From Coemansia sp. RSA 487 (Eukaryota > Kickxellomycota > Kickxellomycetes > Kickxellales > Kickxellaceae): a stretch of DNA of 64,000 bases. Under the pieces are notes generated by a model. The model was not told where the DNA came from and did not search any database. It saw only the letters and a program-made list of their open reading frames with translations. The number at the start of each line of letters is the position of its first letter. The stretch's first letter is position 1. The stretch lies in contig JANBRJ010000039.1 of the NCBI GenBank assembly GCA_027577595.1, positions 82,303 to 146,302 of the forward strand. The letters run 5' to 3'. The translations under genes and the position numbers were made by a program. This document shows positions 1-64,000 of this stretch, in pieces.

Positions 1-1025
1 CCCAAAAAGCACAAGAAACCCAGGAAGCGAGAAAAGCCAGGAAAAAAGAAGTCGGGCGAGTTCACGTATATCCATGAGCTTTCGCCAGAGCAGCTGGCCA
101 ACATGAAAAACCCAATTTTCATGGATCCGGGTCGCCAGGACATTGTTTTTGGCATGACGGATGAGAGCACCTCTGAGGAGAAAGCTCTTTTCCGATACAC
201 ACGGAGCCAGAAGGCTAAAGAAACCCGAACAACCCATTACCGCAAGCTGAGGGAAAAGATCAAGAAAGAGCATCCAGACAGCAACGAGATCAAGGCTGCT
301 GAGGCTAGGTTGGCTGCTTTTTCGTGCACATCGATATTGCCAGATAAATATGAGCAATATGTCAGGACGCGTGCTGCTGTCTGGCCAGTGCTGAGTAGAT
401 TCTACACGAACACCATGCCTGCCAGCAAGAATGGGAACAACCCCCAGCCAATTCATCGCAAACTTCGGCAATCCGCCCACATCAAGCAGCAGCAAGCCGA
501 TGAGCAGCTAGCAAAGAGCATTCGAGCGACATGCAACGATGAAAAGCCCGCTGTGATCTTAGGCAACTGGAGTACGCCAATGGCTCGCTACCATGAGCCT
601 ATACGGGGTGTCGGATTTCGGCGAATGCTGAGGAAAAAGGGTGCCGAGTCTATCTTATTGACGAATTCAGAACGTCAAAGATTTGCCCAAACTGCCTCAT
701 CGGTACCCTCAAGAAGTTCCTGAAAGTGCCCAACCCCTGCCCCTACCAACGAAAGAAGAGGAAAGAAGTCCTCTGCCACGGTCTCCTTAAGTGCACCAAC
801 GAACTATGTATGGGTCCTGTGGAAGTGGATAGTGTTTTGACTCCTCGTTCACGCATGTACAACCGAGATCTCACCGCCGTTCTCAACTTCAGGCATAATT
901 TCCATGGCCTTCGCGATCACGGTGAGACTCCAGAGCGCTTCTGTCGCAGTCAGCCCGCAGCCGTTGCTATCGCTGATGAACAGCAGCCCAAGAAGAAAAG
1001 GAAGACGGCGAGGACAAACAAATAA
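1..1025 (+). pseudogene. Fanzor (eukaryotic TnpB-like RNA-guided nuclease), left copy, frameshifted and 5'-truncated by window
   Basis: The reading frame is open at base 1 and encodes a Lys/Arg-rich stretch, then a RuvC-I motif MDPG with the catalytic Asp codon at 124-126. Near 634-641 (run AAAAAGGG) the frame must shift by one base. In the other frame follow IDEFRTSK (RuvC-II Glu codon 663-665), the zinc-finger pair CPNC (Cys codons 684 and 693), a second Cys cluster (774, 792, 807), and NRDLTAVLN (RuvC-III Asp codon 867-869). The frame stops at 1023-1025. This motif order is that of the TnpB/Fanzor family, whose members cut DNA guided by an omegaRNA encoded at the element's 3' end. The C-terminus carries PKKKRK, a classical monopartite nuclear localisation signal. 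The first frame alone would end at 721-723, before the second catalytic residue, so the gene is probably dead, unless the shift is a base-call error. The N-terminal domain lies outside the window. Fanzor1 versus Fanzor2 cannot be decided here. Confidence 0.85.
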
Positions 1026-1079
1026 CGACCACCACGAAATTCAGCCAAGGTTATAGCCGCGGCAAACCCTAGTTCTAGG
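1026..1079 (+). ncRNA. Candidate omegaRNA 3' scaffold / right end of left Fanzor element
   Basis: The 54 non-coding bases after the Fanzor stop codon match the same region of the right-hand copy (63662-63715, minus strand) at 51 of 54 positions by eye. Similarity stops abruptly after CCTAGTTCTAGG (1068-1079), an inverted repeat with 5-bp arms. A second palindrome, GCCGCGGC, lies at 1056-1063. Strong non-coding conservation with hairpin potential, immediately 3' of the nuclease gene and ending at a sharp boundary, fits the omegaRNA scaffold of TnpB/Fanzor systems. The guide would then be read from the flank beginning at 1080. The RNA probably starts inside the coding region; that 5' end cannot be placed. 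Family knowledge supports the role; the transcript is inferred. Confidence 0.6.
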
Positions 1080-1199
1080 AATCTTAGAGTTCTAGATTTG
1101 TTACACAAGAAAAAGCAAATAAGCAGAAAAATACAAACAGGAAAAATCTGCGCACACTGCAATTGTTTATCCGTGTTAAATGTAAATGCTAGTTTCAGA

Positions 1200-4100
1200 C
1201 TAAAACTTCTTCGGGATCTGGCTGTGACCGGCGGGGTGCGACAAGGACGAATGCGGGAAAATCGACGCTGCTGGCATCGGCATGAGTTTCAGCAAAAGAA
1301 TTGGGTAGGCAGGTGCCAGAAACTCCGCCAGACTCAGGTCCAAGTCTCTGATGACAAGTGAAATGATGTGCTTCCGTGGGAACGGGTTTGGGAATTCAGG
1401 AATCGGGTCAGCTGCCCGGTAACTCAGTGTCTCGTCGCGCTTCACATCCGAGTAAGGTTGTGCGCCAAGTGGCGCGTTTGACGTCAATATATTTGTGCGT
1501 GCGTCGTTTGTGGACTCGAGCGCCCTGGGTAAACGGACTACTCGCCGTCTCTTTGGAGGGAGCATAGATAATGGCCTGCCCTCGTCTTCTGACACGCCCA
1601 GAGAGTCCGCGGGAGACTCTGCCATGTCCATCATTGCTGGATCCATCACATCGCGTTTGAATGCCTGGAAATTGCGTGGCTCTTCCAGGCAGAGCTGCGG
1701 ATCGCTAAGGACCTTTATTCCTGCGACAAACAAGTTTAGTGCTGGTGCCCAGTGCCGGAGCATCCGGAGTATGTTGAATACGTTGGATAGCCGCGATTTT
1801 GCTCGCCAGGTGATGTTCCCATCGCAATTCCTCAGGAAGCTGACATATGTCACAAGTATCTCGAACATTGTAAATATTATCGGCGACCCGAGCGTGTAAA
1901 AGTTGAACTTGCACGTGTAGGCTGCTTGCACAAGGCTACATAACGCGTTTGCCGACGTGATTGCCTGGATACGGCATCCGTGAAAATACATATTCATGTA
2001 TCCAAGCCCTTCAGAAACTGCTGGTGGCAATGTCGCACAGTCGTACAAGTCACGGATGCCGAACGCTGCCGTGTTCACATCTGGCGGCGGCAGGTCGATG
2101 CGTTCTCCCAACATCATCTTCATGACGTAGCGGTTGGCCCGGACCAGGAATGTGTGGTACAACATCAGCATCATGATAATGTCCTTGAGCTGGGATGCCC
2201 TTATATCGATATCCCTCGGTGACATTGTTGACGATGAACTAATGGCTTCAACATACTCCGAAACCATCCCGTTGTCCAGAACCAGATCCGGTGGCAAGGA
2301 GTACCTCCACGCCCGCATTCGCTCCTTGAATATCCACAGTCCTTTGAGAATTTGCTCCAACCCGCCTTCGTTGCGCTTGGCGTTGGATATCAGCACGTTG
2401 AATCCAGCAAAAATAACAAGAAGCTGCTGCACATATGCAGCATTTACGGCGAGTCGGTTGAAGCATGGCGAGCCTTCGGGTCTCATTCGCAAAAACTCCT
2501 TATCGCTGGGCCCACGGAACCGCAGTTTTGGTGGAGGGCTGGAATCTGCGCCGAGCCATGAGTTTTTGGGAATCATGTCCATCAGATCCACGTCGTACGT
2601 CTGGCTGGTTGTGTACAGGTCAAACGTCTTTGACGAGTACACAGGCAAGCTGTCCAACGAATAGTCAAAGTTGCTTCCGCTCTCGATAAGCATAAGGGAC
2701 ACCAGCTTCCAGAGGAAACACTTCCAGAAGATCACCAAAATATACTGGAAACCAAAACTCTCCTTGTCCTTGTCGTCGACGCCGTGCCACGGGTAGCTGT
2801 GCCCCATGTACTTGATCCGCCGCATAACATTTATGGCCATGGTTGAATGCTCGTCCATTTCCTTGTACCGCAGCGACTGGAACTCGTAGCGTGCCAGCAT
2901 ACACAGCCCAATTGCGCCCCATAGCTCGGAGCAGTTCTTAACAAACGGGACCTCGCTAAGGGCAAGCTCGTAGCAGCTCTCGTCAATGTCCGGTGGCACC
3001 ATTGACTTTATATCGAGATTGGCTACACTGAAGCGAATTGTGCTCGATATATGGCCAAAGAACGCAATTCGGGGAAGCACGCCCTTGTGAAGCATGTACC
3101 ACAGCAGCTCGAGATTCAGCGAAACCATGCCCATGCGAGGTGCCTTGAACGTCTCGCGCATAATCTTGTAGATCACATTAGGCGACGGATGGCCTGGAAT
3201 TAGCTCCACATATTCGCGGAGCATAGGAGGTATGTCAACATCCTCAGATACGCTGCCTCTAGATGACTGTGCCGGTGTGGAGGGCAGCGATCTGCTAGGG
3301 GAGACGGTGGCGGACCGCGAGGCCAGGTTCACTATCTGCTGCCGAATCCGGCTCTGGGTGCTTTTCGAATCAGCTGACGTATGTCCAGGCATCAGAAGTG
3401 ACGGGCTGTCCGGAGCTGGAAAGGAACTAAATGAAGGCCGAGCAGGTCCTTCCGAATGCTGCGGTTTGACATCAAACACGCTGTATATCGGCGATATGGG
3501 CATTGGTGGTCCAAAGTTGGTGTGGAAATAGTCCTTTGGCACAGATTCATCGCGCTGCTTGTTCATAACTTTGACGGCATCTTGTGCACTAGGCCTTCGC
3601 CGATCATCCAAAAGGTCCTTTGCATTGAATGGCTCTGTGCTTAGGGGCGAGTGTCGCGAGTAGCTAGTATGCGATTTCGCTAGTGGTTTTGGCAGCTGAG
3701 CAGCAGCAGTAGTAATTGCATTTGTGGGTAGCGTTGGTACCAGGTTTCCAGAAAAAACGCTGCTATTTGCCATGGGCAGAGGTGCAGAAGATGGCGTTGC
3801 ACCTGGTACGCCAGATAGCAGAGACGGCTGTATTCCTTGGGTATTGATCCCAGAGTCAAGACTGAACATGAGCTCGCCATTCAAAAGATTCTGAGACATG
3901 TTGTCCGAGCCACCAAACTCCATATTTACATCGTCAAGCCCAACAGGCATCCACTCGTGTTGAGAGTTGAGATTCCAAGATGTGGCCAGATCTCCCAGAT
4001 TGGCGAGCATGTTGGCCTCGGTGTTGGTAGCAGTTGTCCATCCCGATCTCGAGAAAGGCGTATTTGTAGCAAATGGCGTCATAAACGAGTTTGCCGCCTG

Positions 4101-4631
4101 TACCAGGTTTGCGGGTGGATTGGACTGTGGAACCATATCCACAGAGAGCAAGCGCGTAAGAGCGGCAGCAGAGAAGATGCCATCTGGAGAAGGCTGCATA
4201 GAAACTGACCCACCTAACTGCTGACTAGTAAGAGAGGAGTCCAACGTCATTTCTGGCAAAGTATTCGCCGCTGTTGCTGCTGCTGTTACTGCTGCTTCTG
4301 GCGTGCTTGCTGTATTGGCAGCAGGAGGCTGCTTTCGCTTGCCATTGCTAGCAGCACTTTTGTTGTTCCATCCATCCGTAGGCAAAGAAGGTCTCTGCTT
4401 TTGCTCTTTCCCGCCCTGGGTGATAACCACAGGGGTCCTGAGAGCATCAAGCGAAGAAGGCGAGCAGCCCTTGAGCTGGTTCTTGAAGCGCATCGACCGA
4501 CGGTATCGGCAAGGAACATTGTGGTTGCTGCACCACGAGCAAGAAGGCTTTTCGCCCGTGCACTTTCGCTTCTTTTGGCGGCACCGCTCGCAAGACCGTA
4601 AGAAAGGCAAGGTTTCAGGATCGAGCTCCAT
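1200..4631 (-). CDS. Zn2Cys6 fungal-type transcription factor (1143 aa)
   Basis: Nuclear DNA-binding regulator; target genes unknown. I start it at the Met at 4631, not at the ORF's upstream Met (4781): the 50 extra residues are hydrophobic and unlike the rest, while the zinc cluster then sits right at the N-terminus, as is usual. The six cysteines, C14-x2-C-x6-C-x6-C-x2-C-x6-C41, form the binuclear zinc cluster with a basic KKRK between Cys 2 and 3. A low-complexity Ser/Ala/Thr-rich linker follows. Around residues 470-900 is a helical region rich in Trp/Tyr/Leu that resembles the fungal-specific middle homology domain. A basic PKRRR patch lies near the C-terminus. No intron is needed. Its zinc cluster shares the LRSCE-x-C-R-x-KKRKC signature with the second Zn2Cys6 gene in this window, so the two may be distant paralogues. 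Confidence 0.9.
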   Translation of the reverse strand: MELDPETLPFLRSCERCRQKKRKCTGEKPSCSWCSNHNVPCRYRRSMRFKNQLKGCSPSSLDALRTPVVITQGGKEQKQRPSLPTDGWNNKSAASNGKRKQPPAANTASTPEAAVTAAATAANTLPEMTLDSSLTSQQLGGSVSMQPSPDGIFSAAALTRLLSVDMVPQSNPPANLVQAANSFMTPFATNTPFSRSGWTTATNTEANMLANLGDLATSWNLNSQHEWMPVGLDDVNMEFGGSDNMSQNLLNGELMFSLDSGINTQGIQPSLLSGVPGATPSSAPLPMANSSVFSGNLVPTLPTNAITTAAAQLPKPLAKSHTSYSRHSPLSTEPFNAKDLLDDRRRPSAQDAVKVMNKQRDESVPKDYFHTNFGPPMPISPIYSVFDVKPQHSEGPARPSFSSFPAPDSPSLLMPGHTSADSKSTQSRIRQQIVNLASRSATVSPSRSLPSTPAQSSRGSVSEDVDIPPMLREYVELIPGHPSPNVIYKIMRETFKAPRMGMVSLNLELLWYMLHKGVLPRIAFFGHISSTIRFSVANLDIKSMVPPDIDESCYELALSEVPFVKNCSELWGAIGLCMLARYEFQSLRYKEMDEHSTMAINVMRRIKYMGHSYPWHGVDDKDKESFGFQYILVIFWKCFLWKLVSLMLIESGSNFDYSLDSLPVYSSKTFDLYTTSQTYDVDLMDMIPKNSWLGADSSPPPKLRFRGPSDKEFLRMRPEGSPCFNRLAVNAAYVQQLLVIFAGFNVLISNAKRNEGGLEQILKGLWIFKERMRAWRYSLPPDLVLDNGMVSEYVEAISSSSTMSPRDIDIRASQLKDIIMMLMLYHTFLVRANRYVMKMMLGERIDLPPPDVNTAAFGIRDLYDCATLPPAVSEGLGYMNMYFHGCRIQAITSANALCSLVQAAYTCKFNFYTLGSPIIFTMFEILVTYVSFLRNCDGNITWRAKSRLSNVFNILRMLRHWAPALNLFVAGIKVLSDPQLCLEEPRNFQAFKRDVMDPAMMDMAESPADSLGVSEDEGRPLSMLPPKRRRVVRLPRALESTNDARTNILTSNAPLGAQPYSDVKRDETLSYRAADPIPEFPNPFPRKHIISLVIRDLDLSLAEFLAPAYPILLLKLMPMPAASIFPHSSLSHPAGHSQIPKKF

Positions 4632-4978
4632 GACTAGTGATATATATAAGGGCGTATGTACGATAGGTAATATAATGTAAAAAGTAGAAACTTGGAATGG
4701 AAAAAGGGATGAGGAGCCGAGAGTTTCTCTTTTTCGATCGAGATTCAAAGCTGCAGAAAACCATAAACTCAAGTGCGACATTTTGATAGGCCAGCAAGAT
4801 GTAGTTGTGTTTGTGGGGAGCTCAAGACAAGTGTTATAAATCAGACTCTTTTGATGACGGCTCCCTTATCTTTTAACTTTCTTTTGTTTCTTTTTCCCAG
4901 GGCGACAATGGTTACACACGGATCGGAGGACGCTTGAAATCATAATACTAGCCAAGATATAGTAGTGCCATCTAGAAA
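4632..4978. other. Divergent intergenic/promoter region
   Basis: This stretch separates two divergently transcribed genes. For the minus-strand factor, a TATA-like ATATATAA lies only a few bases upstream of the chosen start. Polypyrimidine tracts occur at 4730-4740 and 4862-4900. No further gene is visible. Confidence 0.5.
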
Positions 4979-6355
4979 ATGCTACCTGTGTCTACTGGCC
5001 GCCAATGCCTGTATCCTACAAATCGGCGATGGCTTTGCTTGTGTGGTCGGCTGTTATACACAACAAATGCAATAAACATGTCGGAGAAGATTCGCAGTAT
5101 TCTGTGGAAGTCTGGGAGACATAACCAACAGCAACATCGAGATGGACCCATTGACCTGCGAGATTCCGACGATATCTTCACTACTGATGTAGAGCTGGCT
5201 GCAAAGATTAGACAGTCACGCAAAAAACCACTAGGCGGAAATCCATATGCAATGTATGCGCCAACAACAAACAGTACACAGAAGCAACAGCATCAGGGTC
5301 AAGATGGCACACCTCTCTTCCTTGCAATGCCACCCAGAATACCGAATCAAAGCGAAATGCATAGCGCTTATACGAGCATGCCACTGTCAAGACGAAATAT
5401 AAGATTCAACCCGTGGAGCTTGCTTCTCGAGCTTCTTGACGACCCCAGAATAGCACTACACACCAATAACAACACTATTTCCAGAGGCAAATCTCTGCTA
5501 GCAACCATAGTTCGCCTTGGACAGGTTACGCTGGACAACGTAGGTATGCAGCGCCCCTTGCTTACACAGTACGCCCTAAGATCAAAAGCTGTTATGCTTT
5601 TGCCGCAGAACAAAGATGATGATATTATTCTAACGCCGTCGCAGCACGTGGCACTGAGCCAGATCCAGTTTCCACGTTTCATTGCCGAGAAATTTGCAAA
5701 TCAAGTAGCTGCGGCATCGTTGCAGGACGAAGCTTGCTCAAATGAGGCAAGGCAAGTTCAATGGGATCGATCATGGCTCTCTGCAAACCTTGCAATCCTC
5801 GAGCTTCAAACAACGTTTCTCAAGCACCGGGTACTTTTCAACAAACGTTTGGATATGGCCCAGCAGGGCCGGCTGCTGATCAGTAGCGCGTTCGAGCATG
5901 CGCCGGGTCTTGTTCTCAATGTAATTATGAGCTGGAACGACGATTACAACAAAATACTGACTCCATATATGATCCATCGTCTGTGCACAAGGTACTTTAG
6001 CGATGCAGAAACGATTAGAGAGGCGATCGTGCAGGCGTGGCAGATGTATGACTGGCTGGTTTACCACAGCCATGCCCTGTATCAAAGCAAGCCTGGTACG
6101 GATGATACACACGCGCTGGCTGTAACGCTTTTCCGATCGCTTGAGAGCTTTGATAACTGGGCCGAGACAAGCCGCTATTTCAACCGGATTCAAAGGCATC
6201 CAACGGATCCGTCGAATGCGCTGGTACAGCGGCTTTTGATGTCGGACCATAAACTTGTGGAACGCTACATGAATCTCACGTCCCAGCTCCGTGGCCACCG
6301 GCGGCATAAGCCCCGCGATATCCAGCAAGAACATACTTTGGAGAAATGTATATAA
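4979..6355 (+). CDS. Hypothetical protein, possibly mitochondrial (458 aa)
   Basis: I do not recognise this protein. The first 33 residues contain Arg, Cys, Thr and Tyr but no acidic residue, as a mitochondrial presequence would. A second in-frame Met (codon 5078-5080, MSEKIRS) could be the true start and would give 425 residues. After a polar Gln/Asn-rich linker (to about residue 130), residues 140-440 look like an all-helical globular domain with several Trp residues and a motif LLLELLDDPR. No transmembrane segment, zinc motif or nucleotide-binding loop is visible. It is divergent from the Zn2Cys6 gene and convergent with translin, whose stop lies 78 bp beyond. The ORF is long and intact and runs against no better gene, so I accept it as real; the function is unknown. 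Confidence 0.75.
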   Translation: MLPVSTGRQCLYPTNRRWLCLCGRLLYTTNAINMSEKIRSILWKSGRHNQQQHRDGPIDLRDSDDIFTTDVELAAKIRQSRKKPLGGNPYAMYAPTTNSTQKQQHQGQDGTPLFLAMPPRIPNQSEMHSAYTSMPLSRRNIRFNPWSLLLELLDDPRIALHTNNNTISRGKSLLATIVRLGQVTLDNVGMQRPLLTQYALRSKAVMLLPQNKDDDIILTPSQHVALSQIQFPRFIAEKFANQVAAASLQDEACSNEARQVQWDRSWLSANLAILELQTTFLKHRVLFNKRLDMAQQGRLLISSAFEHAPGLVLNVIMSWNDDYNKILTPYMIHRLCTRYFSDAETIREAIVQAWQMYDWLVYHSHALYQSKPGTDDTHALAVTLFRSLESFDNWAETSRYFNRIQRHPTDPSNALVQRLLMSDHKLVERYMNLTSQLRGHRRHKPRDIQQEHTLEKCI

Positions 6356-6433
6356 TGTTATTATTTGACAATTCCAATCGATATGTAAAGAAGCAAGCGT
6401 ATATTTATTTGCCTTAAAAGATCATAAAGGTGT

Positions 6434-7099
6434 TTACGAAATCAGGCCACGCACGCGCAAGTCGTACTGAACCTCCTCGATTTTTTTGATGTCGTACTTG
6501 ATGGAATCGAATCTGCGACGGAGCGCATCGTTCTTGAGATTGAGCAGCTGGAATCCCGAGTAAAGCTCCGAAGCAAAAGTGGATATCTCCTGTGGTCTCT
6601 TGATGTCGCCAGCAATTACTGCGTTTACCGCCAGGCGAGAGAGCTCGTTAAACATCGAAACAACACTATGGAGATACTCTTCCAGAGTGATGACAAACTC
6701 GGAGATGTCGCTGTTGGTGGTGTTTACGCGGAATCCCAAATACTCGTGGATGTCTTCGGGGGTAGCAAGGCGCGAGTGCTCAAGGTAGATCGAGAAAACG
6801 ACCAGAGCGCATGCGCTCTGGACAGCATAGCCCCACATGTCGTGGTACTTGAAGAACGTCACTGGCTTGATGAACCCTGCCAAAGTGCTGAGCTTTTGCT
6901 TAATCTCGGCAAATTGCGGTTTAATGGCGTCGATGATCTCCTGCGTTTGGCTCTGAGGCACTGCATGCACCTTTGACAGCTTTGCTGAGCCAATACGGCA
7001 TATTTTGTTCAGCTCCTTGATCGCTTCTTTGATTGCGTCAAAGAGCGAAGACTCTTGATCAAGCGTATCCTGAAGGTCGACAAACACTTGGATATCCAT
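6434..7099 (-). CDS. TSN: Translin (221 aa)
   Basis: Translin binds single-stranded RNA and DNA and, with its partner TRAX, forms the C3PO ribonuclease involved in tRNA and small-RNA processing. The product is recognised along its whole length. Diagnostic stretches are ELSRLAVNAVIAGD, the ISTFASELYSGFQLLNLKND region and the C-terminal DSIKYDIKKIEEVQYDLRVR block. The helical fold and length fit the family (human about 228 aa). I start at the Met at 7099, giving MDIQVFVDLQ; the longer ORF start at 7339 adds 80 residues with no translin similarity, and a Met at 7114 is a minor alternative. No intron is needed. Budding yeast lacks translin, while fission yeast and many other fungi keep it. The promoter region is shared with the divergent thioredoxin gene. 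Confidence 0.93.
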   Translation of the reverse strand: MDIQVFVDLQDTLDQESSLFDAIKEAIKELNKICRIGSAKLSKVHAVPQSQTQEIIDAIKPQFAEIKQKLSTLAGFIKPVTFFKYHDMWGYAVQSACALVVFSIYLEHSRLATPEDIHEYLGFRVNTTNSDISEFVITLEEYLHSVVSMFNELSRLAVNAVIAGDIKRPQEISTFASELYSGFQLLNLKNDALRRRFDSIKYDIKKIEEVQYDLRVRGLIS

Positions 7100-7683
7100 T
7101 CTTTTTGCACACATAAAATTAAAAAAGAAGGAACAAACGAACACCAAGGTGGTAAGATGATAAGGTGGGTGGATCAGAGTACACGTCAATGCAAGCGGGT
7201 GGTGTATTGAGACGATGGTACGAAAACTTTTCTCAGGTACATGGTTTGGGTAGGCGAAAGCGTAAGCATGTTCCGATTTATGGGGAGGCAAATTAGTGCA
7301 AATTGGATTGAATACATCAGTCATCTGGAGAACTCCCAAAGCTGCTGAAGCTAGCCTAATGTTATGGCCGGCTGGTGCTTAAAACTCTCTCTGGTTGCAT
7401 GAAATGTAGCTAGTACAAAGCAGCGAACCAGAACTGGACAGCATTCGTTGCACACAGAGGGTAGATAAGTGCTTGCGTGTTTGTTGTCCATGTGTAACAA
7501 GGTCTGGAGCCTGCTGTCAACACAGTTTTTAGAGCAGTATATAAAAAAGAATGAAGCATTCTACCTTGTCGACGTTGCGTTGTAAAACAAGTACATTTCT
7601 CATTAATATTCCTCTGAAAATAAAAAAATAGTACCATAGATAACATTCTGCTCAAAGAAAATCTTTCCTCTTTCATTCGCAAA
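7100..7683. promoter_or_regulatory. Divergent promoter translin / thioredoxin 1, with TATA box
   Basis: A strong TATA element, TATATAAAAAA (7539-7549), lies about 135 bp before the thioredoxin ATG, with an A/T-rich leader after it. No clear TATA is seen for translin. No gene is visible; the ORF reaching into this stretch on the minus strand is the unsupported N-terminal extension of translin. Confidence 0.55.
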
Positions 7684-8022
7684 ATGGCGAACATACAGGA
7701 TATCGTCAAAATTTCGAGCAAGGAGCAGCTGGACAAGATCCTTGAGAAAAACAGCAAAGCTGCGGTCGACTTTAACGCCAGCTGGTGCGGGTCGTGCAAG
7801 GCCATGAAGCCCGTGTTTAACAACCTAGCGAAGGAGCACGGAGACGTTGCGTTTCTGTCAGTCGATACCGATGAGAACAGCGACATTGCAAAGGAGTACG
7901 GGATCACATCCATGCCGACGTTCAAGCTTGTCGACCACGGCAAGGTCGTTGATGAAGTTATTGGCGCCAACAAGGGCAAGCTGGAGAAGGCAATGACCAG
8001 CTTCACTTCATATGATCAATAG
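7684..8022 (+). CDS. Thioredoxin with WCGSCK active site (112 aa)
   Basis: Small disulfide reductase of thioredoxin fold. The active site is W34-C-G-S-C-K39, where Ser replaces the usual Pro between the cysteines. This substitution shifts the redox potential in characterised thioredoxins and occurs in some natural ones. Other landmarks are present: the buried Asp in AAVDFNASW, the cis-Pro in SMPTFK and the VDTDEN strand. There is no presequence, so it should act in the cytosol and nucleus, supplying electrons to peroxiredoxins, methionine sulfoxide reductase or ribonucleotide reductase. It lies 501 bp upstream of a second thioredoxin on the same strand. The two are diverged copies, not a recent duplication. 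Confidence 0.93.
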   Translation: MANIQDIVKISSKEQLDKILEKNSKAAVDFNASWCGSCKAMKPVFNNLAKEHGDVAFLSVDTDENSDIAKEYGITSMPTFKLVDHGKVVDEVIGANKGKLEKAMTSFTSYDQ

Positions 8023-8523
8023 TATTGCTTTTAGCACTGATTTTCTTTAACATTACAGCAAAAAAAGACCAGCTTTGAAAATGGCCGAAATCGCGTAGCA
8101 TGCCTGTTGTGGCAATTTGTCATCTTTTTTGGCTGCACTATTTTTTATCTGCCGAAAAGAACATCAGAGAACCAAACCGTAGAACTGACAAAAGCAGCTG
8201 CGCCATATCCCCTCTATATGACCCAATTGCAGCTCAAAGCACCTAGCTCTTTTAAAGTCACGTGAAGCTTAGTAATATTCTGCTCATTGATGAATCTCTC
8301 TGTTCCATTTTATGGCCACGGTTGTATTCCAAGCCCGTCTTACAATCAGGGTGGGGGAGGGGGGACAAGCAATGCTGGCTGAGTAGTATAAAAGCTTGCT
8401 GATAAGCGCGTCATCTCTTTCTCTTTCTTTTCTTTTCCAACAAACCCTTTTCTTCTTTTTCTTCTTTTTCTTCTTTAAACACATTTCCCTGTTTGTTTTC
8501 ACACGTTCTTTCCAAAAGTAAAT
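8023..8523 (+). promoter_or_regulatory. Promoter of thioredoxin 2: CACGTG, STRE-like AGGGG, TATA box
   Basis: A CACGTG E-box lies near 8259-8264, a G-rich block containing AGGGG (STRE-like) around 8350-8363, and TATAAAAG at 8387-8394. An almost pure pyrimidine leader with repeated TTCTTTTTC follows to 8480. The ATG is at 8524. The sites are seen in the sequence; a stress-responsive role is inferred from their use in other fungi. Confidence 0.45.
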
Positions 8524-8940
8524 ATGGCCGGCGACAGCATTCTTTCGATCACCGAGGTACCTTCCTTCAAAGAGGTTATTGAGAAGAACGCACGCGTTGT
8601 AGTTGATTTCACCGCTACTTGGTGCGGCCCCTGCAAGCTCATCTCCCCAGTCTTCCAGAAGCTCTCTGCCGAGTTTGGAGATAAGATTGCATTCATCAAG
8701 GTTGACGTTGATGAGGGCGCCGAGATCGCCGGTAATGTCGGTGTCAGAGCCATGCCCACTTTCAAGTTCTTCCTCAATGGCAAGCAAGTTAGCGACCTTG
8801 AGGTTGTTGGCGCTGACAAGACCAATCTGCGGGCGAACATTGAGAAGCTTGCTGCCCTTGGAGACAGGCCTGCCGAGGAGCAGCAGCCGGCTGATGAAGA
8901 GAAGCCAGCCGAGGAGCAGAAGCCGGAAGCATCAACCTAG
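8524..8940 (+). CDS. Thioredoxin with Pro/Glu-rich C-terminal tail (138 aa)
   Basis: The first 110 residues are a canonical thioredoxin: active site W33-C-G-P-C-K38, cis-Pro in AMPTFKF, and the VDVDEG strand. It should reduce protein disulfides in the cytosol. After the domain comes an unusual acidic tail of about 28 residues built from imperfect repeats of PAEEQ/PADEEK, ending PEAST. Most fungal thioredoxins stop at 103-110 residues. The tail may tune solubility or partner binding; that is inference. The gene is intronless and has a clear TATA box. With the WCGSCK gene upstream it forms a tandem pair. Confidence 0.93.
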   Translation: MAGDSILSITEVPSFKEVIEKNARVVVDFTATWCGPCKLISPVFQKLSAEFGDKIAFIKVDVDEGAEIAGNVGVRAMPTFKFFLNGKQVSDLEVVGADKTNLRANIEKLAALGDRPAEEQQPADEEKPAEEQKPEAST

Positions 8941-9568
8941 CGTGGCTTTTTAATGCTCTTCCTGACAAATCTTCAATGTGAACTGTCATCATCTCCAAAC
9001 CAATGCACGACCCGCGTGCTATTGAGTCCTCCTGCAAGCAGGCTCTTCCCTCTCTTATTTTTCTTTATATGTTTCAATGTTCTTTCACCCGCAGAGGGGC
9101 ACTATTAGTAACTAATAAAAAATTCAGAACTCGATCAGCTCCAACCACGGTTTTTTTTTTCTTTGCTGGGCTGGAACATCTGGACCAATGCTCGGGTCAC
9201 GCACAATTAGCCAGCCAGAGCTGGACAATGTCAGAATCCACAGGAAGAAGAGGCTTGCGACCAGAGCAGAGTCGCAAGAGTCCCGTGATTCTGCCAATTT
9301 AATGGCCCCAAGACTCGCACACAAACCTCCTTTAAGAAGAAAAAGGTGATGACGCTGTGCCTTCTTTTCTCTTCACACTTAAAGTCACACTGCTTTTGGT
9401 TTCAGTTTCTGGACACTTTTTTATTCTTTCATTCTTTTCTTTTTCAATTTATCTCAATTCCTGCACTGTCAAACAAAGCCATCAAAAGAAAGGGACAGCA
9501 GCCACAACGCAGTTGAAGCAACGACCGGCCTATATTTGTTTACTCTCTTTTGGTTATTCTGTTGAAGA
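8941..9568. other. Intergenic region with pyrimidine-rich leader
   Basis: No gene is seen. A T10 run lies at about 9150-9160. A C/T-rich stretch (9360-9460) probably forms the promoter or leader of the PP1 inhibitor-2 gene that starts at 9569. Confidence 0.4.
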
Positions 9569-10319
9569 ATGCACGACCAACCGCAATCCACGTACAACAA
9601 TTTCAAGCCCAAGGGCATTCTAAAGAAAAGTTCCGACTTTCCCGACAAAACAGCTCAGTATGTATCCTGGCTATTATGCACTGCATGACCCTATTCTGCT
9701 TAAATGACGAGACAGCATGTTTGCTAATTCCATATTGCTTTTCTTCCCTTTGTGTAGCCTGCGTTGGGATGAGGACAACCTTAGGATTACCGAGGCGCAG
9801 AAGGACGCCAAAATGAAGGTGGACGAGCCAAAGACACCGTACATCCGGTACAACCCGGACCTCGATGCAGATATCCAGGAGATGGAGGACCTCAAGCTTG
9901 CCCCTGATGTATCCTCCACTCCCTCATCCACCGCGTCATCGCCCAAGAGGGCGCACATTGTTGCCCCCACCGACTGGGCCTCCAGCGAGGACGAAGAGGA
10001 AGGCGAAACAGAAGCAGACAAGGCAAAACACGAGCGCTTCCGCAGAATGCGCCAGAAGCACTACCACCTCGAAGGAAAGTACGTACACGGTGATACTGAC
10101 GACTTTGTCGACTCCGACAAGAACGATGAAAGTGACCAGGATGCGGATGCCATGAGCAGCGATGACAATAATGACGCTGTGGTAGTCGACTCGCAAATCC
10201 GTCGCAATACCCGTGCAAGCCCCAATGGCTCGACCCCACACCCACAGGACCTTCACACCTCGAAGGGATTTATGGAGACGTTCTGCTCCGAGGATAGCAA
10301 CGGCAATGGTGCGACATAA
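9569..10319 (+). CDS. Protein phosphatase 1 inhibitor-2 family protein (216 aa, one intron)
   Basis: Regulator of the PP1 catalytic subunit (animal inhibitor-2, yeast Glc8 family). Exon 1 is 9569-9657 and encodes the PP1-binding KGILK motif (residues 15-19). A 100-bp intron (9658-9757) starts GTATGT, ends TGTAG and has a TGCTAAT branch-like site at about 9722. Exon 2 (9758-10319) gives HLRWDEDNL, then [11 protein letters not shown], which matches the conserved K(I/V)DEP-x-TPY block holding the regulatory Thr. Next come an acidic stretch SSEDEEEGE and [15 protein letters not shown], equivalent to the C-terminal helix that blocks the PP1 active site. An Asp/Ser-rich tail follows. Open reading frames alone miss exon 1, which carries the defining motif. 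The splice is inferred from frame continuity and homology. Confidence 0.88.
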
Positions 10320-11845
10320 AGCAGCTCTGCAATATCTAAAATAACTCTGTGATGTAGCTATTGTTTTGCTGGCCGTGTGTCTTTTTGTTCACTCGGCTCT
10401 GCGCCCAGACGGACGGGACGTTCGTGTTGTCGCTGCTCAGCCTTAATCCATGGTACTAGCATTTCATATTTTTTCTTTCTTTGATTAAACCTCCTCCCCA
10501 TCTGTTTGATTTCCCTCGATTTAAATATTTAAATTGAACTGGCTTTGTGAAATGTATATAATACAGCTGATCAGAAATATTCGAATCAATAAAAGGGGCA
10601 GCTGCTTTAATTAAAGAACTGCTGTGACATCTGACAAGCGACAGAATCTGTCAAATGCACACGATACAAATCGAGATGATAAAATGACACTTGAATTCTG
10701 GGCACAATCATAACAGCACAACTGAAAAGCGTGACTAATGAAACAAGCATTTTCTATTTGCATTAATCTATGTATTTGCTGTGCTTTAGTGATTGTATAT
10801 GTGTGAGATGGATGCCAAATGTGACCTGTTGACTATTCCAATAGGAAAACACCAAGAAGCATCTAGTGAAAAAGTTCAAAGCATGTAGAATAAAACAAGG
10901 TATATTTATAATCCGTGATTTTGTCGGAGAAAGCTCGGGCTCCTCTTTTACTGGATGGCTGCAACACAACCTGTTTTGCACTTTTCCTTGTTCTGATTTT
11001 TTTTGCATGTCTATTTTTAAATACAGTGTGTTTGACAGACTTTTCAGCAACAAGCAGCCTTGGCACATGTAGCACTTTTCTATCATTTACACTCAAGTCG
11101 GTGGGTCTTGGCACATCTGTGGAGTTCCGTGTGATGGCTGAAAACCATGCAATTGGGTAGATCAGTGGCGGCTCACCCACATCTTTTGTGAGGAGAAAAA
11201 AAAGAGATGAGAGCAGTTTCCGAATCACAAAATCGTAAACAAACATAAATGTGAAGAAAACGTGATCACGTCTGTTTCCATTTTACCATGTCTGAAATAT
11301 GGTGAGGAAAGAAACTGGCCATTTGTGATTCGTTTTTATGGCTGATGACTGCAACAACCGAAATAATCCCGGAATGCACGAAAAAAACAACAACAAAAAA
11401 GATTTTGGGGAGAGGGGGTAAATTTATTAGTTCAAAAGAGATTTTCAAAATTTCCAAACAGCTTCTTTCGAGTGTTCGGCCATTCTCCATGGAAGAACTG
11501 TATTTGGAAGGATGATCATAGGCAGCCTGTAATATTGCATTGTTGTTGCGTATAAATGGGTTTTGCAACAAGGGCCAATCCGAGTTTTTACCGTGGCGAT
11601 TTAACAGTTAATGTGCTGAAAGTAGTGAATGAAAGAAAGAGTACAATTTTTACAGAACACAATCAGATGAAACTAATGGTCTAGAAGAGGGAAAGGTTGG
11701 AAGAAAACAGAAATTACAATCCCATTCGCTCTGCAGAGAGCAGCCGCAGCAAAGGAGAAAAGAGAACGCAGACGGAATAGCAAGGGTGGTGGTAACTTTT
11801 ACACGAAAGAAAAGAAGGGCCATACCATGGCAAGTTCATCATATC
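10320..11845. other. Gene-free interval, 1.5 kb
   Basis: No convincing gene on either strand. The short ORFs here lack recognisable domains and are compositionally A/T-rich. The interval holds the 3' ends of two convergent genes, PP1 inhibitor-2 (+) and a Zn2Cys6 factor (-). Confidence 0.5.
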
Positions 11846-13501
11846 TCAGGCAAGCCATTCCGAAAATAGGTTCTTGTTTTGTGGAAGGATAAACTCCAAT
11901 CCTCCTCCAGCAGCAGCAGCCATCATTGAGCTCGCGGCGCTGCTACCGGACGTCGCAGCATATTCCATGCCAACATCCATGGGTCCAGCTGTTGTTGGCT
12001 GGTACATTTGCTGGAGACCAAGCGAAGATGATACAGAATGGGGATTTGGCGTCACCAACGCACCTGTGGTGTTTGCACAGGATACTGGCCACATCCCACT
12101 GCCATTTGCTGCTGCTGCTGCTATTGCTGCTGCGGCCGCAGCTACTGTTGTCGTTGTTGCTGCTGCTGCTGGTGAGCACAATGGGTAGGACGATGCCGCA
12201 CAGCTGTCGATGCCAGATCCAAACGACATTGCCGAGGCCGGTGGTGAGTACATCAGCGAGCCGCCGTTTGTCGGTGTGTACGCAATCGAGACCATCGGTG
12301 TCTTTATCATCATTGTTGCGCTCTGCTGGCTCTTAAGCGTGTTGGTGAACAGGTTCATATAGTCACCGTCGGCAAGAATGGGCTGAGGTGACGAGACAAC
12401 TCCGTTTGTTGTGCCAATATCCGAGGCAATTCCAACAGTCGGCGGGTACATGCTCTGCTGCTGCTGCTGATGTTTATTGTTGAGTAGCGGCGACGTAACC
12501 GTGGCATCGCTGTTCATCGACATTGCCATCGACGACAGCAGTGGTTGCGGTGCTGCCGAGGACTGCTGTCCAAACGAGAAATCCATGTTGAGAAGAAGCT
12601 GGGGCGGCGTGGAGTTGGATGATGGTGATGTGTAGTACGTGGACGAAGAAGCCGTGGCATCCTCGTCACCGCCACCCCCAACCGGCGGCATCATGTACGC
12701 TAAGCCGTTGACGCTGTTGATGTTGCTGCTGCCAAATCCCATCTTCGACTGCTGTTGCATCTGAATGTACTGCTGCGGTGCATCGCTGAACTGTCTGAGG
12801 CATGGTGCCGATCCGGGTTGCATTGATGATGGTGTAGATGGCGATGGGAGAATATCAGCCTGGGCGACGCCACCAGCCACCGCTGGGCTTAGCATCAGGT
12901 CAGCAGGCGCCAAGGTCGTCACGCCGGCAGACATCCGCTGCTGCATTGCAGCCTGGGAGCCGCTCACGATGGGCATCTGCGATCCGTGCATATTATTCAG
13001 TGTTGCAGTAACCGTTGACATTGCGCGAGGCCGGCGCCCACCATCGAACCCGTCAAATCTGCCGCCGCTGCTGATTGCCGAATAGTGGAGCCGTGGTTTT
13101 GTCACCATGCTGCTACCGCCCGCAGAAGAAACATGGCCCACGGATGTGCGCTTTTTGGACGAGTGGTTCAAGCGATGAATGTTGCCCGAGCCCATGCCAT
13201 TGGCGCGAGGCTTGAAGTAGCGCGCTGTGGGACGGTACATACATGTCTCGCCTTGTGCGGTGCATCGTGTGCACGTCGGCTTGTCGCCACTGCACTTGCG
13301 CTTTTTGCGGCGGCAGTTCTCGCATGATCTGAGCATTGGGACGTCGTTAGGAAACTGAGACGATGGCTCCTCGAGCGTTAGTTCTTTCGGCGCCGACTCG
13401 CTCTCCTTTGGGCTTGAAAGTAAAGAGTCCTGGGTCGCTGGCGCTTGGAGCGGGCTGTTTTGTATGTCCTGATACACATCGTCTGATGCTATGCTTGACA
13501 T
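11846..13501 (-). CDS. Zn2Cys6 transcription factor with homopolymer tracts (551 aa)
   Basis: Nuclear regulator with a binuclear zinc cluster at residues 60-87 (C-x2-C-x6-C-x6-C-x2-C-x6-C, basic RRKKRK between Cys 2 and 3). I start at the Met at 13501 (MSSIASDD); the longer ORF adds 30 residues made mostly by translating a GTGGAT-type minisatellite. After the zinc cluster the protein is almost entirely Ser/Gln/Ala/Met-rich low complexity, with a poly-Gln run, short Gly runs and two Ala runs near residues 450-465, which look like activation regions. No fungal-specific middle homology domain is evident, so it is much simpler than the 1143-residue factor at 1200-4631. It shares that factor's MLRSCE-x-C-R-x-KKRKC-x-G-x-KP zinc-cluster signature. 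Target unknown. Confidence 0.88.
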   Translation of the reverse strand: MSSIASDDVYQDIQNSPLQAPATQDSLLSSPKESESAPKELTLEEPSSQFPNDVPMLRSCENCRRKKRKCSGDKPTCTRCTAQGETCMYRPTARYFKPRANGMGSGNIHRLNHSSKKRTSVGHVSSAGGSSMVTKPRLHYSAISSGGRFDGFDGGRRPRAMSTVTATLNNMHGSQMPIVSGSQAAMQQRMSAGVTTLAPADLMLSPAVAGGVAQADILPSPSTPSSMQPGSAPCLRQFSDAPQQYIQMQQQSKMGFGSSNINSVNGLAYMMPPVGGGGDEDATASSSTYYTSPSSNSTPPQLLLNMDFSFGQQSSAAPQPLLSSMAMSMNSDATVTSPLLNNKHQQQQQSMYPPTVGIASDIGTTNGVVSSPQPILADGDYMNLFTNTLKSQQSATMMIKTPMVSIAYTPTNGGSLMYSPPASAMSFGSGIDSCAASSYPLCSPAAAATTTTVAAAAAAIAAAAANGSGMWPVSCANTTGALVTPNPHSVSSSLGLQQMYQPTTAGPMDVGMEYAATSGSSAASSMMAAAAGGGLEFILPQNKNLFSEWLA

Positions 13502-13508
13502 TTTGCGT

Positions 13509-13544
13509 ATGTGTGGATGTGTGGATGTGTGGATGTGTGGATGT
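13509..13544. repeat. Minisatellite, about four copies of GTGTGGAT
   Basis: A perfect 8-bp tandem repeat lies just upstream of the Zn2Cys6 start codon, in its 5' leader or promoter. Read in the ORF frame it would give a His/Pro/Thr repeat, which is why the longer ORF start is not credible. Confidence 0.9.
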
Positions 13545-16500
13545 GGAAGCCAAAGCGAAAAAAGGAAGAAGGGATGGGGAGGAGTAGACAATAGAAATGA
13601 GGGTTGAAAATAAAAAAGATGAGAGGATGAGGCACGTATTTAAGCCAAATGTCAGAAGGGGCCTTTGCTTGACTGATTTCTTGGCAGAAGAGTGTGAACA
13701 AGAATAAACGGTACACAGAACAAAAATAGGAGAAATGTTGCTGTTGGTTTGTTCTAGAATGAAAAGGGAGGGGCTTGGTCACACCTTCAGGTTTTGAATA
13801 GAAAAGTCTCCTTTTGTCCCGGAATAGAGAGAACGCGTGGGTGGGGGTGTTTTATTTTGTTCCCTTTATTTCTGTTGGTCGTTTTCTCGCAGAGCACGAA
13901 AGAGGGAGAATAGGCCTGATATCCACTGTGATTCAAACCAAAATAGACGTTATCAGCCGTGATGTCTGGTGTTAAGATGTGAGGAATAAATAGCGAGGCA
14001 ATAGAGGAGCAGCTGCTCTGGAGTTAGATTTAAATATGCTCAGAAAGCAGCCAGATGATGGCGAATTGTGAGTGAAATGATGACAGAAAATAACTGGTTG
14101 TGTATTAGTCAACCCGCTTACAAATGCTGAGATGTTTGTGCAGGAACCACGATGTATCAAGAGCCAATAGGAGGACAAGGATACAAAAGGCCAAAGCTGG
14201 TAACGAAAAAAGCAATGCCAAGAGCCAAGAAAACTAAAGCAAGTGTTGAGGATGATGAGATCCAAAAAAAAACAAGTCAAGCAGGAGATATTTGAAAAAA
14301 AAAAAAGATTCCAAGAGGTAGAAACACAAGTGTCGTGTATGTAAGCAAACACGCAAGGTGAGAACGTGTGCCGAGAATACGTGAAAGAGATGGGTGCTCA
14401 ATATATTGGGGGCAGAGGCAGTGGTAAAAACAACAAAGGAATTGAAAAAAGAGAAAGGATTGGAAAACAACTTGCCAAGACGAAGCCTGGTTATCATCCA
14501 CTTGTATTTATACGAGACACTAAAAAAACAAAAGACGAAGCGCTGACGGCTGCCAAATAAGCAATGTGTGGCACGACTGGAGAGCACTGACTTGAACGGA
14601 ACCTTTTTTCCCCCCACTCTCTATATCCCGGGGGGCAAGGGAAGCCCGTTGACTGCCCGCTGTTTATACAAAGCATACGTCGATATTAAACCAATTAGGC
14701 TTAACAAACAGCTTCTTACATTACAATGGACGCGCAATGTGTTAATAATTGAAGCAGTCCTTTCCTTTTTGACTGCCGGCCGGCTATGTTTGCTCTCCCC
14801 GGAAAACACAACATCCGTCTAAAAATATATTGATCGCAGAAGCCATTACAAGGGGGAGAGGAGAGGGGGTGTTGCTAACACACCTGCTTCGCCTTTCTGC
14901 CACACACAGCCAATCTTTTTCTTAGCTTGCTGGTTGCACACGCTGGAAAAATCTCGGACTTGAGCACAACAACTCCGAAACCCGTCCATTTTCCTTCGCA
15001 CTTTACCCAGCCATTCTCTGTTTGCCTACTTGTGCATTTTGCCCTGGCTTTGCTGTTGCTACTGCCTGCATCCGCTGTAACAACTCACCTCCCTTTCTGG
15101 GCAAAACGCTCTGCCGACTTTGCACCCTTTCCGTTTCCTCATCTTTGTTGTCGGCTGATCAGATTTCCTATTCTCTTCTTTCAAATCTATTTGTGTCTGC
15201 ATAAACGGAAACCACCATCTTCTCCTGAACTGGCTGAGGCGGGTGGCCACTGCTCTTGAAAGCACTCATCCAAATGAAAAGTACATTTCTCGATGCCTGC
15301 CTGTGTTCACCTTGTGTCTTATTTGCAAAGCGTAAAGTCTCTTGGGCCGGAAAGGCGCAGTCAGCCCACAAAGAACGCAAAGCAACTTATCTTCTTTATA
15401 CGGATAGGCGCGATTAGCTTATCAACAGCCAATGTACAAACAGCAAACTTATCTACCAAAAATACACATGTGTTTTACAAATAATGCATTAATAGGCAGC
15501 ATGCTAGGAATACCGCGAACCAGGTGCTCCTCAATCTCTATGCTAGTGTGAATTTCATTACTAGGCCGGGCTTTGCAAAAAAAGATTATGTTTGCTTTCC
15601 CCTTTCCTTTTTTCCGAATATCCCGAGCAGCCTCGTACCATCTTACTAATACAGATCATCTATGCCACAAAGTGTGGTTTTTGTTGGGATTGAAAAAAGA
15701 GCAAGAGTTGTGCCGGCCTTGCTTTTCATTTGCCGTTACACTGCAGCGAATTCCGTTGTTTTTATCAGAACACCAACAAACTCCTCCTTTTGGTCTCTCC
15801 CCTTTTTCTTTATCTGCAAAGCTATTCAGTCCGATTCGCTCGTTAATGAGCCAGAGTGGATCCCAGTCACTAATCTATCTTCAAGCTCAAGGGCTTGTTC
15901 GCATGGAGAAGACGGTTACGAATCCCGAACACCGGGAACTGTCGGGCGCAAGGAGAGGAGTTCCAGTACTGTGTTTTTGTTGTTCTGTGACTGGAAACAC
16001 ATCAGGATGCTTGTCCGTTCGCAAATGCTATTTTCGGCCAGCATTCGGCTGGATTACTGTAAGGGTGTTTCTTATTTTTAAACCGTTTTCCGAAAGTGTG
16101 ACCACGGATTTGGTATTTCCCGACACTTGATCCTGTGACGATTTTGATGTGTTGATTAAGCGTTTTTGTTGCATTTGAAATTGGACCGAACCCGAAAAAA
16201 CAAAAACAAAAACAAAAACAAGAAAAGCGATGCACTTCCATACTCACAAATCGTATACCCAGGAAGATATGGCACCTTTTCCTTGCATTACTAATTGCAA
16301 GCCATGTTTTCATTGTTGGTTTTGGTGTGACATGTGTGATGATTTCTAGAACATGTCCCATCATGCATCGAGATTGATTTCGCATCTCGTTATTTGTCAT
16401 CCAAAATCAACCGAACACCAAAATGTGTCTTTTTTTCAATGGTTGGACACAACAATGTTGTCAAAAAAGATTGGCAACGTATGTTTTCGCTCATAGGCAA

Positions 16501-17269
16501 ATACAATCAAGCCGTTTTACAGAAAGTAAACACTGTAAAAAAACAAGTTTTTGTACCATGTGTTTTGTGTTCGGCTACAATTGTTTGAAAAAAAGTGTGT
16601 ATATGTATCTCCAACTTCTCGATGCTGCAGTGATCTTCGTATTAATGTATTTTGTTTCGCCAACACATTCAGACATGCATTTGTCTTTTGAAACGTCGTT
16701 TGAAAACAAATGGAGAAACCTCACAAGCATCGGACCCGATTCAGCCTTCTTTTTACACCGGACTCGGCGAAATGCGTCAAAGACCACAATATGCTAAGAA
16801 AAAAATTAATGAGTTTTGCAAATGCGCTGGGTGGTTGGGGGAAGGGGAAGGAATGCAAGATATAGATGTATTTTGTCAAGTTCTTGGCACTGTCTGCATT
16901 AGTATTGTCTTGGCGGATATATGGTCCACAGGTGGCTTGGATTAGATACACAATGGGTTTGATTTCGACCGATGGGATCCAAGGATTTTAATCCCGATTA
17001 TCCTGAAAAAATGAATCGCATTCCTTATCATGTATATACATACCATAAGCGTCATCATTATGCAACCAAACTATCTATTTAAAATTAAAAAACCGTCCTG
17101 GAAGTGAAAATCAAAACACTTTTTTTTTTCTTACGAAACTAAGTGTATCCTTGCATCATTTCTCCATCCACACATCTTTTTCGATTTAAACCTAGACAAC
17201 TTCATTGTTACAAATATAAAAAAAGGAGATAGGTTGCCCCCTTCAGGCGATACATTTGTTTTTGGCCAA
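13545..17269. other. Long gene-poor region, 3.7 kb
   Basis: No supportable gene on either strand. Many A- and T-runs are present, plus a CAAAAA simple repeat at about 16199-16220 and C/T-rich stretches at 14900-15200. Two overlapping ORFs of 185 and 139 codons (15573-16130) show no domain or credible composition. A TATAAAAAAA lies at 17216-17225, just before the Elp2 gene. The region probably contains a long upstream regulatory region for the minus-strand Zn2Cys6 gene, or an unrecognised non-coding transcript. Confidence 0.45.
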
Positions 17270-20227
17270 ATGGTGAAAACAACAACCGAGCTGATCAGCA
17301 CAGCGTGCAGCCGCACGGCACATGCCCTCGACTGGTACGACGACTCGCTCATTGCGTTCGGAGCCGGAAACTTTGTCGCACTATACGATCCTTCCAACAC
17401 GATGAGCAAAAGAGGAATATCTGCCACGCTCCAGGGCCACACAAAGCGTGTCAATTGCGTGCAGTTTGCCCGCACCGTTGCCGGTGACACAGCCAGTGTC
17501 CTGGTATCGGGTTCAGCGGATTGCACGGCACGGATATGGCGCAGGTGCTCAGATCCTCAATCATGGGAATGCGCGGCCGTGCTGGATGGCCACAAGAACG
17601 CGGTTATCGCGGTAGCCACGATGCATCTGGCTCTGGACGGCGGCCTAACGGTTACTGTCACCGCAGGCACTGACGGGACACTACGCGTGTACGAGTACCA
17701 CGATATGTTTCCCACGGAAGGCAAGACAGGCGATGGCGTAGAGCACCTGTCGCCCACGCAGACAATTGACGTGGGAACCCGAAATGCACTGGCCGTTGCC
17801 CTTACCGTCATACCCGTCGGCGCAGGTGCTAGCAATGGGGCGCGTGCTATTGTGCTGGCCACAGGGAACACAGACAACAAGGTGCATGTGTACACGCGTG
17901 GCTCGGCGCCAGGCGACCCGTTTGCAAAGGCATTGTCCCTGTCGGGGCACGAGGACTGGGTCACCTCGTTATCGTTCTTGATGTTCCAGCCGAATGCTAG
18001 CTCCGATTCGTGGACCCGGAACGCCACGATTTCCCACTGGCAGCCAGGCGACGTTGTTCTGGCGTCGGGATCCGAGGACAAGTACATTCGCCTATGGCGG
18101 ATCCATCTTATCAGCAGCACCAGCAGTACCAGCACCAGCAGTATCGAAGGGGAGGATATGGAACAACGTGATGGGGGTTACGATGCCGGCAAGAAAGCAG
18201 CGCAAGCTGTGCTCGATGCGCTTACGGATTCGCTGCGCACCGGAACCAGCATAGAAGACGCAGCAAACAGCATTGCTGCCGGCGACGGACTGCTAGCCAA
18301 GTCGGGTGGAGGGACCAGCAGCGACAAGATGCAAGCGGCGCAGCTCAGCACGCGTGCCCACGTGATGACGACAACAGTAGGAACGATGCATAGGGTGCAC
18401 GCGGTGTCGCTAGACTCTGTTCTTATCGGCCACGACGGCTGGGTGCACTCCGTGGCATGGTCACAGGCGCGAAAGGAAAGCGGCGATGGATCGGTGGTTC
18501 TTGTAACCGCTTCGGGAGACGGTTCGATAATGGTGTGGATGCCCGACAAGGACGCTGGCGTGTGGTCATCGGTGGCACGGCTGGGCGAGGTCGGCGGCGC
18601 GGTGCTGGGGTTCCTTGGCGCGGTGATGGATCCAAGCGGCACGTCGATATGCGCATACGGGTACCACGGGTCGTTCCATTCGTGGACAAACCAGAGAAAT
18701 GCTCAAGACACGTCAGGTGCTCGTAGTAGCGATATGGCGATCTGGAAGCCGGTGCTGTCGCCGTCCGGCCACTTTGGATCCGTGCAGGACGTGTGCTGGG
18801 ATCCGCACGGAAGCTACATGCTTTCGGTGTCGCTGGACCAGACTACGCGCCTCTATGCGCCGTGGGTGGATGTCGAGCGGAAGGGCACGCCGGAAGAGCG
18901 GCGGATAAGCAAGGGGTGGCACGAGATTGCGCGGCCGCAGATCCACGGATACGACATGCGCTGCGCTGCATTTGTCTCAGCATTCCAGTACGTTTCGGGG
19001 GCCGACGAAAAGGTGGTGCGGGTGTTCCAGGCGACGCAGCAGTTTGTGTCGTCGTGGCGAGCGACTGCTGGCGTCGACAGCGTGCCAGAGTCGATTGACG
19101 GAGAGAGCCAGAAGCTTTCTGTTGGTGCAGCGCTGCCGGTACTGGGGCTGTCGAACAAGGCGGTTGAGGAGACGCAGGTGCAAGCGTTGCTGGATGCAAC
19201 CAGCAACAGCGAGGGCATGAACGACACGTACCAGGTGCGCCAGACGCACACGGATGTGGTAGCGTCGGCAACCATTGCGCGTGCGCAGCGCGAGAACCAG
19301 GGCCCGCCGCTGGAGGAGGATCTGCTGCGCCATACGCTCTGGCCCGAAGTCGACAAGCTGTACGGCCACCCGTACGAGATCTTCTCTGTAGCTGCAGCAC
19401 ACGCGGGCGACTGGGTTGCAGCGGCGTGCAAGGCGACGTCGGAGCGCTTTGCGGGGATCCGCCTGTACTCCACGCGCACGTGGCAACCGCCGGTGATCCG
19501 CACAAAGGGCGACGAAGCAACCGGCGTTGCAGCACCGCTGGCAGCCCACAGCCTGACGATCACCAGGATCCGCTTCAGCCCGCCATCGCCAGACGCTGAT
19601 AAGTATCTTTTGAGCGTAAGCAGAGATCGCTCGTGGGCATTATACGAGCGGACACCTGCAGATCCAGATCAGCGATCCGACGGAACCGAGGTCTATGGCC
19701 AGCCGACCGGCCCGTACCGCCTTGTCCGGCGCCAGCAAAAGGCGCACATGCGCATCATCTGGGATGCCGCGTGGTCGCCAGACGCACGCTTCTTTGCCAC
19801 AGCATCGCGGGACAAGACCGTCAAGCTGTGGCCGCTACCAACAGCTACCAACCAAGACCAGACGGAAGAAGATGCAGCAGCCAGGAAGCCCGTGGCGCTG
19901 GCGTTCCCAGAGGCAGTCACGGCCATCGACTTTCTGCCATCGTTGGTAAGCGGGGCTTCTGGGTCGACCGAGTACGTGCTTGCGGCGGCACTGGAGAGCG
20001 GCCGCATCTTTGTGCTTGTGGGCACATGCGGAGCCGATGGTGCTGGCGGGGTACCGACGGCGTGGAAACCGTCGGAGGTGGCACGCTCCGAGACGCACAT
20101 TGCAATGGTGCAGCGCCTGGCGTGGCGGCCTCGGCCTGCTCATGGCACGTCGACAACCGAGCGGTCGTGGCAGCTGGCCAGTGCAAGCGACGACCAGACC
20201 GTGCGCATCATCACCGTTGATCTGTGA
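17270..20227 (+). CDS. ELP2: Elongator complex protein 2 (985 aa, WD40)
   Basis: Elp2 is the double WD40-propeller subunit of Elongator, which modifies wobble uridines of tRNAs. Many WD units are visible (SGSADCTARIW, SGSEDKYIRLWR, TASGDGSIMVW, SVSLDQTTRLY, TASRDKTVKLW, SASDDQTVRI). Diagnostic for Elp2 rather than other WD proteins is the block WHEIARPQIHGYDMRC followed by FVSGADEKVVRVF, as well as the SGHFGSVQDVCWDP stretch before it. I use the ATG at 17270; the ORF extends upstream only by a non-ATG codon. The length exceeds yeast and human Elp2 (about 790-830 aa), with inserts after the fourth repeat (a Ser/Thr/Glu linker) and around residues 610-680. Coding DNA is more GC-rich than the surrounding intergenic DNA. 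No intron. Confidence 0.95.
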   Translation: MVKTTTELISTACSRTAHALDWYDDSLIAFGAGNFVALYDPSNTMSKRGISATLQGHTKRVNCVQFARTVAGDTASVLVSGSADCTARIWRRCSDPQSWECAAVLDGHKNAVIAVATMHLALDGGLTVTVTAGTDGTLRVYEYHDMFPTEGKTGDGVEHLSPTQTIDVGTRNALAVALTVIPVGAGASNGARAIVLATGNTDNKVHVYTRGSAPGDPFAKALSLSGHEDWVTSLSFLMFQPNASSDSWTRNATISHWQPGDVVLASGSEDKYIRLWRIHLISSTSSTSTSSIEGEDMEQRDGGYDAGKKAAQAVLDALTDSLRTGTSIEDAANSIAAGDGLLAKSGGGTSSDKMQAAQLSTRAHVMTTTVGTMHRVHAVSLDSVLIGHDGWVHSVAWSQARKESGDGSVVLVTASGDGSIMVWMPDKDAGVWSSVARLGEVGGAVLGFLGAVMDPSGTSICAYGYHGSFHSWTNQRNAQDTSGARSSDMAIWKPVLSPSGHFGSVQDVCWDPHGSYMLSVSLDQTTRLYAPWVDVERKGTPEERRISKGWHEIARPQIHGYDMRCAAFVSAFQYVSGADEKVVRVFQATQQFVSSWRATAGVDSVPESIDGESQKLSVGAALPVLGLSNKAVEETQVQALLDATSNSEGMNDTYQVRQTHTDVVASATIARAQRENQGPPLEEDLLRHTLWPEVDKLYGHPYEIFSVAAAHAGDWVAAACKATSERFAGIRLYSTRTWQPPVIRTKGDEATGVAAPLAAHSLTITRIRFSPPSPDADKYLLSVSRDRSWALYERTPADPDQRSDGTEVYGQPTGPYRLVRRQQKAHMRIIWDAAWSPDARFFATASRDKTVKLWPLPTATNQDQTEEDAAARKPVALAFPEAVTAIDFLPSLVSGASGSTEYVLAAALESGRIFVLVGTCGADGAGGVPTAWKPSEVARSETHIAMVQRLAWRPRPAHGTSTTERSWQLASASDDQTVRIITVDL

Positions 20228-20436
20228 AGACCACCGCGCTATATTATGCTGGTAGTGTTTTCGGCCTTTGAACAATAAATGGTTGTTGGCAAACAATAAA
20301 CTTGAATTCAAAACCACATCCATCCCCTTTTGCTTTTTCCTTTGCTTTCATTGACTGCTGTCTCTCCTATCTTATGAACTCTAATGCATGCTCTCTTTTT
20401 CAAAACCGCCTGTTTGAATTTCGCCCGCTCATCCGT

Positions 20437-20479
20437 TTTTCTTCTTCTTCCTCTTCTTCTTCGTCTTCTTCGTCTTCCA
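20437..20479. repeat. TTC/TCT pyrimidine microsatellite in Sys1 5' leader
   Basis: A run of TTC and TCT triplets lies about 45 bp before the Sys1 ATG, between the two same-strand genes Elp2 and Sys1. It is probably a leader or promoter poly-pyrimidine tract. Confidence 0.8.
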
Positions 20480-20521
20480 TAAAAGCTCTATTTTTTATCT
20501 CGGTTCGCAGAAAATCCTTAG

Positions 20522-21463
20522 ATGCCTGAATACTCGACGTTCCGCAAGACAACGTGGGACCCGGTAATAATATTGTCGCAGATAGCCACGGTACAATGCT
20601 TTGGGTACAGCACATTCAGCTTCGCAATGGTGGTTGGCAGCCTGTTCAGCAGCGTGCAGCTAAGCCCGCGGCTCCTGTTTGACAGCCGGATGGCGCGCAG
20701 CGACACGGTGGAGGGCTGGGCGGTGGGGCTGGGACTTGTCTTGATGGGTGTTGCCAACATTGTTCCCCTGGTGTACATGGTTGAGCGGTCGCGGCTGTGC
20801 ATCGACTTCTCTGTCACCTTCACCGCCATCCATGTGATCCTCGTGTGGTGGCATATGGGCGATCCACCGACGACGCTGTTCTGGTGGCTGTGCGTGGCCG
20901 TGGCTGGCGCCGTCATGGCGTTTGGCGGGAGGGCGGCGTGCTTGCGCAGGGAGATGCTGCCAATTGCAATCAGGAGCTTCATGCCCAACCATCCGGCTGA
21001 GCGCCAGCAGACCGGCGCTGGCGTCGAGGAGCACGAGCTGGAGTCTGTGTATCCACAGAACACGCATAGAGACACACCGGACATCGCGCCGCAGACTGTC
21101 CGCCGCGACACTGCCAGCCAGGGCGGCGAGGTGCTGTTCGACCGCGCCCACGCCGATGGCAGCTCTGATGAGTCGGGCGGCATGATCAGCGCCGAACCCA
21201 TGCCCATCAGAAGAGGCGTGCATGACTCGGCTTCGAAGCTAACTAATAACAGCGGCGATGATGACGACGGGTGGGGGGTGGATAGCTGGGACGGGGACGA
21301 GGACGAGGACGACAAGGACGACGACAACGACAACAGCACCACAAGTAAACCCAGTGGCGCGCAGCGACTTCCTCTTGCTGCTACACCCACGCAGGGCTCT
21401 GCACCGCCTAGTCGGGCGGGAACGCCATTGACACCACGGTCCAAGGGAGCAAAGGACGACTAA
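20522..21463 (+). CDS. SYS1: Sys1-family Golgi membrane protein with long acidic tail (313 aa)
   Basis: Sys1 is a four-span trans-Golgi protein that recruits the Arl3/ARFRP1 GTPase and so promotes Golgi membrane traffic. The N-terminal 150 residues match: TWDPVIILSQIATVQ, then hydrophobic spans at about 12-42, 66-87, 93-110 and 117-137, with the VERSRLCIDFSVT segment between spans 2 and 3. Animal and yeast Sys1 are about 150-200 residues. Here a hydrophilic tail of some 165 residues follows, Ser/Thr-rich and ending in a strongly acidic Asp/Glu run (about residues 247-270). The tail probably faces the cytosol and its role is unknown. Intronless. Confidence 0.88.
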   Translation: MPEYSTFRKTTWDPVIILSQIATVQCFGYSTFSFAMVVGSLFSSVQLSPRLLFDSRMARSDTVEGWAVGLGLVLMGVANIVPLVYMVERSRLCIDFSVTFTAIHVILVWWHMGDPPTTLFWWLCVAVAGAVMAFGGRAACLRREMLPIAIRSFMPNHPAERQQTGAGVEEHELESVYPQNTHRDTPDIAPQTVRRDTASQGGEVLFDRAHADGSSDESGGMISAEPMPIRRGVHDSASKLTNNSGDDDDGWGVDSWDGDEDEDDKDDDNDNSTTSKPSGAQRLPLAATPTQGSAPPSRAGTPLTPRSKGAKDD

Positions 21464-21607
21464 AAAAAGGCAACCCCGGTCTTGCATGCAGTTTTCGAGT
21501 TCCGTTTTACACTCAGCTGGCTTATTTAAAAAAGATGTAATTTACTTCAAGTAGAAACCAAAAAAGACCTATTTGGAAGAAAAAAGAGGGACATATTCAT
21601 CTTCAGC

Positions 21608-23005
21608 TCAGAGCTTGGCAATGATGGCGTCGGTGAACTGCGTGTTGGAGGCTTTGCCGCCCAGATCGGCAGTGATGGCCTTGCCCTCGGCGATGGTCGA
21701 GAGCGCCGCCTTCTCGATGCTGTCGGCGTGCGATGTAAGGTTCATGTGGCGGAGCATCATGCATGACGAGAGAAGCAGCGCAGTGGGGTTTGCCTTGTCC
21801 TGGCCAGCAATGTCGGGGCCGGTTCCATGTACCGACTCAAATATCGACGCATCGCGCCCGATGTTGCCGGACGGCGTCAGCCCAAGCCCGCCGATCAGCC
21901 CGGCGCACATGTCAGACAGAATGTCACCATACAGGTTGGGCATCACCATCACCGTGTTGGCGTACTGCGCAGGGTCCTGCACGATCTGCAGACACGCACG
22001 GTCCAGCAGAACCTCGTCGAACTGCACACCGGGGTACTCCTTGGCCACCTCCTGGCACGCCTGCAGGAACAGCCCGTCAGACAGCTTCATGATGTTTGCT
22101 TTGTGCACCGCGGTGACGTGGTTGCGCCCGGTGGCTATCGCATGCGCAAACGCAAACCGCGCCACGCGCTCCGACGCTGGCCTGGTAATCAGCTTGATGC
22201 TCTGCATCACGCCGCCCACCACCTCGTGCTCAATCCCAGAGTACTCTCCCTCGGTGTTCTCGCGGATCAGCACCGTGTCGACGTTGTCGTAGTGCGTGGC
22301 AAACCCTGGCACCGACTTGCACGGCCGCACGTTGGCGTACAAGTTGAATGTCCGCCGCAGCGTCAGGTTCAGCGACACATGGCCCTTTCCGATCGGTGTT
22401 GCCAGCGGTCCCTTCAGCGCGATCTTGGTGCGCAGGATCGAGTGCAGCGCCTCGTCCGGAATCACCGTCTTGCCGTCGCGCAGCACCGGTGTCACATCCA
22501 CAGACTCCCACTCGATTGGCACCTTTGCCGCCGAGAAGATCCGCTCCACCGACTTTGAAATCTCAGGTCCGATTCCGTCGCCTGGGATGAGAGTCACCTC
22601 GTAGTTTCCATTGCTGTTCTTTTGGCTCTTGTACTGCCCGACGGCTGACTGTGGCTGGGCCGCCGATGCCATGCTGCGGGAGCCAATGCTGCTGATCTAC
22701 AACATAAAAGATATGGTGTTGTCTGCAAGCGAAGCTGCTCAGGAGAATTAGTACTCTTTCAGACTAGCACTCAGCTAACACAGAGGCGCCGTTGGTTGCG
22801 AGAACCAGCCTCTTACACGGTGGAGAGAACCCAATATCTCTAGGTAGATATAAATATATAAGCGTGCAAGGTCTAGCCACGCTTAACCAACAAACACGTC
22901 ATATGAATGTAGAATTGCAAACTAAATGCACCACCTTTTGGCAATAAGAAAAGTAAACCCCCTTACCTGGCTATTTGCGAATGCGCGGCGAGTAAGCTTG
23001 AACAT
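21608..23005 (-). CDS. IDH2: Mitochondrial NAD-dependent isocitrate dehydrogenase, catalytic-type subunit (375 aa, one intron)
   Basis: Oxidative decarboxylation of isocitrate to 2-oxoglutarate in the TCA cycle. The main exon (21608-22696) contains [21 protein letters not shown], the substrate-binding [18 protein letters not shown] region, [13 protein letters not shown], and the Mg-binding NLYGDILSD stretch. [10 protein letters not shown] rather than REQTEGEYSS points to the catalytic subunit (yeast Idh2, animal alpha). The ATG at 22672 is internal: the frame continues upstream to TAG|ATC (22696/22697), and a 13-codon first exon, [13 protein letters not shown] (22967-23005), ends at GTAAGG. 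The 270-bp intron has a perfect TACTAAT branch site (22747-22753, minus strand). The joined N-terminus is a basic, Ser/Ala-rich mitochondrial presequence, which the ORF alone lacks. Confidence 0.93.
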
Positions 23006-23562
23006 TCTCTTCTATTCTGTCAATTCGGTGCCTTTATAAGAATACAAGCAAATACTAATATATAAAAAAGGATAAAGTGCTGTGATATAAAGGAAGAAAG
23101 GGTGGACAAAAAGAGTAAAGTGCAAAGTGGTGATAAGTAAAGTCCGTCTGACGAAAAAAAAACTACAGTTGAGAAAGGCTGATAAGAATGGCGATGATGG
23201 CTGGAACCAAAAAAGGAGAAAAATCCGGGAGTGGTTCGACTTCTCCGAGAGATAAGGCATTTCTTACCTTTTTCTCTTGTTGGGTTGCTTTTGCTTTGCC
23301 CTTGCGGAGAAGCCGCAACGGCCCAACAATATGTGCTTTACTTTTTTGGTAAGGAAGGAGACAACAGCAGCAACAACGACAAAACGTGCAAGGTACTGGG
23401 CTCTCAGTTAGCAAGCCCTTACACACCTAGGGCTCTCCAGCTTATGAACACCCCCATCACACTTCAGCAGGAAACATTTGATAAAAGAGATGGATAATCA
23501 ATTAAGGATATATTCAACGACTAACGACTAACGTAAGCTAAACACACAGCCCGCGCACTAGG
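23006..23562. other. Intergenic region Idh / bZIP
   Basis: No gene is seen. The part next to Idh is A/T-rich with TATAAAAAAG around 23060, a likely TATA region for the minus-strand Idh gene. The rest probably holds the 3' end of the bZIP transcript. Confidence 0.4.
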
Positions 23563-24729
23563 CTATAACCTTCTAGCCTTCTTGGGTGCCGGCCCATCAG
23601 ACACTGGTGCTGGAGCTATAGCAAGCTGTTGCCGCTGACTCGAAGAGAGAGACGATTGCGCTGTTGCTGCTGCTTCTGAATCTGCAAGGTCGAATCCGTT
23701 AGGGTGGTGGCAAGGGCAGTGTATTTTGTCCAACGCATTAGGATCCTTCTCGGTAATAAGCGACTTTAGCCAGCGTGTCTCAATCTCAAGCTCCTGCACC
23801 CGCTTCTCCAGCGCCTCTGCCTTGGCCGTCATCTCGCGCGCATTCTGCTCAAGCGCCTGCTCTCTCATCTTCTTCTTCACCCGGAACCTTGCCGATGCCG
23901 CTGTGTTGCGTCTGCGCTTGTCTGCCACAGCAGTGCGCTGGCGCTCGTCATTGTCATCCAGGTCTTGCTCAGCTTCAGCACCCTCCACACTCTCATCTCT
24001 CCGAGCTGCGCTGCCTTCATAAGAAGAGGTTGACTGAGTAGCAGATGTTGGTGGTGGTGCTGATTTGTCTTTAGGAGGGACATGGCCAAAGATGCTGGAG
24101 GGTACAGCACTGCCCTTTGGCAGGATGGTTGGTTGATGGAACTGGCGAGATGGCGCAGGCGCAATAGCCGCGTGCTTCGACTGCCGCCTAGTGACTTCTG
24201 CTAACCTGTTTGCTGCTGTACTTTCCTGTTGCTGCTGTTGCTGGCGGGGCAAAGACATGAGTGGAAGCATAGGCACACCATTAATAATTATTGTAGATTG
24301 CTGTCCCTGCTGCTGCTGTTGGCTGTGGTAGCTGTGCTGTGAGGAAGAGCTATCTTGAGATGTGATGGCGCTCAGAAAGTCTGCAGCCGAAGTGCCACTA
24401 CCCACCATAAATTCAAGAGGGTCTGCTGTCTGGGCAGTCGTTGATTGCGAGGCCAAGTGCACCCCGCTGGTGCTCTGCTGCGACTGTCCCAAGGACATGA
24501 GACCCCAGGCGTCTGTTGGTATGCTTGGCGAGACCATGGTAGTGGCTGTCGAGGACGTGGAAGTGCGTTTTATTATATCCTTCTGGTCCTCGTTTATGGG
24601 TTCGAGCTGGAACTGGGCATTGCCCCAAAGCGCCAGCTCTTCTTGGAGTTCTTGTGAGCTCAGCATTGGGGTTTGCGGTGTGTCAGGGTTAAGACGAAAG
24701 AGTTGGTTCCACGCGCTGTAATCTGACAT
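23563..24729 (-). CDS. bZIP transcription factor, Cys-3/MetR-like (388 aa)
   Basis: Nuclear DNA-binding factor. The basic region at about residues 271-290 (KRRRNTAASARFRVKKK) leads into a leucine zipper (about 293-325) and then WLKSLITEK. This block is very close to Neurospora Cys-3, the activator of sulfur-acquisition genes (RRNTAASARFRVKKK and the ENRWLK-type zipper end), so control of sulfur/methionine metabolism is the likely role, by family. The N-terminal 270 residues are Ser/Gln/Thr-rich with several Gln runs and the LNPDTPQTPMLSSQELQEELALWG segment, a plausible activation region. A Cys/His cluster HCPCHHP (about 337-343) follows the zipper, and a PKKARRL tail ends the protein. Intronless. 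Confidence 0.92.
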   Translation of the reverse strand: MSDYSAWNQLFRLNPDTPQTPMLSSQELQEELALWGNAQFQLEPINEDQKDIIKRTSTSSTATTMVSPSIPTDAWGLMSLGQSQQSTSGVHLASQSTTAQTADPLEFMVGSGTSAADFLSAITSQDSSSSQHSYHSQQQQQGQQSTIIINGVPMLPLMSLPRQQQQQQESTAANRLAEVTRRQSKHAAIAPAPSRQFHQPTILPKGSAVPSSIFGHVPPKDKSAPPPTSATQSTSSYEGSAARRDESVEGAEAEQDLDDNDERQRTAVADKRRRNTAASARFRVKKKMREQALEQNAREMTAKAEALEKRVQELEIETRWLKSLITEKDPNALDKIHCPCHHPNGFDLADSEAAATAQSSLSSSQRQQLAIAPAPVSDGPAPKKARRL

Positions 24730-27031
24730 TTAGCGGACAGTTGTGGTTACAGAAGCTACAGCGCCTACTTTCTATGAGCTGAAACCAAACAAAAAGAAGC
24801 AAAGGACCCAGTCTAAAACCGGTATACTTCTGCAAACAAGAAAAAAAAAAGAAAGGGAGAAAGTAAGCGCAAAGAAGAAGTAGCAGATGGTATATGCTGT
24901 TTCTTACTTCAAAAGAGCTGGTGACTAAAGCAAAGGATAGACCTATAAATAAAATGAAACTTTTTAAAAGGCGTGAATTTGAACTAAAGCTGAACAATTC
25001 AAAGCAATAAGCTATAAAAATAGTGGGGAAAAGGTAGAGCGAAAAAGGGCGATTTAGTTGGGGGGGAAGAGGGGGAAAAACAGTCCGTATTAATACAAAA
25101 ACAGATTGAGAGGGGTACCAAAAAAGTTATCCATGTTCTGGCTTGGCTTGTTCACTCACACTTTTCGTGTGATAAAGTGAAAGTGCGCTAAAAAATAGCA
25201 TTTGATCGTCACATCCGGCATGAAAGCTTTTTTTCGCGCTTATCTCTCTTCTACTGTGTTTTGTCTGACAAATTGAGCACGGGTCTCGCAGCTCTCATTG
25301 GCCAAAGCGCCAGGGCAGCTGAAAATGCCCCCTATACCGAATGCTGGTTGCGGCTGTTGGTTGGCGGGATTCTCCCCCACTCTCTTATATGTGTGAACAA
25401 CATTTACTCAATTACTAATGTAATACTGATGAAAATACAAATAAACCAGTGCGTGGTATCGATCTGGATTTGCATTAAAACGGCCAGCGTTGTTGACTTT
25501 CGCTTTCTTGTTAGTGAATCCACATCCAAGCTCTTTCCTTTGCAACTTCGTTTTGTCTTTACAGAGCAATTGGCAGCGACAAATGCCCAACAGGCTCTTC
25601 AAAGATGTGTTTTGACTGCAAAGCACCCCTCATGCTAACCGGCTGCTTCAAAGCGAAGCAAAGAATGCTTGCAACATTTCGAGCTGGTGCTAACGAAAAC
25701 AATACCATTCATATATATTGCATGGGCATGCTTGGAAGTGCAGCTACTAATCATAAGCCAACCAAAAAGCCACCACATCGTTTCGCTTACTCTCATTCGC
25801 CAGCTTGTCCCGAACAAAACAGAACTATCATGATGTCTACAAGAACAAGCAAGATTGTATGAAAAGCACAAGGGTTTCTGCGCTACTGTTTGAAGTTTGC
25901 ACTGGTATCAGAACCAAGTTTGTTTCAATTTAGAAAGTAACGCAAGATGCAATAGAATATACATGGTGTTGCTTGGCAGCAATCCCAGAAACAGACACCC
26001 AGTATTCTTTTTTTAATGGCCCGTGTTTGCAGCTGTAGTTCCTTTTAAAAAAGAAAGCAGTAGCATTTCGCCCTGGGAAGATGTTTCTACGCTTGCATGT
26101 GCAGATTGCGCCATTGATTTCGTTTTCGCGTCATTTGCCCCTTCCTCCCTAGATTTCTCGAATCTGTGCTGATTTTGTTTACAAGCTGAATGGGCCCTAG
26201 CACTCATTGACTTTTTATTTCCTGCTGTTTAGTATTGCGCAACACCCAGATATTTGCACCTCAACATATGTATGTTCTCTCCTCATGTGTACTTTGAACG
26301 ATTTTTTTAATTTATGCGATGCTTGACTTTGGTGGAAGCTTTCATTTAGCGCCACATGCACATTATGCTGTCCGCTGGCAAAAAGATCCCGTGCCATCAT
26401 GTCTCGTCCGCTCAAAGCAGCCTCATCCTTGGATGCACTGCTTACTATTGAAGAGGCAAAATGAGATGACAGCAAAGGAGATTGCTCATATAAGATCAAA
26501 ATAGCATGTCAGTGAGTCTAAGAATCAACTTCCTTTGTCACGAATAGTTTTTAGGCTCAAAGTGGCGAATACCTTATCATAAATACTGGCGCTGTTTGGC
26601 AATTAAATACTACATACATGATCAAGGGCTGAATTAACCTCTGCCACGCCAAAAAAATCGATAATACTGCTAGAAAAGTGGTGCATTAGGCTTGTGAAAG
26701 GATCGGCTGCGATTCTGGACGCCTTCAGCTGTGCAATCGATTCGGGGAAAACCATTTTTGGATTGCAAAAGGCTTTGATCTTCAAACCATCTTTTCAGCC
26801 GATATCACTGGCAGGAAAAGGGGTGATGATAGTATTTATATTTACTCCGCTTTGTATGGCCAGAAAAATCCGTGCATTTCCTTTCTTTTTTATACTCGCT
26901 TTTCTTTTAATTTACAGCTCTATTTTTACTCATTTGCAATTCCAGCATACCTTGTTTCTTTCCTTATACACGTAAAATACAACTTGCTTGTTTTCTTTAG
27001 CAACAGACTATTATTGCTTTTCTGATTCGAA
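24730..27031. other. Gene-free interval, 2.3 kb
   Basis: No credible gene; ORFs reach at most 125 codons and show no domain. A-runs lie at about 24840-24850 and a G-rich patch at about 25058-25075. The interval is the shared upstream region of the divergent bZIP (-) and universal-stress-protein (+) genes. C/T-rich leader sequence lies at 26880-26960. Confidence 0.45.
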
Positions 27032-27706
27032 ATGGGCGAAAAAGGTATTCCAATTCCAAACAAAGTAAAGAGCGACGTGCATATGGAAGAAGAAGACGAC
27101 GATCTGTCTGTTCTTCTGTCGCGTAGTGCTCCCAGGATTGAAAGGCACAAAACTGTGGTGCCAATACACAAGGATGATGTCGAGTACTCGGACTTTGATC
27201 GTGCAATAGTCATAGCCATCGACGAGAGCTCCAACAGCGACACCGTGGTCAGCTGGGCCGCCGATCGTGTCCTGCGTCGGAGGAAAGATCTGGTAGTGCT
27301 TGTCAACGTACAGCCCGAATCAAAGGCTTGGAAGGCGGCTGTCGCTGACACTGCCCGTGAGAATAAGAGGCCCTCTCAGAAGATAAGCGAGAATTCTGCG
27401 CAGCGGCCATCGCAGATCGACGAAGAGGCAAAGGAGTGTTGTCGCAAGATTCTTTCGCCATATGCTGAGAGGCTTCAGAGAGACGGGTTTGTTGTCAAGG
27501 GTATCTGCTTGATCGGAAACCCAAAGGAGGTGCTCGTTGCCAGCTCAAATATAAAAAAACCCACAATGATCATCATGGGGACACATGGGCGCGGAACAGT
27601 CAAGCGGTATCTGATGGGAAGCGTAGCAGAGTATGTTCTGCACCACAGCACAATCCCGGTACTCATAGTTCCCAACGGCACGCCAAAGCCCATCGACAGC
27701 GAATGA
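27032..27706 (+). CDS. Universal stress protein A family (224 aa)
   Basis: Single USP domain on a 50-residue acidic N-terminal extension. The domain begins FDRAIVIAIDES (residue 56) and ends with the ATP-binding signature G183-x2-G186-x9-G196-S197, then TIPVLIVP. With this motif intact the protein is expected to bind ATP. Fungal USPs are often phosphorylated and stress-linked, but their biochemical role is poorly known. A Ser/Gln-rich insert lies at about 113-130, in the usual place between strand 2 and helix 2. Intronless. Confidence 0.92.
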   Translation: MGEKGIPIPNKVKSDVHMEEEDDDLSVLLSRSAPRIERHKTVVPIHKDDVEYSDFDRAIVIAIDESSNSDTVVSWAADRVLRRRKDLVVLVNVQPESKAWKAAVADTARENKRPSQKISENSAQRPSQIDEEAKECCRKILSPYAERLQRDGFVVKGICLIGNPKEVLVASSNIKKPTMIIMGTHGRGTVKRYLMGSVAEYVLHHSTIPVLIVPNGTPKPIDSE

Positions 27707-28702
27707 ATACCTTGTCTCGTTTAAAAAAAAATTTCTTCTTCACGATGCCTTTGCAACCCTTCTCTGTATGAAGCAACAATAGTAATATACATTTAACCAA
27801 GTAACATGTATCCTGCTTCTTTTTATACGTCTTGATTGGCACAAAGTGATTTGTAATTCCCAAGAAATTTAATAAAACAACTAAAGCTAGATAGCTGAGT
27901 AGGTGCTCAAATGTTGGTACTGAATCGTAGCTATGAGGTCATGCTAGTGTCTGACCATTGTGTTCTATATGGTCAACACCATCCTTTTTTTTGGAAACAA
28001 AACTCTTGGCATTCAGCAGCAATGTACATTTTGCATTCTTTAGCCGAAATTATTGAAACCGTGGTGGCTTGATGCAGCTTGCTACAATGACACTGTTTTT
28101 CCAATGGCCATAGTTTGTAAACAGGGAGTGTTGTTTGAAATAAAAAAATTGTAGTATTGATTGTATATTATTGCTTGAAAATAAAGAAAACCCAAACGAA
28201 GGGACGCCTGACAAAAAAGACACTTGGCTTTCTAGCTAGGCTGACTGTGAGAACACACAATTAAAACTCTGGTAATGGCAACAATATCAACAGCAACAAC
28301 AAGATGTGGCTGGCATGCCAAAGAAGAAACAAGGCTCTGTTTTTATTTCGTTTAGCAATACAGCAACTATATTGCAATGCAGCAATATTTCTTTCTATCC
28401 AAGGACTGCAGTCAACCATTTAAATTCTCGGCAGCATGGCAAAGTTTATGTGCACAACAAAATGATTCCCTAGTAGTTTTTAACCGCAATTTATTCTCTT
28501 CATTTCTCCCTTCGTTCTCTCTTCTTGGGATACAAGCTCTTTGGTAATTGTTTTCCCACAACTAACCAATTCCTCTTTACCCGACACTCGCATCCGCCAT
28601 CCTTCTCGCTTGATCTCTCTAGATTGCGTCCTTTTTCCCTCGCCTACCCATATTCCAAATTCCAAATTCCGCCTTCCATCCCAAAGAACTCCAAGAAAGA
28701 AA
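27707..28702. other. Intergenic region, 1 kb
   Basis: No gene. The last 200 bp before the next ATG are strongly C/T-rich, a typical leader of highly expressed fungal genes. An antisense ORF (28480-28752) here is a shadow of that tract. Confidence 0.4.
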
Positions 28703-29344
28703 ATGACTCGCACCGCACTTTCACTCGTCGCTGCTGTTGCCGCCGTTGCCATCTCTACTGCAAACGCTCAGCAACTGCCGGCTGGATTTTCACCCGACAT
28801 CCTGAACCAGCTCCCGGTCCCGCCACAGCAAGCGCCTGCTCCAACTCAGGCGCCTGCGCCAATCGACCCCAACAACCCGATTGCGCAGCCATTGCCTGCT
28901 CCTCCAGCATCTGCTCCTCAGCCGGCCTCCATTCCTGCTGGACTCGAGGGCTTTGCAAGCATCCCTGGTGCGATGCCGTCGCTTCCGCAGGCCAACTCCA
29001 TCCCTCTGCCGACCGTGGCAATACAGACGTCGTTCCCAAGCGATGTCATGTTCAGTACTAACCAGCCGCTGTCCACCCTCGCCCACCCGGAGGAGTCATT
29101 TGGCATTTCCGAATCAGGCATGCCTTTAGGCGAGCTCGGAAATTCCTTGGATCACTTCTCCGACAGCGAATTTGGCTCTGAGTCTCGGATTCCAGGCGAA
29201 TCTCGGCTGCCTGGAGAGTCACGTCTTCCTGGAGAGTCTGGAATATTGGAAGGAGACACATTCTCGAGTGGGTCCCGCTCAGGGGTCCCTCACATGGTAT
29301 ATGCTGGTGTTGCCTTGGCTTTTGGTGTCATTCCGCTTTTCTAG
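28703..29344 (+). CDS. Secreted, probably GPI-anchored Pro/Ser-rich surface protein (213 aa)
   Basis: The chosen ATG at 28703 gives a textbook signal peptide (MTRTALSLVAAVAAVAI, cleavage likely after TANA at about 22). A longer ORF start upstream would bury it. The mature part begins with a Pro/Ala/Gln-rich segment (residues 35-80), followed by a Ser-rich region. Near residues 165-190 is a short tandem repeat of GESRLP/GESRIP (three to four units). The C-terminus, after SGSRSG, is a hydrophobic stretch VYAGVALAFGVIPLF with no charged tail, the usual GPI-attachment pattern. It is likely a cell-wall or plasma-membrane surface protein; the function is unknown. A smaller protein of similar architecture is at 40369. 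Confidence 0.82.
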   Translation: MTRTALSLVAAVAAVAISTANAQQLPAGFSPDILNQLPVPPQQAPAPTQAPAPIDPNNPIAQPLPAPPASAPQPASIPAGLEGFASIPGAMPSLPQANSIPLPTVAIQTSFPSDVMFSTNQPLSTLAHPEESFGISESGMPLGELGNSLDHFSDSEFGSESRIPGESRLPGESRLPGESGILEGDTFSSGSRSGVPHMVYAGVALAFGVIPLF

Positions 29345-29550
29345 TTTTTTCTCTTCGAATCCCCCACCATTGTTATTTGATATAACGCAAATTAAAAGAA
29401 AATTTTCTAGAACACAAAGAGTGCTATACCATTTTTCCATTCAGGAAACAATTTTGAGACCACTACTAATTCGGATGCCATTGGGAATAGAGGTGCAAAC
29501 AAGTTAATTTCTCGGGAATTAGGGCTGGAATTGGGTTGAATTCCGCGCAT

Positions 29551-29632
29551 GGGAAGATGGCCGAGCGGTCTAAGGCGCTGCGTTCAGGTCGCAGTCTAGT
29601 AATAGGCGTGGGTTCGAATCCCACTCTTCTCA
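29551..29632 (+). tRNA. tRNA-Leu (anticodon CAG)
   Basis: Cloverleaf read by eye: acceptor GGGAAGA pairs with TCTTCTC (29625-29631, one G-T wobble). D-arm box A is TGGCCGAGCGGTCTAAGGC. The anticodon stem CTGCG/CGCAG encloses loop TTCAGGT with anticodon CAG. A class II variable arm follows, then the T-arm GTGGGTTCGAATCCCAC. No intron, and no CCA encoded. A T4 run (29640-29643) and a T7 run (29645-29651) follow as the Pol III terminator. It decodes CUG as leucine, arguing against the altered CUG code of some yeasts. Confidence 0.96.
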
Positions 29633-29639
29633 CTTTAAA

Positions 29640-29651
29640 TTTTGTTTTTTT
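29640..29651 (+). terminator. Pol III terminator of tRNA-Leu
   Basis: Runs of four and seven T lie within 20 bp of the tRNA 3' end. Confidence 0.8.
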
Positions 29652-29756
29652 CTCGTGTTTCGGCCCAATAAAAACTAATTTTACTCGCGCTTTCCATTCC
29701 TTTGCTGGGTTTAGATGTGAAATATATTGTTAGCGAAAATGAAACAGAAAAAAAGC

Positions 29757-30797
29757 TCAAAGTTTTGCCTTGATTACGCTCTTGCCAAAGTTCTTGCCCT
29801 CGTAAAGATTGATAAGAGCAAGCGGCGCATTCTCCAGACCCTCAGTCTCGTCGATTCTGTACTGTATTTTTCCTTCCTTGTAGAGCTTTGACACTTCTTT
29901 GAAGAAATCAGCATGCTCTTGGGTGTTGTAGTGGTCGAGGATGATGAAGCCCTTGACTGTTGCCTTCTTGATGAGGATGTTGGTAAAATTCTTCACACCA
30001 TACACTTGGTCGGGCGATGAGAGGTTGTATTGGGTAATTGCACCACAAACAATAATACGCGCATAGGGGTTGATGTTGGCAAGGGCGCCATCAAGGAACG
30101 AACCACCAACATTATCAAAGTAAATGTCGATGCCATGCGGCGCAGCCTTCTTGATTGCGGTGCTGTAGTCGCCGCACGTCTTGTAGTTGAATGCGACATC
30201 AGCGCCGAGGCTTTTGACGTAGTCGACCTTATCGTCGGAGCCGGCGACAGCAACAACAGTCAGCCCACGAGCCTTTGCAAGTTGCACAACCATCTGGCCC
30301 ACAGCGCCCGATGCAGACGAAACAAGAATAGTCTCGCCGGGCTTCGGCTTTCCGAGCACAACAGTGCCATAGTACGCCGTATAGGACGGCATGCTAAGTA
30401 CACCAACGAAATCGCGGGGGTCTGCACCGCTCTGAAGAGGCGCCTTGGACAGCTCCTTGGCATCGACAATGTACTCGGACTCCCATCTGCCGTTGTTGTG
30501 AGTAACCACCTCGCCCTCGTTAAAGTCCTTGCTTGTCGACACGACAACCTTGCCAACCAAGAAGTTGGTGATCGTCTTTCCAACATGGTAGCTTTCGACA
30601 TAGCTGCCCTTGACGCCACTGATGCGGCCGCGTTGATAAGGGTCGACAGAATAGTAAAGAGGGCGGATCAGGACCTGGTTATCTTTAAGCTGGTCCTTGG
30701 TAGGCGCTGGGAGCTTTTCGACGTTGAAGTCGGATTCCTTGAGATATCCACCAGCAACGTGGTACTTGAGCGCGACACGAGTAATCTGAGAGGCCAT
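29757..30797 (-). CDS. NADPH-dependent alkenal/one oxidoreductase, zinc-free MDR family (346 aa)
   Basis: Medium-chain dehydrogenase/reductase of the prostaglandin-reductase / alkenal double-bond-reductase type, which reduces C=C bonds of alpha,beta-unsaturated carbonyls with NADPH and so detoxifies lipid-peroxidation products. The nucleotide fold is marked by ILVSSASGAVGQMVVQLAK, and VDPYQRGR and MPSYTAYYG are family blocks. The zinc-binding Cys/His residues of classical alcohol dehydrogenases are absent. The C-terminus, GKNFGKSVIKAKL, is typical. Full length, no intron, start at 30797. The exact substrate is not predictable. The large antisense ORF on the plus strand is a shadow. Confidence 0.93.
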   Translation of the reverse strand: MASQITRVALKYHVAGGYLKESDFNVEKLPAPTKDQLKDNQVLIRPLYYSVDPYQRGRISGVKGSYVESYHVGKTITNFLVGKVVVSTSKDFNEGEVVTHNNGRWESEYIVDAKELSKAPLQSGADPRDFVGVLSMPSYTAYYGTVVLGKPKPGETILVSSASGAVGQMVVQLAKARGLTVVAVAGSDDKVDYVKSLGADVAFNYKTCGDYSTAIKKAAPHGIDIYFDNVGGSFLDGALANINPYARIIVCGAITQYNLSSPDQVYGVKNFTNILIKKATVKGFIILDHYNTQEHADFFKEVSKLYKEGKIQYRIDETEGLENAPLALINLYEGKNFGKSVIKAKL

Positions 30798-31685
30798 ATT
30801 ATTTAGATGTTCCTTTTGGTGTTTTTGGAGGGGGGCGAGTATCCGATGGATTAATTGAGGAGTGAATGTGTTGGTGTTTTATTCTCTCAACATGGTTTGG
30901 TGTTATCCTCCATTTATATAAAATTCTAGATCTCGTTGCGCATGGGCGATGTAATGGCAGAGTAGTACTAAAACATTCGAGAGCGCACTATGTTTGTCAG
31001 TATCTACCACTCTTTTCAACTGTTTATTTTATTCTTATTTTTATTTTTCGCACCATACCTAACCCCCGACGCCGGCATCAATGTTTCCGAACATCCGGGG
31101 GTTGATGATAACAACCCAGGATTCTGGGAGCTGAAACTATAACCAATCCTCATAGGCTGCATATAGACACTGATTACTAATGCACTCGTGCATAATTAGT
31201 TTGGTCTGTTGTATTGCGTTAACTGGTGTCGTCTTGCCCCGATAAAAAGAAGCTGCTTGTCAAGCATGTACCAATTATTCCCGCATGAATAAATACAGCA
31301 ATAGTTGCTACCGATAGCGTCATCGACGGACAGAGATTAAATTTAGATCAAGTGAGCAAAATTAAAAAAGCTACTGGAAATATATCAAATTAAGTGACTT
31401 AATGAATGCCCTGTCTCGACTCAATCGGGTTATTCTGGAAATGTCCTTGTAATGCTATTTCAATCAACTCGATTCATAGGAGATATCTGGAAGTGAACAG
31501 GATATTTCTATAGAAAAGGCAAAAAATATTATACATGTGACAGCTTTGGCGAGCACTCGGAAATGACAATGCATGGCACTGCATGTACCAATTGCATGTG
31601 CGTTCCGTGCGAAAATTTTGAAACAACAGCAGCTTTATTTCTTATTATATTTAAAAATCTTTCAATAATGGTAGGAACTGTTCGC
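30798..31685. other. Intergenic region, 0.9 kb
   Basis: A/T-rich, no gene seen on either strand. It lies between the reductase promoter and the 3' end of the ankyrin gene. Confidence 0.4.
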
Positions 31686-34600
31686 TCAGTTACCATCCGA
31701 TGACGACGGATTCTGGTGCTGTGTTTTGTTTCGATAGTATAGTTTTAGTGCATATCTAAGCGGCAGCATTTTTTGCGGACCATTCCACACAGGTACTATA
31801 CTCGCTGAACTGCTGGTGTCCACCATGTTAGTGATTGGCTGTGGATTTGCGGAAGGTGAGTGCGCAGAAACTGCAGGCGTATCCGCCAGCCCGATGGTGC
31901 TGAGATCCAGCGTAATTGTGATAAGTTGCTTGCTTATTTGTGGGAAATCACGCCGAATGATACGCACAACTTCATCAAGCTTGACGAAATATAGCCGAAG
32001 TGCAACAAACTTATTCTTCTCGTGCAGTGTAAACTGGCTGATCAGCTCGTTGTCCGTATCAGATACGCCGATCTCGGCATCTAGCGTCTTTGAAGCGGTG
32101 GCCGCTGTCCTTGGCCGACTGGCTTTAGCTTTGGCTTTGGCTTTAGCTTTAGCTTTGGTGCCTTTGGTTGAGCTACGAGATGTTGCTGTTCCATTTGCTG
32201 CCGATCTCGTCAGCGAGGATGCTGTAGCTCCATGTATGAACTGCAAGTTAGACACAAACATCCCTGCCAATGGCTCCCACAAACGCTCCTTTTGCGACTC
32301 CGTAACCTTCTGACGACACAAGTTTGGGTATTTCGCAAACAGCGGGTTACTCTCGACAGCGTAAGCACTGTCGTTTTCATCATTTTCGTTGTTTTCGTCG
32401 TCAGGGTCACCATCACTCCTAGGCGTGCCTACAGCCATGCCCAAAAGCAGCCTAATTTGAAGATCAACGACAAAGTAGTCCAACTTTGATGTTGGCGGGT
32501 CAGAATGCAGTTGTATGGTGTATAGAGGCAGATATCTGATTGCCTGTGCGGCTATAGATGACTGCGTCCGAGGTTCTGCGTGCTCGATACGCACGGCAGG
32601 ATCCTCTACAATTGTCCGACCGCCGCCAGAACGCGATTTTGACGATTTGGCTCTTTTCGTGGCGAGTGGCATTTGGTGCTCCACCGTCTGACCAAATACA
32701 CTCTCACTTTTAATCTCCACTGTGGGCGTGACTGCTGTCGTTGTCGATGTATCAAAAAGGTTGCTGGGTCGCACAGCTTGCTTATTGCTGCTGGGTTTGC
32801 TCGAACCGTCGATGGTGATGACCGACGAGCGTCCCGGTTGACGCTGTTTCAGTTGCTTTGGCTGCTGTTCTTGTGGCCGTTGCGGATATTCGTTTTTGAC
32901 AAAGCCATCTACGCTAGAGTCAAGGAGACCAATAGCGGTATGCTTGGCACGCTTTACGTTGTGTTGCACTGTCATTCCAGCTACCGACAGCTCGTCTTCT
33001 ACATGGTCCTTATCCTCGTCATCATCGTCATCGATAATTCTCTTTTTCGATGGTCTGCTGCCTCGGCGCTTAGGAGATACGCTGCTCGATGGCAGGCTAC
33101 GTGCTGGACCAGCCCCACCCGGATGGTTTTTGTCAATGTTGGCATTTTCTCTATCCGTTATCGACTCATTTGCTTCCAAAAAGCCGTCAGTTACATCCTT
33201 CAGCAAAGCCGGGCTGATGCTAGAATCCAGTGACGATCTGCGCTGTGTCTTTGACTTACGTTTTTCCATCCGCTCGATAGTTCCAACAAGAACCTGGAGT
33301 TTTCTCTCATCGCGTGAAAGCTTTGATGTACTCGACGAATAATAGTAATTGACCTGCGGCTTTTCGGCTTCGTCGCGTAAGCGCTTGAGCGAGGCAAGTT
33401 CGCGCTTGCTGCCAGTACCATACGCATCATCTTCATTTCGCTCATCAGGACTTTGGGGCTGTAGGGATCCGGATCGCTGTACTCTACCGACTCCACTGTG
33501 GGCAGGCGGCCGCTGCTTGTGGTTACCGCTTTTGAAAGCAGTGGTAGTAATCTGAGCAGGTTCGTGCGCAACAGTGTCTGAGTCTGCATTATCAGAGGCA
33601 ACGTTGATACGGTGGAAATCAGCCACAATACTGGCACTGTCTGACGTATCGCTCTCTGAGGTATCCGAATGAACTGCTGAGCGCTTGCCTTTGCCTTTGC
33701 CTTTGCCTTTGCCTTTGCCTTTTCCATTTTGCGTGGGTCGAGAGTGCTTTTGAACAAAAGGCACAGACGCTCGGTAATTGGACCGCTTGTGCTGCTCGAT
33801 AACCAACAAAACGTCGTCTTGGTCCTCCTCCTTAGCCATGTCCTCTGGGGTTATTTTCTTACTATTTTGGAGATGCGGATCTGCGCCTGCAGCAATTAGG
33901 CAACGCACAACGTCAACATGGCCATTGGCGCAGGCATCGTGCAAAGGCGTATCGCCTCCAAACCCGCGAGCATTAAAGTTGGCACCCCGGCGGAGCAACG
34001 CAAGAACAACATCACTGTGCCCTTCTAGAGAAGCTTCGTGTAATGGCGTCCATTTTGCATTATCCTTCATGTCTATATCCGCGCCCTGATTTATAAGACT
34101 GACAGTTTGCTCTAGGTCGCCTGCGTTGCATGCCCGATGCAGCTTTGTCTGCCCGGCCTTGTCGCGAGTAAGCACTATACGCTGTGCCTTTGCCCGGTCG
34201 GTAAGAAGCCGTGCAATCTTTTCATTTGAGCACGTTTCCAGAGGAGTGAGATATCGAGAGTTTGTTATACTCGTGTTTGCGCCATGGTCGAGAAGCAGAC
34301 AGACAGTGTGTATATCGTCGTTAGTCACAGCCTGGTGCAAGGGTGTCAGCCGCAAGTTTGACGTGGTGAGGTTGACGTTTGGAAAGGGCGACAATAACTG
34401 ACGCAACACGTAGTTTTTAGACATCTCAGAGGTACTGCCTTCGCCGTCGGGATCGGTAATATCGCCAACCTGCGCACAAACTGGGGGATCAAGCAGCAAC
34501 TCAAGCGTATCTACGCAGCCGTGCTTTGATGCGGCGTGGACTGCTGTATTTCCATTCGAGTCAGCCATGTTGATTGAGGCGCCACGTAAAAGAAGCTTGC

Positions 34601-35417
34601 GACACACTAGTGTGTCACCTTTTCCTGCGAAATACACGAGCTGAGGACAGCCCTTGTCATCGACATAGTCAGGCTCATCGTACTTTGGCTTTCGACGCTT
34701 GCTCAGCTTGTGCCTACGAAGTGCTTTATCAACTTGGCTTTTGCGGACGGAATTACGATGCTCCGAGTCTGATTCATTGTGCTTCGGGTGTCGTGAGATC
34801 TGCAGCTTACTGGCGGTAGAATTGTCCTCTACATCCGCGTCCAGACCATCCTGGCAATTGGGATTGCTGCTATTAGGCCTACCGTCGTTGTCGTCGTTAT
34901 CATCATCGTCAGCAATGACCTTCCGCCTACGGTGGGTTTTCAATGCAGACGACTGGTTCGACTTTTTTCCATGGCCATGCTTCCTTGCTGCAACGCCACC
35001 ACTACGAGGAGCAGCATTTTTGAAATCGTCAACATCGACCTCGCTTTCAGCAATCACCACCGAGGATTCTGTTTTTTGGCTGCTAGCGTTGCTGCCATTG
35101 ACAATATTTCTGCGACTTCGATTGTTGCTTTTTGAGCGACCAAGCCCATTTCTTACAATAGGGCGATTATTGTTTGTATCCGACATGCCGTCGCTATCTT
35201 CCGCGTCACTAAACTCGTGCAGACTGCTCAGCGAGCCACTGGATGAAAACAACTCTTCTTCATCAAAACATTCGCTATTGTTGGAGTTTTGGTCTTCCTC
35301 GCTTACGCCCTGGCGTCGTCTTCCTGACGTGCTGATGCGTTGTGCGTTATCATCATTCGACGTCGCAAACCACTCCTCGTCTGCCAACACCGTTTCCACC
35401 TCGGAATCACGGTCCAT
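31686..35417 (-). CDS. Ankyrin-repeat nuclear protein, possibly Hos4-like Set3C subunit (1243 aa)
   Basis: Start at the Met at 35417 (MDRDSEVETV); the ORF's extra 57 upstream residues are hydrophobic and not credible. Residues 1-250 are acidic/basic low complexity (poly-Asp, Arg/Lys clusters). Ankyrin repeats run from about 257 to 545, with several good units (TPLHQAVTNDD, TKLHRACNAGD, TPLHEASLEGH, TPLHDACANGH). Next come a (Gly-Lys)7-8 run at about 565-578 and a long disordered Ser/Arg-rich part with a putative NLS. A C-terminal conserved-looking domain follows (LPLYTIQLHSD..VVDLQIRLLLGM..LWEPLAGMFV) with a Lys-Ala repeat inside it. The layout resembles fungal Hos4, the ankyrin subunit of the Set3 histone-deacetylase complex, but that link rests on architecture only. 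Confidence 0.8.
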   Translation of the reverse strand: MDRDSEVETVLADEEWFATSNDDNAQRISTSGRRRQGVSEEDQNSNNSECFDEEELFSSSGSLSSLHEFSDAEDSDGMSDTNNNRPIVRNGLGRSKSNNRSRRNIVNGSNASSQKTESSVVIAESEVDVDDFKNAAPRSGGVAARKHGHGKKSNQSSALKTHRRRKVIADDDDNDDNDGRPNSSNPNCQDGLDADVEDNSTASKLQISRHPKHNESDSEHRNSVRKSQVDKALRRHKLSKRRKPKYDEPDYVDDKGCPQLVYFAGKGDTLVCRKLLLRGASINMADSNGNTAVHAASKHGCVDTLELLLDPPVCAQVGDITDPDGEGSTSEMSKNYVLRQLLSPFPNVNLTTSNLRLTPLHQAVTNDDIHTVCLLLDHGANTSITNSRYLTPLETCSNEKIARLLTDRAKAQRIVLTRDKAGQTKLHRACNAGDLEQTVSLINQGADIDMKDNAKWTPLHEASLEGHSDVVLALLRRGANFNARGFGGDTPLHDACANGHVDVVRCLIAAGADPHLQNSKKITPEDMAKEEDQDDVLLVIEQHKRSNYRASVPFVQKHSRPTQNGKGKGKGKGKGKGKRSAVHSDTSESDTSDSASIVADFHRINVASDNADSDTVAHEPAQITTTAFKSGNHKQRPPAHSGVGRVQRSGSLQPQSPDERNEDDAYGTGSKRELASLKRLRDEAEKPQVNYYYSSSTSKLSRDERKLQVLVGTIERMEKRKSKTQRRSSLDSSISPALLKDVTDGFLEANESITDRENANIDKNHPGGAGPARSLPSSSVSPKRRGSRPSKKRIIDDDDDEDKDHVEDELSVAGMTVQHNVKRAKHTAIGLLDSSVDGFVKNEYPQRPQEQQPKQLKQRQPGRSSVITIDGSSKPSSNKQAVRPSNLFDTSTTTAVTPTVEIKSESVFGQTVEHQMPLATKRAKSSKSRSGGGRTIVEDPAVRIEHAEPRTQSSIAAQAIRYLPLYTIQLHSDPPTSKLDYFVVDLQIRLLLGMAVGTPRSDGDPDDENNENDENDSAYAVESNPLFAKYPNLCRQKVTESQKERLWEPLAGMFVSNLQFIHGATASSLTRSAANGTATSRSSTKGTKAKAKAKAKAKASRPRTAATASKTLDAEIGVSDTDNELISQFTLHEKNKFVALRLYFVKLDEVVRIIRRDFPQISKQLITITLDLSTIGLADTPAVSAHSPSANPQPITNMVDTSSSASIVPVWNGPQKMLPLRYALKLYYRNKTQHQNPSSSDGN
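32120..32160. repeat. Hexamer microsatellite encoding a Lys-Ala tract
   Basis: Imperfect GGCTTT/AGCTTT repeats within the ankyrin gene code for alternating Lys-Ala on the minus strand. Confidence 0.85.
33683..33722. repeat. (TTTGCC)n hexamer microsatellite encoding a Gly-Lys tract
   Basis: About six perfect TTTGCC units within the ankyrin gene encode Gly-Lys pairs on the minus strand. Copy number could vary between strains. Confidence 0.9.
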
Positions 35418-36186
35418 TTTCTCTAACAGTAGGAAACCCAGGCAAATAGTCAAACAAAAATTAAGCAAGCAGAAGCTGTGTGGAAAAATTGTTGAAATAA
35501 AAGCTTTTGAAGGCACAAAGTTAAAGTTATAACGTACCATAAAAGAATTAGCGACCGCTAATGCTGAAAAGATGTACACAACCGCCAACGAACAAGTACA
35601 ACGTTGCTATTTTCAAAATGCCTCCTCAGTCTTTTTTGGTACTGCGTATTTACAAAAAATAAAAGACAGGAGGAAACAGGCCAGACCAATGCTTTCCAGA
35701 GTAATGGAAATGAACAGCGGGGATAATAATTTTAAAGAGTACAATGGTGAATGCCACTAAATTTCCAAGCAAATAAAAAAGTATACAAGGGAGAAAATGC
35801 TGGAATAAAAAAGAATAGTAAAAACCCAAGGAAATTCTATTTGCAAGAAAGAAAGGAAGGAAAGGGTAAACACGTCGTAATGAAAAGTGGTGTCATTTTT
35901 TTCAAGCTTGGACGATCATCCATTACACAGGCGAAAAAAAGGCTCTATTATCAACACCAAAAAGGGGGGATGATCAAACACACGAGCGATTGGCCAAAAT
36001 ATTACTGATCGCTGCGCACGTGCCATCAAATCCAAACAAGGCGAAAGCAGGTAATTCCTGTGTTGCCTTTGAAAATAGTTCTAGATGAATCAGAGATTTT
36101 CTGCGAGGAGCAGAAAGCTTCGCAACATTCCAAACAGACGGCAACAATTTTGTCTAACGTAGCTTCACAAGCTTTCGATCACTCAA
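35418..36186. other. Intergenic region, 0.8 kb
   Basis: Upstream of the ankyrin gene and downstream of the RING gene, both minus strand. A/G-rich on the plus strand with several A-runs. No gene is seen. Confidence 0.4.
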
Positions 36187-38271
36187 CTAGCTCCGACGAT
36201 ACCAACTCGGTGCTGGAGGTTCACCTTCATCAGTCGTGCTGTCGTTGTCGTCCAAACGCAAAACGTAATAATCACTTGGAGAACGAACGCGAGAATTTTG
36301 CGTGCGCGAGGGAATACAGGGGTTGTTGCTATTAAACACGCGATTATAGCTCATGTCGTCTTGTATAGGATAAGCGTTGCTTGTGCTAGCTATGGTGTCA
36401 GAGGCAAATGGTTCATTGCCTCGACTACGGCTTTCGGCAGTCGAGTATCCGCGTAGCGAGCGTCTTGTATCGCTACTGGGCAAGCTAAATCCCGATGCTC
36501 TCGCAGAGACGGGCGATAGCAGCGATTCTTCATATCGGTTGCGGTAAAAGCTTAGATCGCGCGAGCCGTGTTCTGATCCAGCAGTGCTGGAGCTATCCAG
36601 ATAAGGCGTATTATTGGCTTGCCTACCTGGCTGCCAATGGTCCAGTCTCGAGTGCATGGGCGTGCTTGTTGCTGGGGATCGCGATGAAGGGCGCGGATAG
36701 TTTGTTCTTCTTCTTTGGAGCAGCTCTGCAGGATCAAAAAGAGGCTCAGGAGGAGACTGTGGTGGTGTTGTTTCAAACTCCGATCTCCGGATCACTAGCA
36801 GGCTCGGTCTTCTTTGCTCACTAGAGGGTGGCGCAGCATTGCTTCTTTCAGATCGAGGGGTAGATGCTGTGTTATATTCCCTTGCGGCATTTCGTGCCGA
36901 CTCTATTAGGCGCTCAACTCGGGATAGTACCTGGCCCGGTCTTCTGGTTAGACGTGACATATTTATTGACGGCGACTGGCGCGGCGTGCTGCCTTCGACA
37001 TTGATGCTGCTTGCTAGCCGCCTGCGAATTCGCTCCAGGTCGCAGTGTGGACATGCCCCGCCACGTAATGTCCACCGTGTGCATACCCGGCAGCGCTCGT
37101 AGCTGCCACTCGCGTTGCCGCTGGACTGTGTAGGAAACAGCTGCTGCCATGGATCTTGGCTCTCACCCCTTCGAATTGCTTCTGTAGATGAAGGCTGACA
37201 TTCGTCCCCAATGCCAAGGCACTGGAGGACATCCTGTATGATAAATGCAACCGAGGGACGCTGAAGGACCGATGACCTGCATGTAGGGCACTGCATGCTT
37301 TGCGCGAGCCACTGCTTGAGACACTCCATACAGAATGTATGGCCACATCCCAGCGAATGTGGTTGTGAAAAAGGCTCCAGGCATATGGAGCACTGGAGGG
37401 ATGCTTCAAGCTGCGACATTTTGCGATCGGCCGCTTCGAGCTCGGATTTTTGCACCAGCATCTCGGCGTTGAGCGATTCAACCATGTTGTTTAGCTCGGA
37501 AAGTTCTTGGTCCTTAATTGAGAGCTCACGCTGGAGGTTAGCTTCTTTGGTAGATGGTTTATTTGATGCCGACTGCCGCGGCATGGGATCGTGTAGATTA
37601 CATCCGTAAAGCTCCATTGTCAGCTCGTCAATTCTATCTTCAGGCATCTCGTATATACCGCTGCTGTCATCACTATCGCCATCGTTATTGCTTCCGCCGT
37701 CATTGTCGCTGTAACTATTACGGGTGTTAATATACCCGCGAAGGATACATGAATCTAACGTGTGGTCATCCATTCCTTCCAGTACCGAGTCAATAGATGT
37801 TTTCTCCATGTCTTCGTGTGGGGAGCAGGGTGGAATCCCGATGTCGGCGTTGTTCTGCTCAAGCGGCCGGCACATGTCTAGATTTTCGCCAGGTTCTACC
37901 CAGTAGCCCAAAAACGCATCTGAGCGCAAGGGCAAATTCGCTGGGGTTGGCGGTATGTTCCTGTTGTCATCATACTGTCGTGGCCAAAAACAGCGTGGCG
38001 CAATTGTATCTATGGCTAGGTCGTGCTCGTTTTGCTTTCCTAAGTGTCGTAGTGTCGGCCAACGAAGCATTTTGTTTTCAATAACACTGCTAGCGTTGTC
38101 TATGTGGTTGGTGCTGCTCGCCGTTCTAGGAACAGGACTGCCATCGTCTCTGCCACCACCACCGCCACCAATGCTACTACTTGCTCTGTCGTTTCTGGTG
38201 CTGCTGTCGCCACTCCCCCCGCCACTTTCACCAACAGTATCGTCGGTGAAGGAAAATCCGTTGCGCATCAT
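36187..38271 (-). CDS. RING-finger protein, probable E3 ubiquitin ligase (694 aa)
   Basis: A coiled coil at about residues 245-290 leads directly into a C3HC4 RING finger (294-331: CSICLEPF, then CGHTFCMECL, then CPTC). A second four-cysteine knuckle follows at 397-413 (CRVC and CPHC). Such proteins normally act as E3 ligases, binding an E2 through the RING. The N-terminal 240 residues and the C-terminal 270 residues are Ser/Arg/Asn-rich and mostly disordered, with Gly and acidic runs. No FHA domain, transmembrane span or BRCT is visible, so the closest named family cannot be fixed. The coiled-coil/RING pairing suggests a dimer. Intronless; MM at the start leaves a one-codon uncertainty. Confidence 0.88.
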   Translation of the reverse strand: MMRNGFSFTDDTVGESGGGSGDSSTRNDRASSSIGGGGGGRDDGSPVPRTASSTNHIDNASSVIENKMLRWPTLRHLGKQNEHDLAIDTIAPRCFWPRQYDDNRNIPPTPANLPLRSDAFLGYWVEPGENLDMCRPLEQNNADIGIPPCSPHEDMEKTSIDSVLEGMDDHTLDSCILRGYINTRNSYSDNDGGSNNDGDSDDSSGIYEMPEDRIDELTMELYGCNLHDPMPRQSASNKPSTKEANLQRELSIKDQELSELNNMVESLNAEMLVQKSELEAADRKMSQLEASLQCSICLEPFSQPHSLGCGHTFCMECLKQWLAQSMQCPTCRSSVLQRPSVAFIIQDVLQCLGIGDECQPSSTEAIRRGESQDPWQQLFPTQSSGNASGSYERCRVCTRWTLRGGACPHCDLERIRRRLASSINVEGSTPRQSPSINMSRLTRRPGQVLSRVERLIESARNAAREYNTASTPRSERSNAAPPSSEQRRPSLLVIRRSEFETTPPQSPPEPLFDPAELLQRRRTNYPRPSSRSPATSTPMHSRLDHWQPGRQANNTPYLDSSSTAGSEHGSRDLSFYRNRYEESLLSPVSARASGFSLPSSDTRRSLRGYSTAESRSRGNEPFASDTIASTSNAYPIQDDMSYNRVFNSNNPCIPSRTQNSRVRSPSDYYVLRLDDNDSTTDEGEPPAPSWYRRS

Positions 38272-40368
38272 GCTGCCTACTGGAAGTATTTACGATGACA
38301 AAGCTGTCCAAAATATAGCAGCAGTGCTTACTGGAATTTAAACAAGGAATTTACCAGCCAGTCTATGTTTCGCAAGTCAATGACTAGTAGCAACGGGCAT
38401 GTATGTATTGTACAAAATAGAAGCACTGTACTTGTGTATTGACATTAACAGATAAATAAATAACGCTGGCACTAACAAAAGCAAAGAAGAAAAATAAATG
38501 TCTGTTAGAGGGCTTGTGTTTTGAAATACCGATGGGCTGCGTATTGCAAACTGATCAAGTCATATGGGAATTTGTGCCTTTTTGGTGCATCATGCACAAG
38601 ATCTACGACAAAAACTTAAACAGGGAGGGAAGCTATTGTGAGCACACATTGGTAAAAAAAGAAAAGCGTGGATATTTTGGGTCAAGTTGGAAGAAGTGGC
38701 GATGTTGTGTGTGTAGGACAGCAGCGGTGAGTGCGAGGAAGAAGCGCTAGCGTTGTACGTTTAAAATAGAAGCGACGGATGCAAGTGAAAAGTAATGGAA
38801 ACAAGAGGCAGTTTGTAGAATTAGCGTCTTGTAAACGCTGAATAAAAACAAGCAAAACACAGCAATAAATATCAATAAAAACTTGCCTGGAGTAAACATC
38901 CCACCATGCTCGCCCAACGGCTATAGGCAAGAGGGCTCGCACACTAGCTCTAAAGTCCCGATTGAGGACAGCGACGCCTGACCCGGAAAGGCAGCAGGAG
39001 TGGATCGCATGAGGGCATAAGCACTGCTGAAAAAGGAGTCTTAGCCTCATGGGCAAAGGAGCCCTGCTTGGAGCAGATCCCAAAAACCACAGCCAAACTT
39101 ATGTGCTTTTATGTGAAACCATAAAGTATTTTGTGTAGCGATCAGCGCGGAATCACAAAGGTATTGCAGAGCCATATCCAGCACAAACTAATATGAATTA
39201 GGAACCGGAGCCTGTTTTCAGAAACCGCACCATATACTCTGCACAATCTACAAGCAGCAGCCAGTACCAAATAAATGTATTCCAGAGCTGATTTGAAGCA
39301 AAAAGCTTGTGCGAAAGGAAGGTGGCTTGTTTGGTTTGAGCGCCAGCCGATAGTTCTTCCGGGTTCATTTGCATTTCTTACGACGCCACTTGACAGATTC
39401 TACGCTGGGCTAGCCCGTTTGTTTATGGTTTGTACATAAAGACCCTTTTTCCTTGCGGCTGAAGAAAAACAATAATTAAAGCAACATATGGTAATGTTTG
39501 GCATGTAGCATTTGTTGTATTTTTCAGACTTAACAGGGACCAACAGGGGCAGATGTAGAGAAGCGCAATTTTGCTTGCGTTTATTTTATATGGGCTGTAT
39601 CCTCTGTTTGCATCAAAATTAATACCATTGTTCGGATGATGATATCAACAGCGTAACCTACTGCTCAACTTCTTGGCAAGAGTGTGTGAAATGTGATTTG
39701 GAGCCTTTCATTATTTGCAATGCGGCATTAAGAAATGGCAGGCACACAGCTTTGCCAGAAGAAACAAGAAATGATAGTGCAAGACCACCCGATGAAAATT
39801 ACTGCGTATATCTTGTTCGTGCATACACAGTCCGAAGATACTGAACGGACAATCAGCCCAAAGACATCACTGCGAAAACAAAACAATACGAGCACAATGG
39901 AACATTATTGACGATGTACATTGGATGCACTTAGCCGCGGCTCCACATTGGCTTGTTGCGTGCAACCGGGCCAGAGTGGCGAAGCTGAAAAGAAGCACAA
40001 AAGCGTTTGTTTTGCGTACTCCCCCTATTTTTGCTCTTGCGCTTGTTTGTTTTTGGCATGGCGCGACAGGCAGTGAACTGCTCCCAGCAAGGAGGGAGCG
40101 CCCCCTTTGTCCCTCAGCAACATATGCTGGAAGAGAGCGGTTGCTTCATGTGTGATGCCCCGTCCTTCAAAAATAAATGCAAGCCATCGCCCACATTTCT
40201 CTCTTCTGTAGTTTTTTTTGTTCCATCGTCCATCCTCCTTGATAGCATTTACTCCTCACACCTTCTTTCCTTTTTGCTGTAATATTCCAAAGCGCCAGGC
40301 TTTCTGCGAAACGTACTCTTTCCCTTTGTCCAAACCAAAAACACGCCCAACATCGTCATTCACCGATA
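38272..40368. other. Gene-free interval, 2.1 kb
   Basis: No convincing gene on either strand and no RNA gene recognised. It lies between the divergent RING (-) and GPI-protein (+) genes. The last 200 bp before 40369 are C/T-rich, a likely leader. Confidence 0.45.
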
Positions 40369-40755
40369 ATGAAGTTCCTTGCCGTCTCCGCTACTCTTGC
40401 CGCTGCCATCGCCTCTGCAAATGCCCAGGTCAACTCGATCCCATCGCAGACCCTCAACTCCTTCCAGGCCGGCGCTCTTGCAACGCTCAGTGCCGCACAG
40501 GCCGCAATCAACTCGATGAACTCGCAACACGTTGCCGACAACAAGGCCTCACAGGACGCTGCGCTGCTTAGCCAGAGCATGGCTAACCATGATGGAGCCA
40601 CCGCCGGTCTTGATCATGGAAGCATGAACTCTGAACACGAAAACAGTGAGCTTGGCTCTTTGGATGTGGACGAGGCAAGCGTCAGCAGCTCAGCGTCGTC
40701 TGTGGCTGGTTCCATGCTTGCCATCGCCTTTATGGCCGGTGCAGCTATGTTTTAG
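40369..40755 (+). CDS. Small secreted, probably GPI-anchored protein (128 aa)
   Basis: The N-terminal signal peptide MKFLAVSATLAAAIASANA is followed by a helical Ala/Ser/Gln-rich segment (LNSFQAGALATLSAAQAAINSMNSQ). A Ser/Glu/Asp/His-rich middle comes next, then a Ser run SSSASSVAGS and a hydrophobic C-terminal tail SMLAIAFMAGAAMF, which is a GPI-addition signal. The signal peptide ends with A-N-A-Q, as in the 213-residue protein at 28703 (A-N-A-Q-Q). The two share layout but little sequence. It is likely a cell-wall or surface protein of unknown function. Intronless, with a pyrimidine-rich leader upstream. Confidence 0.8.
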   Translation: MKFLAVSATLAAAIASANAQVNSIPSQTLNSFQAGALATLSAAQAAINSMNSQHVADNKASQDAALLSQSMANHDGATAGLDHGSMNSEHENSELGSLDVDEASVSSSASSVAGSMLAIAFMAGAAMF

Positions 40756-41365
40756 TCGCTCATGCAATCTAGCTGTTTTTCTCTCATCCTTTACTCCCTT
40801 TTCGCTTCTTTCCATCCCATGAGTAATAATAGTCTGTCGTCTTTTACTCTTGTTGGCTTCAGCTGTGTTGAAGTGCCATTCCAGTGTGTTTTTAAACGAG
40901 TCCCTTTTGTTATTATTCGTTCTGAATCTTGAGCTTGTTGCTGCACTCGATTCTGTTCTACTGCAAGGTTTGTCTATAAATTCCAACAAGCTATATATTG
41001 TTAGCCTATTTTTGTTTATATTCGCTTGAACAATGCCACGCTTTTTTTTGCTTTAGTTTTTACACACCAAAAAAATCAAAACATAGCATCTGCTTTTCCA
41101 TTTCTTCCATGTCAATAAGAGAACAATTCACAATCCAACAAGTCTACTTTCCTACAGGCTCAAAAATAGTAAACAAAATAATGATTGGCAGAAATAAGAA
41201 GCGTCATATTGTTACTGTTGTTTACAATTTTTGTCCCGTTTAGACATTTTGGCACCAAAATAAAGCAGGCAAAGAAGATGGCTGTCGTGAAAATTGCACA
41301 TTCAAATCACGATTTAAAAGTAAAATGTGCTAGCCGATTGAAGAGTGCTTTCGCTTGAAGCCAAG
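40756..41365. other. Intergenic region between convergent genes
   Basis: T-rich 3' region after the GPI-protein gene, then A-rich sequence. No gene is seen. Confidence 0.4.
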
Positions 41366-43222
41366 TTACACCAGCGAGCTTTCCAAGCGCTCACACAGGT
41401 CCAACAGGTCCTTGTTCTGCTGCCTGGTAGAGTTCAACTGGATCTGCAGCGACTTTGCACGGGCATCCACCTTGGATGTTTGGGTCTGGAGCGATGTAAC
41501 GTCATGTTTCGTTTGCGCCAAAAGATCATGCATTTTTGTAATTTCAGCATTTGCTTTGTCGAGTGTCACCTGTGCATGCTTCTTTATTAACTCGTTGCGC
41601 TCTTCGGCAACAAGCACATCGTTGCGCAGGTCGTTGCTCAGCGCCTCCAGACGTACGTTTTCGGCCACTAGGGACTCTATACGCTCCTGTGCCTCCTTTC
41701 GCTCACTCGAGAGTGCATCGGCACGCGATTCGCTCTCTTCGAGGCTCTTTTGCAGCCGCTGGCGTTCAAGCGTAGTCTTTCCTAATTCACGGGTTAGGAC
41801 ATCTGTCTCAGATTCCTTCTGCTCGATTAGCCTTCCCGATGTAGCAATGTACTCTTCAAGCATAAACTGCATCTCGTCGCGCTCAGCGGTTAGCTCGTTT
41901 ACCTCGGTTTTATGCCGGTCTATCTGTGTTTGCGCCTCCTGAGACTGTTTGGACAGTTGGCTATGGAGCTCTTGCTTCAGGGTTTCAATTTCCCTTTGAT
42001 GCTTGGCCTCGGCCTCGCGTAGCAGATCCTTCACAAAGCGATCTTGTGTTGCTTCGATGCCTCGATCCTGCCAGCAGTTGTTAGCATTGCAGATCACGTG
42101 CCTACTATCCGACTTGGAATCCGCACTATGTGTCAGTCTACGGGTTCCATCCAAATGATACGAGCTTGGTGTAGCAGACGTTGATGGGTCAGAACTAGTT
42201 CGTTCACGTTGTCCAATCTGCGAAGTAGTGCTGGAGACGTCTTTTGTATGGCTTTGCTGTGGTGTTGGCTCAGCTGTTCTGATGCTGTTCATCGTGGTTG
42301 GCGTCTCTGGAAATGGAACCGACGCCGCATCAAATAGATGTTTGTCCGAAAGCTTCTGAATAGCAAAGAGATCCATTTTACCTGGAGAACAGTCACTGTG
42401 TGACATCATGTTCTTTTGCTTCTCAAGCTTGCCATGTTTTTTGTTAGCGCTGCTATTTTTACTATGACGTGAATCACCTTGCTTTAGCTTTTGACCGTGA
42501 TTCTCTGGCTCATGTGGGTGGTTATCATCAGACTGGGAGCCACAGGTACTGGTTGATGAGTCGCAACTACAAGAATAGAGCGCGATAATATCGTTGGCGT
42601 CATTTGCACTCGACTGGCGCGCCGCATGTCTATGTGTCGGGTATGCTTTGGTAGATCCAGACTCCCTCCTCACTTTATCCTTTGAAATACAGTCACCACA
42701 GCAGCTGCGTTCACCAGAATATTTGCGATTCAGCAGCGAGGGGCCGTCAAGTTGGCTTGCGTATGTTTCATCGCTCAGTGAATCGGTGCTTTCGGTAAAA
42801 GCCGGCAAAACGTGGCTCATGTGTACGCTTCCGTCGGCCAGCTGTAGCAACGAGTTGCAGTACAGCATATAGTTATTGGCGGGCCCGCCATTGAGCTGCT
42901 GGGTGCCTCGGTGTCCATGTGCTACTTGGTCTTCCAAGACGTTTAGGCTAAACGTTGAGGGTTTCCTTCTAATCGGAGTCACTTGGCCATCCTGTGTGTT
43001 GGGGATTCCAGAACTTAGCTCTGATTCGGTGCGCAAATAGTCCTTCAGTTTTTCAATGCTTTGTTGCGTTCCGTCGCTGTGCACAATGTGATGGTTGGGT
43101 GTGGATTTCACAAAAGGAAGCGAGTCGGACCGTATAGGGAACCTCCAAATGGACGATGCCAAAGGTGATACCGACGACGATGTCGTACGGCTGTGACCCT
43201 TTTTCGATAATCCAACAACCAT
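41366..43222 (-). CDS. Coiled-coil protein of unknown function (618 aa)
   Basis: I start at the Met at 43222 (MVVGLSKKGHSRT); the ORF's 37 further residues upstream are a hydrophobic artefact. The N-terminal 390 residues are Ser/His/Asp-rich and probably disordered. They contain a short conserved-looking motif SIWRFPIRSDSLPF and several Cys pairs (RSCCGDC, YSCSCDSSTSTCG). From about residue 400 to the end is an almost uninterrupted heptad-rich coiled coil (HQREIETLKQEL, ERQRLQKSLEESE), ending LLDLCERLESSLV. This layout is common in cytoskeletal, polarity or vesicle-tether proteins, but no specific family can be named. Intact and intronless. Confidence 0.75.
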   Translation of the reverse strand: MVVGLSKKGHSRTTSSSVSPLASSIWRFPIRSDSLPFVKSTPNHHIVHSDGTQQSIEKLKDYLRTESELSSGIPNTQDGQVTPIRRKPSTFSLNVLEDQVAHGHRGTQQLNGGPANNYMLYCNSLLQLADGSVHMSHVLPAFTESTDSLSDETYASQLDGPSLLNRKYSGERSCCGDCISKDKVRRESGSTKAYPTHRHAARQSSANDANDIIALYSCSCDSSTSTCGSQSDDNHPHEPENHGQKLKQGDSRHSKNSSANKKHGKLEKQKNMMSHSDCSPGKMDLFAIQKLSDKHLFDAASVPFPETPTTMNSIRTAEPTPQQSHTKDVSSTTSQIGQRERTSSDPSTSATPSSYHLDGTRRLTHSADSKSDSRHVICNANNCWQDRGIEATQDRFVKDLLREAEAKHQREIETLKQELHSQLSKQSQEAQTQIDRHKTEVNELTAERDEMQFMLEEYIATSGRLIEQKESETDVLTRELGKTTLERQRLQKSLEESESRADALSSERKEAQERIESLVAENVRLEALSNDLRNDVLVAEERNELIKKHAQVTLDKANAEITKMHDLLAQTKHDVTSLQTQTSKVDARAKSLQIQLNSTRQQNKDLLDLCERLESSLV

Positions 43223-43979
43223 TATTTTGTTACCTGCGTATATATAATAATTGGGGTATATATGTAAGGGTGTAATATAGAGCCAAAATAATAACAGAAA
43301 AAAGAAGCTTTCTAAACAAACGGTGAATGGCAAAAAAAAATAACTGGCCTACCAAAGAGGAAGAAAAACAGTTATATTGACATTTTCCTCCAAGAAAAAA
43401 TATTCAAATATTACATTCTTTGTCGATTATAGCTATTTTGTTTGTGCAAGCACAAAACGTACCATGTTTCAAATCCCTCCCTCTCCACGATCTTGTCCAG
43501 CACAGTAACAAACTGCAGATGATTGCGGCAACTTTTTTCTGCAATTTGGGGGAATAGCGTACTGTCATCCCACTGCCAGGTATATAGGTACATCATGGTA
43601 AAGAATGAGCTATTGCAGGCTGCATGTACCAAACAAATATCAAGATGAATATGCCAAAAAAAGATAATTTCACGATAGGCAATCGCAGAGCAGCAAGACA
43701 CAAAAACGCCATACAGAGGTGGCTTGGGTAAGAGAAAATGTAATAGACTCGGGGCTCTCTTGATGCCAAAACACCCCTTTCGCTCTGTATCCATTCTTCT
43801 CTCATCCCTGCTCTCCCTTATTCTGCATGGGTCTCGTACTCAAATGTCCGGACAAGAAAAAAGCGAAATATTAATACCTCTAGCAAAGTTTCAAGCAATA
43901 AAAATAGAGTTATAAAAATGGAGTGCATATATGCATGGCTCATTGTACCACTGTTTCAAGGGATCTGCTCTTTTGCGAG
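43223..43979. other. Intergenic region, 0.75 kb
   Basis: TATATATAA-type sequence lies at about 43237-43248 and near 43256, just upstream of the coiled-coil gene start (minus strand), a probable TATA region. No gene is seen. Confidence 0.45.
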
Positions 43980-46646
43980 CTACCCTGTGGAGTCGCCATC
44001 GCCTTTGCCAGCATTTCCACTCTCAGTCTTGCCAACAATGCCAGTCTCGGAATTATTGCCGCTAGGAACTCGGTCTGCATCTGATACTGAATTTTTCTGC
44101 AGTTGTGGTGCTTCTTCGCTGCCGATGTCAGGCATGTCTTCATCGCCGGCAATTTCAACGGGTATGCGTGGCGGCGACGGCGAAGGTGTCTTTTCCTTTC
44201 TTTTCCGGTGTCTTTTTGAGCGGCTGTCTGTGCCTAAGTTGTCCTTCTTGCTTTTTTTCTTCTTATCCCTTTTATCGGTGCTTTTCTTCGCTTGTATCGG
44301 ATCAGCATGGCTCAGGTCCAGCGCAACCACCGGAATGTCATCCACATCAGGAAACTCCCCAATGCCACGGGCAGCGCTTGCATTGCTACCAAGATAGAAC
44401 GGATCATCCTTGTTGCGGTGAGGATCCCGGCCACGGGATCTCCCTGTCGCTCCCGAGGCAGTATGGCGAGGCGACGGTGGCGGAATAACTGCAAGAGTCG
44501 TATCAGGGATCATATCCCCAATAAAGCTATCGAGATCCAAGCCCTCTGGAACTGGGACCTTGCCTTGCGCTGCAGCCGAGACCGGGTTCAGCTCATAGGC
44601 AGTAAACAGAAAGTGCAGTTCATGGCACACGCGAGGCGCACTATCGTCTAAATTCGACGTCGACACCGAAATTGCCTTGATAACCTCGACAAAATGACGT
44701 AAACGACTGCTTAGCTGCAAGGGCAGCGAAGCAAACGTACCGTCCACGCCGCTAGGGCTGCCTGCGGCAGTTGAATTTGCGTCCTCAGAGTAGAGCAAGT
44801 ACGACAACCTATCCAGGGTAGATGCCAACACCGAGCGAACAACGTCCCAGACATCTGCATTCCAGTACTCTGATATGTCTTGGAGCCAGTACGTAAACAC
44901 CTTTATTGCGGCCTGTACAAGCACTGCTTGCTGGTCTGGAGCAAATTGCGAAAGGTTCTTTGGCAGCAGCAGCCCGATATCGTCGGCGCTTGCAGGTAAA
45001 AGGGTGCAGTACTCGCCCAAGATATACGCTGCTGTGGTAACCACAGCAGCCTGGGGTGCGTTGCTGGCTATATGGCCCATCAACCGATTGTCCGACAATA
45101 GCCCTCGTGCCATCTTAATGCCAAACTCGCGCACTTGTCGCACTCGAACAGTAACATCCAAAAGCTTTGCGCTCAAAAGCTTGCCCACATCTACACCAGC
45201 GACATACACGAGATCCACGAGCGTAGCAACGTACCACTCAAAGTTTGATAGATTTCCATAAGAGTTGCGTGAGCACATGTCTATGATTGCTTCAACGACA
45301 TTTAGACGATATTCTGGATTGTCTGCTGGATCGGAAAGCGCTGCGCTTGCCTTTCTTGGTGTTATGATAGTCCCACTGGCGCTAGTCAGGGTCGTACCTG
45401 CCGAGTCAACGAACGGCGTGTCCAGCATGGATGCTGCTTCGGGGCCGGCGCTACCAGGGCCGGCCATCGGGCCTGCGTGTCCTCCTGGCTGAAGAGAAAT
45501 GGTATTGGATAATATCAGCTGCGACATTAATAGCTTGACAGTTTTGGCAAGTGTTTTTCGCGTAACCATCCCCGATACTGCCTCGAGCGCGCGCATTCGG
45601 ATTGTCTGGTCAGGGTCGTCGAGGAACTCGAGCACAGGCTCAAAGTGCATCGACGCAAGATCAGGCCGTTTCTGCTGCATAAGCGCCAGCGCAACAAGAC
45701 CAACGCAGCGCACGTTTTGGTCTGGAGTTTCATAGAGAAGAGCGAGCTTGCGTGTGCAGAGCTCTGCAAATTCAACCTCCCGCCCAATGCTGTCTACAAT
45801 AGGAATTGGGATACTGATCACGTCTGCAACAATCGCAGTGTGTATACACTCGTAGAGAAGAGACATTGCAGTCGTGGTACAGACAAGCTGCGAGAGCGGA
45901 CTGTGTATCTTTTTGGCCAGGCGGGGTTCAATTGACGCTAGAGAAGCAAAGAGCTTGACAATTTTTATAAGAATCCAATTATTCGATAGTGTGTTTAGCA
46001 GGTGGTAGAGTTTTGGCGCTAACGGCATATAGTTGCGTGGATTGGTGTGTGCAAGCTCGCAGATCACAGTGACGGCCGCAGAAACAACCGATGGATCAGG
46101 ATCATCCAGATGCTCCTTCAGCCGTGGCACAAATGCGTGCAGTCCTTCTGGGTATTTCAGAACCATCTTGTGTAGACACATGAATGCTTTTTTGCGGATG
46201 TACGGGCGCGAGTGTCCAAGGACCGCAAGGGCGTCATCAAAGAGATCCATAGAGAGCTCTGGCGTCGCTATCTGCGCCAGCCCATCCAATGCAACGCCAA
46301 CCTCCATGTCATTTGCCGATGCAAGGTCTTTTCGAATCAAATTCGTTGTCAGCATTAGCACGTCCGTCTCCTGATGAAACGACTGGGCTGCCGCCAAATA
46401 CCCTGACCGCTTTTCCCCAAAGCGCTGGGCTGCCATTACCTCGACAACGTTAAAGTTTGCCCAATTCATATCGTACCCAAACATGTGGAGGTAGTTCAGT
46501 TTGTCTATTGCCGCACTCTTGACATACATGTCGCTCGAATGGACTTCGCTTTGGATTTCCTCCAGCGATTTCTGGATGTAAACAGTTTCATTGCGCTTGT
46601 TTGCACGGAGACCCTGGATAAGGTCTGTCAGAGACTTTTCAAACAT
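43980..46646 (-). CDS. APL5: AP-3 complex subunit delta (888 aa)
   Basis: Large adaptin of AP-3, the clathrin-independent coat that sorts cargo from Golgi/endosomes to the vacuole or lysosome. The N-terminus MFEKSLTDLIQGLR is diagnostic for delta. The HEAT-like adaptin trunk covers residues 1-600 (DKLNYLHMFGYDMNWANFNVVEVM, HSRPYIRKKAFMCLHKM, NNWILIKIVKLFASL). The C-terminal 150 residues are a Lys-rich hinge (KKSTDKRDKKKKSKK) and an acidic/Pro-rich tail; no recognisable ear domain follows. Yeast Apl5 is about 930 aa, so the length is normal. Intronless. Confidence 0.94.
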   Translation of the reverse strand: MFEKSLTDLIQGLRANKRNETVYIQKSLEEIQSEVHSSDMYVKSAAIDKLNYLHMFGYDMNWANFNVVEVMAAQRFGEKRSGYLAAAQSFHQETDVLMLTTNLIRKDLASANDMEVGVALDGLAQIATPELSMDLFDDALAVLGHSRPYIRKKAFMCLHKMVLKYPEGLHAFVPRLKEHLDDPDPSVVSAAVTVICELAHTNPRNYMPLAPKLYHLLNTLSNNWILIKIVKLFASLASIEPRLAKKIHSPLSQLVCTTTAMSLLYECIHTAIVADVISIPIPIVDSIGREVEFAELCTRKLALLYETPDQNVRCVGLVALALMQQKRPDLASMHFEPVLEFLDDPDQTIRMRALEAVSGMVTRKTLAKTVKLLMSQLILSNTISLQPGGHAGPMAGPGSAGPEAASMLDTPFVDSAGTTLTSASGTIITPRKASAALSDPADNPEYRLNVVEAIIDMCSRNSYGNLSNFEWYVATLVDLVYVAGVDVGKLLSAKLLDVTVRVRQVREFGIKMARGLLSDNRLMGHIASNAPQAAVVTTAAYILGEYCTLLPASADDIGLLLPKNLSQFAPDQQAVLVQAAIKVFTYWLQDISEYWNADVWDVVRSVLASTLDRLSYLLYSEDANSTAAGSPSGVDGTFASLPLQLSSRLRHFVEVIKAISVSTSNLDDSAPRVCHELHFLFTAYELNPVSAAAQGKVPVPEGLDLDSFIGDMIPDTTLAVIPPPSPRHTASGATGRSRGRDPHRNKDDPFYLGSNASAARGIGEFPDVDDIPVVALDLSHADPIQAKKSTDKRDKKKKSKKDNLGTDSRSKRHRKRKEKTPSPSPPRIPVEIAGDEDMPDIGSEEAPQLQKNSVSDADRVPSGNNSETGIVGKTESGNAGKGDGDSTG

Positions 46647-47053
46647 CCACGCAGCGTGGTTTGCAATGTGCGTAGATTAACACACAACGAGAATAAAACA
46701 AAATAGAAGAAAGTACTACGCTATTCTGGACAGAATACGATTGAATGCAAGAAAAGAACAAACACACAGATAGGAAAAAAAGTGAAAATGGCTACAAAAT
46801 ATTCCTGCTGTCCTTCATGCCATCGTCATCGCTGTTGTTCTTTTTTAGAAAGCTGCCTCATATATACGTCAGCTCACAGAATCACGTTCAACTTTCGCCC
46901 CAACTCTGAAGGACGGCTTGCATTATCCGCTTCAAATCATCAATTCGGCTAAAAAGTGAAAAAGCTCCTGGTTTTATAATAAAAGAAACACGCCCAGCAT
47001 TTACCAGCAGCCAGCTCAAGAAAAGTGAAAAGCGACAACAAAAGGAAAGAACT
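46647..47053. other. Intergenic region, 0.4 kb
   Basis: Upstream of the AP-3 delta start and downstream of the OSCP stop, both minus strand. No gene is seen. Confidence 0.4.
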
Positions 47054-48000
47054 CTAAACAGCGATCGAGTCGGTCAGCAGCTTCTCCAGCTTGGCGAGCC
47101 TGCTCGAGACCGACATGTCGATGGTGTAGTCACCAAACTCGACAACCATGCCACCGATGATGCTGGGGTTGGTCTTGTTGATAACGTTGACCTCTTTAAA
47201 GTCCTTGATAAGGCCGCCCTTGGTCAGCGTGTCCTTGATCTGCTTGAGGTCCTTGCCACCAAGGCGCTGTGCGGATGTGACAACAACGCTGACAATGCCA
47301 CGCTCGGCTTCCATCAGAGATTTGTAGGCAGTGATGATGCGGCTAGTCTCGTTCAGGCGGTTGTTCTCAGCAAGGGTTCTGAAGAAGTTGGTGGTAATCT
47401 CGGATTTTTTGCCCAGAGAGTCGATAAGCTTCTCCTTTGCGGACTTGCTCAGCATAGGGCTAGACAAAATCTCTGCGAGGCGAGCATCTTTCGAGAACTG
47501 TGCCTCAATGTTCGCCAGATCACTCTCAACAGTGGTCAACGCATTCTTCGACGCAGCAGCCTGGAAAAGTGCAGTCGCGTACTTTCCATCGATGCCGAAA
47601 AGAGTGATAGGTGCCTACAGATTCGATGGTGGTGAATTTCAAAATAAAGAGGACGAGCCTTGCTGGGACAACACAGCAGAGTAAAGTTCTAATTTAGTAG
47701 AACCGAGTTCGCCAATTCCAATGTTCGTAGTATTTTGCTATTCAAAACTAGTAGACACTGCGACACACATACCTTGGCAGGAGCGGCTGTGGCATATCCA
47801 CGAACAAGCTACAAGTGTTAGAGGATGAATGTAAGAGCATTGTGTTAAATACCACAAGATTAGTACTGGTTATGTCAATTCTTGTGGGGGAGGCTATCAG
47901 AAATCAGCCCATATCGTTTTGCGTGCTGGTGCCACAAGCAACAATCCAGTGCAATCGAGCGTACCTGAGTCTTTCCGGCAGAGATAATTTGGCGGAACAT
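47054..48000 (-). CDS. ATP5: Mitochondrial ATP synthase OSCP subunit (210 aa, two introns)
   Basis: OSCP links the peripheral stalk to the F1 head of ATP synthase in the inner mitochondrial membrane. Exon 3 (47054-47614) begins APITLFGIDGKYATALFQAA, the family signature, and ends VSSRLAKLEKLLTDSIAV. Exon 2 (47773-47808) gives LVRGYATAAPAK and exon 1 (47965-48000) gives MFRQIISAGKTQ. Both junctions are phase 0. Intron 1 (47809-47964, 156 bp) starts GTACG, ends TAG and has a TACTAAT branch site; intron 2 (47615-47772, 158 bp) starts GTATGT, ends TAG and has TACTAAA. The two 12-codon exons together make a basic mitochondrial presequence. An ORF starting at the internal Met (47539) would lack both the presequence and the first helix. 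The total length matches yeast Atp5 (212 aa). Confidence 0.94.
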
Positions 48001-48165
48001 TTTCTTTTCTCCAAATTTTGCACGAAATAAAACAGCAAGGTGTAAATTTAAATAAGGAAAAGTTACGATTAGAAGCGAGAATAAATAAGAGAAAAAAAAG
48101 GAAACCTGACCAACAACTCAGGCTTTTTGCGTTCTTATCGCCTGCTTTGCCAGTCACAATAGCGA

Positions 48166-48327
48166 ATGGCGGACGAAAAGATTGGGAATATCGTTGATCT
48201 AAATAAAAAATCAGCACAATTAGCATGGATTAGCCCGCAATATGATTACAACCCATACTCCCAAAGAGTGTTGACAGGTGCAGTTGGTTCAGTGGTGGTT
48301 GGTGGCTGGCTTGGCCAGCAGAATTGA
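48166..48327 (+). CDS. Candidate small protein, 53 codons
   Basis: ATG at 48166 opens a 53-codon frame, divergent from OSCP (165 bp away). The product starts MADEKIGNIVDLNKKSA, has an aromatic patch ISPQYDYNPYSQR and ends in a Gly/Val-rich, weakly hydrophobic segment (VLTGAVGSVVVGGWLG). Composition is protein-like rather than A/T-random, unlike other short ORFs nearby. No family recognised. It could be a small membrane protein, a first exon of something larger, or chance. Confidence 0.3.
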   Translation: MADEKIGNIVDLNKKSAQLAWISPQYDYNPYSQRVLTGAVGSVVVGGWLGQQN

Positions 48328-48466
48328 AGCATAACATCTTTGCTATTGCCAGTATTATTTGTACTTTACATAAACTGTTTCCTGCCAGCACAAGTGTTGG
48401 TAGCAGTGCAAAGCATCGCTTGGTTTACATCATCAGCACCAAAATAGAAAGGATATCCAGAAGAGA

Positions 48467-49435
48467 ATGTCAGAGCCGCTGGAGACCGATCCAAGCTTGC
48501 TTGCTGTTGTACTTGACATAAACGCCAGAGCATGGTCAGATTCCCCTCTTGCGCTCGAAAACGCGCTACAACAGATCACCATATTCCTAAACGCATATCT
48601 GGCGCTCAAGCAGGAAAACAGGCTGGTTGTGCTAGCCGCAAGCAAAAAGGAATGCAGATGCTTGTACCCTGTGGATCGTGCAAGAGCGGCATCGCTGCCC
48701 AATATCCAGGTCTACGAGCAGTTCAGGATGGTTGACGCATGCTTGCTTTCTGGTGTCCAGTCCATGCTTTCTGGAGCAGAATCAGAAGTGACCGACATGA
48801 ACCGTGGGATCGAGGAAAGCCAGAGCCTTATTTCGCGGGCTCTCTCTATGGCTCTCTGCCATATCCACAAAATCTCGGAAGCATCAAAGTCATACAAAGT
48901 GTGGTCGCGCATCCTTATGCTGTCAGCCGCCGATGACTCGCCGCGTGAATATATTGCGCTAATGAACTCTATATTTGCAGCCCAAAAACTGAATGTCCTT
49001 ATAGATATTTGCAAAATATTTGGACAAGACTCTGTCTTCCTACAACAGGCAGCAGATATTACGGGCGGAAACTATCTCAAAGTCAATACGGCCAACAACA
49101 ACGAATCACTGCTACAGACCCTAATGTTCTCGTGTCTTGCGGATCACTATACGCGCGACATTTTGTACCTACCAAACAACGAGCTTATTGACTTTCGCAC
49201 GGCCTGTTTCTGCCATAGGAAGGTCGTGGATGTAGGCTTTGTGTGCTCGGTATGCCTCTCCATATTTTGCAAAATGGCACCTGTATGCTCGACATGCCAT
49301 ACAAAGTTTTCCTTCAAGATTGTAAGACAGAGCAGCGCATCTCAAACAAACGGCAGCTCGCAGAACAGCACCAATGGCACAGTAAAACCTGCAACAAACG
49401 CGTTATCATCTCTGTCGTTGGCACCAGCGCAGTAA
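48467..49435 (+). CDS. TFB4: TFIIH core subunit Tfb4/p34 (322 aa)
   Basis: Component of the TFIIH core used in RNA polymerase II initiation and nucleotide excision repair; it pairs with p44/Ssl1. The N-terminal vWA-like domain starts SLLAVVLDINARAW and continues with the VLAASKKECRCLYP, SRILMLSAADDSP, AALMNSIFAAQK-type (here IALMNSIFAAQKL) and ADITGGNYLKV blocks. A C-terminal zinc-binding region follows (TACFCHRKVVDVGFVCSVCLSIFC, then CSTC), ending in a short polar tail. All are recognised p34 landmarks. Length is normal (human 308, yeast 338 aa) and the gene is intronless. Confidence 0.95.
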   Translation: MSEPLETDPSLLAVVLDINARAWSDSPLALENALQQITIFLNAYLALKQENRLVVLAASKKECRCLYPVDRARAASLPNIQVYEQFRMVDACLLSGVQSMLSGAESEVTDMNRGIEESQSLISRALSMALCHIHKISEASKSYKVWSRILMLSAADDSPREYIALMNSIFAAQKLNVLIDICKIFGQDSVFLQQAADITGGNYLKVNTANNNESLLQTLMFSCLADHYTRDILYLPNNELIDFRTACFCHRKVVDVGFVCSVCLSIFCKMAPVCSTCHTKFSFKIVRQSSASQTNGSSQNSTNGTVKPATNALSSLSLAPAQ

Positions 49436-49836
49436 CTCTGAAGACGTACATATCTATTTTTCTTAAAGTTTTGGCACCAGAAGTAAATGTCGACCCTGGT
49501 GTTTTTGAAACTCGAGACAAGTGATCTAGTGATGATCGTCTGATTTCTATTAACGATTATCAAAAATAAATAAAACTGCAGGTTGAATGACACGCTGTCT
49601 GTGAGCTCTTTTCTTTTTAATTTAACGATGCAATACTTTGCGATTTCTTTTCCATATTTATAACTCGCCAAAGAAGCCTCAGACCAACGAGGGGTGGCCA
49701 AATAAAACAAGACTGGACCCTCTTGACAAATATTTGCTTCCACATTTGGTTCTGTTTCATATTTAACATTCTCTATCTCGATTGAGCATTGAAGGAGAAG
49801 GAGAACAGCATTCCACTCTAAATTCAAAAGAACAAA
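49436..49836. other. Intergenic region, 0.4 kb
   Basis: A/T-rich, no gene. An antisense ORF across it has no domain. It separates two same-strand transcription-related genes. Confidence 0.4.
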
Positions 49837-52800
49837 ATGATATTTGCATTTCTAATTGACACTAGTGTCTCCATGGAGCAGGAGCTCAGTTCAGCTTTGC
49901 CTGCTGGTTCTGAGCGTAATGCTGGTGAGCAACAGCAACAGCCTAATGAAAGCCTGTTTAGTGGGGAGAAGGACAGGGTCAACCGTCGCTGGCAGCGCAA
50001 GAACCTTGGTTCCGGCGCAGCAGGCGCGAAGACACACAAAAGCACAAGGCTGGACTGTGCAAAAAGCATTGTTGAGCAGATAGTTGCTAACCGGCAATGT
50101 TTTGAAAACGACAAGTACATGCTGGTGACGTATGGTGGTGCAAGCAACGGATGCATTCGTTCGAATTTGAAGGATTCGCGTGCCACATTGCTGACAGAGC
50201 TACGAAAGCTGGAAGCAAAGGATCGGTTCTCGGGTGGCACATCTCTGACGGCCCTGTTCGACCAGCTCTCTTTGATGCGGAGCACTTACGACCTGGACAC
50301 ATATGGATACGGCCGCTACCCTGCGCTAAACGAACCAGTGCAAATTGTGTGGCTGACAGATGGTGCCAGCGTGGTGACGCCCAACGGAGTACGGAATAAG
50401 CTCAATTTGCCAGTAAATAACACACCGTGGGTCGAGGCGTACTTGGAGCCGTTCCGATGGGACCAGAGAATGACTATTCTGTTTCTTCACGATCATGATA
50501 ACAGCATTCTCTGCGGAAACAAAAAGTATAACAGCGAGAGCACGCTTATGCCGATGTGCTCGGTGATGGGCGGCACCGCGCACCATATTGGATCGATGCA
50601 CCAAGCGCAGCGCTTTGTCGAGTCGTTTACACCTGCACGGGCAGCACCAAACTCCAACCGCGCTCATGGATCTGCAATGGCGAATGTTGGTGTGTTGGTC
50701 AATTTTGAGCGCATTGATGACAACCCAGCCAACCCAGGCAACACGGATATGCGTACCCTTCTCCACACCACACCAAGCACGATTACCAGCGCGCCGCTGC
50801 CACCGCCCAATGAAGCCAATGTTGCCATGAATGGCAGCACCCCGAGAGGCGTTGGAGGTGGTACAGGCTATGGAAACAGTGCTGGCGTATCGGCGCTAAT
50901 AAATGGACACCTGGGCTATTTTCCAATACCAGAGCCGTTTTGGCCAGAGACGATAAGCCCACCACGTGGTGTTGGTGGACCACCCGGCACCAGTCAGCAG
51001 CAGGCGGGTGGTGGTGGAAGCAACAGTTGGCAGATAACCCGCCGCAGCGCACACCCAACATTGGGCTATAGCCAGGCTAGTACGGAATGGTCAGTCCCGC
51101 CACAATTCCCCTTTGACAAGTACCTGATCGACACCAGTAGCAACGTTGCCCAGAAGCTCCTGGCAGCAGCACAGGCAGCACAGACGGCCCACGAGGCGCA
51201 AGGCGGTAAAGGTCAAGCAAAGCCTGTATGCTGGGCAGTGTTTGTCAATGGTTCGTACACAACAACGAAAAACTCTGGGTTTCCGTTCGGGATTTTACGC
51301 CCCAATTCGGCACGCACAGCGGTCAACTTGTTTGTGCTGCCATACAACTTTGTAGCTCTGTGGAAGATCCTCGGAAAGCTTGACGCACACGTGCCTGGCC
51401 AACATCCAAACCGCAACGCAATCGCAATGTCTCCAAACTGGCGCCGTGAGTTTGAGGAGTACTTGCAGCACACGCCCGGATACTATGCAATCCCTCTCAA
51501 GCGCGCGCTCAACCTGTTTGGCGTTCCACACGGCGTGTTTCCAAAATCATTTGGTCAAAGCTCTGGAATGCGCAACATTACGCACTACTCTGTCCGCCTG
51601 CACACCATCGCACGCAAAGAGTGGGATCGGATATATCCCGGCAGCGGGGTCGAATCAAGAGCTGGTGGCGTATCCGGCGCCAAAGATAAGGCCATGGCTC
51701 TGCAACAGGCACTGCTTTCCTTCGACCCAGCGTCCGATGTCAGCCATTTGGCAAGCAACGCCTTTGACGTCGATCGCGCGCATTGTCTGGCCACACTCAG
51801 CGCAATGCGCCGTGTGTTTGTGCGTGAGTGCATGGCAACCCAGAGCGCGTATTTCAGAGCAAATGCAGTTGTCCCGCCGTCTCCATCAGCAAATGCGGCG
51901 GCTTTCGACGACGATAAGAAGCAGGCTATGGACGTCGACGACGATGGCGTATTTTCACCACCATCATCATCGTCGTCATCAGCGCCATTTTTACGTGCAG
52001 GTGGCGCTATCTCGCCTTACATTCCTCCGGTTGCCAGTATGGAGTATTCGCTGTACGGGATGTCGAATGCGTTGGATAGTAATCTTTCTTCGCCGTATCT
52101 CTCCCAGTCGCCTAGTAATCGCCAGTCATTTGGCTTGCCTGGAAGGCAGCGCCCATCCGATCCAGATTTGCAGCAGCTTGTGCCTGGCATGCAGCTTTCG
52201 CCACTGGGTGGTCTGGTTGATGTTGCCAGCGAGGACGACCGCGATTCGCGACACTCAGTGCCCATTCGCGACATGGGGGAATATGGCGCTGCCATGAACA
52301 GGATCAAAACAAACGAGGCGCGTGACCCGTTTTTGGACGAACGCACTGCGCTACAGCAGCGTCGGAACATGTTTGGAAACCCGTACAGGCGACCAATGCG
52401 CGAGCCACGCGGTCCTACAAACAATGTCTTGGCACGAAATCCAGAACTTTCAGCAAAGCTTGGTCTGTCCCGTGGCAGCTCATCGAGATCTTCAGGCGGA
52501 ACTGCACAATTAACAGCGGCAGTTGGTGCCTCTTCGTTAAATGCAAGCACAGGTAGCGGTATTGGAAATAGCACGGCATCGAGGTCAGAGGTGGAGGATG
52601 AAGCAGGAGCGGCAGTTGGCATGGAGATGGAAAGCGAGGCAGAAGTCAACGAGTTTGCAATCGACAAGATGTTTGAGGATATGCCGCTGAATGTCGACGA
52701 TGGAAGCAAGGACCCTGGCGGCGGGAGCAAGTATTGGTGGATGCAGCGCAGAAACGTGCCGCGTAGAAGATCGATCAATACACCCTGGCGCAAGAACGAC

Positions 52801-53628
52801 GTTTCGTGGAATGTTAACCCGTGGGAAGTCCTAGTGCCGGCAGACGAGAGCGAGGAAACAACACCCAACAGTGTTGGTGGCGACATCAGTGGCGCTGTGG
52901 CTGATCTGGGTGCCTTGACTTATACAGCTGACGCGCTCGTTATAAACAAACAGACGGCGCAGATACTTAGATCAACAGGTAATAGCGCAAACAACAGCCC
53001 CGTCCCGAGCTCAAGCCCAGCAACAATGCCTAATATGGCGCCGCCATCATCCCAGCAGCAGCAGCAGCAGCAGCAGCAGGAGGAGGAGGAGGAGGAGGAC
53101 TTTATGCAGGCGCATATGGGCGGAGATAGTGCTGACTCCAGCCTCAGTTCCCAGGATGGACTTTCATTGGGCCAAGCCAGTAGTGATGAAGACATGATGC
53201 AGCCTTCAGCTAGCAATGTCTCTCCTGATGAGAAGGAATTTGGCTCTAGCACAATGGACGTTGTGCAGGATAATCCGGTTGACATATCGTTGGATAAGAG
53301 CAACGAAAGCAGTACAGATCTTGGAGATCCTGAAACCATCAAGTCAGAGACTCGCCCAGCAACCTTGCCAACAGCCAAGCCCGCAGCACCTGGAGCCAAA
53401 GTCAATGTTGCAAACGAGAAGGCGTGGTTTATGAAGCGCATCAAGGCGGATCCAGCACACTACGATGAAGAGACGATCGTGCAGCATTTGGCAGATCTCC
53501 AGAAGAACCCGACGCTGGGCAAGCCTCATCTCAAGATTATCGTCACAGCCGCAATAGTAGCGGCAAAGTCGATGCGCAAAAAGCAGCTAATATCTCGTCT
53601 GGAGAAGGTTGTGGCCAAGGGAGCCTAG
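49837..53628 (+). CDS. INTS6: Integrator complex subunit 6-like protein (1263 aa)
   Basis: In animals, INTS6 is part of Integrator and bridges its endonuclease module to PP2A, controlling snRNA processing and promoter-proximal attenuation. The vWA domain starts MIFAFLIDTSVSM with an intact MIDAS D8-x-S10-x-S12. INTS6-type blocks follow: DKYMLVTYGG, YGYGRYPALNEPVQIVWLTDG and EPFRWDQRMTILF. The middle has FPFDKYLIDTSSN, CWAVFVNGSY and FVLPYNFVALWKIL. The last 70 residues (NEKAWFMKRIKAD..KKQLISRLEKVV) match the conserved C-terminal INTS6/SAGE domain. Between them are long disordered Ser/Gly/Pro segments and a Gln8-Glu6 run encoded by CAG/GAG repeats (about 53051-53098). Intronless. Yeasts lack Integrator, so this is phylogenetically notable. 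Confidence 0.9.
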   Translation: MIFAFLIDTSVSMEQELSSALPAGSERNAGEQQQQPNESLFSGEKDRVNRRWQRKNLGSGAAGAKTHKSTRLDCAKSIVEQIVANRQCFENDKYMLVTYGGASNGCIRSNLKDSRATLLTELRKLEAKDRFSGGTSLTALFDQLSLMRSTYDLDTYGYGRYPALNEPVQIVWLTDGASVVTPNGVRNKLNLPVNNTPWVEAYLEPFRWDQRMTILFLHDHDNSILCGNKKYNSESTLMPMCSVMGGTAHHIGSMHQAQRFVESFTPARAAPNSNRAHGSAMANVGVLVNFERIDDNPANPGNTDMRTLLHTTPSTITSAPLPPPNEANVAMNGSTPRGVGGGTGYGNSAGVSALINGHLGYFPIPEPFWPETISPPRGVGGPPGTSQQQAGGGGSNSWQITRRSAHPTLGYSQASTEWSVPPQFPFDKYLIDTSSNVAQKLLAAAQAAQTAHEAQGGKGQAKPVCWAVFVNGSYTTTKNSGFPFGILRPNSARTAVNLFVLPYNFVALWKILGKLDAHVPGQHPNRNAIAMSPNWRREFEEYLQHTPGYYAIPLKRALNLFGVPHGVFPKSFGQSSGMRNITHYSVRLHTIARKEWDRIYPGSGVESRAGGVSGAKDKAMALQQALLSFDPASDVSHLASNAFDVDRAHCLATLSAMRRVFVRECMATQSAYFRANAVVPPSPSANAAAFDDDKKQAMDVDDDGVFSPPSSSSSSAPFLRAGGAISPYIPPVASMEYSLYGMSNALDSNLSSPYLSQSPSNRQSFGLPGRQRPSDPDLQQLVPGMQLSPLGGLVDVASEDDRDSRHSVPIRDMGEYGAAMNRIKTNEARDPFLDERTALQQRRNMFGNPYRRPMREPRGPTNNVLARNPELSAKLGLSRGSSSRSSGGTAQLTAAVGASSLNASTGSGIGNSTASRSEVEDEAGAAVGMEMESEAEVNEFAIDKMFEDMPLNVDDGSKDPGGGSKYWWMQRRNVPRRRSINTPWRKNDVSWNVNPWEVLVPADESEETTPNSVGGDISGAVADLGALTYTADALVINKQTAQILRSTGNSANNSPVPSSSPATMPNMAPPSSQQQQQQQQQEEEEEEDFMQAHMGGDSADSSLSSQDGLSLGQASSDEDMMQPSASNVSPDEKEFGSSTMDVVQDNPVDISLDKSNESSTDLGDPETIKSETRPATLPTAKPAAPGAKVNVANEKAWFMKRIKADPAHYDEETIVQHLADLQKNPTLGKPHLKIIVTAAIVAAKSMRKKQLISRLEKVVAKGA
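53051..53098. repeat. CAG/GAG trinucleotide repeat inside the INTS6-like gene
   Basis: Consecutive CAG codons followed by GAG codons encode poly-Gln then poly-Glu. It is potentially length-variable. Confidence 0.9.
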
Positions 53629-55607
53629 AAATCTCATAAATACGCTTCTATATTCCAAGTTATGCCATATGCTAGCACTGTGTTTAATATAAAAAATTAC
53701 AATGTATTTATTTTTGGTTCTGATTGTCCAGTCCCAATCTGCTGGGGTTGCAAAAGAACAGCAAATCACATCTTGTTCCTTTTTTGCTCTTTGTGAGGTT
53801 GAGATGGCTCGCGATTAGACGTTTATCAGAAAGGATCAGAAGCGCTGGTGATTGGCTGCACCCGATTTTTGGCTTTGCTGTTTTTTGTGAGGAGACCAAC
53901 AATGCATCCGTTTTGTCCAGAAAAATATGAGGGATGCAGGCAAGGCGCTTTGGCTTTCGGTGTTTCGACCATGCATATCGAGTGGCCATGCAACGTTGCC
54001 TTTTATTTGAATGCAAGACGAGCTGCTAACCGATTCACCGCCCACGCCTGCTATTAAAATACTCATACGGGTGGGTGGTGGCTGTTACTTCTTTATATGG
54101 CTTTACAGCTGTTGTTGACTGGAGAGCAACAAAGTGTGGCACATTGGTTCTCCAGAGAATGCTTCTGATAAATGGAGCTTTTGCTGCACTTCCAAAAGAG
54201 GAATTATTTGATTTGTTTTTTCTTGTGACAAGTACAAGCAGCACTCTTGCTACTCCTGGCTACTTTGCGTGGCACACGCGACAAAATAAACAAACCTGTT
54301 CTGATTTCCCTCTACTTCAGCAAGTATAAACATCCAAGCTTGCAACAGAGGAGCTACTGCATCACACGCTCTCTTATCGGTTAATATTAGTAGATGCATG
54401 GAGACTCTGTGAGTTTCATATTTTAAAGATGTCTCTTGCTATTTTATATAAATAAGCTTTCGCCCGTTGACAAAGGATAAAATAATTTTTGGCTATAGTT
54501 GCAACACTATCTTTTCCGTCTCTACTTCACAGCATTGCTATTTCAACTATCTGCTGCCATCTATTTCTGTGGTTCAGTTAGCCTTGCCACCTGTTCGTTG
54601 TTGTGTATATTTCTCAAATGCCTTTTCATTTGTACTGAGAAGATATAGCAGGAAGCAGCTCAAAACGAACATTGCCATATTATTCCACACATAAACAGCA
54701 GTTCACAGTGTGCAAACGCGTCACAGCATCGCCAAAAGGATACATTCATCTGACACAGGAGCCCGCATATTCTAGAACATCTGGTAAGAATAGTCACAGG
54801 TTGCTTCATACCTTTGATGCATGAGAGCTGTGGGGTGCTCCTCATTCGTTTGCTCAACTCTTGATGCCCCCGAACTTTCATTTCCTATTTTTATTTTGAC
54901 GTTTTGGAGTTCAAAAAGAGATCTTGGCACTGATGAATAGTATGCAGATATCCCTGAGTTCGGCATGTTCGGCTCTTATTTTTCTTTTACACCGTGCCTT
55001 CCCATCCACAAACGCGCTGCATGCATCAACTCAGCATTGGCTCTTTTTTTGGGAACATTTGAAAGTGTTTTATCACTTGAACTGGAAGGCTAGTGCGCAT
55101 GTGGGCTTTTCTCTTTATTATTGGAGGGTGTTCTAAAAATAAACGGACTACCGTCCTTTTGCACAAGCCGGGCTGTGCTATAAAAAAGCGCATTGCTTAA
55201 TCTCGGAAGTGTGCTTAACATTTTAGGTTTGCGTTCTTTCAAGCCACTTTTTCTTTAACTTTCGGCTTCCTTATTCCCCCTTCTTTCTCCTCAATTCCTA
55301 TCTTCTAGCGTGGTGTTGCACTTTCCTTTTGTTCTCTTTTCCCTCCATTCTTTTCTTTTTGCTAATCTACCCTATTGTATTTTTTGGTCACTTTTCTCGC
55401 GTTCACACGTATATTACTCATCTGGCCCTTTATCTTGCCATTTTTCTTTTTCTTTTGGCATGTCTAGTTGAATAGAGCCGTACTGGCGACAACGCCTCCC
55501 CTTCACAATAATACCCCCAGTCTAGCACTATCGTGGTGCACACGTTCTTATTGTTAATATTTGTTTTTGCAGGCACGTCCGAACAATCTATTCATATAAC
55601 GAGGATA
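53629..55607. other. Gene-free interval, 2.0 kb, with long pyrimidine-rich leader
   Basis: No credible gene on either strand. From about 55225 to 55450 the plus strand is strongly C/T-rich, as in fungal promoters or 5' leaders. TTTTTGCAG at about 55564-55572 would be a good 3' splice site for a 5'-UTR intron of the kinase gene, but its donor is not identified. Confidence 0.45.
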
Positions 55608-58600
55608 ATGGACTACACAAACCCAAGCTCGTTCGGCGGCTGCTACAGGCACCGCCGAAACTCAGACGTATTTCTGGAAAAGAAGTTGTCTAGACACTCA
55701 TGCCTTAGTGATAGCAACAGCGACGACGAAGATAGCGACGAAGCTAGTAGTAGTGTCTCAGCTTTGTCGTGTAACGACGGCTATAATGGTGTCACAACCA
55801 CTGCTGCCCATGATGGGGACTCCCAGATGGTTGATCAGCATGTCTGCAATTCTGGTACGCCAGCTGAATACGACCAACCGTCACTGAGAGTTATCAGCAA
55901 ACGCAATCATCTTCTTTCAAGAACCCACTCTACCTCTGCGCACCTACATTATCATAGGGCAAAATCGGAGTCGGTCAACAATTATATCAACACAGCCCCA
56001 CAGAACCCCCAGGAAACCCACGAAGCACCGGCGTCGTGCTTTTCCGTTGAAAAGAGCCATGCAGATATCCACGATTCGATAAAGGACAATACACAGGACG
56101 AACCAATGTCGTCAGCAAAGGCGCTGCATATACTAAGCTCCGTGCTATCTTCTGCCTCTAGCCCCACCGACAGCCAGGTAGCGATCGAAAGCCAGAGACT
56201 TGCGTCTACTCATGATGCAGCGTGCAAACACTGCATCTCTGAAGCAATGGCAACCACACATAAAGCCGCCGCCAAGGGCATTGTTTGGCATGGCGGCCAA
56301 AGTGAGCTACGCATGAATCTAGGCAACGGTCGGAATGCCATCTATGTTGCACCATGCGAAAGACACCTCGAATGTCCTCTCGACAAGGTGGGAAAATACC
56401 TGATCCATACAAACAAGTCGAAAATCATGGTGAGTCTACCTATTATGCCCTATGTTTCAGATATCGACATAAAATGTGTCTACTCCCTTTATCCACCCAC
56501 CTTGCACAGCGCACATGGACCACCACCACTCCGGGGAAAAACCATTGGTAGAAAATATGGTGGACAAAAGCAACATGGCTTCTTAAACAGTTTCCGTTTA
56601 ATATCGTGTCACCCTGCAGATGCATGAGATAAAGGCGCAACAAGCAAGGCTATCCGTCCAGCTACACCATGCATCTTGTTGCAGGGCTTGCAGTTGCAAG
56701 AGAAATGTGCATGCCTTTGCTCTTATCGATCAAATGTGAAACTACTATCTTGGCTCAGGTCAAGAGCATATGTATTTGTTACCTCTGCGACTATCCTTTA
56801 AAGCACACAAACAAAAGCATGTGAAGCTGCTAAAACTGTTATTATACTATATCTGTAGACCGACATGTCCAAGGTGGAGTTTGGCATCTGTGTCGATGGA
56901 TGGAACCGCGTCGTATTCAAGACTGTCAACGACCCGGAACTATCCGCACGCGAGCTCTATTTCCATAACAAAATCGCTGCAAGTCGCTCAGAGCATTTGG
57001 TACGCTTGCTTGACAAGTTTACTGATAACGCCGACAAGCATGTGATGGTGTTCCCGCGTATGACAAGCGCCGAAATATATGGACACGACCTCTTTGATAT
57101 TGCATACATTGCACGCCAGTTGTTTGTTGCTCTCGAAGAGCTTCACAGCCTCGGAATCGCGCATCTGGATATCACACCAACCAATCTTATGTCAGACCCC
57201 AACGATTCCTCGCACATAGAGGTAATTGACTTTGGGCTTGCTTGTGACATCTCCATCACCGACGATGGCTACCTGCCAAGCCGGGGAACATGCGGCTTTG
57301 TCGCGCCAGAGGTGCTTTCAGGCAGCTCAAAAGACCTACGCGCCGACATATACAGTGCAGGTGTTGTTCTTGGCATGATGTTGCAGAAATATCTGCCGAC
57401 AGTAAACCTTCGGTTGCTTGGTGGTCCGCTTGTCCGGTCCGATACAACGGATGGTGTAATTGCAAAGGTCGATGAGCTACTTGAGGCGTACAAGTATGAT
57501 CCAGAACCGGCAAGCTTTGTCGATTGTAACACTACTTTTACTCAGCCAACACATAGCAGCGCTGAGGCTGTGGGAACCACCGACTCTAACGGCTCAGCTG
57601 AAGCCCGCTTGCCTAACCAGCCAGCTGTAACAATCGCGCATCTTACAGATAACACGGTTTATAAAAAGGAGGCGAGCAACAGAAACTCCAGGTGCTATTT
57701 TGACAAAAGCGACGATGAGGCTGCTGCCTGTGCTGCAGCATATATGGGCGGTGGGTCCATTTTTGGCGGATATGGAAGCTATAGCGACGATGAAAACGAC
57801 AGTTACCCAGGGTCTAACGGCAAAACAGGTACAAATACCAGCAACACGTGTAACAGCCGTAGCTACAGCAACAGCGGTAACGATAGCAGAGCCTACGGAG
57901 CCAGAACCGGGCCGGAACCGCTATTCCGCCATTCAAACGCCAGTGAAATGGCACTCGAGCAGTTTGGCCAAAGTATGAATGCGTTCGAAAGTAGAGAAAG
58001 ATACTACACAGCATCGCCCAACAACACACCTGTTTACGCACGCAGTCTGAATGAAGCTGCCTCGTCATCGGTTCATGAACACTCTGACATCCAGGATATC
58101 CTGGACAGCTCTCCGAGCACCAGCTCAAACATCAGATATGCATCTAGCATACCTACAGTTCATGGTTCGGCTAGAAACTACGGACCATTGGCCCTACAAA
58201 CATACAGAGCAGTTACCATCCGAACCGCGTCGTCTACTCAATCGAACGCTAGCAGCGGCAATAATGGAAATGACTGTAAGGAACATGTAAAGAAGCCAGG
58301 AAAGGTTCCTGAGGCTGTTCTTCATGCGGCAGATCTCCTCCGGTGGACTCTTCAGGCAAACCCCCAATGTCGCCCTACGGCCACGCAAGCACTCGATCAT
58401 CCGTTTTTGGCATCAGTTGGAATCAAGAGAAAGCGACATCGCGCCAGTGTCAACTCGTCACCAGCAGTATCTATGCAGGATGATACAAGCGACTTTCTAA
58501 TCACAGGCAACGATCAGTTCTCGAGAGGAGCTCAGCAGAACATTCGATCTGGGGATTGTAATCGAGGTTGTAGCAAGCCCGCACCGAAAGATGGCAGTAT

Positions 58601-59015
58601 GTTTGTACCATGTGGAGACAATCCAGCCAAGCTGGCACTATACAAGACAAAGCGCAGCGACAGTGGGGTTGCAGCTGAGCGCAACCCAGGCATGGACAGT
58701 CCCATGTGTGACGAAGCATGCGGATCATACACCGGGTCGCTGATTTCTGCCGACTGTAGTGGCTCTAGATCATCCAGTGTCGAAACAGCAATTCAAAGAG
58801 ATCAAGGGATGTTCAAGAATGCCGCAATGAAGGACATCCACCTCTGGGAAAGGGAGATGCACTCACGCTTAGCTGGTTATCCTTCCTCAATCCATGGAGA
58901 CCGCAGCACAGACTACGAGTCGTCTTATTCAAGCAGCTCGTATGGTCACACCCGAGACGAACTAAGCAGCTTTTATTCCAGCAATTGCGACGATATCACA
59001 AGCTATTTTTACTGA
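55608..59015 (+). CDS. Divergent protein kinase with long N-terminal extension and insert (992 aa, one probable intron)
   Basis: Exon 1 (55608-56429) encodes a Ser/His-rich N-terminus ending VGKYLIHTNKSKIM. A GTGAGT..TGTAG intron (56430-56858, 429 bp) joins it in frame to exon 2 (56859-59015). Kinase landmarks in the joined numbering: ATP-anchoring Lys in VVFKTV (K295), Glu in ARELYFHNK, catalytic loop HLDITPTN with Asp378 (HLD replaces HRD), IDFG (D398), GTCGFVAPEV and DIYSAGV. A roughly 270-residue Ser/Asn-rich insert then interrupts the C-lobe before DLLRWTLQANPQCRPTATQALDHPFL, and a disordered tail ends the protein. Catalytic residues are kept, so it is probably active. GTCGFVAPEVL and the insert recall Cdc7, but a firm family is not justified. 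Alternatively the two exons are separate genes, the second starting at the ATG at 56865. No TACTAA branch site is seen in this intron. Confidence 0.7.
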
Positions 59016-59499
59016 CACGCTGCTCTAGTGTGTATTCAATGCACTACATTTTTGTAATTACATATTTAATTTTCTGGTCTATTTTGCATATATTTTCCTT
59101 GACATTTACTCAAGCCATTTCTTCCAAACGCTTTGTACATACATATGTTGGTGATCTCAAAGCAGCATATTGCCATGCCAAATCTGATCTGAAAAGGGAT
59201 TGAAAATTTTTCCCTTTGCCTCAACCAACTTGGAAGTCGCTGTGACTTGTCCCAAGCTAGAGCCCACAAAGGGGAAAGAGGCAAGTCAAGCTTGCAAATT
59301 GCCTTTCTCCTTTCAGAGATCCACAACCACTACTAATTATTCTTGCTTGTTGACAGTTTTTTATTCTTTTTTTTGTTGTTGCTACCTTGCGAGCGGGTTT
59401 TGATTTCTATACAATCTTTGCTTAGCATTTGAACCACATCCTGCTGGATTTTGTTTAAGAAAAAAGAAACGCTTAATTTTCAATTTGAAGACAGCAATA
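59016..59499. other. Intergenic region with eIF3b promoter
   Basis: No gene is seen. A T-rich tract at 59358-59384 lies upstream of the eIF3b start. Confidence 0.4.
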
Positions 59500-61728
59500 A
59501 TGGTCTCGTTTACCTTTGACAATCTGCCAGCCTCCGAGGAGGAGATTGACTTTAGTGATCTCGAATCAAGGTTTGTCATCCCCGAGCAGGAGGAGACGCT
59601 TGAGAATGTCGTTGTTGTCGACAATCTGCCAATCGTCGAGCCGGAAAAGGAGGAAAAGCTTATCAAGCTGCTGAAAAAGACGTTTGGCAAGCATGGAAAG
59701 GTTAAGGAGAACGGTATTCACATGCCAAAGGATAACCTCGGCGACAAGACAAAGTCCAAGGGCTATGCTTTTATCGAGCTTGAAACCCCCAAGGACGCGC
59801 AGGCAGTCATCCGCAACCTCAACGGGTTCCCCCTGAGCAAGGCGCACGTTCTGCTTGTCAATCCGTTTATGGATGTCGAAAAGTTCACTGAGATCGAGGA
59901 CAAGTACCAGGCGCCGCCGGCTGAGCCGTTTGTCGAGCACGAGCACCTCAAGTCGTGGCTGGCAGATGACTATGGCCGTGACCAGTTTGTGGTTTACACT
60001 GGCAAAAACCTGAATGTCTACTGGAACGAGACTTCCCAGGCAGCTGAGGAGATTGTATCCCGCACCAACTGGACCGAAGCCTATGTCCAGTGGTCGCCGC
60101 TCGGCTCATACATGAGCACGTTCCATCGCAAGGGTCTTGTGCTCTGGGGCGGTCCCTCATGGAACAAGCTCATACGCATCATCCACTTTGGAGTCAGGGT
60201 TGCCGATTTCAGCCCAAGCGAGCGTTACCTGGTCACCATGTCGCAGGATCCCATCAGCCTGGAGAAGGTCAACCAGGACCTTGGACCTGAGGAACAGCAC
60301 CAGAACCCGTACACCAACGACGACGAGGGCAACACGATCTGCATCTGGGATGTGAGGACTGGGACGCTGCTGCGCTCCTTTGCACCACCGATGAACCAGG
60401 ACGGTACCGCCGCCAAGATCGCCTGGCCGCAGTTCAGGTGGTCGCCCAGCGAAAAGTACTTTGCGCGCATGGTGCAGGGATCCGCCCTCTCCATCTACGA
60501 GGCACCGTCCATGGTGCTTGTCGACAAGAAGAGTATGAAAATCCCGGGCATCCAGGACTTTGCGTGGTGCCCCAAGGTTATCACCGACCCACGCACAGGC
60601 GTTGCCAAGCCCGAGATGCTTGCTTACTGGACTCCGGAGGAAGGAAACCTGCCTGCTCGCGTCAGCTTGATCACTGTGCCCAACAAGGCTTTGGTTCGCA
60701 CCAAGAACTTGTTCAACGTATTCACTGCTGCGCTGCACTGGCATCCCGAGGGCCACGTGCTGTGTGTGCGTGTTCAGCGCTACACAAAGTCGAAAAAGTC
60801 CAAGTTCACTAATCTCGAGATATTCCGCACAAGCGAGAAGGATGTGCCGGTCGATGTTGTCGAGCTCAAGGACTGCGCCGTTGTATTTGACTGGGAGCCA
60901 AGCAGCGAGAACACACGCTTTGCCATCCTGCACACATCTGACCCCACTCGCCCGCCCATGAATGCAACCGGAATGACCACAGTCACTGCAAAGACCAACG
61001 TCAGCTTCTACGCGCTGGAGCGCAAGGGTAAGGTGGTCAAGAAGGAATCCTTCAAGCTGCTGAAAACGATTGAGAACAAGAACACCACCGCGCTCAAGTG
61101 GTCGCCGCGCGGCCGCTACATCGTCCTGGCTACGCTGCGCACGTTCCCGTCGTACGAGCTAGACTTCTATGACCTTGACTTTGACCAGTCTGCTGCAGCA
61201 AAGAGCGGCAACCCTGGCGATGCCATCACCAGCCTGGCTACAAACGAGCACTATGGCGTCACTGATCTCGAGTGGGATCCCAGCGGCCGCTTTGTCATCT
61301 CGTCGGCTTCGGTGTGGCGCCACCCGATGGAGCATGGCTACATCCTGTGGAACTTTAACGGCCAGGAGCTCCGCAACGTGCCCATGGAGGACTTTAAGCA
61401 GCTCTTCTGGCGCCCGCGCCCCCGTGCGCTGCTTACTGAGGAGCAGAAGCGCGATGTGCGCAAGAACCTCAAGGCCTACGCGAAGGACTTTGATGAGCAG
61501 GACGAGCGCAAGATCCATGCTGCCGATGCCGAGCTCATGGCGCACCGCCGCCGCCTCGTTACCGAATGGGAGACTTGGCGCGCACAGGTCGAGGAGCTCT
61601 TGACCGAGGAGACCGACGAAGCCATTGCCGGCGGCTACAAGCCCCCGATCATCGCAGACAGCGAGGACTTTGTCGTTGATGAGATTGTCGAGGAAATCGT
61701 CGAAGAAAAAGAAGAGATCATCAACTAG
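59500..61728 (+). CDS. PRT1: Translation initiation factor eIF3 subunit b (742 aa)
   Basis: Scaffold subunit of eIF3, required for 43S recruitment and scanning. Order of parts: an acidic N-terminus, an RRM at about residues 36-122 (VVVVDNLPIV, KGYAFIELETP), then the WD-type nine-bladed propeller (SWLADDYGRDQFVVY, PLGSYMSTFHRKGLVLWGG, FSPSERYLVTMS, TICIWDVRTG, KWSPRGRYIVLATL, DLEWDPSGRFVISS). A C-terminal helix with WRPRPRALLTEEQ and an acidic tail (VEEIVEEKEEI) follow. I use the ATG at 59500; upstream only a non-ATG codon extends the frame. Length is typical (yeast Prt1 763 aa). No intron. It is convergent with eL24, another translation gene. Confidence 0.96.
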   Translation: MVSFTFDNLPASEEEIDFSDLESRFVIPEQEETLENVVVVDNLPIVEPEKEEKLIKLLKKTFGKHGKVKENGIHMPKDNLGDKTKSKGYAFIELETPKDAQAVIRNLNGFPLSKAHVLLVNPFMDVEKFTEIEDKYQAPPAEPFVEHEHLKSWLADDYGRDQFVVYTGKNLNVYWNETSQAAEEIVSRTNWTEAYVQWSPLGSYMSTFHRKGLVLWGGPSWNKLIRIIHFGVRVADFSPSERYLVTMSQDPISLEKVNQDLGPEEQHQNPYTNDDEGNTICIWDVRTGTLLRSFAPPMNQDGTAAKIAWPQFRWSPSEKYFARMVQGSALSIYEAPSMVLVDKKSMKIPGIQDFAWCPKVITDPRTGVAKPEMLAYWTPEEGNLPARVSLITVPNKALVRTKNLFNVFTAALHWHPEGHVLCVRVQRYTKSKKSKFTNLEIFRTSEKDVPVDVVELKDCAVVFDWEPSSENTRFAILHTSDPTRPPMNATGMTTVTAKTNVSFYALERKGKVVKKESFKLLKTIENKNTTALKWSPRGRYIVLATLRTFPSYELDFYDLDFDQSAAAKSGNPGDAITSLATNEHYGVTDLEWDPSGRFVISSASVWRHPMEHGYILWNFNGQELRNVPMEDFKQLFWRPRPRALLTEEQKRDVRKNLKAYAKDFDEQDERKIHAADAELMAHRRRLVTEWETWRAQVEELLTEETDEAIAGGYKPPIIADSEDFVVDEIVEEIVEEKEEIIN

Positions 61729-61935
61729 GGGCTTTCTTTTTTTTTTTTTCTCATGGTTGGTGCTGAAAAGCTTACAATTATAACCCGAATTTCCACTTTT
61801 AAAATCCCAAAGCACTCCTTAAATGATCAATATCTTTCAGAGCAAAGGGGTAAAACCGAACACTTATTGCTTGGTAACGGAGAAGATTTATTGAGAAAAA
61901 TTTCCAACAAACATCGAGTTTCATGCTGGTTTTGC

Positions 61936-63228
61936 TTAACGGCTGGTAGGCTTGGGCTTCATCGAGGCACCGCGGGCCTGCTGCTTGCTGATCTTCTGGG
62001 CAGTATTAGGGGCGTTGGCACGCTCGGCCTTCTTCTTGGCAGCCTCCTCCTTGCGCTTTGCCTTGGCCTTGGTGACAGCCTCGGCACGAGCAGCGGCACG
62101 GACGTCGGTCTTCTCGTTACGGCGAGCGTTGATGGCCTCCCACGAGACACCAACAACAGCACGGTTGTACTTGACAGCGCGGCGGGTGCGCTTCTTCGAG
62201 GCCTCCTCCTTGATGCCCTTGCGGTGTGCCTTGCGGTACAGTCTGGTCCAGGCGATCTTGCGTGGGTTCTTGGCCTGGTCGAACAGCGAGTTCGTCTTGG
62301 AGCTCAGGAAGCGGAATGTCTTCGAGTCACCACGAATAAAGACGCGACCGCGGCTGGGGTAGATCTTGTACCCAGAGAAAGAGCAGTTCTCGAGCCTACC
62401 GACAAGTGAAAAGCAACAAGCAAATGCAGAAAGCCAAGGTAAAAGAGAAGTATGGTTGTTAGTAGCCGTCGCGTATAAAGCTATTTAAGGCCCAATCGTT
62501 CCTCATTATATTTACAAGGGTCAACACAGCACAAGTGTTGAGATGAACACCAAAGCCAACGCACGAGCCCCGTCTGAGCCTGTTTTCCATCAGGAACAGT
62601 CATAGAGTATAGCAACGCCTTCTCCTATGTTCTGGCAACAAAACGAGAAAGGCAAATGAACGACTCGCTCGTAAATGCTAGGATCTGGAATCTGTGTCTT
62701 TTGTTCGATGACTACCGATGCGTTGCAATGGACCGAAATATCCCTGCATTGTCGCTGACGTTAAAATTATGTTCATTGAGAGTTGGTATGAAACTTTCGT
62801 TCAAGTAGTTCTGGCATATTTTATAGCCGGTAAGGTAACGTCTTTCTACACCGCACAATCGCTGTGTAGTCTGCTAAGACACGTTGAATTCACCAGGCCA
62901 TTGGAATTTAAGAGAGGGGAGCAGGCGAATCGTGTTCGAATCTCTATCCCTCTTTCGCAAGTGTAACAAATTGCTGAATTCGCGCATTCAAATTAAAAAC
63001 ACGGTCGAATTCAATATCAACTCTTTGCGACCATCTGATGCTCGGATGCGCTAATCATCAAAAGCGACGTCGAATCCATCGCATAAGCCGCATCTATTGC
63101 CTTTCTTGTCTGTTCGCTCCCGCGTTCATCTTGCTACATATCCTCTCTATTCTGCCTTTGCCGCGATACGTGGGTGTTCATCTATACAACACGGTGCAAC
63201 GATGGATGCGGCCTGACACTCACTTCAT
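61936..63228 (-). CDS. RPL24: Ribosomal protein eL24 (154 aa, 5-nt first exon)
   Basis: Large-subunit ribosomal protein. The main exon (61936-62395) encodes LENCSFSGYKIYPSRGRVF, RGDSKTFRFLSSK, NPRKIAWTRLYR, KKRTRRAVKYNRA and a Lys/Ala-rich helix ending KISKQQARGASMKPKPTSR, matching fungal eL24. It has no ATG and starts with a split codon after TAG at 62396-62398; a TACTAAC branch site lies at 62458-62464 (minus strand). The only good match for the missing start is ATGAA|GTGAGT at 63228-63218, giving MK-LENCSFSG and a total of 154 residues (yeast 155). The intron is then 828 bp (62396-63223), long for this genome. The body of the gene is certain; the first exon is inferred but fits in sequence, frame and length. 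Confidence 0.88.
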
Positions 63229-63661
63229 GACTAAGAGTAGTTTATAATATTTATGCTGTATACTTTTCGAAAGAGAGAGGACATGATCGTAAAGTGTGAA
63301 TCGCATCCCACCCAGAAATAACAGACCATCAAACCCTGATCGATCACCAAAGTTGTGATTAGAATTTGCGGGATAAATGGGATCAGGGGAGGGGCGATGA
63401 TGAAACTCGAACTTTGCTAATTGTGTCGAATAAGGATGTATACGCGTCGAATGGTGAAAGGTTTGTGGTGGTGGTAATATGCATTTTGCGTTCTAAGAAA
63501 AGTCGTTTGCATCGGTTGGTGTGGAATATGTGTCCGTGCAAAACAGGAAAACAGGAAAACAGGAAAACAAATGATTAGTACTGTTGTCTAGAGGCAGCCA
63601 CAATGTTTATCTCTTCAGTTCTCATTCGAGCACCTTACCTGCAAAAGGGACAGCATCATGC
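63229..63661. other. Region between eL24 first exon and right Fanzor end
   Basis: Presumed eL24 promoter, followed by an (ACAGGAAA)3 tandem repeat at about 63543-63568. No gene is seen. If the right element carries an omegaRNA, its guide would be encoded by the last bases before 63662, read on the minus strand. Confidence 0.45.
63543..63568. repeat. Short tandem repeat, three copies of ACAGGAAA
   Basis: A perfect 8-bp repeat about 95 bp from the Fanzor element boundary. No known function. Confidence 0.85.
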
Positions 63662-63715
63662 CCTAGAACTAGGATTTGCCGCGGCTATAACCTTGGCTGA
63701 GTTTCGTGGTGGTTG
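63662..63715 (-). ncRNA. Candidate omegaRNA 3' scaffold / end of right Fanzor element
   Basis: Non-coding 54-nt block after the stop codon, 51/54 identical to 1026-1079. The two palindromes, GCCGCGGC and CCTAG-TT-CTAGG, are kept unchanged, while all three substitutions fall outside them. This pattern suggests selection on, or recent descent of, a structured RNA. Confidence 0.6.
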
Positions 63716-64000
63716 TTATTTGTTCGTCCTCGCCGTCTTCCCTTTCTTCTTGGGCTGCTGTTCATCGGTGGTAGCGACGGCTGCGGGCTGACTGCGACAG
63801 AAGCGCTTTGGAGTATTGCCATAGTTGCAAAGGCTATGGAAAATATGCCTGAAGTTGAGGACGGCTGCAAGATCTTGGTTGTACATGCGCGAACGAGGAG
63901 TCAAAACACTATCCACTTCCACAGGCCCCATACATAGTTCGTTGGTGCACTTAAGGAGACCGTGGCAGAGGACCTCTTTCATCTTCTTTCGTTGGTAGGG
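63716..64000 (-). CDS. Fanzor (TnpB-like nuclease), right copy, C-terminal part only
   Basis: The frame is open at base 64000 and ends at 63716-63718. It encodes the second zinc-finger half (LCHGLLKCTNELC), the RuvC-III motif NQDLAAVLN with catalytic Asp kept, and the FCRSQPAAVA tail. Over 86 aligned C-terminal residues it differs from the left copy at about 12. The tail reads PKKKGKT where the left copy has PKKKRKT, weakening the nuclear localisation signal. No frameshift is visible in this part. Whether the full gene is intact must be read from the neighbouring sequence. An ORF on the opposite strand (63602-63791) is only its antisense shadow. Confidence 0.82.
   Translation of the reverse strand, partial: PYQRKKMKEVLCHGLLKCTNELCMGPVEVDSVLTPRSRMYNQDLAAVLNFRHIFHSLCNYGNTPKRFCRSQPAAVATTDEQQPKKKGKTARTNK

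Follow-up and report, generated by a model that had tools for sequence, protein, structure and literature searches.

The Fanzor1 proteins PpFz1, from Parasitella parasitica, and SpuFz1, from Spizellomyces punctatus, are described in the available excerpts of two reports as omegaRNA-guided nucleases (PMC11423790, PMC10432273). In the excerpted text of PMC11423790, SL1 of the omegaRNA consists of seven pairs in each of three solved Fanzor1 complexes, and a single SL2 precedes the guide in SpuFz1 and PpFz1, with four pairs in the latter. The same text presents the PpFz1 scaffold as the smallest known and includes C50-C58 in the guide segment of its omegaRNA. For SpuFz1, the portion of PMC10432273 at hand describes a 75-nt scaffold that runs across the right-end repeat of the element and is followed by 14-15 nt of variable flank; the RNA has a 6-nt linker and its stem 2 lies directly ahead of the guide. 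"Ghost" scaffolds are also reported there to be functional with SpuFz1 in human cells. In SfAV Fanzor1, according to an excerpt of PMC10711439, the target-site duplication lies inside the scaffold and the RNA extends ~15 nt beyond it. The fingerprints given in that excerpt for Fanzor proteins are the DPG motif and an alternative Glu.

Results

Two inverted Fanzor1 gene ends

The window (the whole 64-kb stretch of DNA that was analysed) contains two Fanzor1 3' ends in inverted orientation, one at each of its ends. The repeat arms form a single ungapped block of 339 bases, of which 310 are identical (741-1079 against 64000-63662; 91% alike); the block is truncated at its far end by the window edge, and the 5' parts of both Fanzor1 copies, together with the left ends of the elements, lie beyond it. 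Apart from this inverted pair, a search of the window for repeats of at least 40 bases returned none. In the left copy, phmmer identified a coding piece in frame 1 (1-630, + strand) with the RuvC1 DPG motif at 124-132, and a C-terminal piece in another frame (651-1025, +) that carries the alternative Glu, a C4 zinc finger, an NRD motif and a TAA stop at 1023-1025. The right copy is represented by a C-terminal piece (63716-64000, - strand) in which NQD replaces NRD at 63880-63872.

PpFz1 (PDB 9cf0-9cf3) is the closest solved protein by sequence, followed by SpuFz1. In phmmer searches of the PDB, the left 210-residue piece matched PpFz1 (9cf0) with E 1.5e-19 and SpuFz1 (8gkh) with E 7.6e-6; the corresponding values were 1.3e-19 and 4.2e-11 for the left 124-residue C-terminal piece, and 7.2e-9 and 0.0036 for the right-copy piece. 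These two proteins were the sole PDB sequences matched by the three pieces at E <=1. Pfam gave no match at E <=0.1 for two of the three pieces, and for the third a single sub-threshold match to a Cas12f1-like TNB (14.3 bits against a cut-off of 26.3). The alternative Glu of the left copy is in DEF (660-668), six residues ahead of the zinc finger, which comprises CPNC (684-695) and KCTNELC (789-809); the right copy spans the second Cys pair only. The third catalytic Asp is kept in both copies and the Arg of the RD motif only in the left. The REC and WED regions of both copies fall 5' of the window edge.

The frame shift of the left copy, located between 630 and 651, may stem from decay or from a sequencing error. 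Divergence between the copies is lower at nonsynonymous than at synonymous sites (dN 0.066, dS 0.227; Fisher p = 0.004 on counts), and the protein was therefore under constraint for at least some of the time since the copies separated. Given the frameshift in the left copy and the substitution next to the catalytic Asp in the right one, both are probably remnants of an old Fanzor1 element, and any scaffold derived from them would therefore have to pair with protein from another copy. Both copies also extend ~20 C-terminal residues past the solved ends of PpFz1 and SpuFz1 (963-1022 and 63778-63719). This extension includes a basic stretch, PKKKRK in the left copy (987-1004) or PKKKGK in the right; we take the former to resemble a nuclear localisation signal. 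Between two aligned blocks, the left copy has ~10 residues (424-456) where PpFz1 has ~108. Since these residues fall in the region of the FRI insertion of PpFz1, the left copy seems, from the alignment, to be without this cyclophilin-binding domain.

The surrounding DNA is fungal: it encodes Zn2Cys6 regulators (1200-4781 and 11846-13591) together with host genes including Tfb4, adaptin and eIF2A. A tRNA-Leu (anticodon CAG) is located at 29551-29633 on the + strand. Open frames run unbroken over 1200-4781 (1193 residues), 31686-35588 (1300 residues) and 49837-53628 (1263 residues), and such long frames suggest that the source fungus is intron-poor.

A shared non-coding tail with a sharp border

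The stop codon of each copy is followed by a non-coding tail of 54 bases (1026-1079, +, and 63715-63662, -). A sequence-only reading of this DNA had reported that 51 of the 54 bases are common to both copies, that similarity is lost at the same point in each, and that both palindromes in the tail are invariant; all of this was reproduced. The three differences (left/right) are G/A at 1027, T/C at 1040 and C/T at 1067. Similarity ends at 1079 and 63662, just after CCTAGTTCTAGG, with none of the next seven positions in agreement and nothing collinear aligning beyond them. Both GCCGCGGC and CCTAGTTCTAGG are the same in the left and right copies. A tandem array of AAAACAGG (3.8 perfect copies, 63540-63569) is situated ~90 bases outside the right border.

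An nhmmer search of the 64-kb window for a third tail recovered the two known copies (E 2.6e-20 and 6.2e-20), and the next best hit had an E value of 2.3. Allowing up to two mismatches, CCTAGTTCTAGG occurred only at the two tail sites, each on both strands, giving four matches against a chance expectation of 2.48. Further copies were sought in other collections, in searches sensitive to fairly close relatives only. Viral contigs yielded none when queried with two protein pieces, an exact pattern of 18 bases and one alignment, and neither did plasmids or phages with one protein piece. Bacterial and archaeal genome contigs, where there was little chance of finding one, also gave no further copy with one protein piece and the same alignment.

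The sequence-only reading had also ascribed stronger conservation to the tail than to the coding DNA next to it, citing about 12 differences in 86 residues. This argument compared bases with residues, and it fails when both parts are counted by base: the tail differs at 3/54 positions and the coding part (741-1025) at 26/285 (Fisher p = 0.59). The residue count itself is 13 differences in 94. Restricting the comparison to the nearest 60 coding bases, with five differences, gave p = 0.72, and extending it to the nearest 90, 105, 120 and 165 coding bases gave p = 1.0, 0.55, 0.19 and 0.14, respectively. The longest invariant run between the copies is itself coding (768-814, 47 bases). Compared with synonymous sites alone, divergence of the tail is lower (3/54 against 12/61.3; p = 0.029, uncorrected). 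The tail thus appears weakly less diverged than synonymous sites, with the caveat that coding differences are clustered, 20 of the 26 falling in 865-974.

Predicted structure of the tail

Folded alone, both tails gave the same predicted MFE structure, in which a 4-nt linker separates SL1 (20 nt) from a 4-bp SL2 reaching exactly to the border, the whole spanning 36 nt. Predicted SL1 (1044-1063, +; 63697-63678, - in the right copy) has six pairs around a 2x2 internal loop and a UAUA loop. Predicted SL2 (1068-1079, +; 63673-63662, -) is a hairpin as RNA and, as DNA, the near-palindromic terminus CCTAGTTCTAGG, flush with the border. GCCGCGGC forms no hairpin by itself because its loop would measure 2 nt; its GGC arm closes predicted SL1 with an upstream GCC. 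All three differences between the tails (1027, 1040 and 1067) are unpaired in the predicted fold and, with two copies, yield no covariation.

The frequency of this arrangement was estimated with 20,000 54-mers from the window and 20,000 mononucleotide shuffles. Two hairpins flush with the end were predicted in 333 and 258 of these, respectively, and two hairpins within 2 nt of the end in 993 and 768; the rates serve as a guide only because the cut-offs were picked after the fold had been seen. By this measure, the predicted flush arrangement is uncommon. The terminal palindrome is modestly unusual, as a flush arm of at least five pairs was present in 28/5000 dinucleotide shuffles and at 539/60,000 window positions. 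Nothing is unusual about the inner 8-nt palindrome (315/2000 shuffles contain one) or about the folding energy of the tail (z between -0.8 and -1.4 across six stretches); folds of 120 nt around the two tails gave z -0.6 and -1.5. These longer folds contained a long-range helix pairing coding bases at ~960-970 with ~1053-1063. It was not adopted, as one of its outer pairs is missing from the right copy, its energy is unexceptional and the bases concerned are those of the local SL1.

When 20 nt of flank were added, SL1 stayed, with pair probabilities of 0.78-1.0, and the probability of SL2 was 0.05 on the left and ~0.2 on the right. This predicted weakness of SL2 weighs against an omegaRNA model, although bound protein might alter SL2. 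An Rfam search at E <=1 gave no match in 900-1110 or 62800-63850, and a scan of 600-1400 for bacterial promoters and terminators gave nothing exceeding shuffles.

Discussion

These data make it fairly probable that a fungal Fanzor1 element ends, on its right side, in these 54 bases and that this terminus, when transcribed, served as its omegaRNA scaffold. The scaffold had been proposed in the sequence-only reading. The location of the tail downstream of the stop, the sudden loss of similarity in two unlike flanks and the predicted two-hairpin fold fit such a scaffold, and the argument from relative conservation does not hold when made by base; the assignment is probable because of the identity of the gene together with the predicted fold of the tail. 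A sharp border would be seen at any transposon end, whether or not an RNA is made from it.

If the assignment is right, the omegaRNA would derive from the Fanzor transcript or be made alongside it, and would reach ~15 nt into the flanking DNA. In such a complex, SL1 (1044-1063) would dock on RuvC/TNB and SL2 (1068-1079) would sit at the WED/RuvC junction. The flank would steer Fanzor to cut an allele or an empty site without the element, and cutting of the element-free allele would favour retention of the element. The same tail bases probably double as the end recognised by the transposase. Because the copies look decayed, a past function is likelier than a present one, unless an intact Fanzor elsewhere uses the RNAs of these copies. 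If right, the assignment contributes a family of fungal Fanzor1 elements whose predicted guide-RNA scaffold is very compact, a useful case for studying the minimum size of an omegaRNA and the double role of a transposon end that is also an RNA stem.

Taking the guide length from the available excerpt of PMC10432273, the putative guides would be 1080-1095 (+) on the left, which has no similarity to the right flank and whose start a target-site duplication could shift, and 63646-63661 (-) on the right. In a scan of the window for guide targets with up to three mismatches, run without a control and given no weight, the left 16-nt flank matched itself and 29407 (-, three mismatches) and the right flank matched itself only.

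The most compact version of the model can be offered as a tentative and rather improbable proposal. It would define a Fanzor1 family with a complete scaffold of ~36-46 nt, no larger than that of PpFz1, in which the palindromic transposon terminus itself forms the last hairpin. The same 12 bases would act as transposase signal and guide-RNA stem, the guide would follow them immediately, and damaged copies would guide an intact Fanzor in trans, much as SpuFz1 can use the RNAs of "ghost" elements.

The proposal that the guide starts at the border, also made in the sequence-only reading, is uncertain because the scaffold takes in the target-site duplication in the excerpted description of SfAV Fanzor1 (PMC10711439), where the RNA runs ~15 nt past the duplication. 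A scaffold that continues beyond 1079 into such a duplication or extra bases, with a later guide start, is accordingly a variant of the omegaRNA model; it seems unlikely, at a probability that overlaps with that of the preferred explanation. In favour of a later end, the left flank holds at 1088-1095 a second copy of the octamer AGTTCTAG, 17 bases beyond the one in the terminus (1071-1078); 63/3000 random 30-mers match the tail over at least 8 bases on either strand. Against a later end, the palindrome stops exactly where the copies diverge, and the right flank has at most five consecutive bases in common with the tail.

In the excerpt of PMC10711439, the nucleotide flanking IS607 on the right is described as fixed, and Fanzor1 is reported as absent from IS607 elements; since the flanks here differ, starting with A and G, IS607-like ends seem unlikely. 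A TA duplication is likewise a misfit with flanks that start AA and GC, if the border is at 1079.

An explanation that dispenses with a guide RNA would make the tail a transposon DNA terminus, or inverted repeat, kept for transposase binding and encoding no guide RNA. A transposon end alone would account for the sharp end and the terminal near-palindrome, and the ordinary folding energy is in keeping with this. The adjoining gene, however, is a Fanzor1, and the ends of the SpuFz1 and SfAV elements are themselves transcribed scaffold; the order and spacing of the two predicted hairpins also match the known omegaRNA plan. A DNA terminus alone is therefore improbable. The weakest alternative, and a slightly more improbable one, would make the tail plain 3' untranslated sequence from a decayed gene, its likeness due to recent shared ancestry and its common end to the edge of a duplicated or inserted piece; by-base divergence no different from coding (p = 0.59) and the damage apparent in both copies agree with it, but divergence below that of synonymous sites (p = 0.029) and the flush palindrome at the edge (28/5000 shuffles) argue against it.

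With the tail taken as an omegaRNA scaffold, the order and spacing of its predicted hairpins, and its border, come close to the PpFz1 and SpuFz1 plan. The PpFz1 omegaRNA has the succession predicted here, SL1 and then a single 4-bp SL2 before the guide, a likeness at the level of the described plan. By the PpFz1 numbering, should it carry over, the scaffold would be ~46 nt long. PpFz1 differs in the seven pairs of its SL1, against six pairs and an internal loop predicted for the tail, and in the ~100-residue RuvC insertion that forms its FRI domain. SpuFz1, from the element SPu-1 (PDB 8gkh), is similar in that a scaffold with two stems follows the stop and runs across the right end of the element, as far as excerpts of PMC10432273 and PMC3627910 describe it. 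It differs in the length of the scaffold (75 nt, with a long stem 2, against 36 nt for the hairpins predicted here) and in the putative TA duplications mentioned in the excerpt of PMC3627910, the flanks here starting AA and GC. In SfAV Fanzor1, again from the excerpted text of PMC10711439, the end of the element is transcribed as scaffold and the ~15 nt beyond it are the guide, as proposed here; inclusion of the target-site duplication in the scaffold is a feature of the SfAV element. As it stands, the finding opens no new question and extends the known pattern, with an additional member of the Fanzor1 family rather than a new kind of system.
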